Origin: Chloroflexota bacterium
GTDB lineage: Bacteria; Chloroflexota; Anaerolineae; UBA4142
Direction: 5' to 3'
Length of the DNA stretch: 37,862 bases
Assembly (NCBI GenBank): GCA_016223105.1
Contig: JACRPR010000158.1
Coordinates: 1 to 37,862, forward strand
Shown: one piece after another, positions 1-37,862 of the stretch
Numbering within the stretch: position 1 is the first letter of the stretch
Layout of the letters: every line of letters begins with the position of its first letter
Translations under genes and position numbers: made by a program
Notes under the pieces: generated by a model
The model's database searches: none
Told to the model about the DNA's origin: nothing
Seen by the model: the letters and a program-made list of their open reading frames with translations, nothing else

Positions 1-1179
1 GCCCGGCGGCGGATTCGCTTGATTCAATCGCTCCGTCCCCGCGATGATGTCCAAGTATCCATCGCCGTTGATGTCCGCTAATGCCGGCGAGCCGAACACA
101 ACGCCATCCGTCGTCAACGTCCGCAACAAGGTTCCTTGATTGTCATACACCTTAACCCATTTGCCATACGTCAACGGATCGAACGCGCGCCCGGAACCAA
201 TCACAATTTCCAATTTGCCATCGTTGTTAATGTCGCCAATCGCGGGACTCGAATGAAGCGTTTGATCCACGTACTTGCCATAGTGTCCAATATCCGTTGG
301 GCACGCGCCGCCGGGACAAATCGTTCCGTACAATGTGTTGAACCCAGGAAACGGTTTCGGTCCATCAACCGTGTTGTGATTGAACACGCGCAACAAACCG
401 CCGTTCTGTGTTCCCGCCGCGGGATTGTATGAAATATCGCCGCCGAAAATAATTTCGCGTTTGCCATCGCCATTCAAATCGGCGATTGCTGGGGATGACC
501 AAATCGTGTCCAACATTTCGGCGGGCCAATAATTGTATGGTGTACTTCCACTGCCGCTTAACGCGACGCCATCGGTGCCGCGCACAACGTACATTCGCAT
601 ATCCCAGGATCCGAAAATCACTTCGGGGATGCCATCGTTGTTCATATCCGCAATCGAGGGACTCGCGAATACACCGTCTGCCAATCCATTCGGGACATCA
701 CCTGCACCGCCAATGCGATCCAGGGTCGTTACTTTCCACAACCGATTTCCGTTGCGATCATACGCAACGACACCACCGCTCAATTGCGGTTCATTCTCCG
801 CACCGAGCCCGACAACGATTTCGGGAAAACCATCGTTGTTGATATCGCCAACCGCCGGCGTCGAATTGATATGTCCTTCGACCTGGCGTTCCCACAACAC
901 GGTGCCGTTCGAGTTTAGCACCGAGAGGTACGGCGCGGACGCGATCTCTTGCGCTTGCAACGTGCCGACGATGATTTCCAAGGTGCCATCGCCGTTCAAA
1001 TCGGCGAGCATCGGCGAGGAATGACGCACATAGCCGGCATTGCCGCCACCCAACTGACGCGTGAACAAGGGCGTGATCGCGTTGAGCGCGTAAACACTTT
1101 CGGCACTTGCCAACAGCGTGATCGCAATCATCAGCGTTCCGAGCAGTGTCATACGTTTAAGCATCTGCGGGGTGAACAT
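1..1179 (-). CDS. Exported FG-GAP/VCBS repeat protein, 3'-truncated by window edge
   Basis: The minus-strand frame from the ATG at 1179 stays open for 393 codons to the first base of the window, so the C-terminus is missing. An AGGAG lies 5 bases upstream. Residues 1-31 look like a signal peptide (basic start, hydrophobic stretch, AxA-like end near SVYALN). The rest is a series of about 60-80-residue repeats with DLNGDG, DINNDG, DMNNDG and DINGDG calcium-binding motifs, each preceded by SSP[AS][IL]-type strands; this is the integrin-like FG-GAP/VCBS beta-propeller fold. Such proteins are secreted or surface-bound and often adhesive, but the ligand cannot be read from the sequence. A c-di-GMP riboswitch with a terminator lies in its leader, so expression is probably tied to the motile/sessile switch. 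The missing end may hold an anchor or a second domain. Confidence 0.9.
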   Translation of the reverse strand, partial: MFTPQMLKRMTLLGTLMIAITLLASAESVYALNAITPLFTRQLGGGNAGYVRHSSPMLADLNGDGTLEIIVGTLQAQEIASAPYLSVLNSNGTVLWERQVEGHINSTPAVGDINNDGFPEIVVGLGAENEPQLSGGVVAYDRNGNRLWKVTTLDRIGGAGDVPNGLADGVFASPSIADMNNDGIPEVIFGSWDMRMYVVRGTDGVALSGSGSTPYNYWPAEMLDTIWSSPAIADLNGDGKREIIFGGDISYNPAAGTQNGGLLRVFNHNTVDGPKPFPGFNTLYGTICPGGACPTDIGHYGKYVDQTLHSSPAIGDINNDGKLEIVIGSGRAFDPLTYGKWVKVYDNQGTLLRTLTTDGVVFGSPALADINGDGYLDIIAGTERLNQANPPPG

Positions 1180-1219
1180 TTTTCTCCTGGAGTATCTCTG
1201 CACCGACTGGCGCGTTCTG

Positions 1220-1259
1220 AAAATAAAAGGACTGTCATTACCGCCGCGCGGAATGACAG
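1220..1259 (-). terminator. Intrinsic terminator, probable riboswitch expression platform
   Basis: On the minus strand CTGTCATT (1259-1252) pairs with AATGACAG (1239-1232), extended by CCGC/GCGG with one bulged base and a 3-base loop, and followed by TCCTTTTATTTT. It lies between the c-di-GMP aptamer and the ribosome binding site of the FG-GAP gene, the usual place for a transcriptional expression platform. Whether ligand turns the gene on or off cannot be decided by eye. Confidence 0.7.
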
Positions 1260-1278
1260 ACCTCGACGTCTCGATAGT

Positions 1279-1380
1279 CTACTTCGGCGGCTCGGCGATC
1301 ATTGCGCTAGGCGCTTTAGACCCGTAGCTTTGCGTCCACGTCTTTTGACGAGTTTGCCTTTATCGGTATTTGTTGAGTAG
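1279..1380 (-). promoter_or_regulatory. Cyclic di-GMP-I (GEMM-I) riboswitch
   Basis: The minus-strand RNA contains the conserved GEMM-I elements in order: AAAGGCAAAC (1361-1352), a CGTC-AAAA-GACG hairpin with an adenine-rich tetraloop (1350-1339), GGACGCAAAGC (1337-1327), and the tetraloop-receptor/second-stem start TACGGGTCTAA (1326-1316), then a GC-rich second hairpin ending near GCCGAGCC. CTAC at 1380-1377 can pair with GTAG at 1282-1279 to close the outer helix. These blocks match the known aptamer very closely. It lies downstream of a sigma70-like promoter and upstream of a terminator hairpin and the FG-GAP gene, so it should sense c-di-GMP and control that surface protein. Confidence 0.92.
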
Positions 1381-1398
1381 TACTTTTTACTTATTCAA

Positions 1399-1426
1399 AT
1401 TATGTCTGTTATCCTGAAGATTGCAA
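1399..1426 (-). promoter_or_regulatory. Sigma70-like promoter for the riboswitch/FG-GAP transcript
   Basis: TTGCAA (1426-1421) and CATAAT (1404-1399) are separated by 16 bases on the minus strand; transcription would start near 1392, just upstream of the GEMM-I aptamer. The fit to the -35/-10 consensus is good but unproved. Confidence 0.6.
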
Positions 1427-1445
1427 TAGGACAAATGGGTAGGTG

Positions 1446-1507
1446 CAAAAAAGAGGTAGGGGCGAAGCACGCTTCGCGTGAGCATAGGCGAAGGATGGCT
1501 TCGCCCC
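1446..1507 (-). terminator. Terminator-like hairpin after the glycan operon
   Basis: Ten-base perfect arms GGGGCGAAGC (1507-1498) and GCTTCGCCCC (1468-1459) flank an imperfect middle, followed on the minus strand by TACCTC and a T6 run (1451-1446). It begins 10 bases after the stop codon of the radical SAM gene. The T-run is 6 bases from the stem, so termination is likely but not ideal. The arms also look like a dispersed palindromic element. Confidence 0.55.
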
Positions 1508-1517
1508 GACTGAGCGA

Positions 1518-3131
1518 TTAACCCAATGCCTTTTGCCGGACGCGCCGATACACCCACGCCAACCAGGGCGCGCGCCGAGAAATGAATTGTCGCGCAACGT
1601 ACCACAAACTTGGCAGGCGCGTAATCGGCACCACCGTGTCGAGGCGTTCCCACAAGGTGCGTGGATCGATTTCGCGCAACTGAGCAGCGCGAATCAAAAC
1701 CTGGGACAGCACGACGCTCGTGATCTGCACTTGCAGAAAATCATTTTTCGCGCGCGCGGGCAAGCGTACAAAATAATGATGCCATCCCGCGCGCACTTGC
1801 AAGCGCGGCAGGTTCACATCGTTGATCGTGATCTCGCACGCCGTTCCGAACGGAGCGTACGTACCCAGCTCGAGATCCAAAAACGGTTGCGCGTGATCGC
1901 GCAAAAAAAATGTGGCGGTGCGATCGATTTGCCGATGCGCGCGTCCCGATGAATCGGTCTGGCTCGAAATCCAACCCTGCCCGTGAACTTCGTGTCGCCC
2001 CACCACGAACGTATCGCGCAATTCCTCGAGTCGATGCGAACCGTTCCAATGCGCGCGCCGACAACTGCCGCACTCGCTTGGCGCGTGCGTGCTTTTCAGC
2101 GCGGCGCGAAACGCGCGATATTTCGAGCCCCACCAAATTTCTTCAAACGTATTTTCGTACACATTGCCCAACACGCGCCCGGACACACAACAGGGATGCA
2201 CATCGCCATTGTATCCGATCACGGTATCGAGCCACGCGACGCCACACCCTTTGCGAAAACCGAGCGCGGTTGTTTGCGCGGGCGTTAAATCGGTTTGAAA
2301 GAAACGCTCATCAATCGCAAATTCCGGCGGCGGATCGCCCATCTCGTGATAAAAACGCGCGGGCGATTCCAAGCCGATCGCGATACCCAACTCGCGCGCC
2401 AGGTCACGCGCCGCGCGATAGGATTCGCGCGCGTGATCGCGCGAACTGAACGCGCCTTTGCGCGCGAGATCAAAATCCTGGGTCAGCGCGAAATCGTCCA
2501 ACGGACCGATGGTGAAATTCCGAATGTTCATCTCATCCACCAGCCGCACCATCGCGGGCATCTCCGCCACATTCTCCGGCATCGCGACAAACGCGACTTG
2601 GAGATGCGGCGTCGCCGAACCGAGACGGCGTTTCACGCGATTCAAATTCAAAATGTTTTGCTTGACGATTTCCAACTCCGCGCCCTCGCGCAAACGGCGA
2701 AATGTTTCCGGTGTCGCGCCGTCCATCGAGATCGCCATGTGATCGAGACCGGCGTGAATCAATTCTTCCGCGACGCGTTCGGTGAGCAACATTCCGTTCG
2801 TCGTGATGTGAACACTCAAGTTGTATGTTTTGATGCGGCGCACGATGTCGGGCAATTGTTTGTTGATCAGCGGTTCGCCGAACCAGGACAAGACCACGCT
2901 CCGCGTGTTGCGAAAGAGCGAATCCAAACGGTCGAGCAAATCCATTTTCAAATTGCCGAACTCTTGACCGTTCGCGCCCGCGCTCGGACTTTTGCCGATG
3001 GTGCGCGGACACATTGGACACCGCAAATTGCAAAACGAACTCGTTTCGAGCATCACTAATTTGGGGTACGGAATTTGTTCGAGGTAATGCTTGCGATAGA
3101 TTTCCGTATCCTCAATGAACTGCACTGTCAT
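1518..3131 (-). CDS. Radical SAM/SPASM protein with C-terminal beta-rich domain
   Basis: A 537-residue protein. C34-x3-C38-x2-C41 (sequence CNLRCPMC) is the radical SAM [4Fe-4S] motif. A SPASM-type region follows near residues 300-370, with cysteines in CGVAW, HPCC and ECGSC, so extra iron-sulfur clusters are likely. The last 150 or so residues form an added beta-rich domain (H-G-Q-G-W near its start, GWHHYFVRLP later) that I do not recognise as catalytic. It is the last gene of the glycan operon, 58 bases after a GT4 gene. SPASM enzymes modify peptides, proteins or sugars; the context suggests a glycan or glycan-linked substrate, but this is inference. I chose the ATG at 3131 because GAGG lies 5 bases upstream; an in-frame ATG at 3167 has no clear ribosome binding site. 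Confidence 0.85.
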   Translation of the reverse strand: MTVQFIEDTEIYRKHYLEQIPYPKLVMLETSSFCNLRCPMCPRTIGKSPSAGANGQEFGNLKMDLLDRLDSLFRNTRSVVLSWFGEPLINKQLPDIVRRIKTYNLSVHITTNGMLLTERVAEELIHAGLDHMAISMDGATPETFRRLREGAELEIVKQNILNLNRVKRRLGSATPHLQVAFVAMPENVAEMPAMVRLVDEMNIRNFTIGPLDDFALTQDFDLARKGAFSSRDHARESYRAARDLARELGIAIGLESPARFYHEMGDPPPEFAIDERFFQTDLTPAQTTALGFRKGCGVAWLDTVIGYNGDVHPCCVSGRVLGNVYENTFEEIWWGSKYRAFRAALKSTHAPSECGSCRRAHWNGSHRLEELRDTFVVGRHEVHGQGWISSQTDSSGRAHRQIDRTATFFLRDHAQPFLDLELGTYAPFGTACEITINDVNLPRLQVRAGWHHYFVRLPARAKNDFLQVQITSVVLSQVLIRAAQLREIDPRTLWERLDTVVPITRLPSLWYVARQFISRRAPWLAWVYRRVRQKALG

Positions 3132-3189
3132 TTCATCCTCGACGTTATCTAGCCAGTTCTCAAGCATCGGCTTGAGACTGGAGTAATCA

Positions 3190-4251
3190 TCACGCGATCA
3201 GATCGCGCAAAAAAGTTTGCCATTTCGCGCGCACTTGCGGTTCCAAAAATTCGTGGACACGCGCGCGTTGACGCGCGATCACGCGCGCGCGCAATGCCTG
3301 ATCGCACACCAACACATTGACGACTTGGGCGAGCATTTCATAATCTTTGCGCTGAAACAAAATCCCGGCATCGCCCAATGTTCCCGGCACCGATGCGGCG
3401 GCATACGCCAATACCGGCAAACCCAGGTACATACTTTCGATCAGCGGCTTGCCAAATCCCTCGTGCTCACTCATCGAAACATAAACGCGCGCCATTCGAT
3501 AATATGTAACCAGGTCTGGTTGCGATGTTTTGCCCGCGAAAATAATCGCGTCATCACAAGCCAGGTCGCGCGCAAAATCTTTGAGCCAATGCGCGTATGC
3601 CGGCATCCACGCGTCGCCGACTAAATACAAGCGCGCGCGCGGCTCGATCTGCCGGTAGAAATAGAGTAACTTGATCAGGTCTTCTTGTTTTTTATTGGGA
3701 ACTTGGCGTCCGGCAAACAGCAAACTTGGCCCGGCATCGCGCGCGCGCGCGATCAAATCAGGATTGACCGGCAAATTGACGCGCGCTTCGTCCAACGCGA
3801 TGGGCAGAACGCCGGTCGCGCGAAATTTTTCGGCGATCAAATCCTGTTCGTTGAACGGCGAATCCGCGAGCGCGAGAAGCGTTTGCGCGCGCAGTGCGCT
3901 CAATTGCGCGCGTCCCTCGATCATTTCGCGACTGAGCGCGGGATCGGTCGTCGCGAAAAATTCCGGCGGCGTTACATTGTGATAAATCAAAATCAATTCA
4001 AGCGCCGACGCGATCAATCGTTCGGCAACTGCCGAGCCGATGCTGTGATGATAAATCGCGCGCGTCTCGCCCGCGCGCGGTTGCCAAGTGGTAAACGGGC
4101 GAATCAAATGTTGGATCGCCGGGTCAATGTACTGCGCGAAAATTTCGGACGCAAAACCCAGCTCGCGCAACCAGCGTTGCAACAACAACGCCTCGTCCGT
4201 GATCGCATCGCCCAATGTCGCGCCGATGATGAATTGATTGAGCGTGGTCAC
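3190..4251 (-). CDS. Glycosyltransferase family 4 (GT-B)
   Basis: A 353-residue retaining-type glycosyltransferase, probably cytosolic, that transfers an activated sugar to a growing glycan. The Rossmann domain around residues 180-340 contains LLFAGRQVPNKK, LYLVGD and the EX7E motif EGFGKPLIE in the SMSEHEGFG context, typical of GT4. The N-terminal half has YHNVTPPEFF, shared almost exactly with the GT4 at 5897-7009, so the two are paralogues. The start is taken as the GTG at 4251, which overlaps the stop of the upstream gene by four bases (GTGA); upstream in-frame sequence is only the reverse frame of that gene. Donor and acceptor cannot be predicted. Confidence 0.88.
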   Translation of the reverse strand: MTTLNQFIIGATLGDAITDEALLLQRWLRELGFASEIFAQYIDPAIQHLIRPFTTWQPRAGETRAIYHHSIGSAVAERLIASALELILIYHNVTPPEFFATTDPALSREMIEGRAQLSALRAQTLLALADSPFNEQDLIAEKFRATGVLPIALDEARVNLPVNPDLIARARDAGPSLLFAGRQVPNKKQEDLIKLLYFYRQIEPRARLYLVGDAWMPAYAHWLKDFARDLACDDAIIFAGKTSQPDLVTYYRMARVYVSMSEHEGFGKPLIESMYLGLPVLAYAAASVPGTLGDAGILFQRKDYEMLAQVVNVLVCDQALRARVIARQRARVHEFLEPQVRAKWQTFLRDLIA

Positions 4252-5420
4252 GCGCGCATCGCCTCGCCGTTTGAATTTTGCCACTCTGCAAAAATACGCG
4301 CGAAACGATTCAACACCACGTCCCAGGTAAAATTCGCGCGCACAAATTCTGCGCCGTTTCTGCCCATGCGATTCGCGCGTTCGGGATAGCGCGCGAGCCA
4401 TTCAAGCGCGCCGACAAATTCTTCGTAATCGCGAAACCACAATCCGCCGTCGCACCGCCGCACCTGGGCTTGCGTTACCGCGCAATCGTGATGCACCAAC
4501 ACCGGGCGATGGGATGCCCACGCTTCCATAATCGTGAACGAAAAACTTTCATTCACCGACGGTTGACAAATCGCCAACGCCGCCGCGCACGCGCGCGCCT
4601 TGTCCGCTTCGGAAACAAAACCACGATATTCGAACGCGGGATGCGCGGGCGGTCGCACGGGACCATCGCCCAACACGATGAGCCGAATGTCGCCGCCCGA
4701 TTCGAAATAACGCTGAACGTAATGATAAAGCAGATGCGTGTTCTTGCCGTGTTCCAAACGTCCAACGTAAACGAGATCGCGCCGCGACGCATCGCGCGGT
4801 AAATCCAGCGTGGGCAATTCAACGCCCGCGCCCATCACCGCGAATCGGCGCGGTTGAATTTTTAATTTGCACAACGCGAGCGCGCGTTCTTCAGGCGAGT
4901 TGAATATAACACCGCGCGCATTTTCCATCAAGAGGCGCGTGATTTGCAAATACGCGTACGGTTCATCGTGCAAGCACGGCAATACAATTGCGCGATTGGG
5001 CGCGCACCACGCGGCGTAATGCGCGAGCGGCATCGCGTACGGCAAAACGATCAGTGCGTCGAACTCGGACGCGTGCGCGCGAATGTGTTGATACAACGGC
5101 GCGCTGTGCGCGCCGGTTTCCAACCACGCGAGCTGTTCATCGAACGGAAGCGTGCCCAACAAGTTGAGTCGAAATTCCAATTGCGCGCGATAAAAGTGAT
5201 CCCAGTGCGTTACTGGAAATCGGCGCACCAGGACGCGATTGATTTCGATCGCGCCCGCCGGAAAAACATTTTCCCACGCGTAATGACTGCGCGCGCACGT
5301 CGTCCACACCTCGATTGCCCACCCGCGTTGCGCGGCGGCTTCAGCAAATCCGCGCGCGAGTTTTTCCGCGCCCCCGGCGACATCTTCGCTATAACGATGC
5401 ACGATCACGGCGAGTCGCAT
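4248..5420 (-). CDS. Glycosyltransferase family 4 (GT-B)
   Basis: A 390-residue glycosyltransferase starting MRLAVIVHRYSEDVAGGAEK, the usual GT4 N-terminal strand plus a glycine-rich loop (GGAE) for the acceptor or donor site. The C-terminal domain has LVYVGRLEHGKN, IVLGDG and the EX7E motif ESFSFTIME. It begins 4 bases after the preceding small gene and its stop overlaps the following GT4 start, so the three are translationally coupled. It differs clearly from the other two GT4s in the operon and should add a different sugar or linkage. The specific donor is unknown. Confidence 0.9.
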   Translation of the reverse strand: MRLAVIVHRYSEDVAGGAEKLARGFAEAAAQRGWAIEVWTTCARSHYAWENVFPAGAIEINRVLVRRFPVTHWDHFYRAQLEFRLNLLGTLPFDEQLAWLETGAHSAPLYQHIRAHASEFDALIVLPYAMPLAHYAAWCAPNRAIVLPCLHDEPYAYLQITRLLMENARGVIFNSPEERALALCKLKIQPRRFAVMGAGVELPTLDLPRDASRRDLVYVGRLEHGKNTHLLYHYVQRYFESGGDIRLIVLGDGPVRPPAHPAFEYRGFVSEADKARACAAALAICQPSVNESFSFTIMEAWASHRPVLVHHDCAVTQAQVRRCDGGLWFRDYEEFVGALEWLARYPERANRMGRNGAEFVRANFTWDVVLNRFARIFAEWQNSNGEAMRA

Positions 5421-5424
5421 CGCG

Positions 5425-5916
5425 TTAGCGTTCCTTCTGCGCGCGCAATGACGCGAGTTCGGATTCGAGCGCGCGGATTTGGCGGTGTTGATTTTGATTC
5501 GCGGCAGTCAATTGATTCGACACGCTAATCAAATGGCGATTGACGTTGACCTGGTGCGTGAGCGCGCGATTCACGTAAAACAAAATGATGCGATGCAAGT
5601 ACGCGCGCACACGCACCCACAGCGCGCCGAAAATCGGCAGTTGGGTCGCGCGGGTCGCGGGCAATTGCGCGGCAGTTTCGACGTTTGCAAAAGTTTCGTT
5701 CGCCAGGCGAAGATGATGATACAAGTTTGGATCGTACGGAATGTCCGTCGGCTCGCCGGGATATGCCGTGCCGCCGAATGACGGAAACACGCGTTGATCG
5801 CGCCCTTGCTCTTTGCGGCGCTGTGCGATCTGTTCACGAATGTGCGCCATAATTTCGGCGGCGTTGATTTCGGGATCGTGAATTTCAATCAAATCGTCAG
5901 AAATTTCTTGAACCAT
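5425..5916 (-). CDS. Small coiled-coil protein of a glycosyltransferase operon
   Basis: A 163-residue protein of unknown function. The N-terminal part is acidic with EIHDPEINAAEIMAHIREQI and a K/R/Q-rich helix; the middle has YHHLRLANETF; then comes a basic amphipathic stretch (VRAYLHRIILFYVNRAL) and a C-terminal coiled coil rich in N/Q (LISVSNQLTAANQNQHRQ). No catalytic motif is visible. A related-looking small protein lies at 7121-7546, and each sits immediately upstream of a GT4. In related genomes such segments are often fused to the N-terminus of methyltransferases or glycosyltransferases (general recollection), so a scaffold or membrane-tether role is plausible. It overlaps the upstream GT4 by 20 bases and has a GGGGA ribosome binding site. 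Confidence 0.75.
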   Translation of the reverse strand: MVQEISDDLIEIHDPEINAAEIMAHIREQIAQRRKEQGRDQRVFPSFGGTAYPGEPTDIPYDPNLYHHLRLANETFANVETAAQLPATRATQLPIFGALWVRVRAYLHRIILFYVNRALTHQVNVNRHLISVSNQLTAANQNQHRQIRALESELASLRAQKER

Positions 5917-7009
5917 TTATTTCCCCGTTAGAGCGAATTCCGAATCTATTTACGGTGTCCTTCTGATATGCGCGTTCCAAACACGCGCGCAAATGCGCGC
6001 GTACGATTTCGGGCGCGAACGCGGCAAGGCGTTCGCGTTGACGCGCGATCAAGCGCGCGCGCAACGACGTATCCGAAATAATTTGATGCGCGAGTTCCGC
6101 GATCATCGAATAATTTTTTTCGCGAATCAGTACACCCACGCCGCCCAATGTGTCTGGTACGCCGGTCGAAGCATACGCGAGAATCGGAATGTCGCAGTGC
6201 ATTGCTTCGACGAGCGGAATACAAAATCCCTCGTGCTCGCTCATCGAAATGTAAATGTCTGCGTTGCGAAAATAATCGCCAACGCGATCCACGCGCCCGG
6301 CGAAAACGACCGCGTCATCTAAACTCAATCGCGCGACGAGTCGCGTGAGCGCGCGCGCGTACTCCGCCATTCCTTCATCCGAGCCGACCAACCACAATCG
6401 CGAATCGGGTTGAATCCGCGCGTGATAAAAATAAAATGCTTTGATGATGTCGTGAATGCACTTGTTCGGCGCGATGCGTCCGACGCACAACCAATTCGAC
6501 GCGGCGCGCGCTTCGCGCATCGTGTCGGACGCGCGCAAATGATCGAACGACAAAATTGGCGGGACGACGCCGAGCACGCGAAAACCGATTTGCGTCAACT
6601 CATCCTGGTTGAACGCTGAATCCGCCATCGCGGTTGCCTTGTTCGCGAGCAATGCTAAATCGCGCCGCGCGTCTTGCAAGCGGCGCGCCAAATCGCCGTT
6701 GACCGCGTAGAAAAATCGCGGCGGCGTGATGTTGTGATACCACACCACGACGCGATCCGGCACATTCAAAACAAAACGATTGGACTGTCCGCCAACCGAA
6801 TAATGCAGAATCAACAAATTGTCGGGACGACTGCGATACACTTCGAGCGGACGACATTCTTTTGCGAGCACGGGCTCCCACAACTCGGCAAAAATTTCCG
6901 ATTGAAAACCCCACGCGCGCAAAACCTCGCGCGTCGCCAGCGCGAGATTGCCAATCGCGTCGCCGCGGCTGAAAAAGGGCAGGAGTTGATGGATCGCGCG
7001 CCAATTCAT
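5897..7009 (-). CDS. Glycosyltransferase family 4 (GT-B)
   Basis: A 370-residue GT4 enzyme. MNWRAIHQLLPFFSRGDAIG is the start, giving the same layout as the paralogue at 3190-4251 (GATLGDAITDEA there). It has WYHNITPPRFF in the N-terminal domain, NWLCVGRIAPNKC at the start of the nucleotide-binding domain, LWLVGSDEG, and the EX7E motif EGFCIPLVE. Paralogy with the GT4 two genes downstream suggests a repeated or alternating linkage in the product. An in-frame GTG at 7087 exists, but the intervening codons encode basic low-complexity sequence and cross a palindrome (GGCGAG/CTCGCC type), so the ATG at 7009 is preferred. The ribosome binding site is weak. Confidence 0.88.
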   Translation of the reverse strand: MNWRAIHQLLPFFSRGDAIGNLALATREVLRAWGFQSEIFAELWEPVLAKECRPLEVYRSRPDNLLILHYSVGGQSNRFVLNVPDRVVVWYHNITPPRFFYAVNGDLARRLQDARRDLALLANKATAMADSAFNQDELTQIGFRVLGVVPPILSFDHLRASDTMREARAASNWLCVGRIAPNKCIHDIIKAFYFYHARIQPDSRLWLVGSDEGMAEYARALTRLVARLSLDDAVVFAGRVDRVGDYFRNADIYISMSEHEGFCIPLVEAMHCDIPILAYASTGVPDTLGGVGVLIREKNYSMIAELAHQIISDTSLRARLIARQRERLAAFAPEIVRAHLRACLERAYQKDTVNRFGIRSNGEINGSRNF

Positions 7010-7120
7010 TAGTCGGCTCGAATATTCGAGAAATTTTCGCGGGGGCTGGACTCGCCGCTTTGGCGGGTGACTCGTCCGGCAATTCACCGCGTAAACGCTC
7101 GACTCCGGACAGAATTTGCG

Positions 7121-7546
7121 TTAATCCGCTTCGCGCGCGCGTTCCAATTCCACGACGCGTTCGCGCAGAGCGCGCACCTGGTTTTCCAATTCCTGCGCGC
7201 GCGCCTGGTTTTGTTCCAATCGTCGCGCGAGCGTCGCGATGACATTCGCCGCCGCGAGGTTGAAGACGATTTGCTTGCCCGCCGATTGATTCACGTACTT
7301 GAGCGCGAGCCGATGCAACAAATTTTCGAGCCGGAAAAAAATCGCGTTGAAAAATCGCAAGCGGCGGTCGCGCATCGCGGGCGAAACCAAAATCGCGTCC
7401 GCGCTGATTTGCAGTTGGCGCAAATCCGATTCGAACTCGGCGTCCGATTGATGCACGACAATCTCCGGCGCGCGCGCATCCACCAACGCGTCGTATTCCA
7501 TTTCCGCCGCGCGGATTTCCGAAGCGTGAATCTCGCTGTCGGTCAC
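7121..7546 (-). CDS. Small coiled-coil protein of a glycosyltransferase operon
   Basis: A 141-residue protein of unknown function starting at a GTG that overlaps the stop of the GT2 gene (GTGA). Residues 1-50 are acidic (EIHASEIRAAEMEYDALVDA); the middle is basic and amphipathic (RDRRLRFFNAIFFRLENLLHRLALKYVN); the last 50 residues form a leucine/glutamate/arginine coiled coil (LARRLEQNQARAQELENQV). The order acidic, basic amphipathic with YVN, coiled coil matches the protein at 5425-5916, though identity is low. It probably assists the neighbouring glycosyltransferases, for example by anchoring them at the membrane; this is inference from architecture and position. Confidence 0.72.
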   Translation of the reverse strand: MTDSEIHASEIRAAEMEYDALVDARAPEIVVHQSDAEFESDLRQLQISADAILVSPAMRDRRLRFFNAIFFRLENLLHRLALKYVNQSAGKQIVFNLAAANVIATLARRLEQNQARAQELENQVRALRERVVELERAREAD

Positions 7547-8931
7547 GCGTCCCTCGTTCTGCCGACTTCGCTTTGCTCCAAAATCGCGCTGAGCGCGTCG
7601 GACACGCGCGCCGCATCCAATCGCTCCAATTGTTCGAGTCGCGATAACGCGTCAGTCGCGCGCATCAACGTCGCGAGCGCGCGAAAGGTTCGCACGTTGA
7701 ACGCCGATTGTTGTTGCGCCAACGGCTCGAGGTAATGTCGAAGCAAAGGAGTTACCAAAAAATCGCGCGCCGTATCCATCCAACCGCGCAGTCCCGGCGC
7801 GCGCGGGTGTGGATGCGCCCATTCGAGCAACGCTTGCGCTTCCATATTTTCAATGTGCGTGTACAGCGCGGCGAGATCAATCGTTTCCGACAAAATGCTT
7901 TGCGCCACCGGCGCGTATTCCGGCGCGGCGACTTTTTGTTGCGCGAGCGCGGCGTGGTGCATAATCAACGTGGCGATGCGATGATGCGCGGCTTGGCGAA
8001 GCGCGGCGAGCATTTCGAGCACGCGCCGGTTTTCATCGCGCGTGAGCGGCGCGCCGAGCGTCGCATCGTTGCGTCGTTGCGACGCGATTAACGGAAACGC
8101 GAGCAGATTGTCCCAATACGCGCGCGCGTTCGCGACCGAATCGTCAATCAAATTCGCGGACGCGATGGTGTGTTGTTCGCGCGCAAAAAAATCGTCGAGC
8201 GCGCGCGCGTCCCAGTGCCGTAACACAAAGCGAATCCGATTACGTTGATACGCCGCGGCGCGATGGTAACTTGCCGGGAACGTCGTCGTTTCGGAATGAT
8301 GCAACACCGCGCGCGGTTGATAGACGACGCGAAAACCGGCGCGGCGCGCGCGATAACAATAATCTACTTCTTCGTAAAACACGGGATAAAAATTTTCATC
8401 CAACCCGCCGAGCCGCTCGATGACCGCGCGACGAATCGCGAACGCCGCGCCCGTTACGTAATCAGGTTCGGTCAGCGTATCGTACTGTCCCGCGTCTTGT
8501 TCGCCCCAACCGCTGTGGCGCGTCTGCGCGGTGCCGGGTTGAACGATGCCGCCCGCGTGTTGAATCCCGCGCGCGTCAGGGTAAAGCGATTTGCAACCGA
8601 CAATGCCAATCGTCGAATCATCGAACGTTTCCGCAAGCGCGCGCAACCAGCCCGGGTGCACAACCGTGTCTTGATTGAGCAAAATAATCGCGTCGCCGGT
8701 TGCCGCGCGAATGCCGACATTGTTACCGCCCGCAAATCCCAGGTTCGCCGGGTTGCGAATCAATTGCACGCGCGGCAAAAATTTTTGAACGACTGCAATC
8801 GAATCGTCGGTGGACGCGTTATCCACGACGACGATTTCCGCGTCCTGGTTTTGCTCAAGCAACGCGCGCAAACAATTTTCGAGAAACGCCGCGCCATTCC
8901 ACCCCAGGATGATGATTGAAAATCGCATCAT
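7543..8931 (-). CDS. Glycosyltransferase family 2 with long C-terminal extension
   Basis: A 462-residue protein. Residues 1-230 are a GT-A, GT2-type domain (rhamnosyltransferase-like): MRFSIIILGWNG, VVVDNASTDDS, the DxD-equivalent in LLNQDTVVHPGW, and FYEEVDYCYRARRAGF with the likely catalytic acidic residues. The remaining 230 residues are helical with no motif I recognise; this tail may bind partners such as the coiled-coil protein encoded next. The ATG overlaps the stop of the ABC ATPase gene (ATGA), so coupling to the exporter is tight. It most likely adds a deoxyhexose or similar sugar to the exported glycan, but the donor is not determinable. Confidence 0.88.
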   Translation of the reverse strand: MMRFSIIILGWNGAAFLENCLRALLEQNQDAEIVVVDNASTDDSIAVVQKFLPRVQLIRNPANLGFAGGNNVGIRAATGDAIILLNQDTVVHPGWLRALAETFDDSTIGIVGCKSLYPDARGIQHAGGIVQPGTAQTRHSGWGEQDAGQYDTLTEPDYVTGAAFAIRRAVIERLGGLDENFYPVFYEEVDYCYRARRAGFRVVYQPRAVLHHSETTTFPASYHRAAAYQRNRIRFVLRHWDARALDDFFAREQHTIASANLIDDSVANARAYWDNLLAFPLIASQRRNDATLGAPLTRDENRRVLEMLAALRQAAHHRIATLIMHHAALAQQKVAAPEYAPVAQSILSETIDLAALYTHIENMEAQALLEWAHPHPRAPGLRGWMDTARDFLVTPLLRHYLEPLAQQQSAFNVRTFRALATLMRATDALSRLEQLERLDAARVSDALSAILEQSEVGRTRDA

Positions 8932-10169
8932 TCGATTTCTCGCGGTGTGTGCGACCACCGACCGCGCACGCTAATAATGCCGTACCGCTCGCGACACGCG
9001 TCGGTGTTGACGACGCGCAACGGATACGCGCGGTCGTGATAATCGTACATTTCGGATGCGTCCGTCGCGTGCGCGGAAACGGAAATGTGATACAACCCTT
9101 CCAACAGCGGCAGATGCGCGATGGAAAATGTAACCGTGCCACATCCATCGAGCGTGGGCAACGTCAAGCCGGCGAACGACGTGTTCGGTCCGGTGATGTG
9201 CATTCCATCGTGCCGATGAATCGCCATTCCAAATGTCAGACCCGCAGTTGGTTGATGCGCGCGATAATCCACTTTTAAAATCAACGCGTCGCCGGTTGCG
9301 AAAATCGTTTGCGCGTCGCCGTTGTAATTTTTGATTCGCACGTCGGTAATTTCGACGCGACGCGTGCCCCAGCGTTGTTCCGGCGCGAGCATTCCCGGCG
9401 CGCGCTGAATCGCGCTGTCGCCGAATTGATAATGGTCCACGACCGTCGCCGCGGGACCATCCGCGAGGATGCGCCCGTGCTCCAACCAAAGCGCGCGTTC
9501 GCACAACGATTTAACCGCGTCGAGATTGTGCGAGACCAGGAGAATCGTCGCGCCCGCGGCGCGAAACTTGAGAATGCGTTCGAACGATTTACGTTGAAAC
9601 ATCGCGTCGCCGACGGCAAGCACTTCATCGAGAATTAAAATTTCCGGGACGATATCGGTCGCAATCGCGAAACCCAGGCGCGCAACCATTCCGCTCGAAT
9701 ACGTGCGAAGCGGCGCGTCCATAAATTCGCCAAGTTCCGCAAACTCGACAATGCGTTCGTACTTTTCGCGCATCTGCGCGCGCGTGAAACCCAGGAGCGC
9801 GCCGTTCAAAAAAACATTTTCGCGCCCGGTTAATTCGGGATGAAAGCCCGCGCCAAATTCCAACAATGGCGCGACCGCGCCCGCAATGCGGACGCGTCCG
9901 TTCGTCGGACGCAAAACGCGCGCGATGACTTTGAGCAATGTGCTTTTGCCTGCGCCATTTTTGCCGACGATGCCGATCACTTCGCCGCGCCGCGCGGTGA
10001 ACGAAATCTCGCGCAACGCCCAGAAATCGGAAAATTGCACGCGGCGTTGCAATCGTCGAATCGCGAGTTCTTTGAGCGATGCGACGCGTTCGTGCGGCAC
10101 GCGATAACGCACCGCGACATCATCGAGCCGGAGCGCGAGCTCGCGCTCAGATGCGGTACGCCAATCCAT
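8928..10169 (-). CDS. ABC transporter ATP-binding protein, Wzt-like with carbohydrate-binding tail
   Basis: A 413-residue ATPase that with the adjacent permease should export an undecaprenyl-linked polysaccharide. Walker A is GKNGAGKST, the Q-loop region follows LLEFGAGFHPELTGREN (typical of the polysaccharide-exporting subfamily), the signature is TYSSGMVARL, Walker B is PEILILDEVLAVGD and the switch histidine is in LLVSHNL. Residues 250-413 form a beta-rich C-terminal domain like Wzt-C, which in O-antigen exporters recognises the capped end of the glycan; this implies a terminal modification is required before export. The start at 10169 is chosen because AAGGA lies 6 bases upstream; it overlaps the permease gene by 23 bases. 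Confidence 0.93.
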   Translation of the reverse strand: MDWRTASERELALRLDDVAVRYRVPHERVASLKELAIRRLQRRVQFSDFWALREISFTARRGEVIGIVGKNGAGKSTLLKVIARVLRPTNGRVRIAGAVAPLLEFGAGFHPELTGRENVFLNGALLGFTRAQMREKYERIVEFAELGEFMDAPLRTYSSGMVARLGFAIATDIVPEILILDEVLAVGDAMFQRKSFERILKFRAAGATILLVSHNLDAVKSLCERALWLEHGRILADGPAATVVDHYQFGDSAIQRAPGMLAPEQRWGTRRVEITDVRIKNYNGDAQTIFATGDALILKVDYRAHQPTAGLTFGMAIHRHDGMHITGPNTSFAGLTLPTLDGCGTVTFSIAHLPLLEGLYHISVSAHATDASEMYDYHDRAYPLRVVNTDACRERYGIISVRGRWSHTPREIE

Positions 10170-10971
10170 CCACATTCCTTGCAAAAAACCACCAACCGAA
10201 CGCGACCACGCCGAACGCGAGCGCGCTCATCGCGACAATCAAATCGAACGCGGGCAGTACGCCCGCGTAAATCGGTTGACGAAAAAGTTCGAGCAGACCG
10301 TACAGCGGATTGAGCGCGAACAAACCGCGCCATTGCGCGGGCACAATCTCGGGCGGATAAATAATCGGTGTGAGGTAGAGCCACGCGGTCAACGCGACCT
10401 GGTAAATGTCAACGATGTCGGCGAACGAAACCGCGAGCACCGCCAGCACGAGTCCGATGCCGAGCGCGAACAACGCGGTCAACCCAATCGGCACCGGCAA
10501 AAATAATAACGCAGGGCGAAACGGCACGCCCGTCGCGAGCATAATCACCGCGAGCGGAATCATCGCGAGCAGTAAATTGACCAGGTTCGTCCCGATTGCC
10601 GCGAGCACAAAAATCGCGCGCGGCATATAGATTCGTTGGAACAAGCCACTGCCCCATGCCAGCTCGGACATTGCCGCGCTCGTTGCCTGCGCGAAAAAAT
10701 TCCACAGCACCAACGCGGATAAAACATAGACCGCATAATGCTCAAGCGTAACGCGAAACACATTCGAAAAAACGAGCGTGAGAATCGTCATCATCAACAA
10801 GGGGTTGAGCATCGTCCAGGCGAATCCCAGGATGGAACGTTTGTAGCGCACGGTGAGATTGCGCGCGATGAGTTGCGCGAGCAAATCGCGATACCGCCAC
10901 ACGGCGCGCAATTCTTCGAGCATCAGCGACGGGCGATGCGCCGAATCGTAGAAATCGGAAACCTGATTCAT
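10147..10971 (-). CDS. ABC-2 type polysaccharide export permease (Wzm/TagG-like)
   Basis: A 274-residue inner-membrane protein with about six hydrophobic segments. The N-terminal motif RDLLAQLIARNLTVRYKRSILGFAWTML is diagnostic of the Wzm/TagG/KpsM family (short amphipathic helix then first membrane span), here residues about 29-56. Further landmarks are NPLYGLLELFRQPIY before the last spans. It starts one base after the stop of the upstream gene and overlaps the ATPase downstream, forming a standard exporter pair. The presence of this exporter means the glycan is finished on the cytoplasmic side before translocation. Confidence 0.93.
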   Translation of the reverse strand: MNQVSDFYDSAHRPSLMLEELRAVWRYRDLLAQLIARNLTVRYKRSILGFAWTMLNPLLMMTILTLVFSNVFRVTLEHYAVYVLSALVLWNFFAQATSAAMSELAWGSGLFQRIYMPRAIFVLAAIGTNLVNLLLAMIPLAVIMLATGVPFRPALLFLPVPIGLTALFALGIGLVLAVLAVSFADIVDIYQVALTAWLYLTPIIYPPEIVPAQWRGLFALNPLYGLLELFRQPIYAGVLPAFDLIVAMSALAFGVVAFGWWFFARNVDGLAYRI

Positions 10972-10972
10972 T

Positions 10973-12508
10973 TCAATTGCCGGTCAAACACAAGCGCGTG
11001 CCCGCCGTCATTTTGGAGAGCGCGTTAATCCACGCGCGCTGACCTTCGGGCGTCTCGCGACTGGGTAGCGCTTGCAACAAGCGCGCGCGCAATGCCGGGT
11101 CATCGGAACATTGCGTCGTCGCGGTTACGGGTTTGTACGTTGCAACGGCGCGTGGCGATTTGTTCGCGAGGATGGGCGCGGGCGCCGGAGTGTACGCGTA
11201 CGGTTTGGTCGCGCCCGCCGGTAATGCTTGAACATATTGCGCCCAATAATCCCAAAATGGCGAACGGCTTTGTGCCGGGTACGGACAATTTGTCGGCGGC
11301 GTCGTGGGACCAAAGCCCGAATAAAACAAATTGCCGCTATTGTCCGCGTAAAATTTGCCGTCTACCGGATCACATTCGCCGTCGTCGTAATCTATACTCC
11401 ACCACGCCCAGCGTTGAATCAACCGATTGCCGTCCGCCGGAAAACCAATGCTCGAATTGATTTGATTCAAAAAATAATTGAACGACGGGTACATATAACT
11501 GTCGCGAATTTGCGCGGGCGAAAATGTAACGGTGCCCGGCGGATCCTGCACCCATTCCGGCATCGCAACACCGTACTCGGGCGTCATCAATGGTTTATTT
11601 TGTTGTCCATTATTTTTCATCCAGGTTCGCCAATTTTCAATCATCGGCGCGGCTTTGGTGAAATCTTTATTGTCACGAATTTGGTACAGCGATCCAACCG
11701 TTTCGGTCAAGCCCGCCGGAATATCCGCGCCCCAACTATTTTTTTGTTCGTTGTAAACGTAAACGTGAATGTTCCAAATATCCACCGGCATCGTTACGCC
11801 GTACAAGCGCGTATACTCCGCCCACACGCGATCCAGATATTTGATTCGTAACGGCGAGGGTTGCACCAACGCGCCCATCGAAACTTGCGCGGAGCCATCC
11901 ACCACTTTGATTGCGGTATAGACATCGTGATAAACTTGCGCGTACATTTCCGGCAACATTTCGTCCTGGTGTCCGCACACGCCGCCCAAACCGCCCCAAT
12001 CAATTCGCTCCATTTCGTTGCCGATGATCCACATCATCCCAGGACGACCGGACGCGATGGCTTGAATTTGCGCGATGCTGGGCGAAAGCGAATACGCCGG
12101 TGGATCCAAATACGCGCACCCGACACAACACAGCGTCGGCGTGCCATCGGCAAGTTTTTTCCATTGCTTCATTCGCACCATCGGCACGTATTCCATGCCG
12201 TAGAGCAATTCGGGATTCGCGCTCGCGCTGAAATCAATATACCAGCCCAAGCGCATATACGCGATATCCAACGAACTGTACGCCGCGATGGGACGCCGCA
12301 CCTTGTCCGCGCCGAAACGCCACAACGGATTGACGGTGAGTGTAAAATTTTGCGCGATGTACGGCATAAACGTTGTGCTGGGCGCGTTCGGCGCGCGCGT
12401 CGGCGCATCCGCGCGCGCGCGCGGATGCGCGATCCAGTCGGGGTGAAGCAGAAACACCAGCCCTGCCGCCAAGATCAAACAACCCAACGCCAATAATTTT
12501 TTCCACAT
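10973..12508 (-). CDS. Membrane-tethered clan GH-A-like protein
   Basis: A 511-residue protein with an N-terminal signal-anchor (KKLLALGCLILAAGLVFLL) and a TIM-barrel glycosidase-like domain outside the cytoplasm. The likely acid/base glutamate is in MMWIIGNEMERID and the likely nucleophile in PLMTPEYGV, the GN-E and E-Y-G spacing of clan GH-A enzymes. A DIWNIHVYVYNEQ strand lies between. CCVGCAYLD and GVCGHQ add cysteines that may form disulfides. It is a paralogue of the next-upstream gene (12534-13649), sharing QPSPLRIKYLDRV, DIWNIHVY and NSWG. Position inside an ABC-export glycan operon suggests trimming or transfer of the glycan; activity is not proven. AGGA lies close to the ATG. Confidence 0.8.
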   Translation of the reverse strand: MWKKLLALGCLILAAGLVFLLHPDWIAHPRARADAPTRAPNAPSTTFMPYIAQNFTLTVNPLWRFGADKVRRPIAAYSSLDIAYMRLGWYIDFSASANPELLYGMEYVPMVRMKQWKKLADGTPTLCCVGCAYLDPPAYSLSPSIAQIQAIASGRPGMMWIIGNEMERIDWGGLGGVCGHQDEMLPEMYAQVYHDVYTAIKVVDGSAQVSMGALVQPSPLRIKYLDRVWAEYTRLYGVTMPVDIWNIHVYVYNEQKNSWGADIPAGLTETVGSLYQIRDNKDFTKAAPMIENWRTWMKNNGQQNKPLMTPEYGVAMPEWVQDPPGTVTFSPAQIRDSYMYPSFNYFLNQINSSIGFPADGNRLIQRWAWWSIDYDDGECDPVDGKFYADNSGNLFYSGFGPTTPPTNCPYPAQSRSPFWDYWAQYVQALPAGATKPYAYTPAPAPILANKSPRAVATYKPVTATTQCSDDPALRARLLQALPSRETPEGQRAWINALSKMTAGTRLCLTGN

Positions 12509-12533
12509 TTTCCTATCCCTCTTTTTTGCGCGA

Positions 12534-13649
12534 TTACTTGGTCATCCAGCGCGCGATAAAATTTTGCAAGCCCATCCCGGTATCAGAAATTTTGCCGGTC
12601 TGCGGATCGAATAATCTGCCAGTCGGATACATGGTATCGTCAAGACTATACCAACACCAGCGTTGCACCAATTTGAAATTGTCATCAGGATAACCGAGCG
12701 CGGGATCGGTCGCGGTGAAAAAGAAATCGAACGTGCCGGTGAGAAAATTCAACACACGCGCCGGCGGAAAGCCGTAATCTTCCGGCATCGGAATACCGTA
12801 CTCGGAAACGATCAACTCGCGATTTTGAAAACCGCGTTCCGCCATCCACTTGCGAAACGCGATAATCTGGGCGCGAAACGCGTCGAGGTTCGCGCTGTCC
12901 TCGACTTCGTACAACACTCCATGCGCGTCCGCAAATCCCGGTGGAATTTCGACGCCCCAGGAATTGCGTTCCTCGCGCAAAATAAAATTGTGGACGTTCC
13001 ACACATCAATCGGCATCGGCGCGCCGAATTGCGTTTGGTATTCCGCGAGCACGCGGTCGAGATACCGCAAGCGCAACGGCGAGGGTTGCGTTACGCCGCC
13101 AATCGCGACGCGCGCGCGCGGATCGGCGGATTTGATCGCGAGGTATGCGGCGTTGTACAAACGCGCGTACATCGCCGGTTCAACATTGTCTTGCCACTTT
13201 ACATCCGGCTCGTTGCCGATCAACCAGAGCGAACCAGGATTGGCGCGCGCGATCTCGGCAAGCATTTCGCGCGCTGGCGTTAACGCGTTGCCGCGCACGC
13301 GCACCATTTGCGCGAACTCGGCGTGCGCGATTTGTGCCGGCGCGCGATGCGCGTTCCAATCGAGATACCAGCCGAACGCGAACGCGGCGAGATCATAACG
13401 CGTTACCGGACCCATCGCGACGCCGATGCCCCAACGCGCTTTGCCACGCCACAGCGTGTCCTGGTATCGCGCGGTCTGCGCGATTGCAGTCGGACGTGAC
13501 GCGGAAATTGCGCGCGGCGCGGCGGTGGGCACAAGTGGTTCGGAAAAATTCGCGACTGGTTGCGGGGTCAACGCGCGCAAAATCGCGAAAAAAATGACCG
13601 CGCTCCCGGCGATCATCAACACGACCGCGAGCGTGCGGCGTCTATGCAC
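12534..13649 (-). CDS. Membrane-tethered clan GH-A-like protein (paralogue)
   Basis: A 371-residue protein with an N-terminal signal-anchor (RRRTLAVVLMIAGSAVIFFAIL) and a TIM-barrel glycosidase-like domain. Candidate catalytic residues are the glutamates in SLWLIGNEPDVKW and LIVSEYGIPMPED. QPSPLRLRYLDRV, DVWNVHNFIL and NSWGVEIPPG are shared with the paralogue downstream, which is 140 residues longer. The start is a GTG at 13649 with GGGG upstream, overlapping the stop of the preceding gene by 8 bases. The same operon encoding two of these suggests related but not identical glycan substrates, or one may be a non-catalytic partner. Confidence 0.8.
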   Translation of the reverse strand: MHRRRTLAVVLMIAGSAVIFFAILRALTPQPVANFSEPLVPTAAPRAISASRPTAIAQTARYQDTLWRGKARWGIGVAMGPVTRYDLAAFAFGWYLDWNAHRAPAQIAHAEFAQMVRVRGNALTPAREMLAEIARANPGSLWLIGNEPDVKWQDNVEPAMYARLYNAAYLAIKSADPRARVAIGGVTQPSPLRLRYLDRVLAEYQTQFGAPMPIDVWNVHNFILREERNSWGVEIPPGFADAHGVLYEVEDSANLDAFRAQIIAFRKWMAERGFQNRELIVSEYGIPMPEDYGFPPARVLNFLTGTFDFFFTATDPALGYPDDNFKLVQRWCWYSLDDTMYPTGRLFDPQTGKISDTGMGLQNFIARWMTK

Positions 13650-14226
13650 TTCGACCCCGAACGAAAAATAAAATGAATCCCAGCACGATCAAACCCGCGC
13701 CGCCGAAAAATAACCAGGGCGCGTCGAGCGCGCTCGTGGAGGTCGCGGCAAGTGGAACGAGTGTCGCGGTTGGCGCGCTAGTCGGGAGGTTCACCATCGG
13801 CGAAGCAGTGCGCGATAAATTGGGCGACGCGGTTGGCGATCCACGCGGCGCGACAGATGTTGGAAACCCAGGATTAATCGGCGCGATGGTTCCCACCGTG
13901 CGCGTTTCAGTTGGCGCGATGTTCGTCGCGCGCGCGAGCGTCGCGGCAGGCAATGCCGTCGCGATGGGTGGATCGGTTAGACGCGGCACCGCGCCGGGCG
14001 ATGTCGCGGCGGGTTGCGGCGGCGCGGCGGTTGCGGGCGGCGCGGGCGTTGGCGGCGAGACGGAAGTTGCGGGCGGCGCAGAAGTTGGCGGCGGCGGAAC
14101 GGTCGTGCGAACGCGCGTCGGCACCGTTTGGCGCGCGGGACTAGACCACGCGACCGGCGCGAGATTCAAAACGATCACACTCACCACAAAAATTCCCAAC
14201 CAGGTTACGCCACGCGTTCGCATCAT
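13642..14226 (-). CDS. Exported Pro/Thr/Ala-rich protein with C-terminal membrane anchor
   Basis: A 194-residue protein: signal peptide at residues 1-30 (VTWLGIFVVSVIVLNLAPVAWSSPA), then about 130 residues of low-complexity Pro/Thr/Ala/Ser sequence, then a transmembrane segment (WLFFGGAGLIVLGFILFFV) and a short RGRSA tail. There is no folded domain. Such linkers are commonly O-glycosylated and hold something off the membrane; here it may be a glycan acceptor or a spacer. The ATG overlaps the stop of the DUF4012 gene (ATGATG). Function unknown. Confidence 0.78.
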   Translation of the reverse strand: MMRTRGVTWLGIFVVSVIVLNLAPVAWSSPARQTVPTRVRTTVPPPPTSAPPATSVSPPTPAPPATAAPPQPAATSPGAVPRLTDPPIATALPAATLARATNIAPTETRTVGTIAPINPGFPTSVAPRGSPTASPNLSRTASPMVNLPTSAPTATLVPLAATSTSALDAPWLFFGGAGLIVLGFILFFVRGRSA

Positions 14227-16100
14227 CGCCTCTTGAAGCGCAAACGAATTTCAACATCGCGTTCGAGTTTGAATTGAAACGTGACGCGCTCGCCCGCGAC
14301 CGTGAACGCACGCGGTTGCGCGTCAATCAACATCGTTTGATCCGGCAAACGCACTTGGACCGCGACCGGATAATTCGCCGTGCCGGCTTGTTTTTGAATC
14401 AACAAAACATATTGTCCTGCATTGCCGCTCCATTGTACTACGTCTTCCGCAAGTGTCAAGGCAAATTCACGCGTGAGATTTTTTCCCGGCGCGAGCAATG
14501 TCAACGCTTCGAGCGACTGAAATCCCGGTTCGTCCGCCGCGCGCGCGCTCACCACACCGGGATCAGATTGACGCGTGAACAACGCAGTCGCCGGAATTTC
14601 GACGCGCGTCGCGTTGTCGAGTTGCGCGCCCGGCGCGATATAAACGCGCGCGTAATCCCAGTAACACCGATTCATCATTTGTTCATAGACCAGGTCGTAT
14701 CGAATTTCCGGGCGGCACGGATTCGTCACCGCGACGGTGTGCGTGTACACGAGCGCGAGTTCCGCGCGCGGGCGCGCCGCATTCAAATCCACCGCGTACG
14801 CGAGCGATTGTTGGATGCGCGCATTCACTTTATTGTATCCCAGGTTCGCGTCAACCACCAACAAAAAATCGCCGGACGATTTTCGCAGTGCGCCGTCCCA
14901 GCCCGCCGCGCGCAACGCGCTCGCCGCGTCGGGATTCTGAAAATAAATTTGAATGTGCCGGGATTCCAAAAGGTTCATCACCGTTTTCGCAAGCGCGCCT
15001 TTATCGAACTGTCCCGATTCGATCCGCGCGCGCGCGGCATCCGCGAGCGGACTCATAAACGATTTACGGCGCAACCACCACGCGCCGGTAAATCCGCCAT
15101 CGCTGGGTGCCCACGCGCGGCGAATGTACGTGAGCAAATTTTGTCCCGTGATCGGTTCGGGCGAATCCGCGATGCGGAGCGGACCGATCGCGGAAACCAG
15201 GTCTTGGACTGCGCGTTGATCGAGCGCGATCACGCCATCAAGCGCGACCAGCGGATTCGCGCGATACAACGCAATTGCCTCACGCGCCGACGTGGGAAAA
15301 TCGGGCGACCAATTGCTGTCGCGCAAAACCCACTGATCAATTTGCATATACCGGCGCAGAGGTTCGGGCGGATCGGGATACGGTTTGGAAAAATCATCCA
15401 CCGCGTAACTATCGCGAAACGACAAGCCGGCGATGCGCCCGGCTTGCACGCGCACTTCGCCGACGCCGGTGATAAAGCCACCGCCGGGGCGCAGTTCGTC
15501 TTCATTCAACGCGAGGAGCAAGTACGCGCGCGGCTGATCGAACCCGGCGAGCGTTGGGACGAGCGGCGCGAAACGCGCGAGCGGCAACGCGCGCGTGAGC
15601 AATTCGACGCGGCGCGCCCAACTTGGCGAAAGCGCAGTCGTGTGCACGCGCGCGAGCGATTGTTCCGCGCGCGCGACGTACGCGAGCGCGGTGCGCATCG
15701 CGGGTTGAATGTCGTTCAACGCGCGCGCCATCGCCGCGAGATCGCCATCGTTTGCGCCCGCGCGCGCGAGCGCATCACAGATCAGCGCGCCGGCTTCCGA
15801 CAAATCGCTTCCCGCCGCGAGCAATTCCGGCGCGGCGCGCAAATCGCCGCCGACGCCCGGCATCCAACTGAACATTGGCGCGAGCGCGACCAATCCGCCG
15901 ACTTGTACGCGCAACGAGGACAGATCGCTCTGCGTGTTCCACACCAGATCGCATCCCGACGCGAGATCGAGCGACGCCGGATTTTCGATCTGCACGAGGC
16001 GCGCGCGCAGTGATTGCGTCAGCCAGCCGACGCGCAAAATCCACACGATCAGCAGGAGCAATCCCAAACCCATCAAAATTAAACTGACGCGTTTTATCAT
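14223..16100 (-). CDS. DUF4012 family protein
   Basis: A 625-residue protein with one N-terminal membrane span (ILMGLGLLLLIVWIL) and a large exterior domain. The segment YLLLALNEDELRPGGGFITG is the DUF4012 hallmark (near residues 195-214), followed by VGEVRVQAGRI. The family occurs in Chloroflexota and Actinomycetota next to exopolysaccharide genes; its biochemical role is not known, and distant links to cell-wall ligase-type domains have been suggested for neighbours of this kind. It overlaps both adjacent genes by four bases. In this operon it may act late, on the exported polymer at the cell surface. Confidence 0.85.
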   Translation of the reverse strand: MIKRVSLILMGLGLLLLIVWILRVGWLTQSLRARLVQIENPASLDLASGCDLVWNTQSDLSSLRVQVGGLVALAPMFSWMPGVGGDLRAAPELLAAGSDLSEAGALICDALARAGANDGDLAAMARALNDIQPAMRTALAYVARAEQSLARVHTTALSPSWARRVELLTRALPLARFAPLVPTLAGFDQPRAYLLLALNEDELRPGGGFITGVGEVRVQAGRIAGLSFRDSYAVDDFSKPYPDPPEPLRRYMQIDQWVLRDSNWSPDFPTSAREAIALYRANPLVALDGVIALDQRAVQDLVSAIGPLRIADSPEPITGQNLLTYIRRAWAPSDGGFTGAWWLRRKSFMSPLADAARARIESGQFDKGALAKTVMNLLESRHIQIYFQNPDAASALRAAGWDGALRKSSGDFLLVVDANLGYNKVNARIQQSLAYAVDLNAARPRAELALVYTHTVAVTNPCRPEIRYDLVYEQMMNRCYWDYARVYIAPGAQLDNATRVEIPATALFTRQSDPGVVSARAADEPGFQSLEALTLLAPGKNLTREFALTLAEDVVQWSGNAGQYVLLIQKQAGTANYPVAVQVRLPDQTMLIDAQPRAFTVAGERVTFQFKLERDVEIRLRFKRR

Positions 16101-17554
16101 CGCTTCTCCACCACGATCACCGGGCGCTTGGATTTTTGCGCGACCGTCGCCGCATCGAGATCGTCCGCGAGCGCAAATTGATCGGTCAGCATTTTACGAT
16201 AAGACGCGACAAGCCACAAATCGCGATCCAACACGATCACATCCGCGCGTTCGCCCAACGCGTCGCGCGCGTACCACAACGCGAACGTTTGCGCGTCATC
16301 GTTCGTGAGCAAAATCGCGCGCGGGGGCGCATCGCGCAAGGTTTGGCGCGCCCATTGCATCGCGGCATCGTCGTCGCGCAAATTGATCGCGTTCCAGAAG
16401 AGCGCGAGTTGGAAAAGTGGAAGTAAAACGTAAAGCGTAATGCGTAATGCGCGCGAAACGTGCGTGATGCGTGAGACGTGAGACGTGAGCAATGATAAAC
16501 CGCTGGCAAGATAGAGCGCGAGGATTGGGAGCGCGAGCGCGAGATAGACGAACGAATCGAATGTGTTGTACGTGATCGCGAAAATCGCGATGAGCAAAAA
16601 TGGGATGAGTGAAGCGAACGCGAACGCGCGATGCGCGCGCCAGGTTTGCGCGCATCCAAAAATCGCGATGAGCGCGCCGAGTGGCGTGAATTGCACGAGC
16701 AAAGTTTCGATCAATGCAATCGCGCGCGCCGGTAAATCGGCGAGCGGCGTCGCGAACAAATAGCCGCGATACAATTCCGCGCTCACGAACGACCACCATC
16801 TTTCGAGCGATGAGATTTCGCCCCAGGGCGACGACGCGCGATTGAGCGCGAGCAAAATAAAACCGTAGATAAAAAACCAGCCGAGAGAAAAAGAGATTAA
16901 GGGATTGGAGATTGAGAGAATAGAGATTGGAGATTGGAGGTTGGAAGTTGGAAGTTGGAGGTTGGAGGTTGGAGGTTGGACGCTTGGCGTGGAGGTTGAG
17001 CGTTTACGCGGTGGTTCGCTCGCGCGACGAGTCCAAATGATGGGCGCGTAAAAAATCAAAACTGGGTGCGCGCCGGTGGCGATGCCGAGCGCGAACGCGC
17101 GCACAGTCGGGGAAACATCGCGCGCGGCGAGCCAGAGCAAAAACGCCGCGCCGAATAGCGCAAGCGCGTACACTTCGACGATGATCGCGTGCGCCCACAC
17201 GAGCGGCGCGAACGCGAGCGCCAACCCCGCGCTCATCGCGGCGAATCGCGCGCCATTCATTCGCCGCGCGGTCGCAACGATCAACGCGACCGCGCTCGCG
17301 GTGAAAAACGCAGACATCAGATTCAAACTGAATGCGGGTTCGAGAGGAAGTCGTAAAAATAAATTGCCGATGAGCAAGTACGCCGGAAAACCAGGGGGAT
17401 GCGGCAACGCGCCGCGCGCGATTGCGCGCGCGAGATCGCCGCCGTCTATGCCGAACCGTGACCAGGTCAGCGACGGCGGCATCGTCGCGAGGTAAACGCA
17501 AAACGCGATCAGCGCGCTCGCGAGTTCAACGCGCGCGGCGCGTAACCAGCCCAT
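16097..17554 (-). CDS. DUF2723 multi-spanning membrane protein with repeat-derived linkers
   Basis: A 485-residue polytopic membrane protein. The N-terminus (IAFCVYLATMPPSLTW, GIDGGDLARA, LPHPPGFPAYLLIGNLF) matches the DUF2723 family, predicted GT-C-like glycosyltransferases; the D in GGDL is the likely catalytic aspartate, followed by HPPG. About ten hydrophobic segments follow and a soluble C-terminal part (PRAILLTNDDAQTFALWYARD). Two loops are encoded by short DNA repeats: residues about 185-215 (PPTSNLQLPTSNLQSPI) and about 355-375 (LLTSHVSRITHVSRALRI). The family normally lacks these, so they look like in-frame repeat insertions. It overlaps GT2 (17526-18500) by 29 bases. Probable role: sugar transfer from a lipid carrier on the outer face. 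Confidence 0.85.
   Translation of the reverse strand: MGWLRAARVELASALIAFCVYLATMPPSLTWSRFGIDGGDLARAIARGALPHPPGFPAYLLIGNLFLRLPLEPAFSLNLMSAFFTASAVALIVATARRMNGARFAAMSAGLALAFAPLVWAHAIIVEVYALALFGAAFLLWLAARDVSPTVRAFALGIATGAHPVLIFYAPIIWTRRASEPPRKRSTSTPSVQPPTSNLQLPTSNLQSPISILSISNPLISFSLGWFFIYGFILLALNRASSPWGEISSLERWWSFVSAELYRGYLFATPLADLPARAIALIETLLVQFTPLGALIAIFGCAQTWRAHRAFAFASLIPFLLIAIFAITYNTFDSFVYLALALPILALYLASGLSLLTSHVSRITHVSRALRITLYVLLPLFQLALFWNAINLRDDDAAMQWARQTLRDAPPRAILLTNDDAQTFALWYARDALGERADVIVLDRDLWLVASYRKMLTDQFALADDLDAATVAQKSKRPVIVVEKR
16413..16490. repeat. Degenerate short repeat inside the DUF2723 gene
   Basis: Plus-strand text shows repeated GTAAAACGTAAAGCGTAATGCGTAATGCG and GATGCGTGAGACGTGAGACGTGAG units of about 8-9 bases. 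The reading frame of the DUF2723 protein is kept and encodes SHVSRITHVSRALRIT. Confidence 0.75.
16905..16982. repeat. AT/G-rich tandem repeat inside the DUF2723 gene
   Basis: About nine imperfect copies of a 7-base unit (TTGGAGG, TTGGAAG, TTGGAGA) run on the plus strand. They encode, in frame on the minus strand, the linker SVQPPTSNLQLPTSNLQS. The composition differs sharply from the GCGC-rich surroundings. Confidence 0.85.
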
Positions 17555-18500
17555 GCCACACCAAGCCCGCGCCCAGTCCCGCGCCTTGCACCGCGACGCG
17601 CGCGAGCGTGATCGGAATCCACGCGAGCGCGACCGCGCGATCGCGCGGGAACGCCCAACGCGCGAACGGCACCGTCGTCGCGACGAGTGCGAGCAAACTC
17701 GCGAGCGCGCCGAACGCGAGCGGCAACCATATCCACGCGCCGAATGAAAATAACGCGATCAGCGCGAGCAACGCGAATTGCATTTTGAGAATCGGCGCAG
17801 TGTGCGCGTCGCCGCGAATTTTTTCGGGATAGCGCAAATACAACAACGCGCGCCACCATCCGTAACGCGCCTTGCGCGCGAGATACATGCACAACACCGT
17901 CGGATGATGATGCCACACCCACGCGTCCGGCGCAAAGCGCATAAAACAACCGCGCCGCGCGAGTCGAAATGCCAAGTCCACATCTTCCGCCGACGGCACC
18001 GGGAATGTCGCGTCGAAGCCACCGGCTTGCAAAAAAATTTCGCGGCGATACGCCGCCGCGTACGAATCCACAAAATCAATCCGCGCCAAGCGCGCCATCC
18101 GTTCGTAGCGCATTTCAAATTCGAGTTGCGTCAAGCGCGCGATCAATTCGCGTTGGCGCGTGCGGTACGTCCCTTTCGTCGCGATCACTTGCGCGTCCGC
18201 GAACGGCGCGATCATTTGCGCGATCCAATCCGGCGACGGCGCGCAATCCGCGTCGGTGAATAAAATCAGATCGCCGCGCGCGTTTTGCGCGCCGAGGTTG
18301 CGCGCGGCGGCAGGACCGCGATTGGGTTGTTGCAATACACGCGCGCCGGACGCGCGCGCGAGTTCCGCCGTGCGATCGGTCGAACCGTCGTCCACGACGA
18401 TGATTTCATCCGGCGCGCGCGTTTGCGTTTGCAACGCGGCGAGACATTCCGCCAAGGTCGCGGCGGCGTTAAACGCGGGAACGATTACGGAAACATTCAT
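17526..18500 (-). CDS. Membrane-associated glycosyltransferase family 2
   Basis: A 324-residue GT2 enzyme. MNVSVIVPAFNAA is the standard start; VVDDGSTDRT binds the nucleotide, FTDADCAPSPDW holds the DxD-type metal site, and SAEDVDLAFRLARRG carries the catalytic acidic residue. The last 90 residues contain two or three membrane segments (FALLALIALFSFGAWIWLPLAFGALASLL), so it works at the inner face of the membrane, probably on a lipid carrier. It is the first gene of the long glycan operon; the next gene overlaps by 29 bases. A terminator-like hairpin lies 6 bases upstream of the ATG, leaving no good ribosome binding site, which suggests attenuation or poor translation. Confidence 0.9.
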   Translation of the reverse strand: MNVSVIVPAFNAAATLAECLAALQTQTRAPDEIIVVDDGSTDRTAELARASGARVLQQPNRGPAAARNLGAQNARGDLILFTDADCAPSPDWIAQMIAPFADAQVIATKGTYRTRQRELIARLTQLEFEMRYERMARLARIDFVDSYAAAYRREIFLQAGGFDATFPVPSAEDVDLAFRLARRGCFMRFAPDAWVWHHHPTVLCMYLARKARYGWWRALLYLRYPEKIRGDAHTAPILKMQFALLALIALFSFGAWIWLPLAFGALASLLALVATTVPFARWAFPRDRAVALAWIPITLARVAVQGAGLGAGLVWHGLVTRRAR

Positions 18501-18506
18501 CTTTAT

Positions 18507-18542
18507 CAAAAACCCGAAGGGTCTCGAAGACCCTTCGGGTTT
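18507..18542 (-). terminator. Strong intrinsic terminator or attenuator hairpin
   Basis: A perfect 15-base stem (AAACCCGAAGGGTCT type, 18542-18528 with 18524-18510) and a 3-base loop end in a run of five T on the minus strand. It lies 7 bases past the stop of the C25 peptidase gene and directly before the GT2 start codon, so it should end the peptidase transcript or attenuate read-through into the glycan operon. Confidence 0.85.
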
Positions 18543-18549
18543 CTCAACC

Positions 18550-20706
18550 TCATTTAGCAAACACCACGCGCAATGCCGGGTCGCCGATCCACACGAACGT
18601 ATCAATCACCTCGCGGCGATCCGACGAATCGTTCGTCATTTTTTGTTTCGCGCGCCACAACGCTTCGCCCCAGGTCGTCGCGCCGTGTTCAAACAATTCC
18701 GCGTACAGCAAACGCATCAATTGTTTTTGCGGATCGGTCAACGAAAGTCCGGTCGGCACAACGCCACCGATGATGCCGCCGTCCGTTTTGAACAACGCTT
18801 CTTCGGTGAGCGAATCTTTTTGCGGATGATAAAAATATCCATCGAGACAGGTCGGCGTGATCAACACCGGCAAGCGATCCGCGTTTTTAATTTCTTTGAG
18901 ATTTTCCGCGCTGAACAACGGACCCGCCGCCCAGGTGTCAATCGAACCGTGACCGATGTACGACAACATTCCCGCGCCTTCATTCCAGCGCGCGATAATT
19001 TCCGGGCGCGTCGCTTTGACATCGCCTTTGCGGTCGGCGAGATAAATTTTCGTCGGCTTGAAATCGCGCGGTAACTTTTCGACAAGCTCGTTCGCCATCA
19101 CGACAAAATCGGCGTCCTTATCGTCCGCCGAAAAAATCGCGCGGCGATGCCATTCAGCGGGTTGCGCTTTTTCGTACGCGATAATTTTTTCGACCACGCG
19201 CGTAACTTGCTCCGGCGTTTTCGCGGGGATACGTCCAATCGCGAGCGCGGGCAAGCCGGTTTTTTCATCGAACGAGACAAACCAATTGTCACTCGCGGCT
19301 TGAGTCAGGTGCAACGTCTCGACCAAAAATGTTGGGACGAGATTTTTGTTCGCGCCGTTTTGATAATCGCGAAAATCGTAACTCGCCTTGCCGACCAGGA
19401 GCGCGAAACGCGGCGCGGGTTTCGCCCACTGCGTTTGCGTCCATTTCAAAAATTCGCGCAGAGCGTACGGCGATTCGATGCCATTGCCAAATTCATCGTA
19501 CACCGCGTCAATCGTCGCGACGCTCACCTTGAGACCGCGCTCGCCGCGAAACTTGACGAGCGGTTGAAGCGCGTTGACAAAATTCGCGTGGGTGATGATG
19601 ATGTAATCGGCGGGACGACTCGCGCGCAATTCCGCGCCGGTCATTAACGCGATTTTTGTGGGCATTCTGCGCGCGTTCGCGCCAAGCGCGAGCCAGCGTC
19701 GCGTCGCGCTCGATCCGAATGTGAGCGCGCGATTTGTAATCGTCGCGCCAGTCGCGCGTTGTGGCTCGGCGGGATCGGTGATGTCGAACAGATCAATCGC
19801 GTCGCCGGCAAAACCATCCACGCGATACGCGCCCGCGTCGGTTTGAAAAATCAGCGCGTCGTCTTGCGCGATGAGCCGGCGCGTGTACGTCATTTCAAGC
19901 GCGCGCAGTAAAACGATATCGGCGGCGGCGGGCGTGTCGCCCGGCGCGATCAAGCGAATCGAGTTTTCCCCGGGCTTGACCAGGTTTGCGGGAATCGTCG
20001 CGGTGATCGTGCGCGCGCCTTGCCCGTCCCATTTTTCATCCGCGACGCGCGTGGTGTTGAACTGCACGGTCAAGTGATGATCGGGATTGTTCGCCGCGTC
20101 TTGTGTGCGACTCCAGAGATACGTGCGAAGTTGCGCGTTCGCGCTAATCGCGGAAGGCAGTGTCAGCGTGATCGTCGTCGTCGTCGGTGCGGAGAGCGAT
20201 TGCCAAAACCAATGTTCGCCCGCGATCCCGGCTTCGACGATGTAGAGCGAGGGCTTGCTCGCGCGCGCGACACTCGTTACCGAATCTTTCGGCGCGCCGG
20301 TTGGCGCGGCAGGCACCTCGCGCATTCGTTTGCCCGGTTGCGCGCCCCAGCGGAACCAGTACACATCGAAATTGGAAAAAGTGGAATCGGGCGCGGGCGC
20401 GAAAAATTCTAACGCGAAATTTTCTGGCGCGCCGAGCATGCGAATCGCGATTTCGTGATCGCCGCGAAAAAGTTGAAGCGTGGGCGCGTCGATCTGATTT
20501 GGATCCGCGCCGGCGGCGCGCAACGCGCTCGCAGTAACGCGATACATTCCTTCGGTCGGGATGATCAATTTATAACGCGGGATTGCCGGTTGCGCGAGCG
20601 GCACCGGCGTTGGCTCGGAAGGCGCGCTGGGAAGCCAGGAATCGAACAGCGCGCAATTGACGAGGAAAAATAAAATGGCGATGGTGAGCGCGAGACGTTG
20701 CATCAT
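18550..20706 (-). CDS. C25 (gingipain-family) peptidase, putative lipoprotein
   Basis: A 718-residue exported protein. The N-terminus MMQRLALTIAILFFLVNC ends in a lipobox-like LVNC, so it may be a lipoprotein. The catalytic histidine is in MLSYIGHGSIDTWA and the nucleophilic cysteine in LPVLITPTCLDGYF, the C25 HG...C arrangement; KLSVATIDAVYDEFGNG-type residues precede the domain. The region YKLIIPTEGMYRVTASALR (residues about 45-65) and LQLFRGDHEIAI match the N-terminal part of the larger C25 at 21787-24867. Unlike Bacteroidota gingipains there is no type IX sorting domain. The ATG overlaps the stop of the Fn3-like gene upstream (ATGATG), so the two are made together. C25 enzymes cut after Arg or Lys in known cases; specificity here is unknown. 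Confidence 0.88.
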   Translation of the reverse strand: MMQRLALTIAILFFLVNCALFDSWLPSAPSEPTPVPLAQPAIPRYKLIIPTEGMYRVTASALRAAGADPNQIDAPTLQLFRGDHEIAIRMLGAPENFALEFFAPAPDSTFSNFDVYWFRWGAQPGKRMREVPAAPTGAPKDSVTSVARASKPSLYIVEAGIAGEHWFWQSLSAPTTTTITLTLPSAISANAQLRTYLWSRTQDAANNPDHHLTVQFNTTRVADEKWDGQGARTITATIPANLVKPGENSIRLIAPGDTPAAADIVLLRALEMTYTRRLIAQDDALIFQTDAGAYRVDGFAGDAIDLFDITDPAEPQRATGATITNRALTFGSSATRRWLALGANARRMPTKIALMTGAELRASRPADYIIITHANFVNALQPLVKFRGERGLKVSVATIDAVYDEFGNGIESPYALREFLKWTQTQWAKPAPRFALLVGKASYDFRDYQNGANKNLVPTFLVETLHLTQAASDNWFVSFDEKTGLPALAIGRIPAKTPEQVTRVVEKIIAYEKAQPAEWHRRAIFSADDKDADFVVMANELVEKLPRDFKPTKIYLADRKGDVKATRPEIIARWNEGAGMLSYIGHGSIDTWAAGPLFSAENLKEIKNADRLPVLITPTCLDGYFYHPQKDSLTEEALFKTDGGIIGGVVPTGLSLTDPQKQLMRLLYAELFEHGATTWGEALWRAKQKMTNDSSDRREVIDTFVWIGDPALRVVFAK

Positions 20707-21638
20707 ACGCTCCGCCTGGAGCGAATGAAAAAATAGAGCGCGAAAATTGCCAGCGCAAAGCCGGTAACACTGGTCGCGCCCGTCGCAAAGATGATGCCGA
20801 TCGCGATCAGCGGCGCGAAATTAAATCGCGTGGATTGCTCCGCCGCGAGGTCTTCTTCTTCGAGCGGCGCGTCTTCGATGGGCGGATCGGTTGGCGCAAC
20901 CGGCGCGGGCGCGAGCGCGATGCGCGTCGGATTTGTCGCGGGCGCGGGAGTGGCAGTCGGCAAAATAATCGCGCCGCCGGTGCGCGCAGTCGTAGGCGAC
21001 GGCGCAACTTGCGCGATTTTTTGCGCGGCGGTCGGAATCGGCGAAGCGGTGAAAGTTGGCACGGGCGTAAACGTTGGCGCGCCGGGAACGAGCGTGTTGG
21101 TGCGCGTGGGTGTCGGCGCGGTGGTGCTGGTTTGCGTCGCGGTCGCGTTCGGCGCGCTTGTGTGGGTGCGCGTCGCGGTCGCGGTCGGTGCGCCGGTGGG
21201 TGTCCGCGTCGCGGTCGGCGCGCTTGTGCTCGTTTTGGTCGTGGTCGGCGCGGCAATGATCGCGGAAACCGGCGTGGTTGTTTCGGTTTTGTTGCTCGTG
21301 TCAATGCTCGCGAGCCGATAATAGTACTTGATGCCGGGCGTTACGGCAGTATCATAGTACTGATACGTCGTGCCCTGGGTTTGACCGGATGAATTGACTT
21401 TGGTGATGGAGGCATACGGACCGGCTTCAGCGGTACTCCGCAAAACATAAAAGCCGGCGTTCTGCAATTCGCTCGCGGTCGCCCACAAAATACGAATACG
21501 ATTCGTTTCGGCTTTCGCTTCCAATTTTTCAAGCGTAACGCTCGCCAGAACGCGCGAGAAGGTCGCGGCAAAGACAAACGCCATCGCCGCGATGCAAACC
21601 CACCGCCAAGTTGAAAGTAAACGCAATTCGAGTTTCAT
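20703..21638 (-). CDS. Exported Fn3-like protein with Thr/Pro stalk and membrane anchor
   Basis: A 311-residue protein: signal peptide (residues 1-33), a fibronectin-III-like domain (about 34-130) with LEKLEAKAETNRIRILWATA and ELQNAGFYVLRS, a stalk of about 130 residues built of TPTxTxTxT repeats (TATRTPTGAPTATATRTHT), an acidic patch (PPIEDAPLEEEDLAAEQ), and a C-terminal membrane span ending in RSRRSV. It belongs to the first position of an Fn3-C25 cassette and is coupled to the downstream peptidase. A partner, substrate or surface scaffold for the peptidase is plausible. The related domain occurs in the lipoprotein at 24926-25375. Confidence 0.85.
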   Translation of the reverse strand: MKLELRLLSTWRWVCIAAMAFVFAATFSRVLASVTLEKLEAKAETNRIRILWATASELQNAGFYVLRSTAEAGPYASITKVNSSGQTQGTTYQYYDTAVTPGIKYYYRLASIDTSNKTETTTPVSAIIAAPTTTKTSTSAPTATRTPTGAPTATATRTHTSAPNATATQTSTTAPTPTRTNTLVPGAPTFTPVPTFTASPIPTAAQKIAQVAPSPTTARTGGAIILPTATPAPATNPTRIALAPAPVAPTDPPIEDAPLEEEDLAAEQSTRFNFAPLIAIGIIFATGATSVTGFALAIFALYFFIRSRRSV

Positions 21639-21685
21639 CAGAAAAATGTCCAGACCGGATCGATCAATTTTATTCGCGCAGATAA

Positions 21686-21713
21686 ATTATATCCGCGATG
21701 CCGGAAAAATCAA
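21686..21713 (-). promoter_or_regulatory. Sigma70-like promoter for the second Fn3-C25 cassette
   Basis: TTGATT (21713-21708), a 16-base spacer and TATAAT (21691-21686) on the minus strand, with a start expected near 21679, about 40 bases before the Fn3-like gene. Confidence 0.7.
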
Positions 21714-21747
21714 TATGCCGTTTGACCCGATACGCGAGTACTATGCC

Positions 21748-21779
21748 AGACCTTCCAGGGCTTGAGACTTGGAGGGTCT
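21748..21779. repeat. Palindromic element after the large C25 gene
   Basis: Arms AGACCTTCCA and TGGAGGGTCT (one wobble) flank GGGCTTGAGACT, just beyond the stop codon at 21787. It lacks a downstream T-run. The same style of element (AGACCT...AGGTCT) recurs at 25418-25454, so it is probably a dispersed repeat that may double as a transcript end. Confidence 0.6.
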
Positions 21780-21786
21780 GAATTTT

Positions 21787-24700
21787 TTACCGCAAGATCG
21801 CCGGGAAAAACATTTGCGTTTGGAATTGCAACTGCGATGCCGGGTCGCCGAGTAAAACAAATGTGTCGAGTAAATCCAGGTGTGTACCGCTGGCATAGCG
21901 TTGTTGTTTGCCGACAACGGTCGCCAAGCCGATGCGCCGAATGTTTTGCGTCATCAACGCGTCGTAAAAACCGCGATGCAAATAATCGTGTCCCTGCGCG
22001 ACGCCCAACCCGGTCGCCGCCCAACTCGCGAGCGCGCCATTGCCCACCAAGCGCACATTTTTTTCGGCGAGCCCATAGCGCCACGGATCAATGTGCTGAA
22101 AAACCCCGGTATAGCACGTCAGTTCGATCATCATCGGCGCTTTGTTGCCGTTGGTCAACAGCGTCAAATCGCCGTTATTGTATGGATCGAGAATATCGCC
22201 GTTCCCTCTAAAAAAACTTTCGCCGCCCCACGCGGTCTGCGAACCGTGTCCGACATAGTTGATGATCAACCGCCCGCTATTGAACGCGGTAAAAAACGCG
22301 TCGCGCACGGCGGTTACATTCGTGTACGGCGGCGAGTAGGACAAGCCACACCAGGGATACGCGATCCAATTCGTGCACGGATTGTAGTAAATCCGTTGAG
22401 TGTTAAATGTGAACGGCACGAGTTGCGGATTGCTCGCGACCGAGTCGGAATAATTCCAAAAATTACCGGCACTGTCCGGCACACCAGTTTCGGTGAACGC
22501 ATTATCGGTCAGAAATGTGAGCGCGCCGCGCCAGCCGCCCGTCGGCGGAGTTTGTTCGTTCGCCAAAATTTTGTTGACCACCGCGCTCAACTCGCTGGTG
22601 GTGTTGACCGGCAAACGACCGAGTGCGAGAAACGGCACCGTGTTCGTCGGCGCGTTAAACGCGACGAAACGGTTGTCGCTCGCGGTTTCGGCAAGCCAGG
22701 GATCAACCACATTGAGCAGTGTCGGAATTTGGATGGGCTGGGAGATGATCGGATCCGGAATTGCCGGGCACGGCTTTTGCGTGGAACAATAATTGCGCGG
22801 ATCGAATGTGCCATCGCCGATCAATACCGCGTAGGTCGGCGCGGGCGCTTGCCAATTCGCGTACGCGTACGCGAGAAAATCGCGAAGCGCGATCGCGTCC
22901 GCGACGCCGTCGCTAAATTCGTCGTACACATCCTGAACATCCACGAGTTTGACGCGCAGACCTTGCCCCGCGCGTAAATTCATCAACGGTTGCGCGCCGG
23001 TGAGAAACGCGCTCGGCGCGATCGCGATGTAATCCGCGCCGTTGCTCGTCGCGGATAAATTCGCGAACACATCTTTGGTGATCTGGATCGGCGATTTGAT
23101 TTGAGACTGGGTCAGCGCGATGTACTCGCGCGCGGTTGTCAGCGTATCGCTGAACGCCAGCGTGAACGTGGGACCGATCGCGGCGGTGATCACGTTCGGA
23201 TAACGCGCGACGTTCAACGGATCGGTGATGTCGAACGCTTTGATCGTCACCGCAGAAAAATTTCCGATTTGATAATTGAATGTGCCGGTGATCGCCTGGC
23301 GAAAACGCAACGTATCGGTAATCGCGGTGTGCGTCGCGTTGTACGCAACGTCAAAATAATTTACATCAATTCTGGAAAAGACGCCGGTGCCGATACCTTC
23401 GACGCGCAAATCATTCGCGCCCGCGAGCAAGAACGCTTGATCGAACGTAAAGGTCGGCGTGGAATAGAGTTGATGATTCCAGGTGGCTTCGCCAATGTAA
23501 TAGTTGTTTACATAGAGTGGTGCGCGATAGATCGGGATCGAAAATTTTGTCGTGTCCACAAAACCGGCTAAATTGATCGTGAGCGCCGCCGAGTACGGCG
23601 CGCCCGACGCGAGACGGTTGCTATTGATTTGGAATGGCAAGGTGATCGCGCTCGTGGTGTAATTGTAGACCGAAGCCCACGTCCAATGATCGGCTTCTTG
23701 CCAGGGCGCGGTGCTAAGATATGCGAGGTTCTGTTCAAAATGTTGCGTATCGGTGAACACGCCGGGAATTGTGGATGCGCCAACGCCATCGTCGCTCGCC
23801 ATCCGTTTGCCGGTTGCCGCGCTGTGCGTCAACCAGTACACATTCGTCGTCGTGTATTTGGTGGATGCGCGCACGCCCCAAAATTCAAAATAATTATTCG
23901 CGCCGCAGGTCGTGTTCCACGTCGAACCGATCACATTGATCGCGAGTTCGGTGTTTTGTTTGTAGAGTTGCAAAGTCGCCGGGTTGAGTGCCGCGGGATC
24001 AAGTCCTTGCGCTTGCAAATCCGCGCAGGTTACTTTGTATATGCCGTCATCGTTCAGCGCGATTTTGTACCACTCGCCGCCAGAGTAACGCGGCGCGCGC
24101 GGCGGTCGCGATGGCAAACCGCGCGTGCGCCAATTGCGCGCGGTGGAATAATTCGCGAACGCGCGTTGAAATACCGGCTCGAACGCGCCTTCGTCCACCG
24201 CGCCGCCGAGCGTTTGCGGCGATTGCCCGCGCGGGTACGTCAAGGTGATTTCAACGCGGATGCGCCGGTGAAAAATGATCTGGCGCGTCGCGCCGTTGTA
24301 TTGCAAGGGATTGAACTCGACGACGATGTAATGTTGACTGCGCCAATCGCCAGTGTTGCTGATGCGCGCGGATTCTGCCGGATAAAAACGATTTGCAGAA
24401 TAGGTCGCGGCATCGGCGCGATAAGTGTGTCCATCAAAACGCGGCACACCATCTGGCTTGGTGTAATCCACGCGTTGCGTCGGCACGGGCAGAGGCGGCG
24501 TCGCGAGCGCATCGGTACGCGCATCGTCTGCGATGATTCGCAGTGATGCTTGCGCGCCCGGCGGAATCGCGACCAGCGTGCCTTCGCGCGGCAATTGCGG
24601 TTTGCCGGTCTCGCCGCCGTTGACGAGACCTGGGATCGCGAGCGCGGTGAATGTACCGGCGTCCACGCGTTGTGTGCGCGCGGTGTACTCGCCGAATTGA

Positions 24701-24867
24701 AATTCCAACACAATGCGATTCAGGTCCGATTGCAAAACGCGCGCGCCGTTCGTCGCGGATTGCGCGGCGAGCGAATTCGCATCGAACACGAGAAGCGTGC
24801 CGGCAAGGGTCAATGCAAAAATAGCGAGACCTAACGAACGTCGCAAATTTAATTGGTGTTGAAGCAT
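21787..24867 (-). CDS. Large secreted C25 (gingipain-family) peptidase
   Basis: A 1026-residue protein with a signal peptide (residues 1-35, LGLAIFALTLAGTLLVFDANSLAAQ). An N-terminal propeptide-like region (about 40-240, with IPPGAQASLRI and FNPLQYN) matches the pro-region style of C25 zymogens. WYKIALNDDGIYKVTCADLQ and LQLYKQNTELAI mark a beta-rich segment shared with the smaller C25. In the catalytic domain the histidine is in LIINYVGHGSQTAWGG and the cysteine in APMMIELTCYTGVFQH. The C-terminus stops soon after the catalytic domain (LLGDPASQLQFQTQMFFPAIL), so no sorting or adhesin domains are present. It follows the Fn3-like lipoprotein by 58 bases. It probably processes surface proteins or scavenges protein; the substrate is unknown. 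Confidence 0.9.
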   Translation of the reverse strand: MLQHQLNLRRSLGLAIFALTLAGTLLVFDANSLAAQSATNGARVLQSDLNRIVLEFQFGEYTARTQRVDAGTFTALAIPGLVNGGETGKPQLPREGTLVAIPPGAQASLRIIADDARTDALATPPLPVPTQRVDYTKPDGVPRFDGHTYRADAATYSANRFYPAESARISNTGDWRSQHYIVVEFNPLQYNGATRQIIFHRRIRVEITLTYPRGQSPQTLGGAVDEGAFEPVFQRAFANYSTARNWRTRGLPSRPPRAPRYSGGEWYKIALNDDGIYKVTCADLQAQGLDPAALNPATLQLYKQNTELAINVIGSTWNTTCGANNYFEFWGVRASTKYTTTNVYWLTHSAATGKRMASDDGVGASTIPGVFTDTQHFEQNLAYLSTAPWQEADHWTWASVYNYTTSAITLPFQINSNRLASGAPYSAALTINLAGFVDTTKFSIPIYRAPLYVNNYYIGEATWNHQLYSTPTFTFDQAFLLAGANDLRVEGIGTGVFSRIDVNYFDVAYNATHTAITDTLRFRQAITGTFNYQIGNFSAVTIKAFDITDPLNVARYPNVITAAIGPTFTLAFSDTLTTAREYIALTQSQIKSPIQITKDVFANLSATSNGADYIAIAPSAFLTGAQPLMNLRAGQGLRVKLVDVQDVYDEFSDGVADAIALRDFLAYAYANWQAPAPTYAVLIGDGTFDPRNYCSTQKPCPAIPDPIISQPIQIPTLLNVVDPWLAETASDNRFVAFNAPTNTVPFLALGRLPVNTTSELSAVVNKILANEQTPPTGGWRGALTFLTDNAFTETGVPDSAGNFWNYSDSVASNPQLVPFTFNTQRIYYNPCTNWIAYPWCGLSYSPPYTNVTAVRDAFFTAFNSGRLIINYVGHGSQTAWGGESFFRGNGDILDPYNNGDLTLLTNGNKAPMMIELTCYTGVFQHIDPWRYGLAEKNVRLVGNGALASWAATGLGVAQGHDYLHRGFYDALMTQNIRRIGLATVVGKQQRYASGTHLDLLDTFVLLGDPASQLQFQTQMFFPAILR

Positions 24868-24925
24868 TTTTTATGGAGCTACCTTTGTTGAATGATACGC
24901 ACAGGGACGCGCGCGCGATGCAAAT

Positions 24926-25375
24926 TTAGGTTGTTCCAGTCCGATTGCCGCGTGTGCTTCGTTTCAAGATCACCAGCGCGAACCCAATCAACACAACACC
25001 GCCGAGCGCGAGCATGGCGATCTCGGCAATCCCAAACACGCCGGGCGCGGTGATAATGATCGGTCCGTGGCGTTCGGTTTTGCCGCCGAACTCGACATCT
25101 TCGAGTTCGTAATAGTACGTCTGTCCCGCGATGACAGTGGTGTCTTCGTAGCGATATTTGCCGCCGGTGATCGCGTCGGGCGAAGCGGCGATGAGTTGCG
25201 CGTTCACTTTATCAAATGGACCTTCGGCTCGCGTGCCGCGATAAAGATTAAAACCGGCGGTGTTGATTTCGGTCGCGGTTGTCCACTCCACAATGATGCG
25301 CGCCGGCGCGGGCGCGCACGCGGATAAAAATAATAGCACAACCAAAGCAAAGCGAGGCACTCTTTTACTCCACAT
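24926..25375 (-). CDS. Fn3-like lipoprotein with C-terminal membrane span
   Basis: A 149-residue protein. The start MWSKRVPRFALVVLLFLSAC has a lipobox (LSAC), so it should be lipidated at cysteine 20. A fibronectin-III-like domain follows (about 25-110) with VEWTTATEINTAGFNLYRG, YRYEDTTVIAGQTYYYELEDV; then a membrane span (AEIAMLALGGVVLIGFALVIL) and a basic tail. This is the small partner of the large C25 peptidase encoded next. The -10-like TATAAT at 25379-25374 overlaps the ATG, so translation might instead begin at the GTG at 25360, which has GGAG 7 bases upstream; that would keep the lipobox. Confidence 0.78.
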   Translation of the reverse strand: MWSKRVPRFALVVLLFLSACAPAPARIIVEWTTATEINTAGFNLYRGTRAEGPFDKVNAQLIAASPDAITGGKYRYEDTTVIAGQTYYYELEDVEFGGKTERHGPIIITAPGVFGIAEIAMLALGGVVLIGFALVILKRSTRGNRTGTT

Positions 25376-25417
25376 TATAGAGTGGCGAAACGATGTAAAA
25401 AATGCACGCGGGCGTGG

Positions 25418-25454
25418 AGACCTCAGGTTTTCGCGCAAGCAACCTGGAAGGTCT
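25418..25454. repeat. Palindromic element upstream of the Fn3 lipoprotein gene
   Basis: AGACCTCAGGTTT and AACCTGGAAGGTCT form an imperfect stem around TCGCGCAAGC. It resembles the element at 21748-21779, and both bracket the first Fn3-C25 cassette. Confidence 0.55.
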
Positions 25455-25473
25455 TTGATCGCCAATTTAACAC

Positions 25474-25511
25474 AAAACGAGCAAACGGACAAAATGACCG
25501 TTTGCTCGTTT
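25474..25511 (-). terminator. Intrinsic terminator after the GEVED surface-protein gene
   Basis: A perfect 14-base stem (AAACGAGCAAACGG type, 25475-25488 with 25498-25511) and 9-base loop, with T-rich flanks on both strands (TTTTGTG after the minus-strand stem). It lies about 50 bases beyond the stop at 25562 and could act in both directions. Confidence 0.85.
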
Positions 25512-25561
25512 CGTTAGTTCATTTTTTCAACATTCGCAACAAAGTCAACGCGATGCGTCGG

Positions 25562-26908
25562 TTATTTACGGCGGCGCAATACGGCGACTGCGCCGATCAT
25601 CGCGACGCCCAACAACCCCGCGACGCCAAACAGCGTCAGCGAGTTTGATTCGGTGTTCGCGGTGAGCGAAGACAGATTGACCGCCGATGGCGCGGCGCCG
25701 CCGATGCGATGGTCTTCGACTTCGCCGGCAGGAAATTGCCCGGTCAATGCCGCGCTTCCATCCGTTATAGTAACATCATCACAATTTCCAGTGAATACCG
25801 TTCGCGGGAGCAAGCGGAACCGCGAGAGAAAAGTATTCGGGAAGGAAACCGTGCCGGGAATTGTGAATGTATAATCGGCTGTTCCCGGGGTTACGACTTG
25901 CTGGAAGATGATGTTTTCGTTTGTGCCCGTGAAATTGTTGTCCCCATTCCAGTCAATCCAGCCGTAGAGACAGCCATTGCCCCCCGTAACGGTCACGCGT
26001 ACACTGCCTCCGGCCGCACCGGTCGTCCACACAACCCCCGGAGTCCCAATCACACCATCTTCATCATCCGAGGTGCTGAGATCATCGCCAGCGGCATTCG
26101 CGTGCGGTTGTCCATCCAGCTCGCCGTCAATTAAACTGCCGAGGCGAAGCCCGGCTACATCAACTGCATGCGCCGCGCCATTCGGTAGCACCGTCATCGA
26201 ATATGCCGACGGCAAATCACCGAGGTCAATCGAGCCGGTCTTGACCAAATCAATTGCGACATCATTGCCAGCGGTAGTCGTATTGATTAGAACGGTAATT
26301 GCCCCGACCGATGAAAAACTTGCCGATGAGGAACAGCCCGACCCAAGAGCAAAACCGCTATACGGAAAAACAATCAAGCGCGGGGTTTCACCGTATGGAA
26401 GCGCGTTTGCAGTTTTGGTCTGAGAGGAACAGGTCGTTGCCGATCCAGAATAAATGGTAACGACGATCTGACTGTTAAAGTTGCTTCCGTGCAATGATAC
26501 GAGGAAAGCGTTATCCGCCGACAGGTCAATCGGACCCAGACCGCTTGGATTCAGATTTACATGATTGTCTGAACCATCATACGTAAGAAGGGTTGAGCCG
26601 CGATTATCCGTATCGGGATTGTGGGAGAAGGTGCTTGCCGGTGAGTTGGACACACCTTGCAATGTGCCTGAGCCAGCGGTAACAGTTACCGTAATTTCAC
26701 GCTCTCCACCAAGCACAGTGCCATCAGCCAAAGCCCCCCAAATACTGCCAACACCGGGCTGACTAACTGTTTGGCTGGAAGTAAAACTATCAACCAACTG
26801 ATCAGGATTCGCACCGACCGGCTTGGCTTGCGGCACCATAATTACGACTGCCACAAGCAACAGTGCTAACGACAGCGCAGACAAGCGCGGGAGAGATTTA
26901 ATTTTCAT
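25562..26908 (-). CDS. Secreted GEVED-domain surface protein with C-terminal anchor
   Basis: A 448-residue protein. The start MKIKSLPRLSALSLALLLVA follows AAAGGGG by about 8 bases and gives a signal peptide ending near VGANP. The middle is beta-rich (SVTVTAGSGTLQG-like and LVTIYSGSATTCSSQ regions). Residues about 250-400 match the GEVED domain: DLGDLPSAYS, DEDGVIGTPG, GWIDWNGDNNF and the terminal GEVEDHRI. The C-terminus has AVNLSSLTANTESNSLTLF, a membrane span and RRRK, a likely anchor shared in pattern with the protein at 30435-31685. GEVED domains occur in large secreted proteins and adhesins. GC content is visibly lower and CGCG runs rarer than in the neighbours, so transfer is possible. 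Confidence 0.85.
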   Translation of the reverse strand: MKIKSLPRLSALSLALLLVAVVIMVPQAKPVGANPDQLVDSFTSSQTVSQPGVGSIWGALADGTVLGGEREITVTVTAGSGTLQGVSNSPASTFSHNPDTDNRGSTLLTYDGSDNHVNLNPSGLGPIDLSADNAFLVSLHGSNFNSQIVVTIYSGSATTCSSQTKTANALPYGETPRLIVFPYSGFALGSGCSSSASFSSVGAITVLINTTTAGNDVAIDLVKTGSIDLGDLPSAYSMTVLPNGAAHAVDVAGLRLGSLIDGELDGQPHANAAGDDLSTSDDEDGVIGTPGVVWTTGAAGGSVRVTVTGGNGCLYGWIDWNGDNNFTGTNENIIFQQVVTPGTADYTFTIPGTVSFPNTFLSRFRLLPRTVFTGNCDDVTITDGSAALTGQFPAGEVEDHRIGGAAPSAVNLSSLTANTESNSLTLFGVAGLLGVAMIGAVAVLRRRK

Positions 26909-26953
26909 GACTTGTACCCCTTTTGTAGTGCAGAAATTTCTGGATGTTCGATA

Positions 26954-26987
26954 CGCGTGCGTGCAAGTTTCACGCTTGCCACACGCG
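26954..26987. repeat. Palindrome upstream of the GEVED gene
   Basis: CGCGTG-C-GTGCAAG and CTTGCC-ACACGCG arms around TTTCACG form a stable stem-loop; on the minus strand it reads GGCAAG CGTGAAA CTTGC at its core. It lies within the leader of the GEVED gene, about 45 bases before its ATG. Confidence 0.6.
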
Positions 26988-27142
26988 CGAGTTGACGTTC
27001 CGGGAATACAGCCGCCGATCCACACTTGCAAAATGGTTGCCGCAAATCGCCCAGTCATCAGCGATCATCAAAAGATTATCTGCCTCAACACAGTCAATCT
27101 TCCAAGCGGATTTGAAATCGGCGGAGGGTTAAATCGCAAAGC

Positions 27143-27182
27143 AACTGTGCGGTGGGTTTTCCAACTGTGGGGTGGCTTTTCC
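27143..27182. repeat. 20-base direct tandem repeat
   Basis: Two adjacent 20-base units beginning AACTGTG and ending TTTTCC differ at two positions. They lead directly into the nested palindrome at 27169-27224. Confidence 0.7.
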
Positions 27183-27224
27183 AAGCCGCCAAAGCGGGCA
27201 CGCAAGCGCAGCCCGCGCCACCCC
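27169..27224. repeat. Nested palindrome
   Basis: Outer arms GGGGTGGC/GCCACCCC and inner arms GCGGGC/GCCCGC around ACGCAAGCGCA; between them lies GCCGCCAAAGCGG, whose core (CCGCCAAAGCGG) also occurs, inverted, near 7045-7065 upstream of a GT4 gene. Probably a dispersed palindromic element. Confidence 0.6.
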
Positions 27225-27427
27225 CACCAAATAAAATACCGCGCCCTGCAAAAATGCAAAAGCACGGTCGGTTACGCCACTTGCTCCACTTGACCTAGGG
27301 CGTCCAAAACACAGTCAAGTTTCACAGCACCCGTTCTTTGCTATTCATACGAAAACCGTTTCGAGAATTTATCAATCGATCACGATTGAAATTGAATTCG
27401 GAAATTTTCCTCCTGTCATTCAATCAA

Positions 27428-27470
27428 GCCGAAACATTTTTCCGCGCAAGCGTGCGAAAAATATTTTGGC
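27428..27470 (-). terminator. Hairpin after the peptide precursor gene
   Basis: On the minus strand GCCAAAATATTTTTCG pairs, with wobble pairs, with CGGAAAAATGTTTCGGC around a GC-rich loop, about 40 bases beyond the precursor stop. There is no T-run, so it may stabilise the 3' end of the short, abundant precursor message or terminate weakly. Confidence 0.5.
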
Positions 27471-27510
27471 TGACAAGCCCAACGCCGTCCGCGTGATCAC
27501 ATCGCGTCCG

Positions 27511-27672
27511 TTAGCTGTACGGATTGGCGTCGCAGGTGGTACTAATACCGGGATTTTTGGTGGACGGACATGCGGAAGCGGTGGCTTCCAACGGCGCGCG
27601 ATACACAATGTCCGGTTTTTCGTACACCTTTTTCTCGACGGTTGGCTCGACACGATTTTCTGGCTGGTTCAT
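27511..27672 (-). CDS. Putative RiPP precursor peptide (two-Cys core)
   Basis: A 53-residue peptide whose ATG at 27672 follows a strong AAGGAGGAG by 5 bases; longer in-frame starts lack such a site. Residues 1-31 look like a leader: acidic/basic with V-YEKPDI-VYRAPLEATA; YEKPDI (17-22) fits the YxxPx[LI] pattern bound by PqqD-like domains in lasso-peptide systems. The likely core is residues 32-53, ACPSTKNPGISTTCDANPYS, with cysteines 35 and 47, many Ser/Thr, a GI and a terminal serine. It lies 93 bases downstream of the radical SAM/SPASM gene. Probable fate: leader recognition by the PqqD protein, radical SAM modification, perhaps phosphorylation of Ser53. It could instead be a small regulatory peptide; no database match was possible. 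Confidence 0.8.
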   Translation of the reverse strand: MNQPENRVEPTVEKKVYEKPDIVYRAPLEATASACPSTKNPGISTTCDANPYS

Positions 27673-27765
27673 GGTTTCTCCTCCTTGGAAGATTGGTTCG
27701 GAAAAATTTTGGATCGCAATTGGATACGTTGCGAACATGCGCTCCGACGAAACGACGTCCGTCGG

Positions 27766-28977
27766 CTACACAGGAATTTGCGCCCGCATGGGCAATAGTT
27801 CAGAGAGCGGAATAAAGTTGGTCGGCAGAGGTTCACCTCCCTGGTTTGGTTCTGCGCACAAGTGTTGGACGTACTCGCGCAGATGCGCGGGAATCGGATA
27901 ATCGGGTGGCAACGCGCCTTTTTCGATCAACACCTCGCGGCGCGCGAGCGCGGCTTGACAATTCACGAGCGCCGGGGCGCGTAGATCGCCGCTTTCCAAT
28001 CGCGCTAATCCGTGACAGCGCAGGCACAGCGTTCGCAATTCGCACGTCCGGCAGACCGGCAATTCACCCAACGTTAAATGGCTTAACTCTTCCCACAACG
28101 GCGACGCGTCCCAAATTTCGCGGAGCGTTTGTTGGCGCACATTCCCGGCGGCAGTGCGAACCTGGATACACGGATAAATGTTGCCGTACGGATCAATCGC
28201 GATGCCCTTGGTCGCGATGCCGCACGTCCGCGTCGCGTCCGTCATTTGGCGATTGAGCCAAAACGCCGGGTCAATTTCATCGCGAAGCACAGCGACCATT
28301 TCCGCGTGCGACATGCGGTGCTTGAGCGGATCGAGTGCGCCGGTATCTTTCGGCGTGATCGTTACATCGCGCCGGAATCGCGCGCCTAACTCTTGCGCCA
28401 ATGCGCGCAAAGCGGGCAACTCGGTCGCGTTTTCGCGCATCAGCGGCGTTTTGATCTGGATGCGAATGTCGCGTTCCTTCAACAACCGCGCCGCGCGGAG
28501 CGTTAATTCGTGCGAGCGCGGAATCCGCGTAATCGCATCGTGAACTTGCGGGCGCGTGCTGTAAACGCTCAACTCAACTTCGTAAGGATGCAACGCGGCA
28601 ATGCGATCGGCGACTGCCGGTTTGATCAAAATGCCATTCGTAAACAGTCGAAGCAGAAACCGTTTTGAATGGGCGTACTCGGCAATCGTGAAAAAATCAC
28701 GCCGCGCCAGAATCTCGCCGCCGGAAAATGTGATGTTGAGAATGTTCAGTTCGGCAAGTTGATCCACGACGCGGAGACACTCTTCGGTTGTTAATTCATC
28801 GGGGATGTCGGCACTGGGCGAAAAAACATCAAGGTAACAATGCGTGCACCGTTCATTGCACCGATACGTCAACTCCCAATGCGCGCTGATGAGCCGCCGC
28901 GCCTTGACTGCGCCACCAATAACTCGCTCGTATGGATTCAATTCCTCGGGCTGGATCGAGGGACCTTCAATTGACAT
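27766..28977 (-). CDS. Radical SAM/SPASM peptide-modifying enzyme (PqqE-like)
   Basis: A 403-residue enzyme. The radical SAM motif is C40-x3-C44-x2-C47 (CNERCTHCYLD), followed by ITFSGGEILARRDFF (the GGE SAM-binding motif). The SPASM region near residues 260-355 has CGIATKGIAIDPYGNIYPC and CRTCELRTLCLRCHG plus a later NC, enough cysteines for two auxiliary [4Fe-4S] clusters. This architecture is that of PqqE, anaerobic sulfatase maturases and sactipeptide or ranthipeptide synthases, which form C-C or thioether links in a peptide. Upstream are PqqD and HprK-like genes, downstream the precursor. A promoter and a folded leader precede it. Confidence 0.9.
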   Translation of the reverse strand: MSIEGPSIQPEELNPYERVIGGAVKARRLISAHWELTYRCNERCTHCYLDVFSPSADIPDELTTEECLRVVDQLAELNILNITFSGGEILARRDFFTIAEYAHSKRFLLRLFTNGILIKPAVADRIAALHPYEVELSVYSTRPQVHDAITRIPRSHELTLRAARLLKERDIRIQIKTPLMRENATELPALRALAQELGARFRRDVTITPKDTGALDPLKHRMSHAEMVAVLRDEIDPAFWLNRQMTDATRTCGIATKGIAIDPYGNIYPCIQVRTAAGNVRQQTLREIWDASPLWEELSHLTLGELPVCRTCELRTLCLRCHGLARLESGDLRAPALVNCQAALARREVLIEKGALPPDYPIPAHLREYVQHLCAEPNQGGEPLPTNFIPLSELLPMRAQIPV

Positions 28978-29022
28978 TACGCCGCCTATAAATTACGGCA
29001 GAACGGGTACGCTACTTGCTCC

Positions 29023-29072
29023 CTCTAATCCTTCAGCGTCCACCGTGTTGGCACAATTCCAACCGATTAGAG
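29023..29072 (-). promoter_or_regulatory. Structured 5' leader of the radical SAM gene
   Basis: On the minus strand CTCTAATC (29072-29065) pairs perfectly with GATTAGAG (29030-29023), enclosing a GTTGG/CCAAC hairpin (29063-29059 with 29051-29047) and GGTGGACGCTGAAG. It lies in the 130-base leader between the promoter at 29114-29142 and the ATG at 28977. It matches no riboswitch class I recognise; it may be a new element or an incidental stem. Confidence 0.45.
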
Positions 29073-29113
29073 ATCAACACATCCACCGGAATCGAATTTA
29101 ATTTTCTGCGCGC

Positions 29114-29142
29114 ATTATCGCACAAGCAACGCGGAAAATCAA
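29114..29142 (-). promoter_or_regulatory. Sigma70-like promoter for the radical SAM and precursor genes
   Basis: TTGATT (29142-29137), a 17-base spacer and GATAAT (29119-29114). The start would be near 29107, leaving a leader of about 130 bases. It would give the enzyme and precursor a transcript separate from the HprK-PqqD pair. Confidence 0.72.
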
Positions 29143-29218
29143 GTAGGAAAAATACAAAGGTCGCGGCGGTTCAAAAGTCCTTTCAACTATCATGCTGAGA
29201 GAAGCGAAGCGTCGCGCA

Positions 29219-29515
29219 CTATTTAGAAGAGTCGGACGCGGCGGAGCGAAATACAATCGCGTGCGCGGCAATGAGTTTTTGCAAAAACTCGGCGACATCG
29301 TCGCGCGCGTGCGCGTCGCTCACAGCATACTCGCGCGCGATCACTTGCGCGATGTGGTCGGCACTGCGCGCGCCGTCAATCAGTTCCCAGATGCGCGTGC
29401 CCACTTGATTGAGCACCATCACATCGCCGGCATCCGCCGTAACGATCACCGCCGCACCATCGACGACACGCGCGGCAACTTGATCGTGCGCGACAATCGG
29501 GCTAGTCCAATCCAT
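29219..29515 (-). CDS. PqqD-like peptide-recognition protein
   Basis: A 98-residue protein with the PqqD fold signature: GAAVIVTADAGDVMVLNQVGTRIWELIDG followed by helices to AEFLQKLIAAHAIV. PqqD and its relatives (RiPP recognition elements) bind leader peptides and present them to a radical SAM enzyme or other modifier. It overlaps the end of the HprK-like gene by 14 bases and lies 240 bases upstream of the radical SAM gene; that gap has a promoter and a folded leader but no gene. It probably binds the YEKPDI region of the precursor at 27511-27672. Confidence 0.88.
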   Translation of the reverse strand: MDWTSPIVAHDQVAARVVDGAAVIVTADAGDVMVLNQVGTRIWELIDGARSADHIAQVIAREYAVSDAHARDDVAEFLQKLIAAHAIVFRSAASDSSK

Positions 29516-30314
29516 CTAACATGCTCCAGAATTCAGGATCGCGTTTGAAAGACAACGCATAGCGCGGCACGCTTGTCGCGAGCTCGTTCGCGACGCGCAT
29601 CACGCGTTGCGCGTTTTGCGGCTCGCTCATCACGAACGGCACGCACGCGGTCAGGCGCGCGGCGGCGAGTGCAATCGATAACGGTTCGAGCCGGTTTGCG
29701 GCGGCTTTGTTCAGAATAAAAATGCCGGCGAGATCGGCGGAATCATTCGTGCGCGGCGCTTCCGGGAAATCGCCGCGAAACGGCACGCCAAACGCGCGGA
29801 ACTTGCCGTTGTGTTTTTTGACGATCACAATGTCATCGCTGAGAACCGTGCGCTCCGGCGATAAGCTCGCAACCGTCGTCTTGCCACTGCCCGATGGACC
29901 GTAGAACACATAGCCGCGCCGATTTGAAATTACGCCGCACGCGTGCAAAACCAGCCCGCCTTGATCGAGACACAACCACGCGTACAGCACGCGTAAAAAA
30001 TTTTCGATGCGTCCGGTCGGACGCATTAACAATTCGCCGCGCCCTATTGTAAGGTCTACCCACCCGGTTTCAAAATGCGATTCAAAATCAATCCGCCCGT
30101 TGTGGTTGCGCGTGCCGATATAATAATTACGCGTGAAACCATACGGCACGAACTGTTCGCCCGGTTCAACGCGAATGTGAATTGTGATCGGCGTCGGTTG
30201 GTAAGGTTCGGTAAACGCGGCATAGAAATTCTCGGTGAACGCTTGCGTCGCGGGATCACATTCGCCCAATGCAAGATTCACCGGAATGTCGGCGATGTTG
30301 ATAGTGAGGTTCAT
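29502..30314 (-). CDS. HPr kinase-like protein of a peptide-modification cassette
   Basis: A 270-residue protein. H124 lies in LVLHACGV, Walker A is GPSGSGKT (139-146) and LSDD (158-161) matches the HprK catalytic aspartate region. The N-terminal 120 residues are not the HprK regulatory domain. HprK-like proteins of this kind accompany PqqD and radical SAM or lasso-peptide genes; in some lasso clusters (PadeK, ThcoK) they phosphorylate the C-terminal serine of the precursor. Here the precursor ends in serine, so that role fits. It is not a normal HPr kinase: no HPr gene is nearby. The ATG at 30314 lies only 9 bases after a TATAAT, so the message may be almost leaderless. Confidence 0.83.
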   Translation of the reverse strand: MNLTINIADIPVNLALGECDPATQAFTENFYAAFTEPYQPTPITIHIRVEPGEQFVPYGFTRNYYIGTRNHNGRIDFESHFETGWVDLTIGRGELLMRPTGRIENFLRVLYAWLCLDQGGLVLHACGVISNRRGYVFYGPSGSGKTTVASLSPERTVLSDDIVIVKKHNGKFRAFGVPFRGDFPEAPRTNDSADLAGIFILNKAAANRLEPLSIALAAARLTACVPFVMSEPQNAQRVMRVANELATSVPRYALSFKRDPEFWSMLDGLD

Positions 30315-30323
30315 AGCAAAACT

Positions 30324-30333
30324 ATTATACCAA
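30324..30333 (-). promoter_or_regulatory. Extended -10 promoter for the HprK-PqqD pair
   Basis: TTGGTATAAT on the minus strand (30333-30324) combines a TG extension with a perfect -10 box. No good -35 is seen. Initiation about 7 bases on would leave a leader of only two or three bases before the ATG. Confidence 0.6.
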
Positions 30334-30383
30334 CATTCTCGCGTTTTGAAAAATTGATGATGCGCGCGGCGCAACAAGGACAC

Positions 30384-30415
30384 AAAAGCGGAACGCGCTA
30401 GCACGCGTTCCGCTT
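30384..30415 (-). terminator. Intrinsic terminator after the surface-protein gene
   Basis: A perfect 12-base stem (AAGCGGAACGCG type, 30415-30404 with 30397-30386) with a 6-base loop and four T on the minus strand, about 20 bases beyond the stop at 30435. It separates the surface-protein gene from the peptide cassette. Confidence 0.85.
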
Positions 30416-30434
30416 CATCAGATCGCTTTCAGAT

Positions 30435-31685
30435 TTATTTCCTCAATCGCCACATCCCGCCAAGTGCGATCAAACCGATCACACCACCCAACGCGAAGAT
30501 GATCCAATCGTTTGATTCATTCGCGCGCGCGGCGAAATCGTTCAACCGGACCGCGGTCGGTGATGCCTCCGACGAAATCGCCCATTCGGAAAATGTGGAG
30601 ACACCGGTTTTTTCGATATAGTTGGAATCCGCCGTGCCGGTCACGCGCGTCGTCGGCGGAAGACCAACCCAGTAGCCATTGACCGAATCGTAACGATACA
30701 GGTACAGGTTCGCTTCATTCACCGGCGGATCGTTCAGATCAACACTGCGATAATGCAAACGCACGGTCGCGGTGTTGCCGCCCGGCACGGTCAACGTGTA
30801 TTTACGTTTGACGTACTTGGTGCCCAAGCCCGCCGGTGCTTGTTTGGACATCGTTACGATCACATCGCTGGTAACCGCCGACGAAAAATCGAGCGTGGTG
30901 AATTGACTACCGTACGATTTCACGCCACTCGTCGGACTCGCGCGGCGCACAGTGCCCAGCACATCATAGTTGCCGGTCGTCGTCGCGCTCGCGCCCATCG
31001 TGAGGGTGTTGGTTGTGGTGTCCAGATCGCCTTGCGTGAGCGCGAGCGTGCCATTCACGGTCGCGTTGTTGCCGAGCGTAACATTGTTCGACGATTTGTT
31101 GACCGTGAGATTGTTGAGCGGGGATGTTGTGTTGAGCCCTTGCGCGCCGGTTCCGTTAAATTCGAGCGTGCTGGTTCCCGCGACGAAACTCGCGCCCAAC
31201 GTCGCATTGCCGGTAATTTGCACAAGCGCGCTACCGGCATTCAACGTCCCGCTGTTCGATAGGTCGCCGTTTAGATCAACCGTGCCGTTCGCGTTCAGCG
31301 TGCCGTTGATTGTCGTGTTGCCATTGACGGTCAGTTGGTTGAGCGGTGTTGTGAACGCCCCGCCGGTACTGACGGTCAAGCCGCCCGCGCCCACCGTTAA
31401 AGTTCGTGTGCCATTGCTGTCGTGGCTCAAAATTCCACTCGTCCCGCCGCCGACGATCAATTGGTACACGCTCGCATTTGTGTTGAGCGTAACCGTGTGT
31501 CCATCATTCACGATCACAATATCGCTCGCGGTTGGTCCGCCGCCACACGTCCAGATCGCGTCCCCCCAATTCCCGGTGCCGGTACTGACACAGACCGCCA
31601 ACGGCGCGGCAGACGCGCTTGAAGCCGCAGTCAGCATCAATCCGATGAGCAGTCCAGAAATTAAAATCCATTTGAGCGTTCGCAT
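30435..31685 (-). CDS. Secreted beta-helix-like surface protein with C-terminal anchor
   Basis: A 416-residue protein with a signal peptide (residues 1-27, ISGLLIGLMLTAASSASA) and GGAG-type ribosome binding site (AAGGAGAA, 8 bases). Residues about 60-250 are Asn/Thr/Gly-rich with short repeating strands (TVNGNTTINGTLNANGTVDLNGDLS), typical of beta-helical surface proteins. A separate beta domain follows (VKRKYTLTVPGGNTATVRLHYRS). The end has SPTAVRLNDFAARANESND, a membrane span (IIFALGGVIGLIALGG) and MWRLRK. Its C-terminal pattern matches the GEVED protein at 25562-26908. Ligand unknown; a transcript of its own is indicated by the promoter-like and terminator signals around it. Confidence 0.83.
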   Translation of the reverse strand: MRTLKWILISGLLIGLMLTAASSASAAPLAVCVSTGTGNWGDAIWTCGGGPTASDIVIVNDGHTVTLNTNASVYQLIVGGGTSGILSHDSNGTRTLTVGAGGLTVSTGGAFTTPLNQLTVNGNTTINGTLNANGTVDLNGDLSNSGTLNAGSALVQITGNATLGASFVAGTSTLEFNGTGAQGLNTTSPLNNLTVNKSSNNVTLGNNATVNGTLALTQGDLDTTTNTLTMGASATTTGNYDVLGTVRRASPTSGVKSYGSQFTTLDFSSAVTSDVIVTMSKQAPAGLGTKYVKRKYTLTVPGGNTATVRLHYRSVDLNDPPVNEANLYLYRYDSVNGYWVGLPPTTRVTGTADSNYIEKTGVSTFSEWAISSEASPTAVRLNDFAARANESNDWIIFALGGVIGLIALGGMWRLRK

Positions 31686-31773
31686 AATTTATTCTCCTTA
31701 TCCTGAAAATTTTCGCGTTTAATTTTATGCTCGCGAATGGAAATAAAATCGCGTTCGTTCTGCGATCATTCGC

Positions 31774-31779
31774 ATTATA
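31774..31779 (-). promoter_or_regulatory. -10 box upstream of the surface-protein gene
   Basis: TATAAT on the minus strand, about 90 bases before the ATG at 31685. The -35 is poor (ATCGTT at 17 bases), so confidence is moderate. Confidence 0.45.
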
Positions 31780-31851
31780 CGTGCGCTTGGGAAACAAACG
31801 ATTACAATTGGCGCGCAGTTTCATAACAATTTGATAACCGCACGCGCGCGA

Positions 31852-32892
31852 TCAACATATCCGCGGCAACTGTTCGCCGATCATCATATCCACAATCCGC
31901 GTCGCGCCGATCGATGTGCGCGCGACGACCATTCCCGGATGCGCCGCGACCGCGCGTCCGATGATCGCGGCGTCGCCGCCGAGCGCGTGTGCGCGCATCG
32001 CATCAATCACGCGCGGCGCGATTTCGTTCGGCACAAACGCGATCAACTTGCCTTCGTTCGCGACATAAAACGGATCGAGTCCGAGCATCTCACACGCGGA
32101 CGCGACATCGCGCGGCACGCGGATCGCGCGCTCGTCAATCTCGATGCCGATTTTTCCGGCATCCGCGATTTCGTTCAACGCGCTCGCGATCCCGCCGCGT
32201 GTCGGATCGCGCAAAACATGAATGTCGCGCGTGATCGCGAGCATCGTCGCGACCAGGTCGTGGAGCGGCGCGCAGTCGCTGAGAATTTCGGAATCGAAAC
32301 GCAAACCTTCGCGTTGCGATAAAATCGCGATGCCGTGCAAACCGATCGCGCCGGACAAGATGATCGCGTCGCCCGCGCGCGCATTGCCCGCGGAAATGTT
32401 CACGTCATCGGGAACGATCCCGATCCCCGCGGTGTTGATGTAAATTTTATCGCCGTGTCCGGCTTCGACCACTTTGGTATCACCAGTCACGATTTGCACG
32501 CCGGCGCGTTTTGCCGCCGCGCCCATCGAGTACACGACGCGCGTCAAATCGTCGAGCGAAAATCCTTCTTCGAGAATGAATCCCGCGCTGAGATACAACG
32601 GGCGCGCGCCGCTCATTGCGAGATCGTTCACAGTGCCATTGATCGCGAGATCGCCAATCGTGCCGCCCGGAAAAAAAATCGGTTTGACGACAAACGAATC
32701 GGTCGTGAATGCGAGCCGCGCGTTTTCCATCGCGAACACGGCTTGATCGTTGAGTGGCGCGAGCAACGCGTTGTCGAACGTTGGCGCGAAAAGATGCTCG
32801 ACCAAATCGCGCGATAATTTTCCGCCGCCGCCGTGTCCCATCACAATGTTCGGATAATCGCGGAGTGGAAGCGGACATTGCAGAGTAATCAT
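31852..32892 (-). CDS. hypE: Hydrogenase maturation factor HypE
   Basis: A 346-residue protein that dehydrates the carbamoyl group on its C-terminal cysteine to a thiocyanate, the source of the cyanide ligands of the [NiFe] site. MGHGGGGKLSRDLVEHLF is the N-terminal signature, GDTKVVE and DPTRGG mark the ATP-binding PurM-like fold, and the chain ends PRIC, so the reactive terminal cysteine is present. The ATG at 32892 has AAGG 8 bases upstream and is preferred over a TTG six codons earlier. It follows hypD after an 86-base gap occupied by an inverted repeat and is the last gene of the hyp cluster here. Confidence 0.95.
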   Translation of the reverse strand: MITLQCPLPLRDYPNIVMGHGGGGKLSRDLVEHLFAPTFDNALLAPLNDQAVFAMENARLAFTTDSFVVKPIFFPGGTIGDLAINGTVNDLAMSGARPLYLSAGFILEEGFSLDDLTRVVYSMGAAAKRAGVQIVTGDTKVVEAGHGDKIYINTAGIGIVPDDVNISAGNARAGDAIILSGAIGLHGIAILSQREGLRFDSEILSDCAPLHDLVATMLAITRDIHVLRDPTRGGIASALNEIADAGKIGIEIDERAIRVPRDVASACEMLGLDPFYVANEGKLIAFVPNEIAPRVIDAMRAHALGGDAAIIGRAVAAHPGMVVARTSIGATRIVDMMIGEQLPRIC

Positions 32893-32924
32893 TCGATCAA
32901 CCTTTACCAAGTTGAATAGTTGGA

Positions 32925-32989
32925 TAGTTGGATAGTTGCATAGTTGTCAGACAACAATCCAACTAACCAACTATGCAACTATCCAACTA
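32925..32989. repeat. 22-base inverted repeat between hypD and hypE
   Basis: Arms of 22 bases (TAGTTGGATAGTTGCATAGT type; 32925-32946 and 32968-32989) match perfectly around a 21-base loop, and further TAGTTGGA units precede the left arm. The right arm contains the hypD stop codon and its last codons (LVG). The unit ATAGTTGG repeats in tandem, so it probably arose from a small repeat. It may cause partial termination or stabilise the hypD message. Confidence 0.85.
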
Positions 32990-34082
32990 AAGCGAATGTA
33001 TGTCGCGCGTACCGATAGTACGCCGCGCACGCGCCTTCGGTCGAAACCATTGTCGCGCCGAGCGGTTTCGCGGGCGTGCATTGTTTTCCGAACGCGACGC
33101 ACTCGTTCGGTTTTTTGCGTCCTTGCAAAACCAAACCACTGATGCACAGGGGCGATTCGTTGACGCGCAGATCGCCAACGTCGAAACGGAGTTCGGCATC
33201 GAATTCGCGCAGGTTGTCACGCAAACGCCAACCGCTTGCCGGAATTTCGCCGATGCCGCGCCATTTGCGGTCGCACACCTGGTATACCTCCGCGATCAAT
33301 TTTTGCGCGGCGACGTTGCCTTCGCGCAGAACCGCGCGCGGGTACGCGTTCTCGACTTGCGCGCGGCACTCTTCGAGTTGACGCACGCACGCGAGAATTC
33401 CATTCGCGATGTCGAGCGGCTCGAACCCGGTAACGACAATCGGCACGCGATATTTTTCCGCGAGCGGTTCGTACTCGCGATAGCCCATCACCGCGCACAC
33501 ATGCCCGGCGGCGAGAAAACCTTTCACGCGATTTTCCGGATCGCTCAGCAACGCGATAATCGCGGGCGGCACCAGGGCGTGCGAAACCAGGATCGAAAAA
33601 TTTTTCAATCCTTCGCGGCGCGCCTGAAACACCGCCATTCCATTCGCGGGCGCGGTCGTCTCGAAACCGACCGCAAAAAAAACGACTTGCTTGCCGGGAT
33701 TAGCGCGCGCGACTTGCAACGCGTCGAGCGGCGAGTAGACAATGCGTACATCGCCGCCTTTCGCTTTGATTTGAAATAAATCGGTCGTCGAGCCGGGCAC
33801 GCGGAGCATATCGCCGAACGAAGTGAAAATCACATCGGGGCGCGCGGCAATCGCGAGCGCGCGATCAATCACTTCGAGCGGTGTAACGCAGACCGGGCAA
33901 CCCGGTCCGTGAACGAGTTCGATCTGCTTCGGCAAAAGTTGATCAATGCCATACCGCATAATCGAGTGCGTTTGTCCGCCGCACACTTCCATCAACGTCC
34001 ATTCACGCGTCGCGACGCGCGCGATCTCGTCGCACACCGCGCGCACGCGCGCTTCATCGCGATAAGTATCGAGTGATTGCAT
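32979..34082 (-). CDS. hypD: Hydrogenase maturation factor HypD
   Basis: A 367-residue iron-sulfur protein that with HypC assembles the Fe(CN)2CO group. CGGQTH (34-39) and GPGCPVC (59-65) hold the conserved catalytic cysteines, [10 protein letters not shown] and [16 protein letters not shown] follow, and the C-terminal cluster cysteines lie in FGKQCTP and [12 protein letters not shown]. Its ATG has AAGGAG 5 bases upstream. It is separated from hypC by a plus-strand toxin-antitoxin pair, so it needs its own promoter; a TTGTTG-18-CATAAT match on the minus strand overlaps the toxin-antitoxin promoter. The end of the gene lies inside the 22-base inverted repeat. Confidence 0.96.
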
Positions 34083-34091
34083 GGTTGCTCC

Positions 34092-34121
34092 TTGACATAC
34101 GAATTATGACCGGATTATAAT
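34092..34121 (+). promoter_or_regulatory. Near-perfect sigma70 promoter for the toxin-antitoxin pair
   Basis: Perfect TTGACA (34092-34097) and TATAAT (34116-34121) with an 18-base spacer, 27 bases before the antitoxin ATG. The symmetric ATTATAAT core and the overlap with a minus-strand -10 candidate for hypD suggest shared control. Confidence 0.85.
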
Positions 34122-34147
34122 GCGAACAACAAACGATTGGAGGAAAT

Positions 34148-34378
34148 ATGGCATCGGCTACAATCGCCACAGTAATTCAAATGATGGAAACGTTACCCGA
34201 AGCGGCACAAGAACAAGTTGTGGAACACTTGCGCGAATATCTTTTGGATTTGCAAGACGAGATGGAATGGGATTCGCTCGTTCGCAAATCGCAACCTCAA
34301 CTTGTCGCCGCCGCGCGGCGCGCGAAAAAAGAAATCGCGGAAGGGTTGGCAAAACCTTTGGATTACAACCAACTATGA
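34148..34378 (+). CDS. Putative antitoxin of a type II toxin-antitoxin pair
   Basis: A 76-residue, helical, acidic-then-basic protein: MASATIATVIQMMETLPEAAQEQVVEHLREYLLDL followed by WDSLVRKSQPQLVAAARRAKKEIAEG and KPLDYNQL. This matches the DUF2281/antitoxin style in which LPEExQxEVLDFIxFL motifs precede a toxin-binding tail. GGAGG lies 4 bases upstream of the ATG. Its stop overlaps the toxin start (ATGA, 34375-34378). It probably binds and inactivates the toxin and may repress the promoter upstream; no DNA-binding domain is obvious. Confidence 0.8.
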   Translation: MASATIATVIQMMETLPEAAQEQVVEHLREYLLDLQDEMEWDSLVRKSQPQLVAAARRAKKEIAEGLAKPLDYNQL

Positions 34379-34638
34379 AGTCTTCTGTACTGCCATCATT
34401 CTGGGATGCTTACAATTCACTTGATGAAGCGTTGAAACGGAGCGCGCGAAAATCGTATCGCTTGTGGTCAGAGAATCCGTTTCATCCTTCTCTGCATTTC
34501 AAATGCCTCAACCGCGAAGAAAATATCTGGTCGGTTAGAGTCACGCGCAGTTGTCGCGCGCTCGGCACATTGGAAAGTGATACCGTAACCTGGTTTTGGA
34601 TTGGGCACCACGATGTGTACGAGCGTCATTTTTCATAA
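34375..34638 (+). CDS. Putative RelE/ParE-like toxin
   Basis: An 87-residue protein with SFWDAYNSLDEALKRSARKSYRLWSENPFHPSLHFKCL and a later ENIWSVRVTRSCRALG and DTVTWFWIGHHDVYERHF, the helix-helix-sheet layout of RelE/ParE toxins: the VTRSCRALG strand is the analogue of the VG.YRL region, and GHHDVYER the C-terminal catalytic loop of HigB/YoeB-like enzymes. Such toxins cut mRNA on the ribosome or block gyrase. It is coupled to the antitoxin and ends 5 bases before the hypC stop on the other strand. It lies inside the hyp gene cluster, the only plus-strand genes in the window. Confidence 0.82.
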   Translation: MKSSVLPSFWDAYNSLDEALKRSARKSYRLWSENPFHPSLHFKCLNREENIWSVRVTRSCRALGTLESDTVTWFWIGHHDVYERHFS

Positions 34639-34643
34639 CCGCG

Positions 34644-34907
34644 TCAGTCATCCCCGCTTGATTCTGTCCCCAACTCCTCATCAAACGCGCCTGCCTCGCG
34701 AAACAGCGCGAGCGTGGCTTGCGCGTCCTCTTCAGTCAAACGCGAAATCGCAAAGCCAACATGCACAATCGTATACTCACCGATTTGCAAATCGGGCAAG
34801 TATTCAAGACACGCTTCGCGCGTAACGCCGCCAAAATCCACGCGCCCCATTTTCAATCCGCCGACCTCGTAGATTTCAGTTACTTTGCCGGGAACACCAA
34901 GACACAT
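34644..34907 (-). CDS. hypC: Hydrogenase maturation chaperone HypC
   Basis: An 87-residue chaperone that carries the Fe(CN)2CO group with HypD and binds the large hydrogenase subunit precursor. The N-terminus MCLGVPGKVTEI has the essential cysteine 2, and DFGGVTREACLEYLPD and EYTIVHVGFAISRL are family motifs. The ATG at 34907 is chosen over the in-frame ATG at 34919 because GGAGG lies 5 bases before it and cysteine must follow the initiator methionine. The last 15 residues are acidic and probably flexible. It follows hypF by 20 bases; the plus-strand toxin-antitoxin pair separates it from hypD. Confidence 0.95.
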   Translation of the reverse strand: MCLGVPGKVTEIYEVGGLKMGRVDFGGVTREACLEYLPDLQIGEYTIVHVGFAISRLTEEDAQATLALFREAGAFDEELGTESSGDD

Positions 34908-34927
34908 TTCTTCCTCCATTTATGATT

Positions 34928-37321
34928 TCAAATTTCAGATTTCGAATCTTCAATCTGAAATCTAAAATCTGAAATTGCATTTGCTATCGCCGCTTGCCCC
35001 AACGCGATGCCCGCGTCGTTCGGCGGCACGAGCCGATGCGTCAGCACATCGAATTGCGCGTCGCGCAGTAACGCGACCGTTTTGCCGAGCAGAGTTACAT
35101 TTTGAAACACGCCGCCGCTCAACGCGACGCGATTTATTCCTTCACGTTCGCGCAACATCACCGCGACCTCGCGCAACATCACCGCGACCGCGTTGTGAAA
35201 TTTTGTCGCGATCACCCACGGCGGCACTCGTTTACGAAAATCCGCGACAATGGCGCGAATGACCGGCGCGGGAGAAATAGTAATTGGGAATTGGGAATTG
35301 GGAATTGGGATTTCAAATTGATACGCGGTTTCGAGGTCTTCGACGACGAGATGCTCCAGCTCAATCGCGGCTTGCGCTTCGTAATTGATCGTTGCGCGGA
35401 CGCCGATGAGCGCGGCGACCGCGTCGAACAGGCGTCCCATCGAAGAAGTGAGCGGCGCGTTGAGCCCGGTTTCGATTTGATGGCGAATCACGCCGCGTTC
35501 AGTTTCATTGCACGCGGTGACGCACGGCAGGTCATCGTCCCACGCGATTGCGGCGTGCGCGAGATGCGCGAGCGCGACGCGATACACGCGCTTGATGCCG
35601 GCATCGCCGCCGGGAAGCGCGACGTACGCGAGATGCGCGGCGCGCTCAAAATCGCGGTAAGTGGTAATTAGTAATTCGCCGCCCCAGATTTTGTTGTCCG
35701 TGCCGTACCCTGTCCCATCCAGCGCGATGCCGATGACGCGTTCGTCGCGCACGAGATTATTTTCCGCCATACACGCGGCGATATGGGCGTGGTGGTGCTG
35801 GACTGCAAGTAATTGGTAATTGGTAATTGGTAATTTGGATTTGGCGTACTTGGTCGAGAGGTATTCGGGATGCAAGTCGTGCGCGATGATTTCCGGCTCG
35901 ATGCGAAAAAGTTTTTTGAAATGCTCGATCTGCGTTTGGAACGCTTCGAGCGTCGGAAAATTTTCGAGGTCGCCGATGTGTTGCGAAAGGAATGCGTACT
36001 GTTCGCGCGTAACGCAAAAAGTGTTTTTCAGTTCCGCGCCGACCGCGAGCGTCGGACGTGTTTCGAACGGTAACTTGACCGGGTACGGCGCGTACCCGCG
36101 CGAGCGGCGCATCGGCAGTTCGCGATTCTCGAACACACAAATCACCGAATCATCCGCGCGCGTTTCAATATCGCGGTCGTGCAGTAAAAAATAATCCGCG
36201 AGATGCGTGAGGCGCGCGCGCGCGTCGGCGTTGTCGGTCGCGATCGGTTCTTCGGAGAAATTACCGCTCGTCATCACGAGGGTAATTGGTGATTGGTTAT
36301 TAGTTAGTGGTGATTCGAGTAAAAGATAATGGAGCGGCGTGTAGGGCAACATCACGCCGAGAAAATTATTTTGCGGCGCGACATTCTCGCTGATGGTGGA
36401 ATCGGGACGACGGCGCAGTAACACAATCGGACGCGCGCGCGATTCGAGCAACGCGCGCTCGGCATCCGAGACGAAACAAAAATTTTCAATCGCCGCGACA
36501 TCGCGCGCCATCAACGCGAACGGTTTATCCACGCGCCCTTTGCGCTCGCGCAGTGTTCGCGCCGCCGCGTCATTCGTCGCGTCGCACGCGAGATGAAAGC
36601 CGCCGAGACCTTTGATCGCGACGATGCGACCTTCGGCAAGTATGCGATGCGCCTGACTGATAAATTCGAAATTCATAATTCGCGCGGAGCGTTCGTAATT
36701 CGGCGAATCGAATTTTGAATTACGAATTACGAATTGTGAATTATCCTCTAACCACACTTTGGGTCCGCACTTTGTGCACGCAACCGGTTGCGCGTGAAAC
36801 CGGCGATTAAGCGGGTCGTGATATTCGCGCGCGCAGTCATCGCACATTTTGAAATCGCGCATCGTCGTCAGCGGGCGGTCGTACGGAATGTCGCGAATAA
36901 TCGTAAAGCGCGGACCACAATTCGTACAATTGATGAACGGATACAAATAACGGCGGTCGCGCGGGTCGAACAATTCGCGCAAACAATCGGGGCAAGTCGC
37001 AATGTCGGGGGAAATCGGTTGGAACGCGCCGGGCTGAGCCACGCTCGCGCGAATTTCAAATCCTTCAAAACGCGCGTCGCCGTTCGACGCGACATCTTGC
37101 GCGTGAATCGAATCAATCCGCGCGAGCGGCGGTTTTTGGTTTTCGAGCGCGCGCACAAACGCATCGAGCGCATCGCGATCGCCTTCAACCTCGATGTCAA
37201 CGCCGGACGATGTGTTCGCGACCCAGCCGCGCAATTGCGCGCGCGTCGCGAGCTGATACACGAACGGTCGAAACCCAACGCCTTGCACGACGCCGGTGAC
37301 ATGAATTTTGCGAATGATCAT
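34928..37321 (-). CDS. hypF: Carbamoyltransferase HypF
   Basis: A 797-residue enzyme that turns carbamoyl phosphate into carbamoyl-AMP and loads HypE. Order: acylphosphatase domain (1-95, GVVQGVGFRPFVYQLA), two zinc-finger motifs (CPDC...CTNC, CDDC...CTKC, about 110-190), YrdC-like domain (about 220-400, KGLGGFHLACDA, MTSGNFSEEP), and Kae1-like carbamoyltransferase domain (VQHHHAHIAAC, LDGTGYGTDNKIWGGELL, MGRLFDAVAALIGV, ALSGGVFQN). It is longer than usual because several linkers are encoded by AT-rich short repeats (36663-36744, 36282-36316, 35809-35838, 35279-35310) and the C-terminus is too (34928-34976). All repeats keep the frame. It overlaps hypA by four bases. Confidence 0.96.
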   Translation of the reverse strand: MIIRKIHVTGVVQGVGFRPFVYQLATRAQLRGWVANTSSGVDIEVEGDRDALDAFVRALENQKPPLARIDSIHAQDVASNGDARFEGFEIRASVAQPGAFQPISPDIATCPDCLRELFDPRDRRYLYPFINCTNCGPRFTIIRDIPYDRPLTTMRDFKMCDDCAREYHDPLNRRFHAQPVACTKCGPKVWLEDNSQFVIRNSKFDSPNYERSARIMNFEFISQAHRILAEGRIVAIKGLGGFHLACDATNDAAARTLRERKGRVDKPFALMARDVAAIENFCFVSDAERALLESRARPIVLLRRRPDSTISENVAPQNNFLGVMLPYTPLHYLLLESPLTNNQSPITLVMTSGNFSEEPIATDNADARARLTHLADYFLLHDRDIETRADDSVICVFENRELPMRRSRGYAPYPVKLPFETRPTLAVGAELKNTFCVTREQYAFLSQHIGDLENFPTLEAFQTQIEHFKKLFRIEPEIIAHDLHPEYLSTKYAKSKLPITNYQLLAVQHHHAHIAACMAENNLVRDERVIGIALDGTGYGTDNKIWGGELLITTYRDFERAAHLAYVALPGGDAGIKRVYRVALAHLAHAAIAWDDDLPCVTACNETERGVIRHQIETGLNAPLTSSMGRLFDAVAALIGVRATINYEAQAAIELEHLVVEDLETAYQFEIPIPNSQFPITISPAPVIRAIVADFRKRVPPWVIATKFHNAVAVMLREVAVMLREREGINRVALSGGVFQNVTLLGKTVALLRDAQFDVLTHRLVPPNDAGIALGQAAIANAISDFRFQIEDSKSEI
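34929..34976. repeat. AT-rich repeat at the end of hypF
   Basis: Copies of TTTCAGATTT and its inverse AAATCTGAAA alternate. In frame they encode the C-terminal residues DFRFQIEDSKSEI of HypF and the stop. Confidence 0.75.
35279..35310. repeat. 7-base tandem repeat inside hypF
   Basis: Four copies of GGGAATT-type units (AATTGGGAATTGGGAATTGGG) on the plus strand encode IPIPNSQFPIT in HypF, in a loop of the Kae1-like domain. Confidence 0.85.
35809..35838. repeat. 7-base tandem repeat inside hypF
   Basis: Four copies of TAATTGG on the plus strand encode KLPITNYQL in HypF, just before the conserved VQHHHAHIA motif. Confidence 0.85.
36282..36316. repeat. Degenerate 7-8-base repeat inside hypF
   Basis: TAATTGGTGATTGGTTATTAG-like units on the plus strand encode SPLTNNQSPIT in the YrdC-like domain, between LHYLLLE and the LVMTSGN motif. 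Confidence 0.8.
36663..36744. repeat. AT-rich degenerate repeat inside hypF
   Basis: GAATTACGAATTACGAATTG-like units plus CGAATTC-like units cover about 80 bases and encode NSQFVIRNSKFDSPNYERS in the linker between the zinc fingers and the YrdC-like domain, in place of the shorter usual linker. Confidence 0.8.
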
Positions 37322-37659
37322 TCGATATCAATGCTCGCCAAACGAAACTCGTCAACGTGCGCCGCGCGCAAATGTGCGCTATTGCAACGCGGGCACATTT
37401 CGTCCGGCTCTTCCCATGCAAATTCGTTGCCGCAATCGAGACAGTGCGCGGTAACCGGCACGCGTTTGATTTCGACGCGCGCGTGCTCGGCGAGCGTGCC
37501 GCGCGTGAGATGATCCAAATGAAACCGGAGCGCGTCCTCGCTTTCGTGCGCCGCCGCGCTCAGTTCGAGATTGAACGCGGTGATACGTTGCGCGTTATTT
37601 TTCGCGGCGTACTCGTGCGCGATTTTCACAATGTCTTGCGCGATGCCAAGTTCGTGCAT
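37318..37659 (-). CDS. hypA: Hydrogenase nickel-insertion protein HypA
   Basis: A 113-residue metallochaperone that delivers nickel to the hydrogenase large subunit, normally with the GTPase HypB. Histidine 2 and glutamate 3 of MHELGIAQ form the nickel site, and the zinc site is C73-x2-C76 and C89-x2-C92 (CLDC, CPRC). AGGAGA lies 4 bases upstream of the ATG. The start of hypF overlaps its stop (ATGA). The usual partner hypB is not in this window; it may lie beyond the right edge or elsewhere. Confidence 0.95.
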   Translation of the reverse strand: MHELGIAQDIVKIAHEYAAKNNAQRITAFNLELSAAAHESEDALRFHLDHLTRGTLAEHARVEIKRVPVTAHCLDCGNEFAWEEPDEMCPRCNSAHLRAAHVDEFRLASIDIE

Positions 37660-37690
37660 TCAATCTCCTGGACGGCAAACGCTCCGCGTA

Positions 37691-37810
37691 AATTTGCCCA
37701 CGGATGTAACGCAAATTTCCAATTTGCGAATCGGGGCAAATTTCCAATTTGCCCACGGATGTAACGCAAATTTCCAATTTGCGAATCGGGGCAAATTGGA
37801 AATTTGCCTT
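37691..37810. repeat. 55-base tandem repeat upstream of hypA
   Basis: Two 55-base units starting AATTTGCCCACGGATGTAAC (at 37691 and 37746) and a third partial copy (AATTTGCC). Each unit contains GCAAATT-TCC-AATTTGC stems. It fills most of the gap between hypA and the gene fragment at the edge. Confidence 0.85.
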
Positions 37811-37862
37811 ACGCGTTCGTATACCCGGCTTGCAGTGCCGCGTGATCCATCTCAATCGTCAC
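37809..37862 (-). CDS. C-terminal end of a gene running off the right edge
   Basis: The minus-strand frame is open from the window end for 17 codons and ends in TAA: VTIEMDHAALQAGYTNA. The codons look ordinary, but the piece is too short to assign. Its place upstream of hypA makes a hydrogenase-related gene possible; nothing in it identifies one. Confidence 0.4.
   Translation of the reverse strand: MTIEMDHAALQAGYTNA

Follow-up and report, generated by a model that had tools for sequence, protein, structure and literature searches.

Four neighbouring, co-oriented genes on the minus strand of a Chloroflexota contig appear to form a RiPP cassette, in which a short peptide is modified by a radical SAM/SPASM enzyme and is probably phosphorylated by an HprK-like kinase on its very last amino acid. 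The window analysed here is the whole 37,862-nucleotide stretch of contig JACRPR010000158.1 (assembly GCA_016223105.1), and the cassette consists of the kinase, a PqqD protein, the radical SAM/SPASM enzyme and a 53-residue two-cysteine peptide (Table 1). The first-pass annotation had proposed a RiPP cassette from the sequence alone, and all four genes are where it placed them. Related cassettes were found in the window's phylum (taken as Chloroflexota) and in those of Rokubacteria, Nitrospirales, Omnitrophota and "Deltaproteobacteria" records.

Table 1 Features of the cassette and its surroundings, with positions counted from the first letter of the window.
Coordinates	Strand	Feature	Basis
27511..27672	-	Precursor peptide, 53 aa; leader with YEKPDI (YxxPxI) and LEA, core with two Cys, C-terminal Ser	ORF and ribosome binding site read directly; homologs beside the same enzymes
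27766..28977	-	Radical SAM/SPASM maturase, 403 aa	Pfam Radical_SAM 1.2e-20, SPASM 5.9e-9; AF2 model pLDDT 81.7; best Foldseek matches PqqE, SkfB, 5wgg (presumably CteB), SuiB
29219..29515	-	PqqD-type RRE protein, 98 aa, presumed leader binder	Pfam PqqD 1e-16
29502..30314	-	HprK-like kinase, 270 aa; His124, Walker A GPSGSGKT with Lys145, SDD with Asp160-Asp161	Alignments; AF2 pLDDT 90.9; Foldseek PEPCK/HprK matches
21787..24867	-	C25 (gingipain-like) peptidase with C25 propeptide, recurrent neighbour	Pfam Peptidase_C25 1.7e-75, Propeptide_C25 1.4e-17
24926..25492	-	Small membrane protein, FN3-like by eye (start codon not settled), recurrent in loci of this phylum	Homologs beside the second cassette of this genome and others; no Pfam hit
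25562..26908	-	GEVED-domain surface protein between the peptide and the C25 group; may not belong	Pfam GEVED 1.4e-11
30435..31685	-	Beta-rich secreted-looking protein upstream of the kinase; may not belong	Distant homolog (30% over 326 aa) between the PqqD and radical SAM genes of the second cassette; Pfam G8 below its cut-off
18550..20706	-	Second C25 peptidase gene; association with the cassette uncertain	Pfam Peptidase_C25 5.5e-83

The kinase has no Pfam hit over a cut-off (best PEPCK_ATP, 1.2e-4), and its nearest NCBIfam models are SynChlorMet ScmC (37.9 bits, cut-off 125) and HprK_rel_B (30.8 bits, cut-off 200). The predicted fold is related to PEPCK and HprK/P, although the Foldseek TM-scores of the model to HprK/P are low (0.25-0.33 by query length). 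The peptide starts at an ATG behind GGAGGAG and matches no Pfam or NCBIfam model at E <= 1. It is nevertheless not a chance ORF, because homologous peptides stand beside homologous enzymes both in the same genome (contig C4, which holds a second, homologous cassette; 41% over 51 aa) and in another genome, G121 (51% over 41 aa). A third locus of the window's genome encodes the radical SAM and HprK-like domains as one protein of 707 aa near two such peptides. Fusion proteins of this kind were seen in 5 of the loci we retrieved, including this one, and such peptides were found in 4 of the 5; the kinase half was recognised by our own profile and by its motifs.

The first-pass annotation stated that no lasso cyclase, protease or exporter is adjacent. 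This is not right for the wider locus as regards a protease, because two C25 peptidase genes lie downstream. C25 genes also follow the homologous cassettes on C4 and in G121, and C25 homologs were found within 5.5 kb in 21 of 128 loci containing both the kinase and the radical SAM gene. In other genomes S24/S26-like peptidase, nucleotidyltransferase and ABC genes often accompany the cassette; the S24/S26-like and NTP_transf_5-like genes were present within 5.5 kb in 97 and 70 of the 128 related loci, respectively, but neither was found in the window. No lasso cyclase or B2 peptidase domain appeared in Pfam scans of 29 window proteins.

We next asked how tightly the kinase and this radical SAM subfamily are linked. 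In the window's phylum, 19 of 19 radical SAM places of 305 bits or more lie on one contig with a kinase place. In the phylum of G301, another genome, all 22 radical SAM genomes carry the kinase on the same contig, while 29 of 95 genomes have it at all; in the phylum of a further genome, G304, 23 of 26 radical SAM genomes do. The radical SAM subfamily nearly always sits by the kinase, but the profiles used (A4 and A6) were built only from kinase loci, and the counts hold for the subfamily so defined.

The first-pass annotation had suggested that conserved core cysteines and a terminal Ser across genomes would support its proposal. Every precursor we counted has at least 2 Cys, but this was a selection rule. 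The end was not: with a written rule that did not consider the last residue, 101 distinct precursors first seen in 95 loci were collected, of which 83 end in Ser, 11 in Thr and 7 otherwise, whereas Ser is found at 4-22% at positions -2 to -20. This rule was made after two earlier sets were known. The first set contained 92 distinct precursors, 87 with a radical SAM gene near (70 Ser, 9 Thr, 8 other) and 5 without (2 Ser, 1 Thr, 1 Asn, 1 Lys), two of the latter, from loci L068 and L051, being of another kind. For this set 21 candidates were dropped for distance, Cys count, leader position or length; among them those of loci L039 and L046 look real and end in Glu and Ala, and that of L037, with one Cys, ends in Thr. 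The second set, of 94 (76 Ser, 10 Thr), was made by adding seven by hand after their ends had been seen, six from loci retrieved later and one (L044) missed before. The written rule gained ten peptides and lost three of the second set, namely the window's own (hidden by a chance motif in its longer ORF), that of L069 (ends in Asn, no Lys/Arg before the motif) and that of L187. The union of the last two sets is 104, with 84 Ser, 12 Thr and 8 other.

In the set of 94, the 76 terminal Ser compare with at most 28 in 10,000 random draws from the last 20 residues. The stretch from the first Cys to the end is 12 to 55 residues long in this set, so the end itself is what is kept. Single-linkage grouping of the set of 94 at 50% identity gave 35 groups, 67% with Ser, but at 40% only 6 groups remained through the shared leaders and the excess was not significant (P 0.10); the set of 101 gave 38 groups at 50%, 28 with a Ser majority and 32 with a Ser/Thr majority. 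Of 88 ORFs that failed the written rule, 16 also end in Ser. An earlier reject set showed 24% Ser (23 of 97), but it held real precursors that had been excluded for overlapping long ORF calls. In the earlier precursor set, 35 of 123 distinct loci had no accepted precursor.

A control of kinase-less cassettes with the same leader could not be built, because no cassette proven to lack the kinase was found; the control is thus internal, that is, other positions of the same peptides, plus the ORFs that failed the rule. Ten weaker radical SAM loci of the window's phylum (L177-L186) had no PqqD and no kinase by our profiles and no precursor of this type, with spurious ORFs in L181 and L182, and we take them for another family. 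L187 has a precursor ending in Thr and no kinase, but its contig begins 70 bases before the PqqD gene.

The kinases of these loci keep the motif reported for lasso-peptide kinases (PMC9266682, PMC10368454). His and Lys are present in 95 of 95 best kinase ORFs and the full His-Lys-acid-acid set in 93 of 95, the second acid being Glu in 44 of 95. PadeK, ThcoK, SyanK and PsmK phosphorylate a C-terminal Ser (PMC9266682). Some precursors do not end in Ser or Thr, although their kinases keep the motif where checked (7 of 7).

Taken together, these observations support, with fair confidence, a RiPP cassette in which the PqqD protein binds the YxxPxI leader and presents the peptide to the radical SAM/SPASM enzyme, which modifies the cysteine-containing core (most likely as a cysteine cross-link), and to the HprK-like kinase, which phosphorylates the C-terminal Ser or Thr. 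The leader is then removed, probably near the LE(A/T) stretch, by a peptidase that is S24/S26-like in most relatives and perhaps a C25 peptidase here. The product is probably exported, and further tailored where a nucleotidyltransferase is present. Every chemical step, the order of the steps, cleavage, export and the role of the product are inferred from sequence.

One possible alternative, which we consider unlikely, is that the kinase acts on a Ser/Thr near the start of the core and that the C-terminal Ser serves something else, such as recognition or glycosylation. The related kinases BsfK and LppK phosphorylate Ser3 of the core (PMC10368454, PMC13381572), and Ser/Thr is moderately frequent around the first Cys (40% at -2, 38% at +3). 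However, no position from -12 to +8 exceeds 40% Ser/Thr in the set of 94, against 94 of 101 at the end. A small redox cofactor or carrier pathway of the PQQ/mycofactocin kind, in which the peptide is consumed to release a modified residue, seems less likely still. The radical SAM protein scores best against mycofactocin MftC, and its predicted fold matches PqqE best, but the scores are far under the cut-offs for MftC (135.3 against 265 bits) and PqqE (93 against 381 bits), no other PQQ or mycofactocin protein was named in the Pfam scans of the 29 window proteins, and the cores of 53 relatives share little beyond Cys. In addition, a kinase and an S24/S26-like peptidase are probably not part of those pathways.

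The relation of the kinase fold to PEPCK and HprK/P also allows a regulator, acting like HPr kinase or on another protein, that merely sits in the operon; its fusion to radical SAM enzymes, the close linkage in several phyla and the terminal Ser/Thr of the peptides make this very doubtful. Least likely is a lasso-peptide or LPP cluster that lost or dispersed its cyclase and kept an accessory radical SAM enzyme. PqqD, the HprK-like kinase and the YxxP leader are shared, as are S24/S26-like, NTP_transf_5-like and ABC genes in many loci, but no cyclase or B2 domain appeared in the window scans (the related loci were not scanned for these), and the pattern recurs across phyla rather than in one lineage.

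A broader reading, slightly more likely than not, is a wide RiPP class in at least five bacterial phyla whose defining pair is a SPASM radical SAM enzyme and an HprK-like kinase, sometimes one fused protein, making cysteine-cross-linked peptides that carry a phosphate, and perhaps a further group built on it, on their C-terminal Ser/Thr. The cassette joins radical SAM modification and HprK-type phosphorylation, which we found described only apart. The terminal Ser/Thr gives a simple rule that predicts the kinase's target in about a hundred gene clusters, and the fused enzymes allow both steps to be tested with one protein and one peptide. It also suggests that phosphorylated RiPPs reach well beyond lasso peptides and the LPPs of Bacillota.

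Among known systems, the SynChlorMet cassette (NCBIfam TIGR04248-TIGR04251) has ScmC, the PqqD-related ScmD and the radical SAM/SPASM proteins ScmE and ScmF, but the window's proteins score far under the curated cut-offs (37.9 against 125, 36 against 100, 112 against 400 and 66.5 against 400 bits, respectively). The SPASM peptide maturases SkfB, StsB, PapB, SuiB and PqqE resemble the radical SAM enzyme in fold and profile, again with scores under the cut-offs, and known maturases of this kind appear to work without an HprK-like kinase. The linear polyphosphorylated peptides (LPP) described in 2026 (PMC13381572) share the HprK-like kinase, a discrete RRE and a YxxP leader, and in many relatives of our cassette also the S24/S26-type peptidase, NTP_transf_5-like and ABC genes. 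LPP is, however, said to be restricted to Bacillota and phosphorylated at core Ser3, its leader motif is YxxPxVLxHQxIxFETxxS whereas the window leader is YEKPDIVYRAPLEATAS, and radical SAM, rSAM and SPASM are not mentioned in the main text of that paper. The kinase-tailored lasso peptides of PadeK, ThcoK, SyanK and PsmK share the kinase motif, a PqqD-type B1 protein, a YxxP/WxxP leader and the C-terminal Ser (PMC9266682, PMC10368454, PMC13381572), whereas the window has a radical SAM enzyme and, in the proteins scanned, no cyclase or B2 peptidase domain. The cassette is best read as related to the kinase-tailored lasso peptides and to LPP but distinct from both.

All four genes described in the first-pass annotation, which proposed a RiPP cassette, were found as it placed them, and the kinase and PqqD genes overlap by 14 bases. 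The peptide has no family in Pfam or NCBIfam; of the 53 precursors scanned (window included), only single members gave weak and unrelated hits, to two families in each library. On one side of the cassette the window carries a glycosyltransferase block with a Wzt-type ABC exporter and another radical SAM/SPASM gene, and elsewhere it carries hydrogenase maturation genes and an ORF with a ParE-like toxin domain.

Features of the window and of related loci (locus coordinates are those of the retrieved stretches)
Locus	Coordinates	Strand	Feature
Window	29502-30314	-	HprK-like kinase, 270 aa
Window	29219-29515	-	PqqD protein, 98 aa
Window	27766-28977	-	Radical SAM/SPASM enzyme, 403 aa
Window	27511-27672	-	Peptide, 53 aa, GGAGGAG before its ATG
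Window	1518-10971		Glycosyltransferase block with Wzt-type ABC exporter
Window	1518-3167		Another radical SAM/SPASM gene, within this block
Window	31852-37321		Hydrogenase maturation genes HypD and HypF and an AIR synthase-like gene
Window	34120-34638	+	ORF with a ParE-like toxin domain
L006 (contig C4, same genome)	13658-19408		Second cassette with homologous peptide, FN3-like protein and C25 peptidase
L006 (contig C4, same genome)	7164-10571		NTP_transf_5, a PqqD-like gene and an ABC transporter, upstream of the cassette
L008 (contig C226, same genome)	8746-10869	-	Radical SAM + HprK-like fusion protein, 707 aa
L008 (contig C226, same genome)	8471-8659 and 4086-4280	-	Two WxKPEL precursors ending in SS and DPS
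L008 (contig C226), L147, L153, L124	4307-5362 (L008), 3892-5973 (L147), 2669-4990 (L153), 4009-5007 (L124)		S24-like domains fused to GNAT acetyltransferase, methyltransferase and/or NTP_transf_5 domains
L046, L051, L052	8550-8831 (L046), 906-1187 (L051), 1875-2481 (L052)		Another peptide type (YEAPxARDL or YExPxALR leaders) beside larger HprK-like ORFs
L073	3943-6118		Radical SAM, kinase and PqqD genes in a contig titled Candidatus Woesearchaeota archaeon

Related cassettes were next sought in the rest of the same 5.5 Mb genome, in which the window covers bases 1-37862 of the 46,848-base contig C80. Contig C4 carries a second cassette consisting of a kinase (41-43% identity), a PqqD protein (48%), a secreted-looking protein, a radical SAM enzyme (59%) and a 61-residue peptide with the same leader type, two Cys and a final Ser, followed by an FN3-like protein and a C25 peptidase cut by the contig end, both of which are homologous to window genes. 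By eye, this cassette also lies near sugar nucleotide genes, as LPP clusters lie in capsule loci. Contig C226 carries an ORF whose first part is a radical SAM enzyme by Pfam and whose last part has kinase motifs (HSAAAIV, GHSSAGKST, LCDD) and matches our kinase profile, although by single-sequence search this kinase part is very weak (14 bits); two further radical SAM genes and a PqqD gene accompany it. Similar fusions were seen in four other retrieved loci (L190, L194, L195 and L196), but no such peptide was found in L195.

Kinase homologs occur in 19 of 301 genomes of the window's phylum. In the phyla of the genomes holding loci L058 (Rokubacteria), L069 (Deltaproteobacteria), L065 (Nitrospirales) and L063 (Omnitrophota), the kinase was found in 29 of 95 (E <= 1e-12), 21 of 235, 28 of 198 and 47 of 193 genomes (E <= 1e-30), respectively. 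These searches listed 142 places (34, 23, 28 and 57), of which 101 were covered by 100 stretches retrieved with up to 5 kb on either side, five more lie in L058, L062, L063, L065 and L069, and four lie in stretches retrieved later. One locus, L073, is a possible archaeal case or a misbinned contig.

To ask how closely the radical SAM enzyme is linked to the kinase, we searched with a profile of the radical SAM enzymes (A6). In the window's phylum the 19 places of 305 bits or more all lie on one contig with a kinase place; the other 15 listed places score 267 bits or less, and include the fused proteins of C226 and of contig C92 of genome G011 as well as ten genomes' worth of loci without kinase, checked by one locus each. 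In the phylum of genome G301 all 22 genomes with a hit have the kinase on the same contig. In the phylum of genome G304 23 of 26 do; of the three others, one (G900) has a weaker kinase-like gene (52 bits) next to the radical SAM gene and two have the radical SAM gene near a contig end. Our profiles (A4 and A6) were built from kinase loci, so this is linkage within the subfamily so defined. In 128 retrieved loci with kinase and radical SAM genes (123 distinct; window not counted), a PqqD gene lies within 5.5 kb in 115, an S24/S26-like gene in 97, an NTP_transf_5-like gene in 70, an ABC gene in 34 and a C25 gene in 21. The fused S24-like proteins found beside these cassettes may point to further tailoring of the product. 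L057, L061 and L070 have a kinase with FN3-like and C25 genes but no radical SAM gene within 5.5 kb by our profile, and in L057 and L061 there is a YxKPxI peptide with LETxAGS and no Cys after the motif, which looks more like LPP or lasso precursors. L046, L051 and L052 show another peptide type, and in L052 the kinase ORF seems, by eye, to run on into a signal-peptidase-like domain.

We then examined the last residue of the precursors, which were picked by a rule that ignores the end of the peptide. The rule required a ribosome site, a [YWF]xxPx[hydrophobic] motif within the first 50 residues with Lys/Arg in the five before it, the first Cys 11-27 residues on, two or more Cys, at most 100 residues and a position within 150 bases of a kinase, PqqD or radical SAM gene on the same strand and not buried in a called gene. 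In total, 101 distinct peptides, first seen in 95 loci, passed; 83 end in Ser, 11 in Thr, 2 in Pro and one each in Met, Phe, Cys, Asn and Ala, while Ser at the 19 preceding positions is 4-22%. The rule, which was written after earlier versions had been seen, misses the window's own peptide and those of L069 and L187; with them, 84 Ser and 12 Thr of 104 were counted. Of 88 ORFs that fail the rule, 16 end in Ser and 5 in Thr. Because the peptides are related through their leaders the counts are not independent, but when they were grouped at 50% identity, 32 of 38 groups had a Ser/Thr majority. In an earlier set of 94 precursors, 76 end in Ser against at most 28 in 10,000 draws from the last 20 residues, and in that set the stretch from first Cys to end is 12 to 55 residues long. 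The seven exceptions (L043, L049, L065, L066, L119, L162 and L163) have kinases with the motif intact, so they are real counter-examples.

The AF2 model of the kinase (pLDDT 90.9) matches PEP carboxykinase first (E 3.8e-8, TM 0.45-0.55 by query) and HPr kinase/phosphatase next (E 1.7e-4 and weaker, TM 0.25-0.33). In the best kinase ORF of the 95 loci, His and Lys are present in all and the two acids in 93. Lasso kinases with this motif phosphorylate the C-terminal Ser of their precursors (PMC9266682), whereas BsfK and LppK phosphorylate Ser3 instead (PMC10368454, PMC13381572). In the set of 94 no position from -12 to +8 around the first Cys is Ser/Thr in more than 40%, and the terminal Ser/Thr points to the first mode; we consider phosphorylation of the last residue likely. 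For the radical SAM enzyme, the model (pLDDT 81.7) matches PqqE, SkfB, CteB (5wgg) and SuiB best. The counted cores hold two or more Cys, which was a selection rule, and most often three (51 of 94). A Cys-based thioether is the likeliest product, but the sequence does not decide between thioether, carbon-carbon bond or epimerisation, and a Cys cross-link seems to us about as likely as not.

The YxxPxI motif of the leader fits the [Y/W]xxPx[L/V/I/A/F/Y] motif bound by discrete lasso RREs (PMC13381572), which suits the PqqD protein as leader binder, although the motif was also a selection rule here. Several leaders go on with LE(A/T) or FET before the core. The LPP leader ends in FET and LPP is cut after T-1 (PMC13381572); cleavage there is our inference.

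Taken together, we are nearly certain that the four genes are a RiPP cassette, part of a wide group defined by radical SAM enzyme plus HprK-like kinase plus Ser/Thr-ended Cys peptides. Our literature searches, limited to open-licence papers so that absence is weak evidence, returned no paper for HprK-like with radical SAM and none for SynChlorMet; in the one paper found with HPr kinase, RiPP and radical SAM together, the kinase is in lasso clusters. The combination itself, however, is foreshadowed by the SynChlorMet models of NCBIfam.
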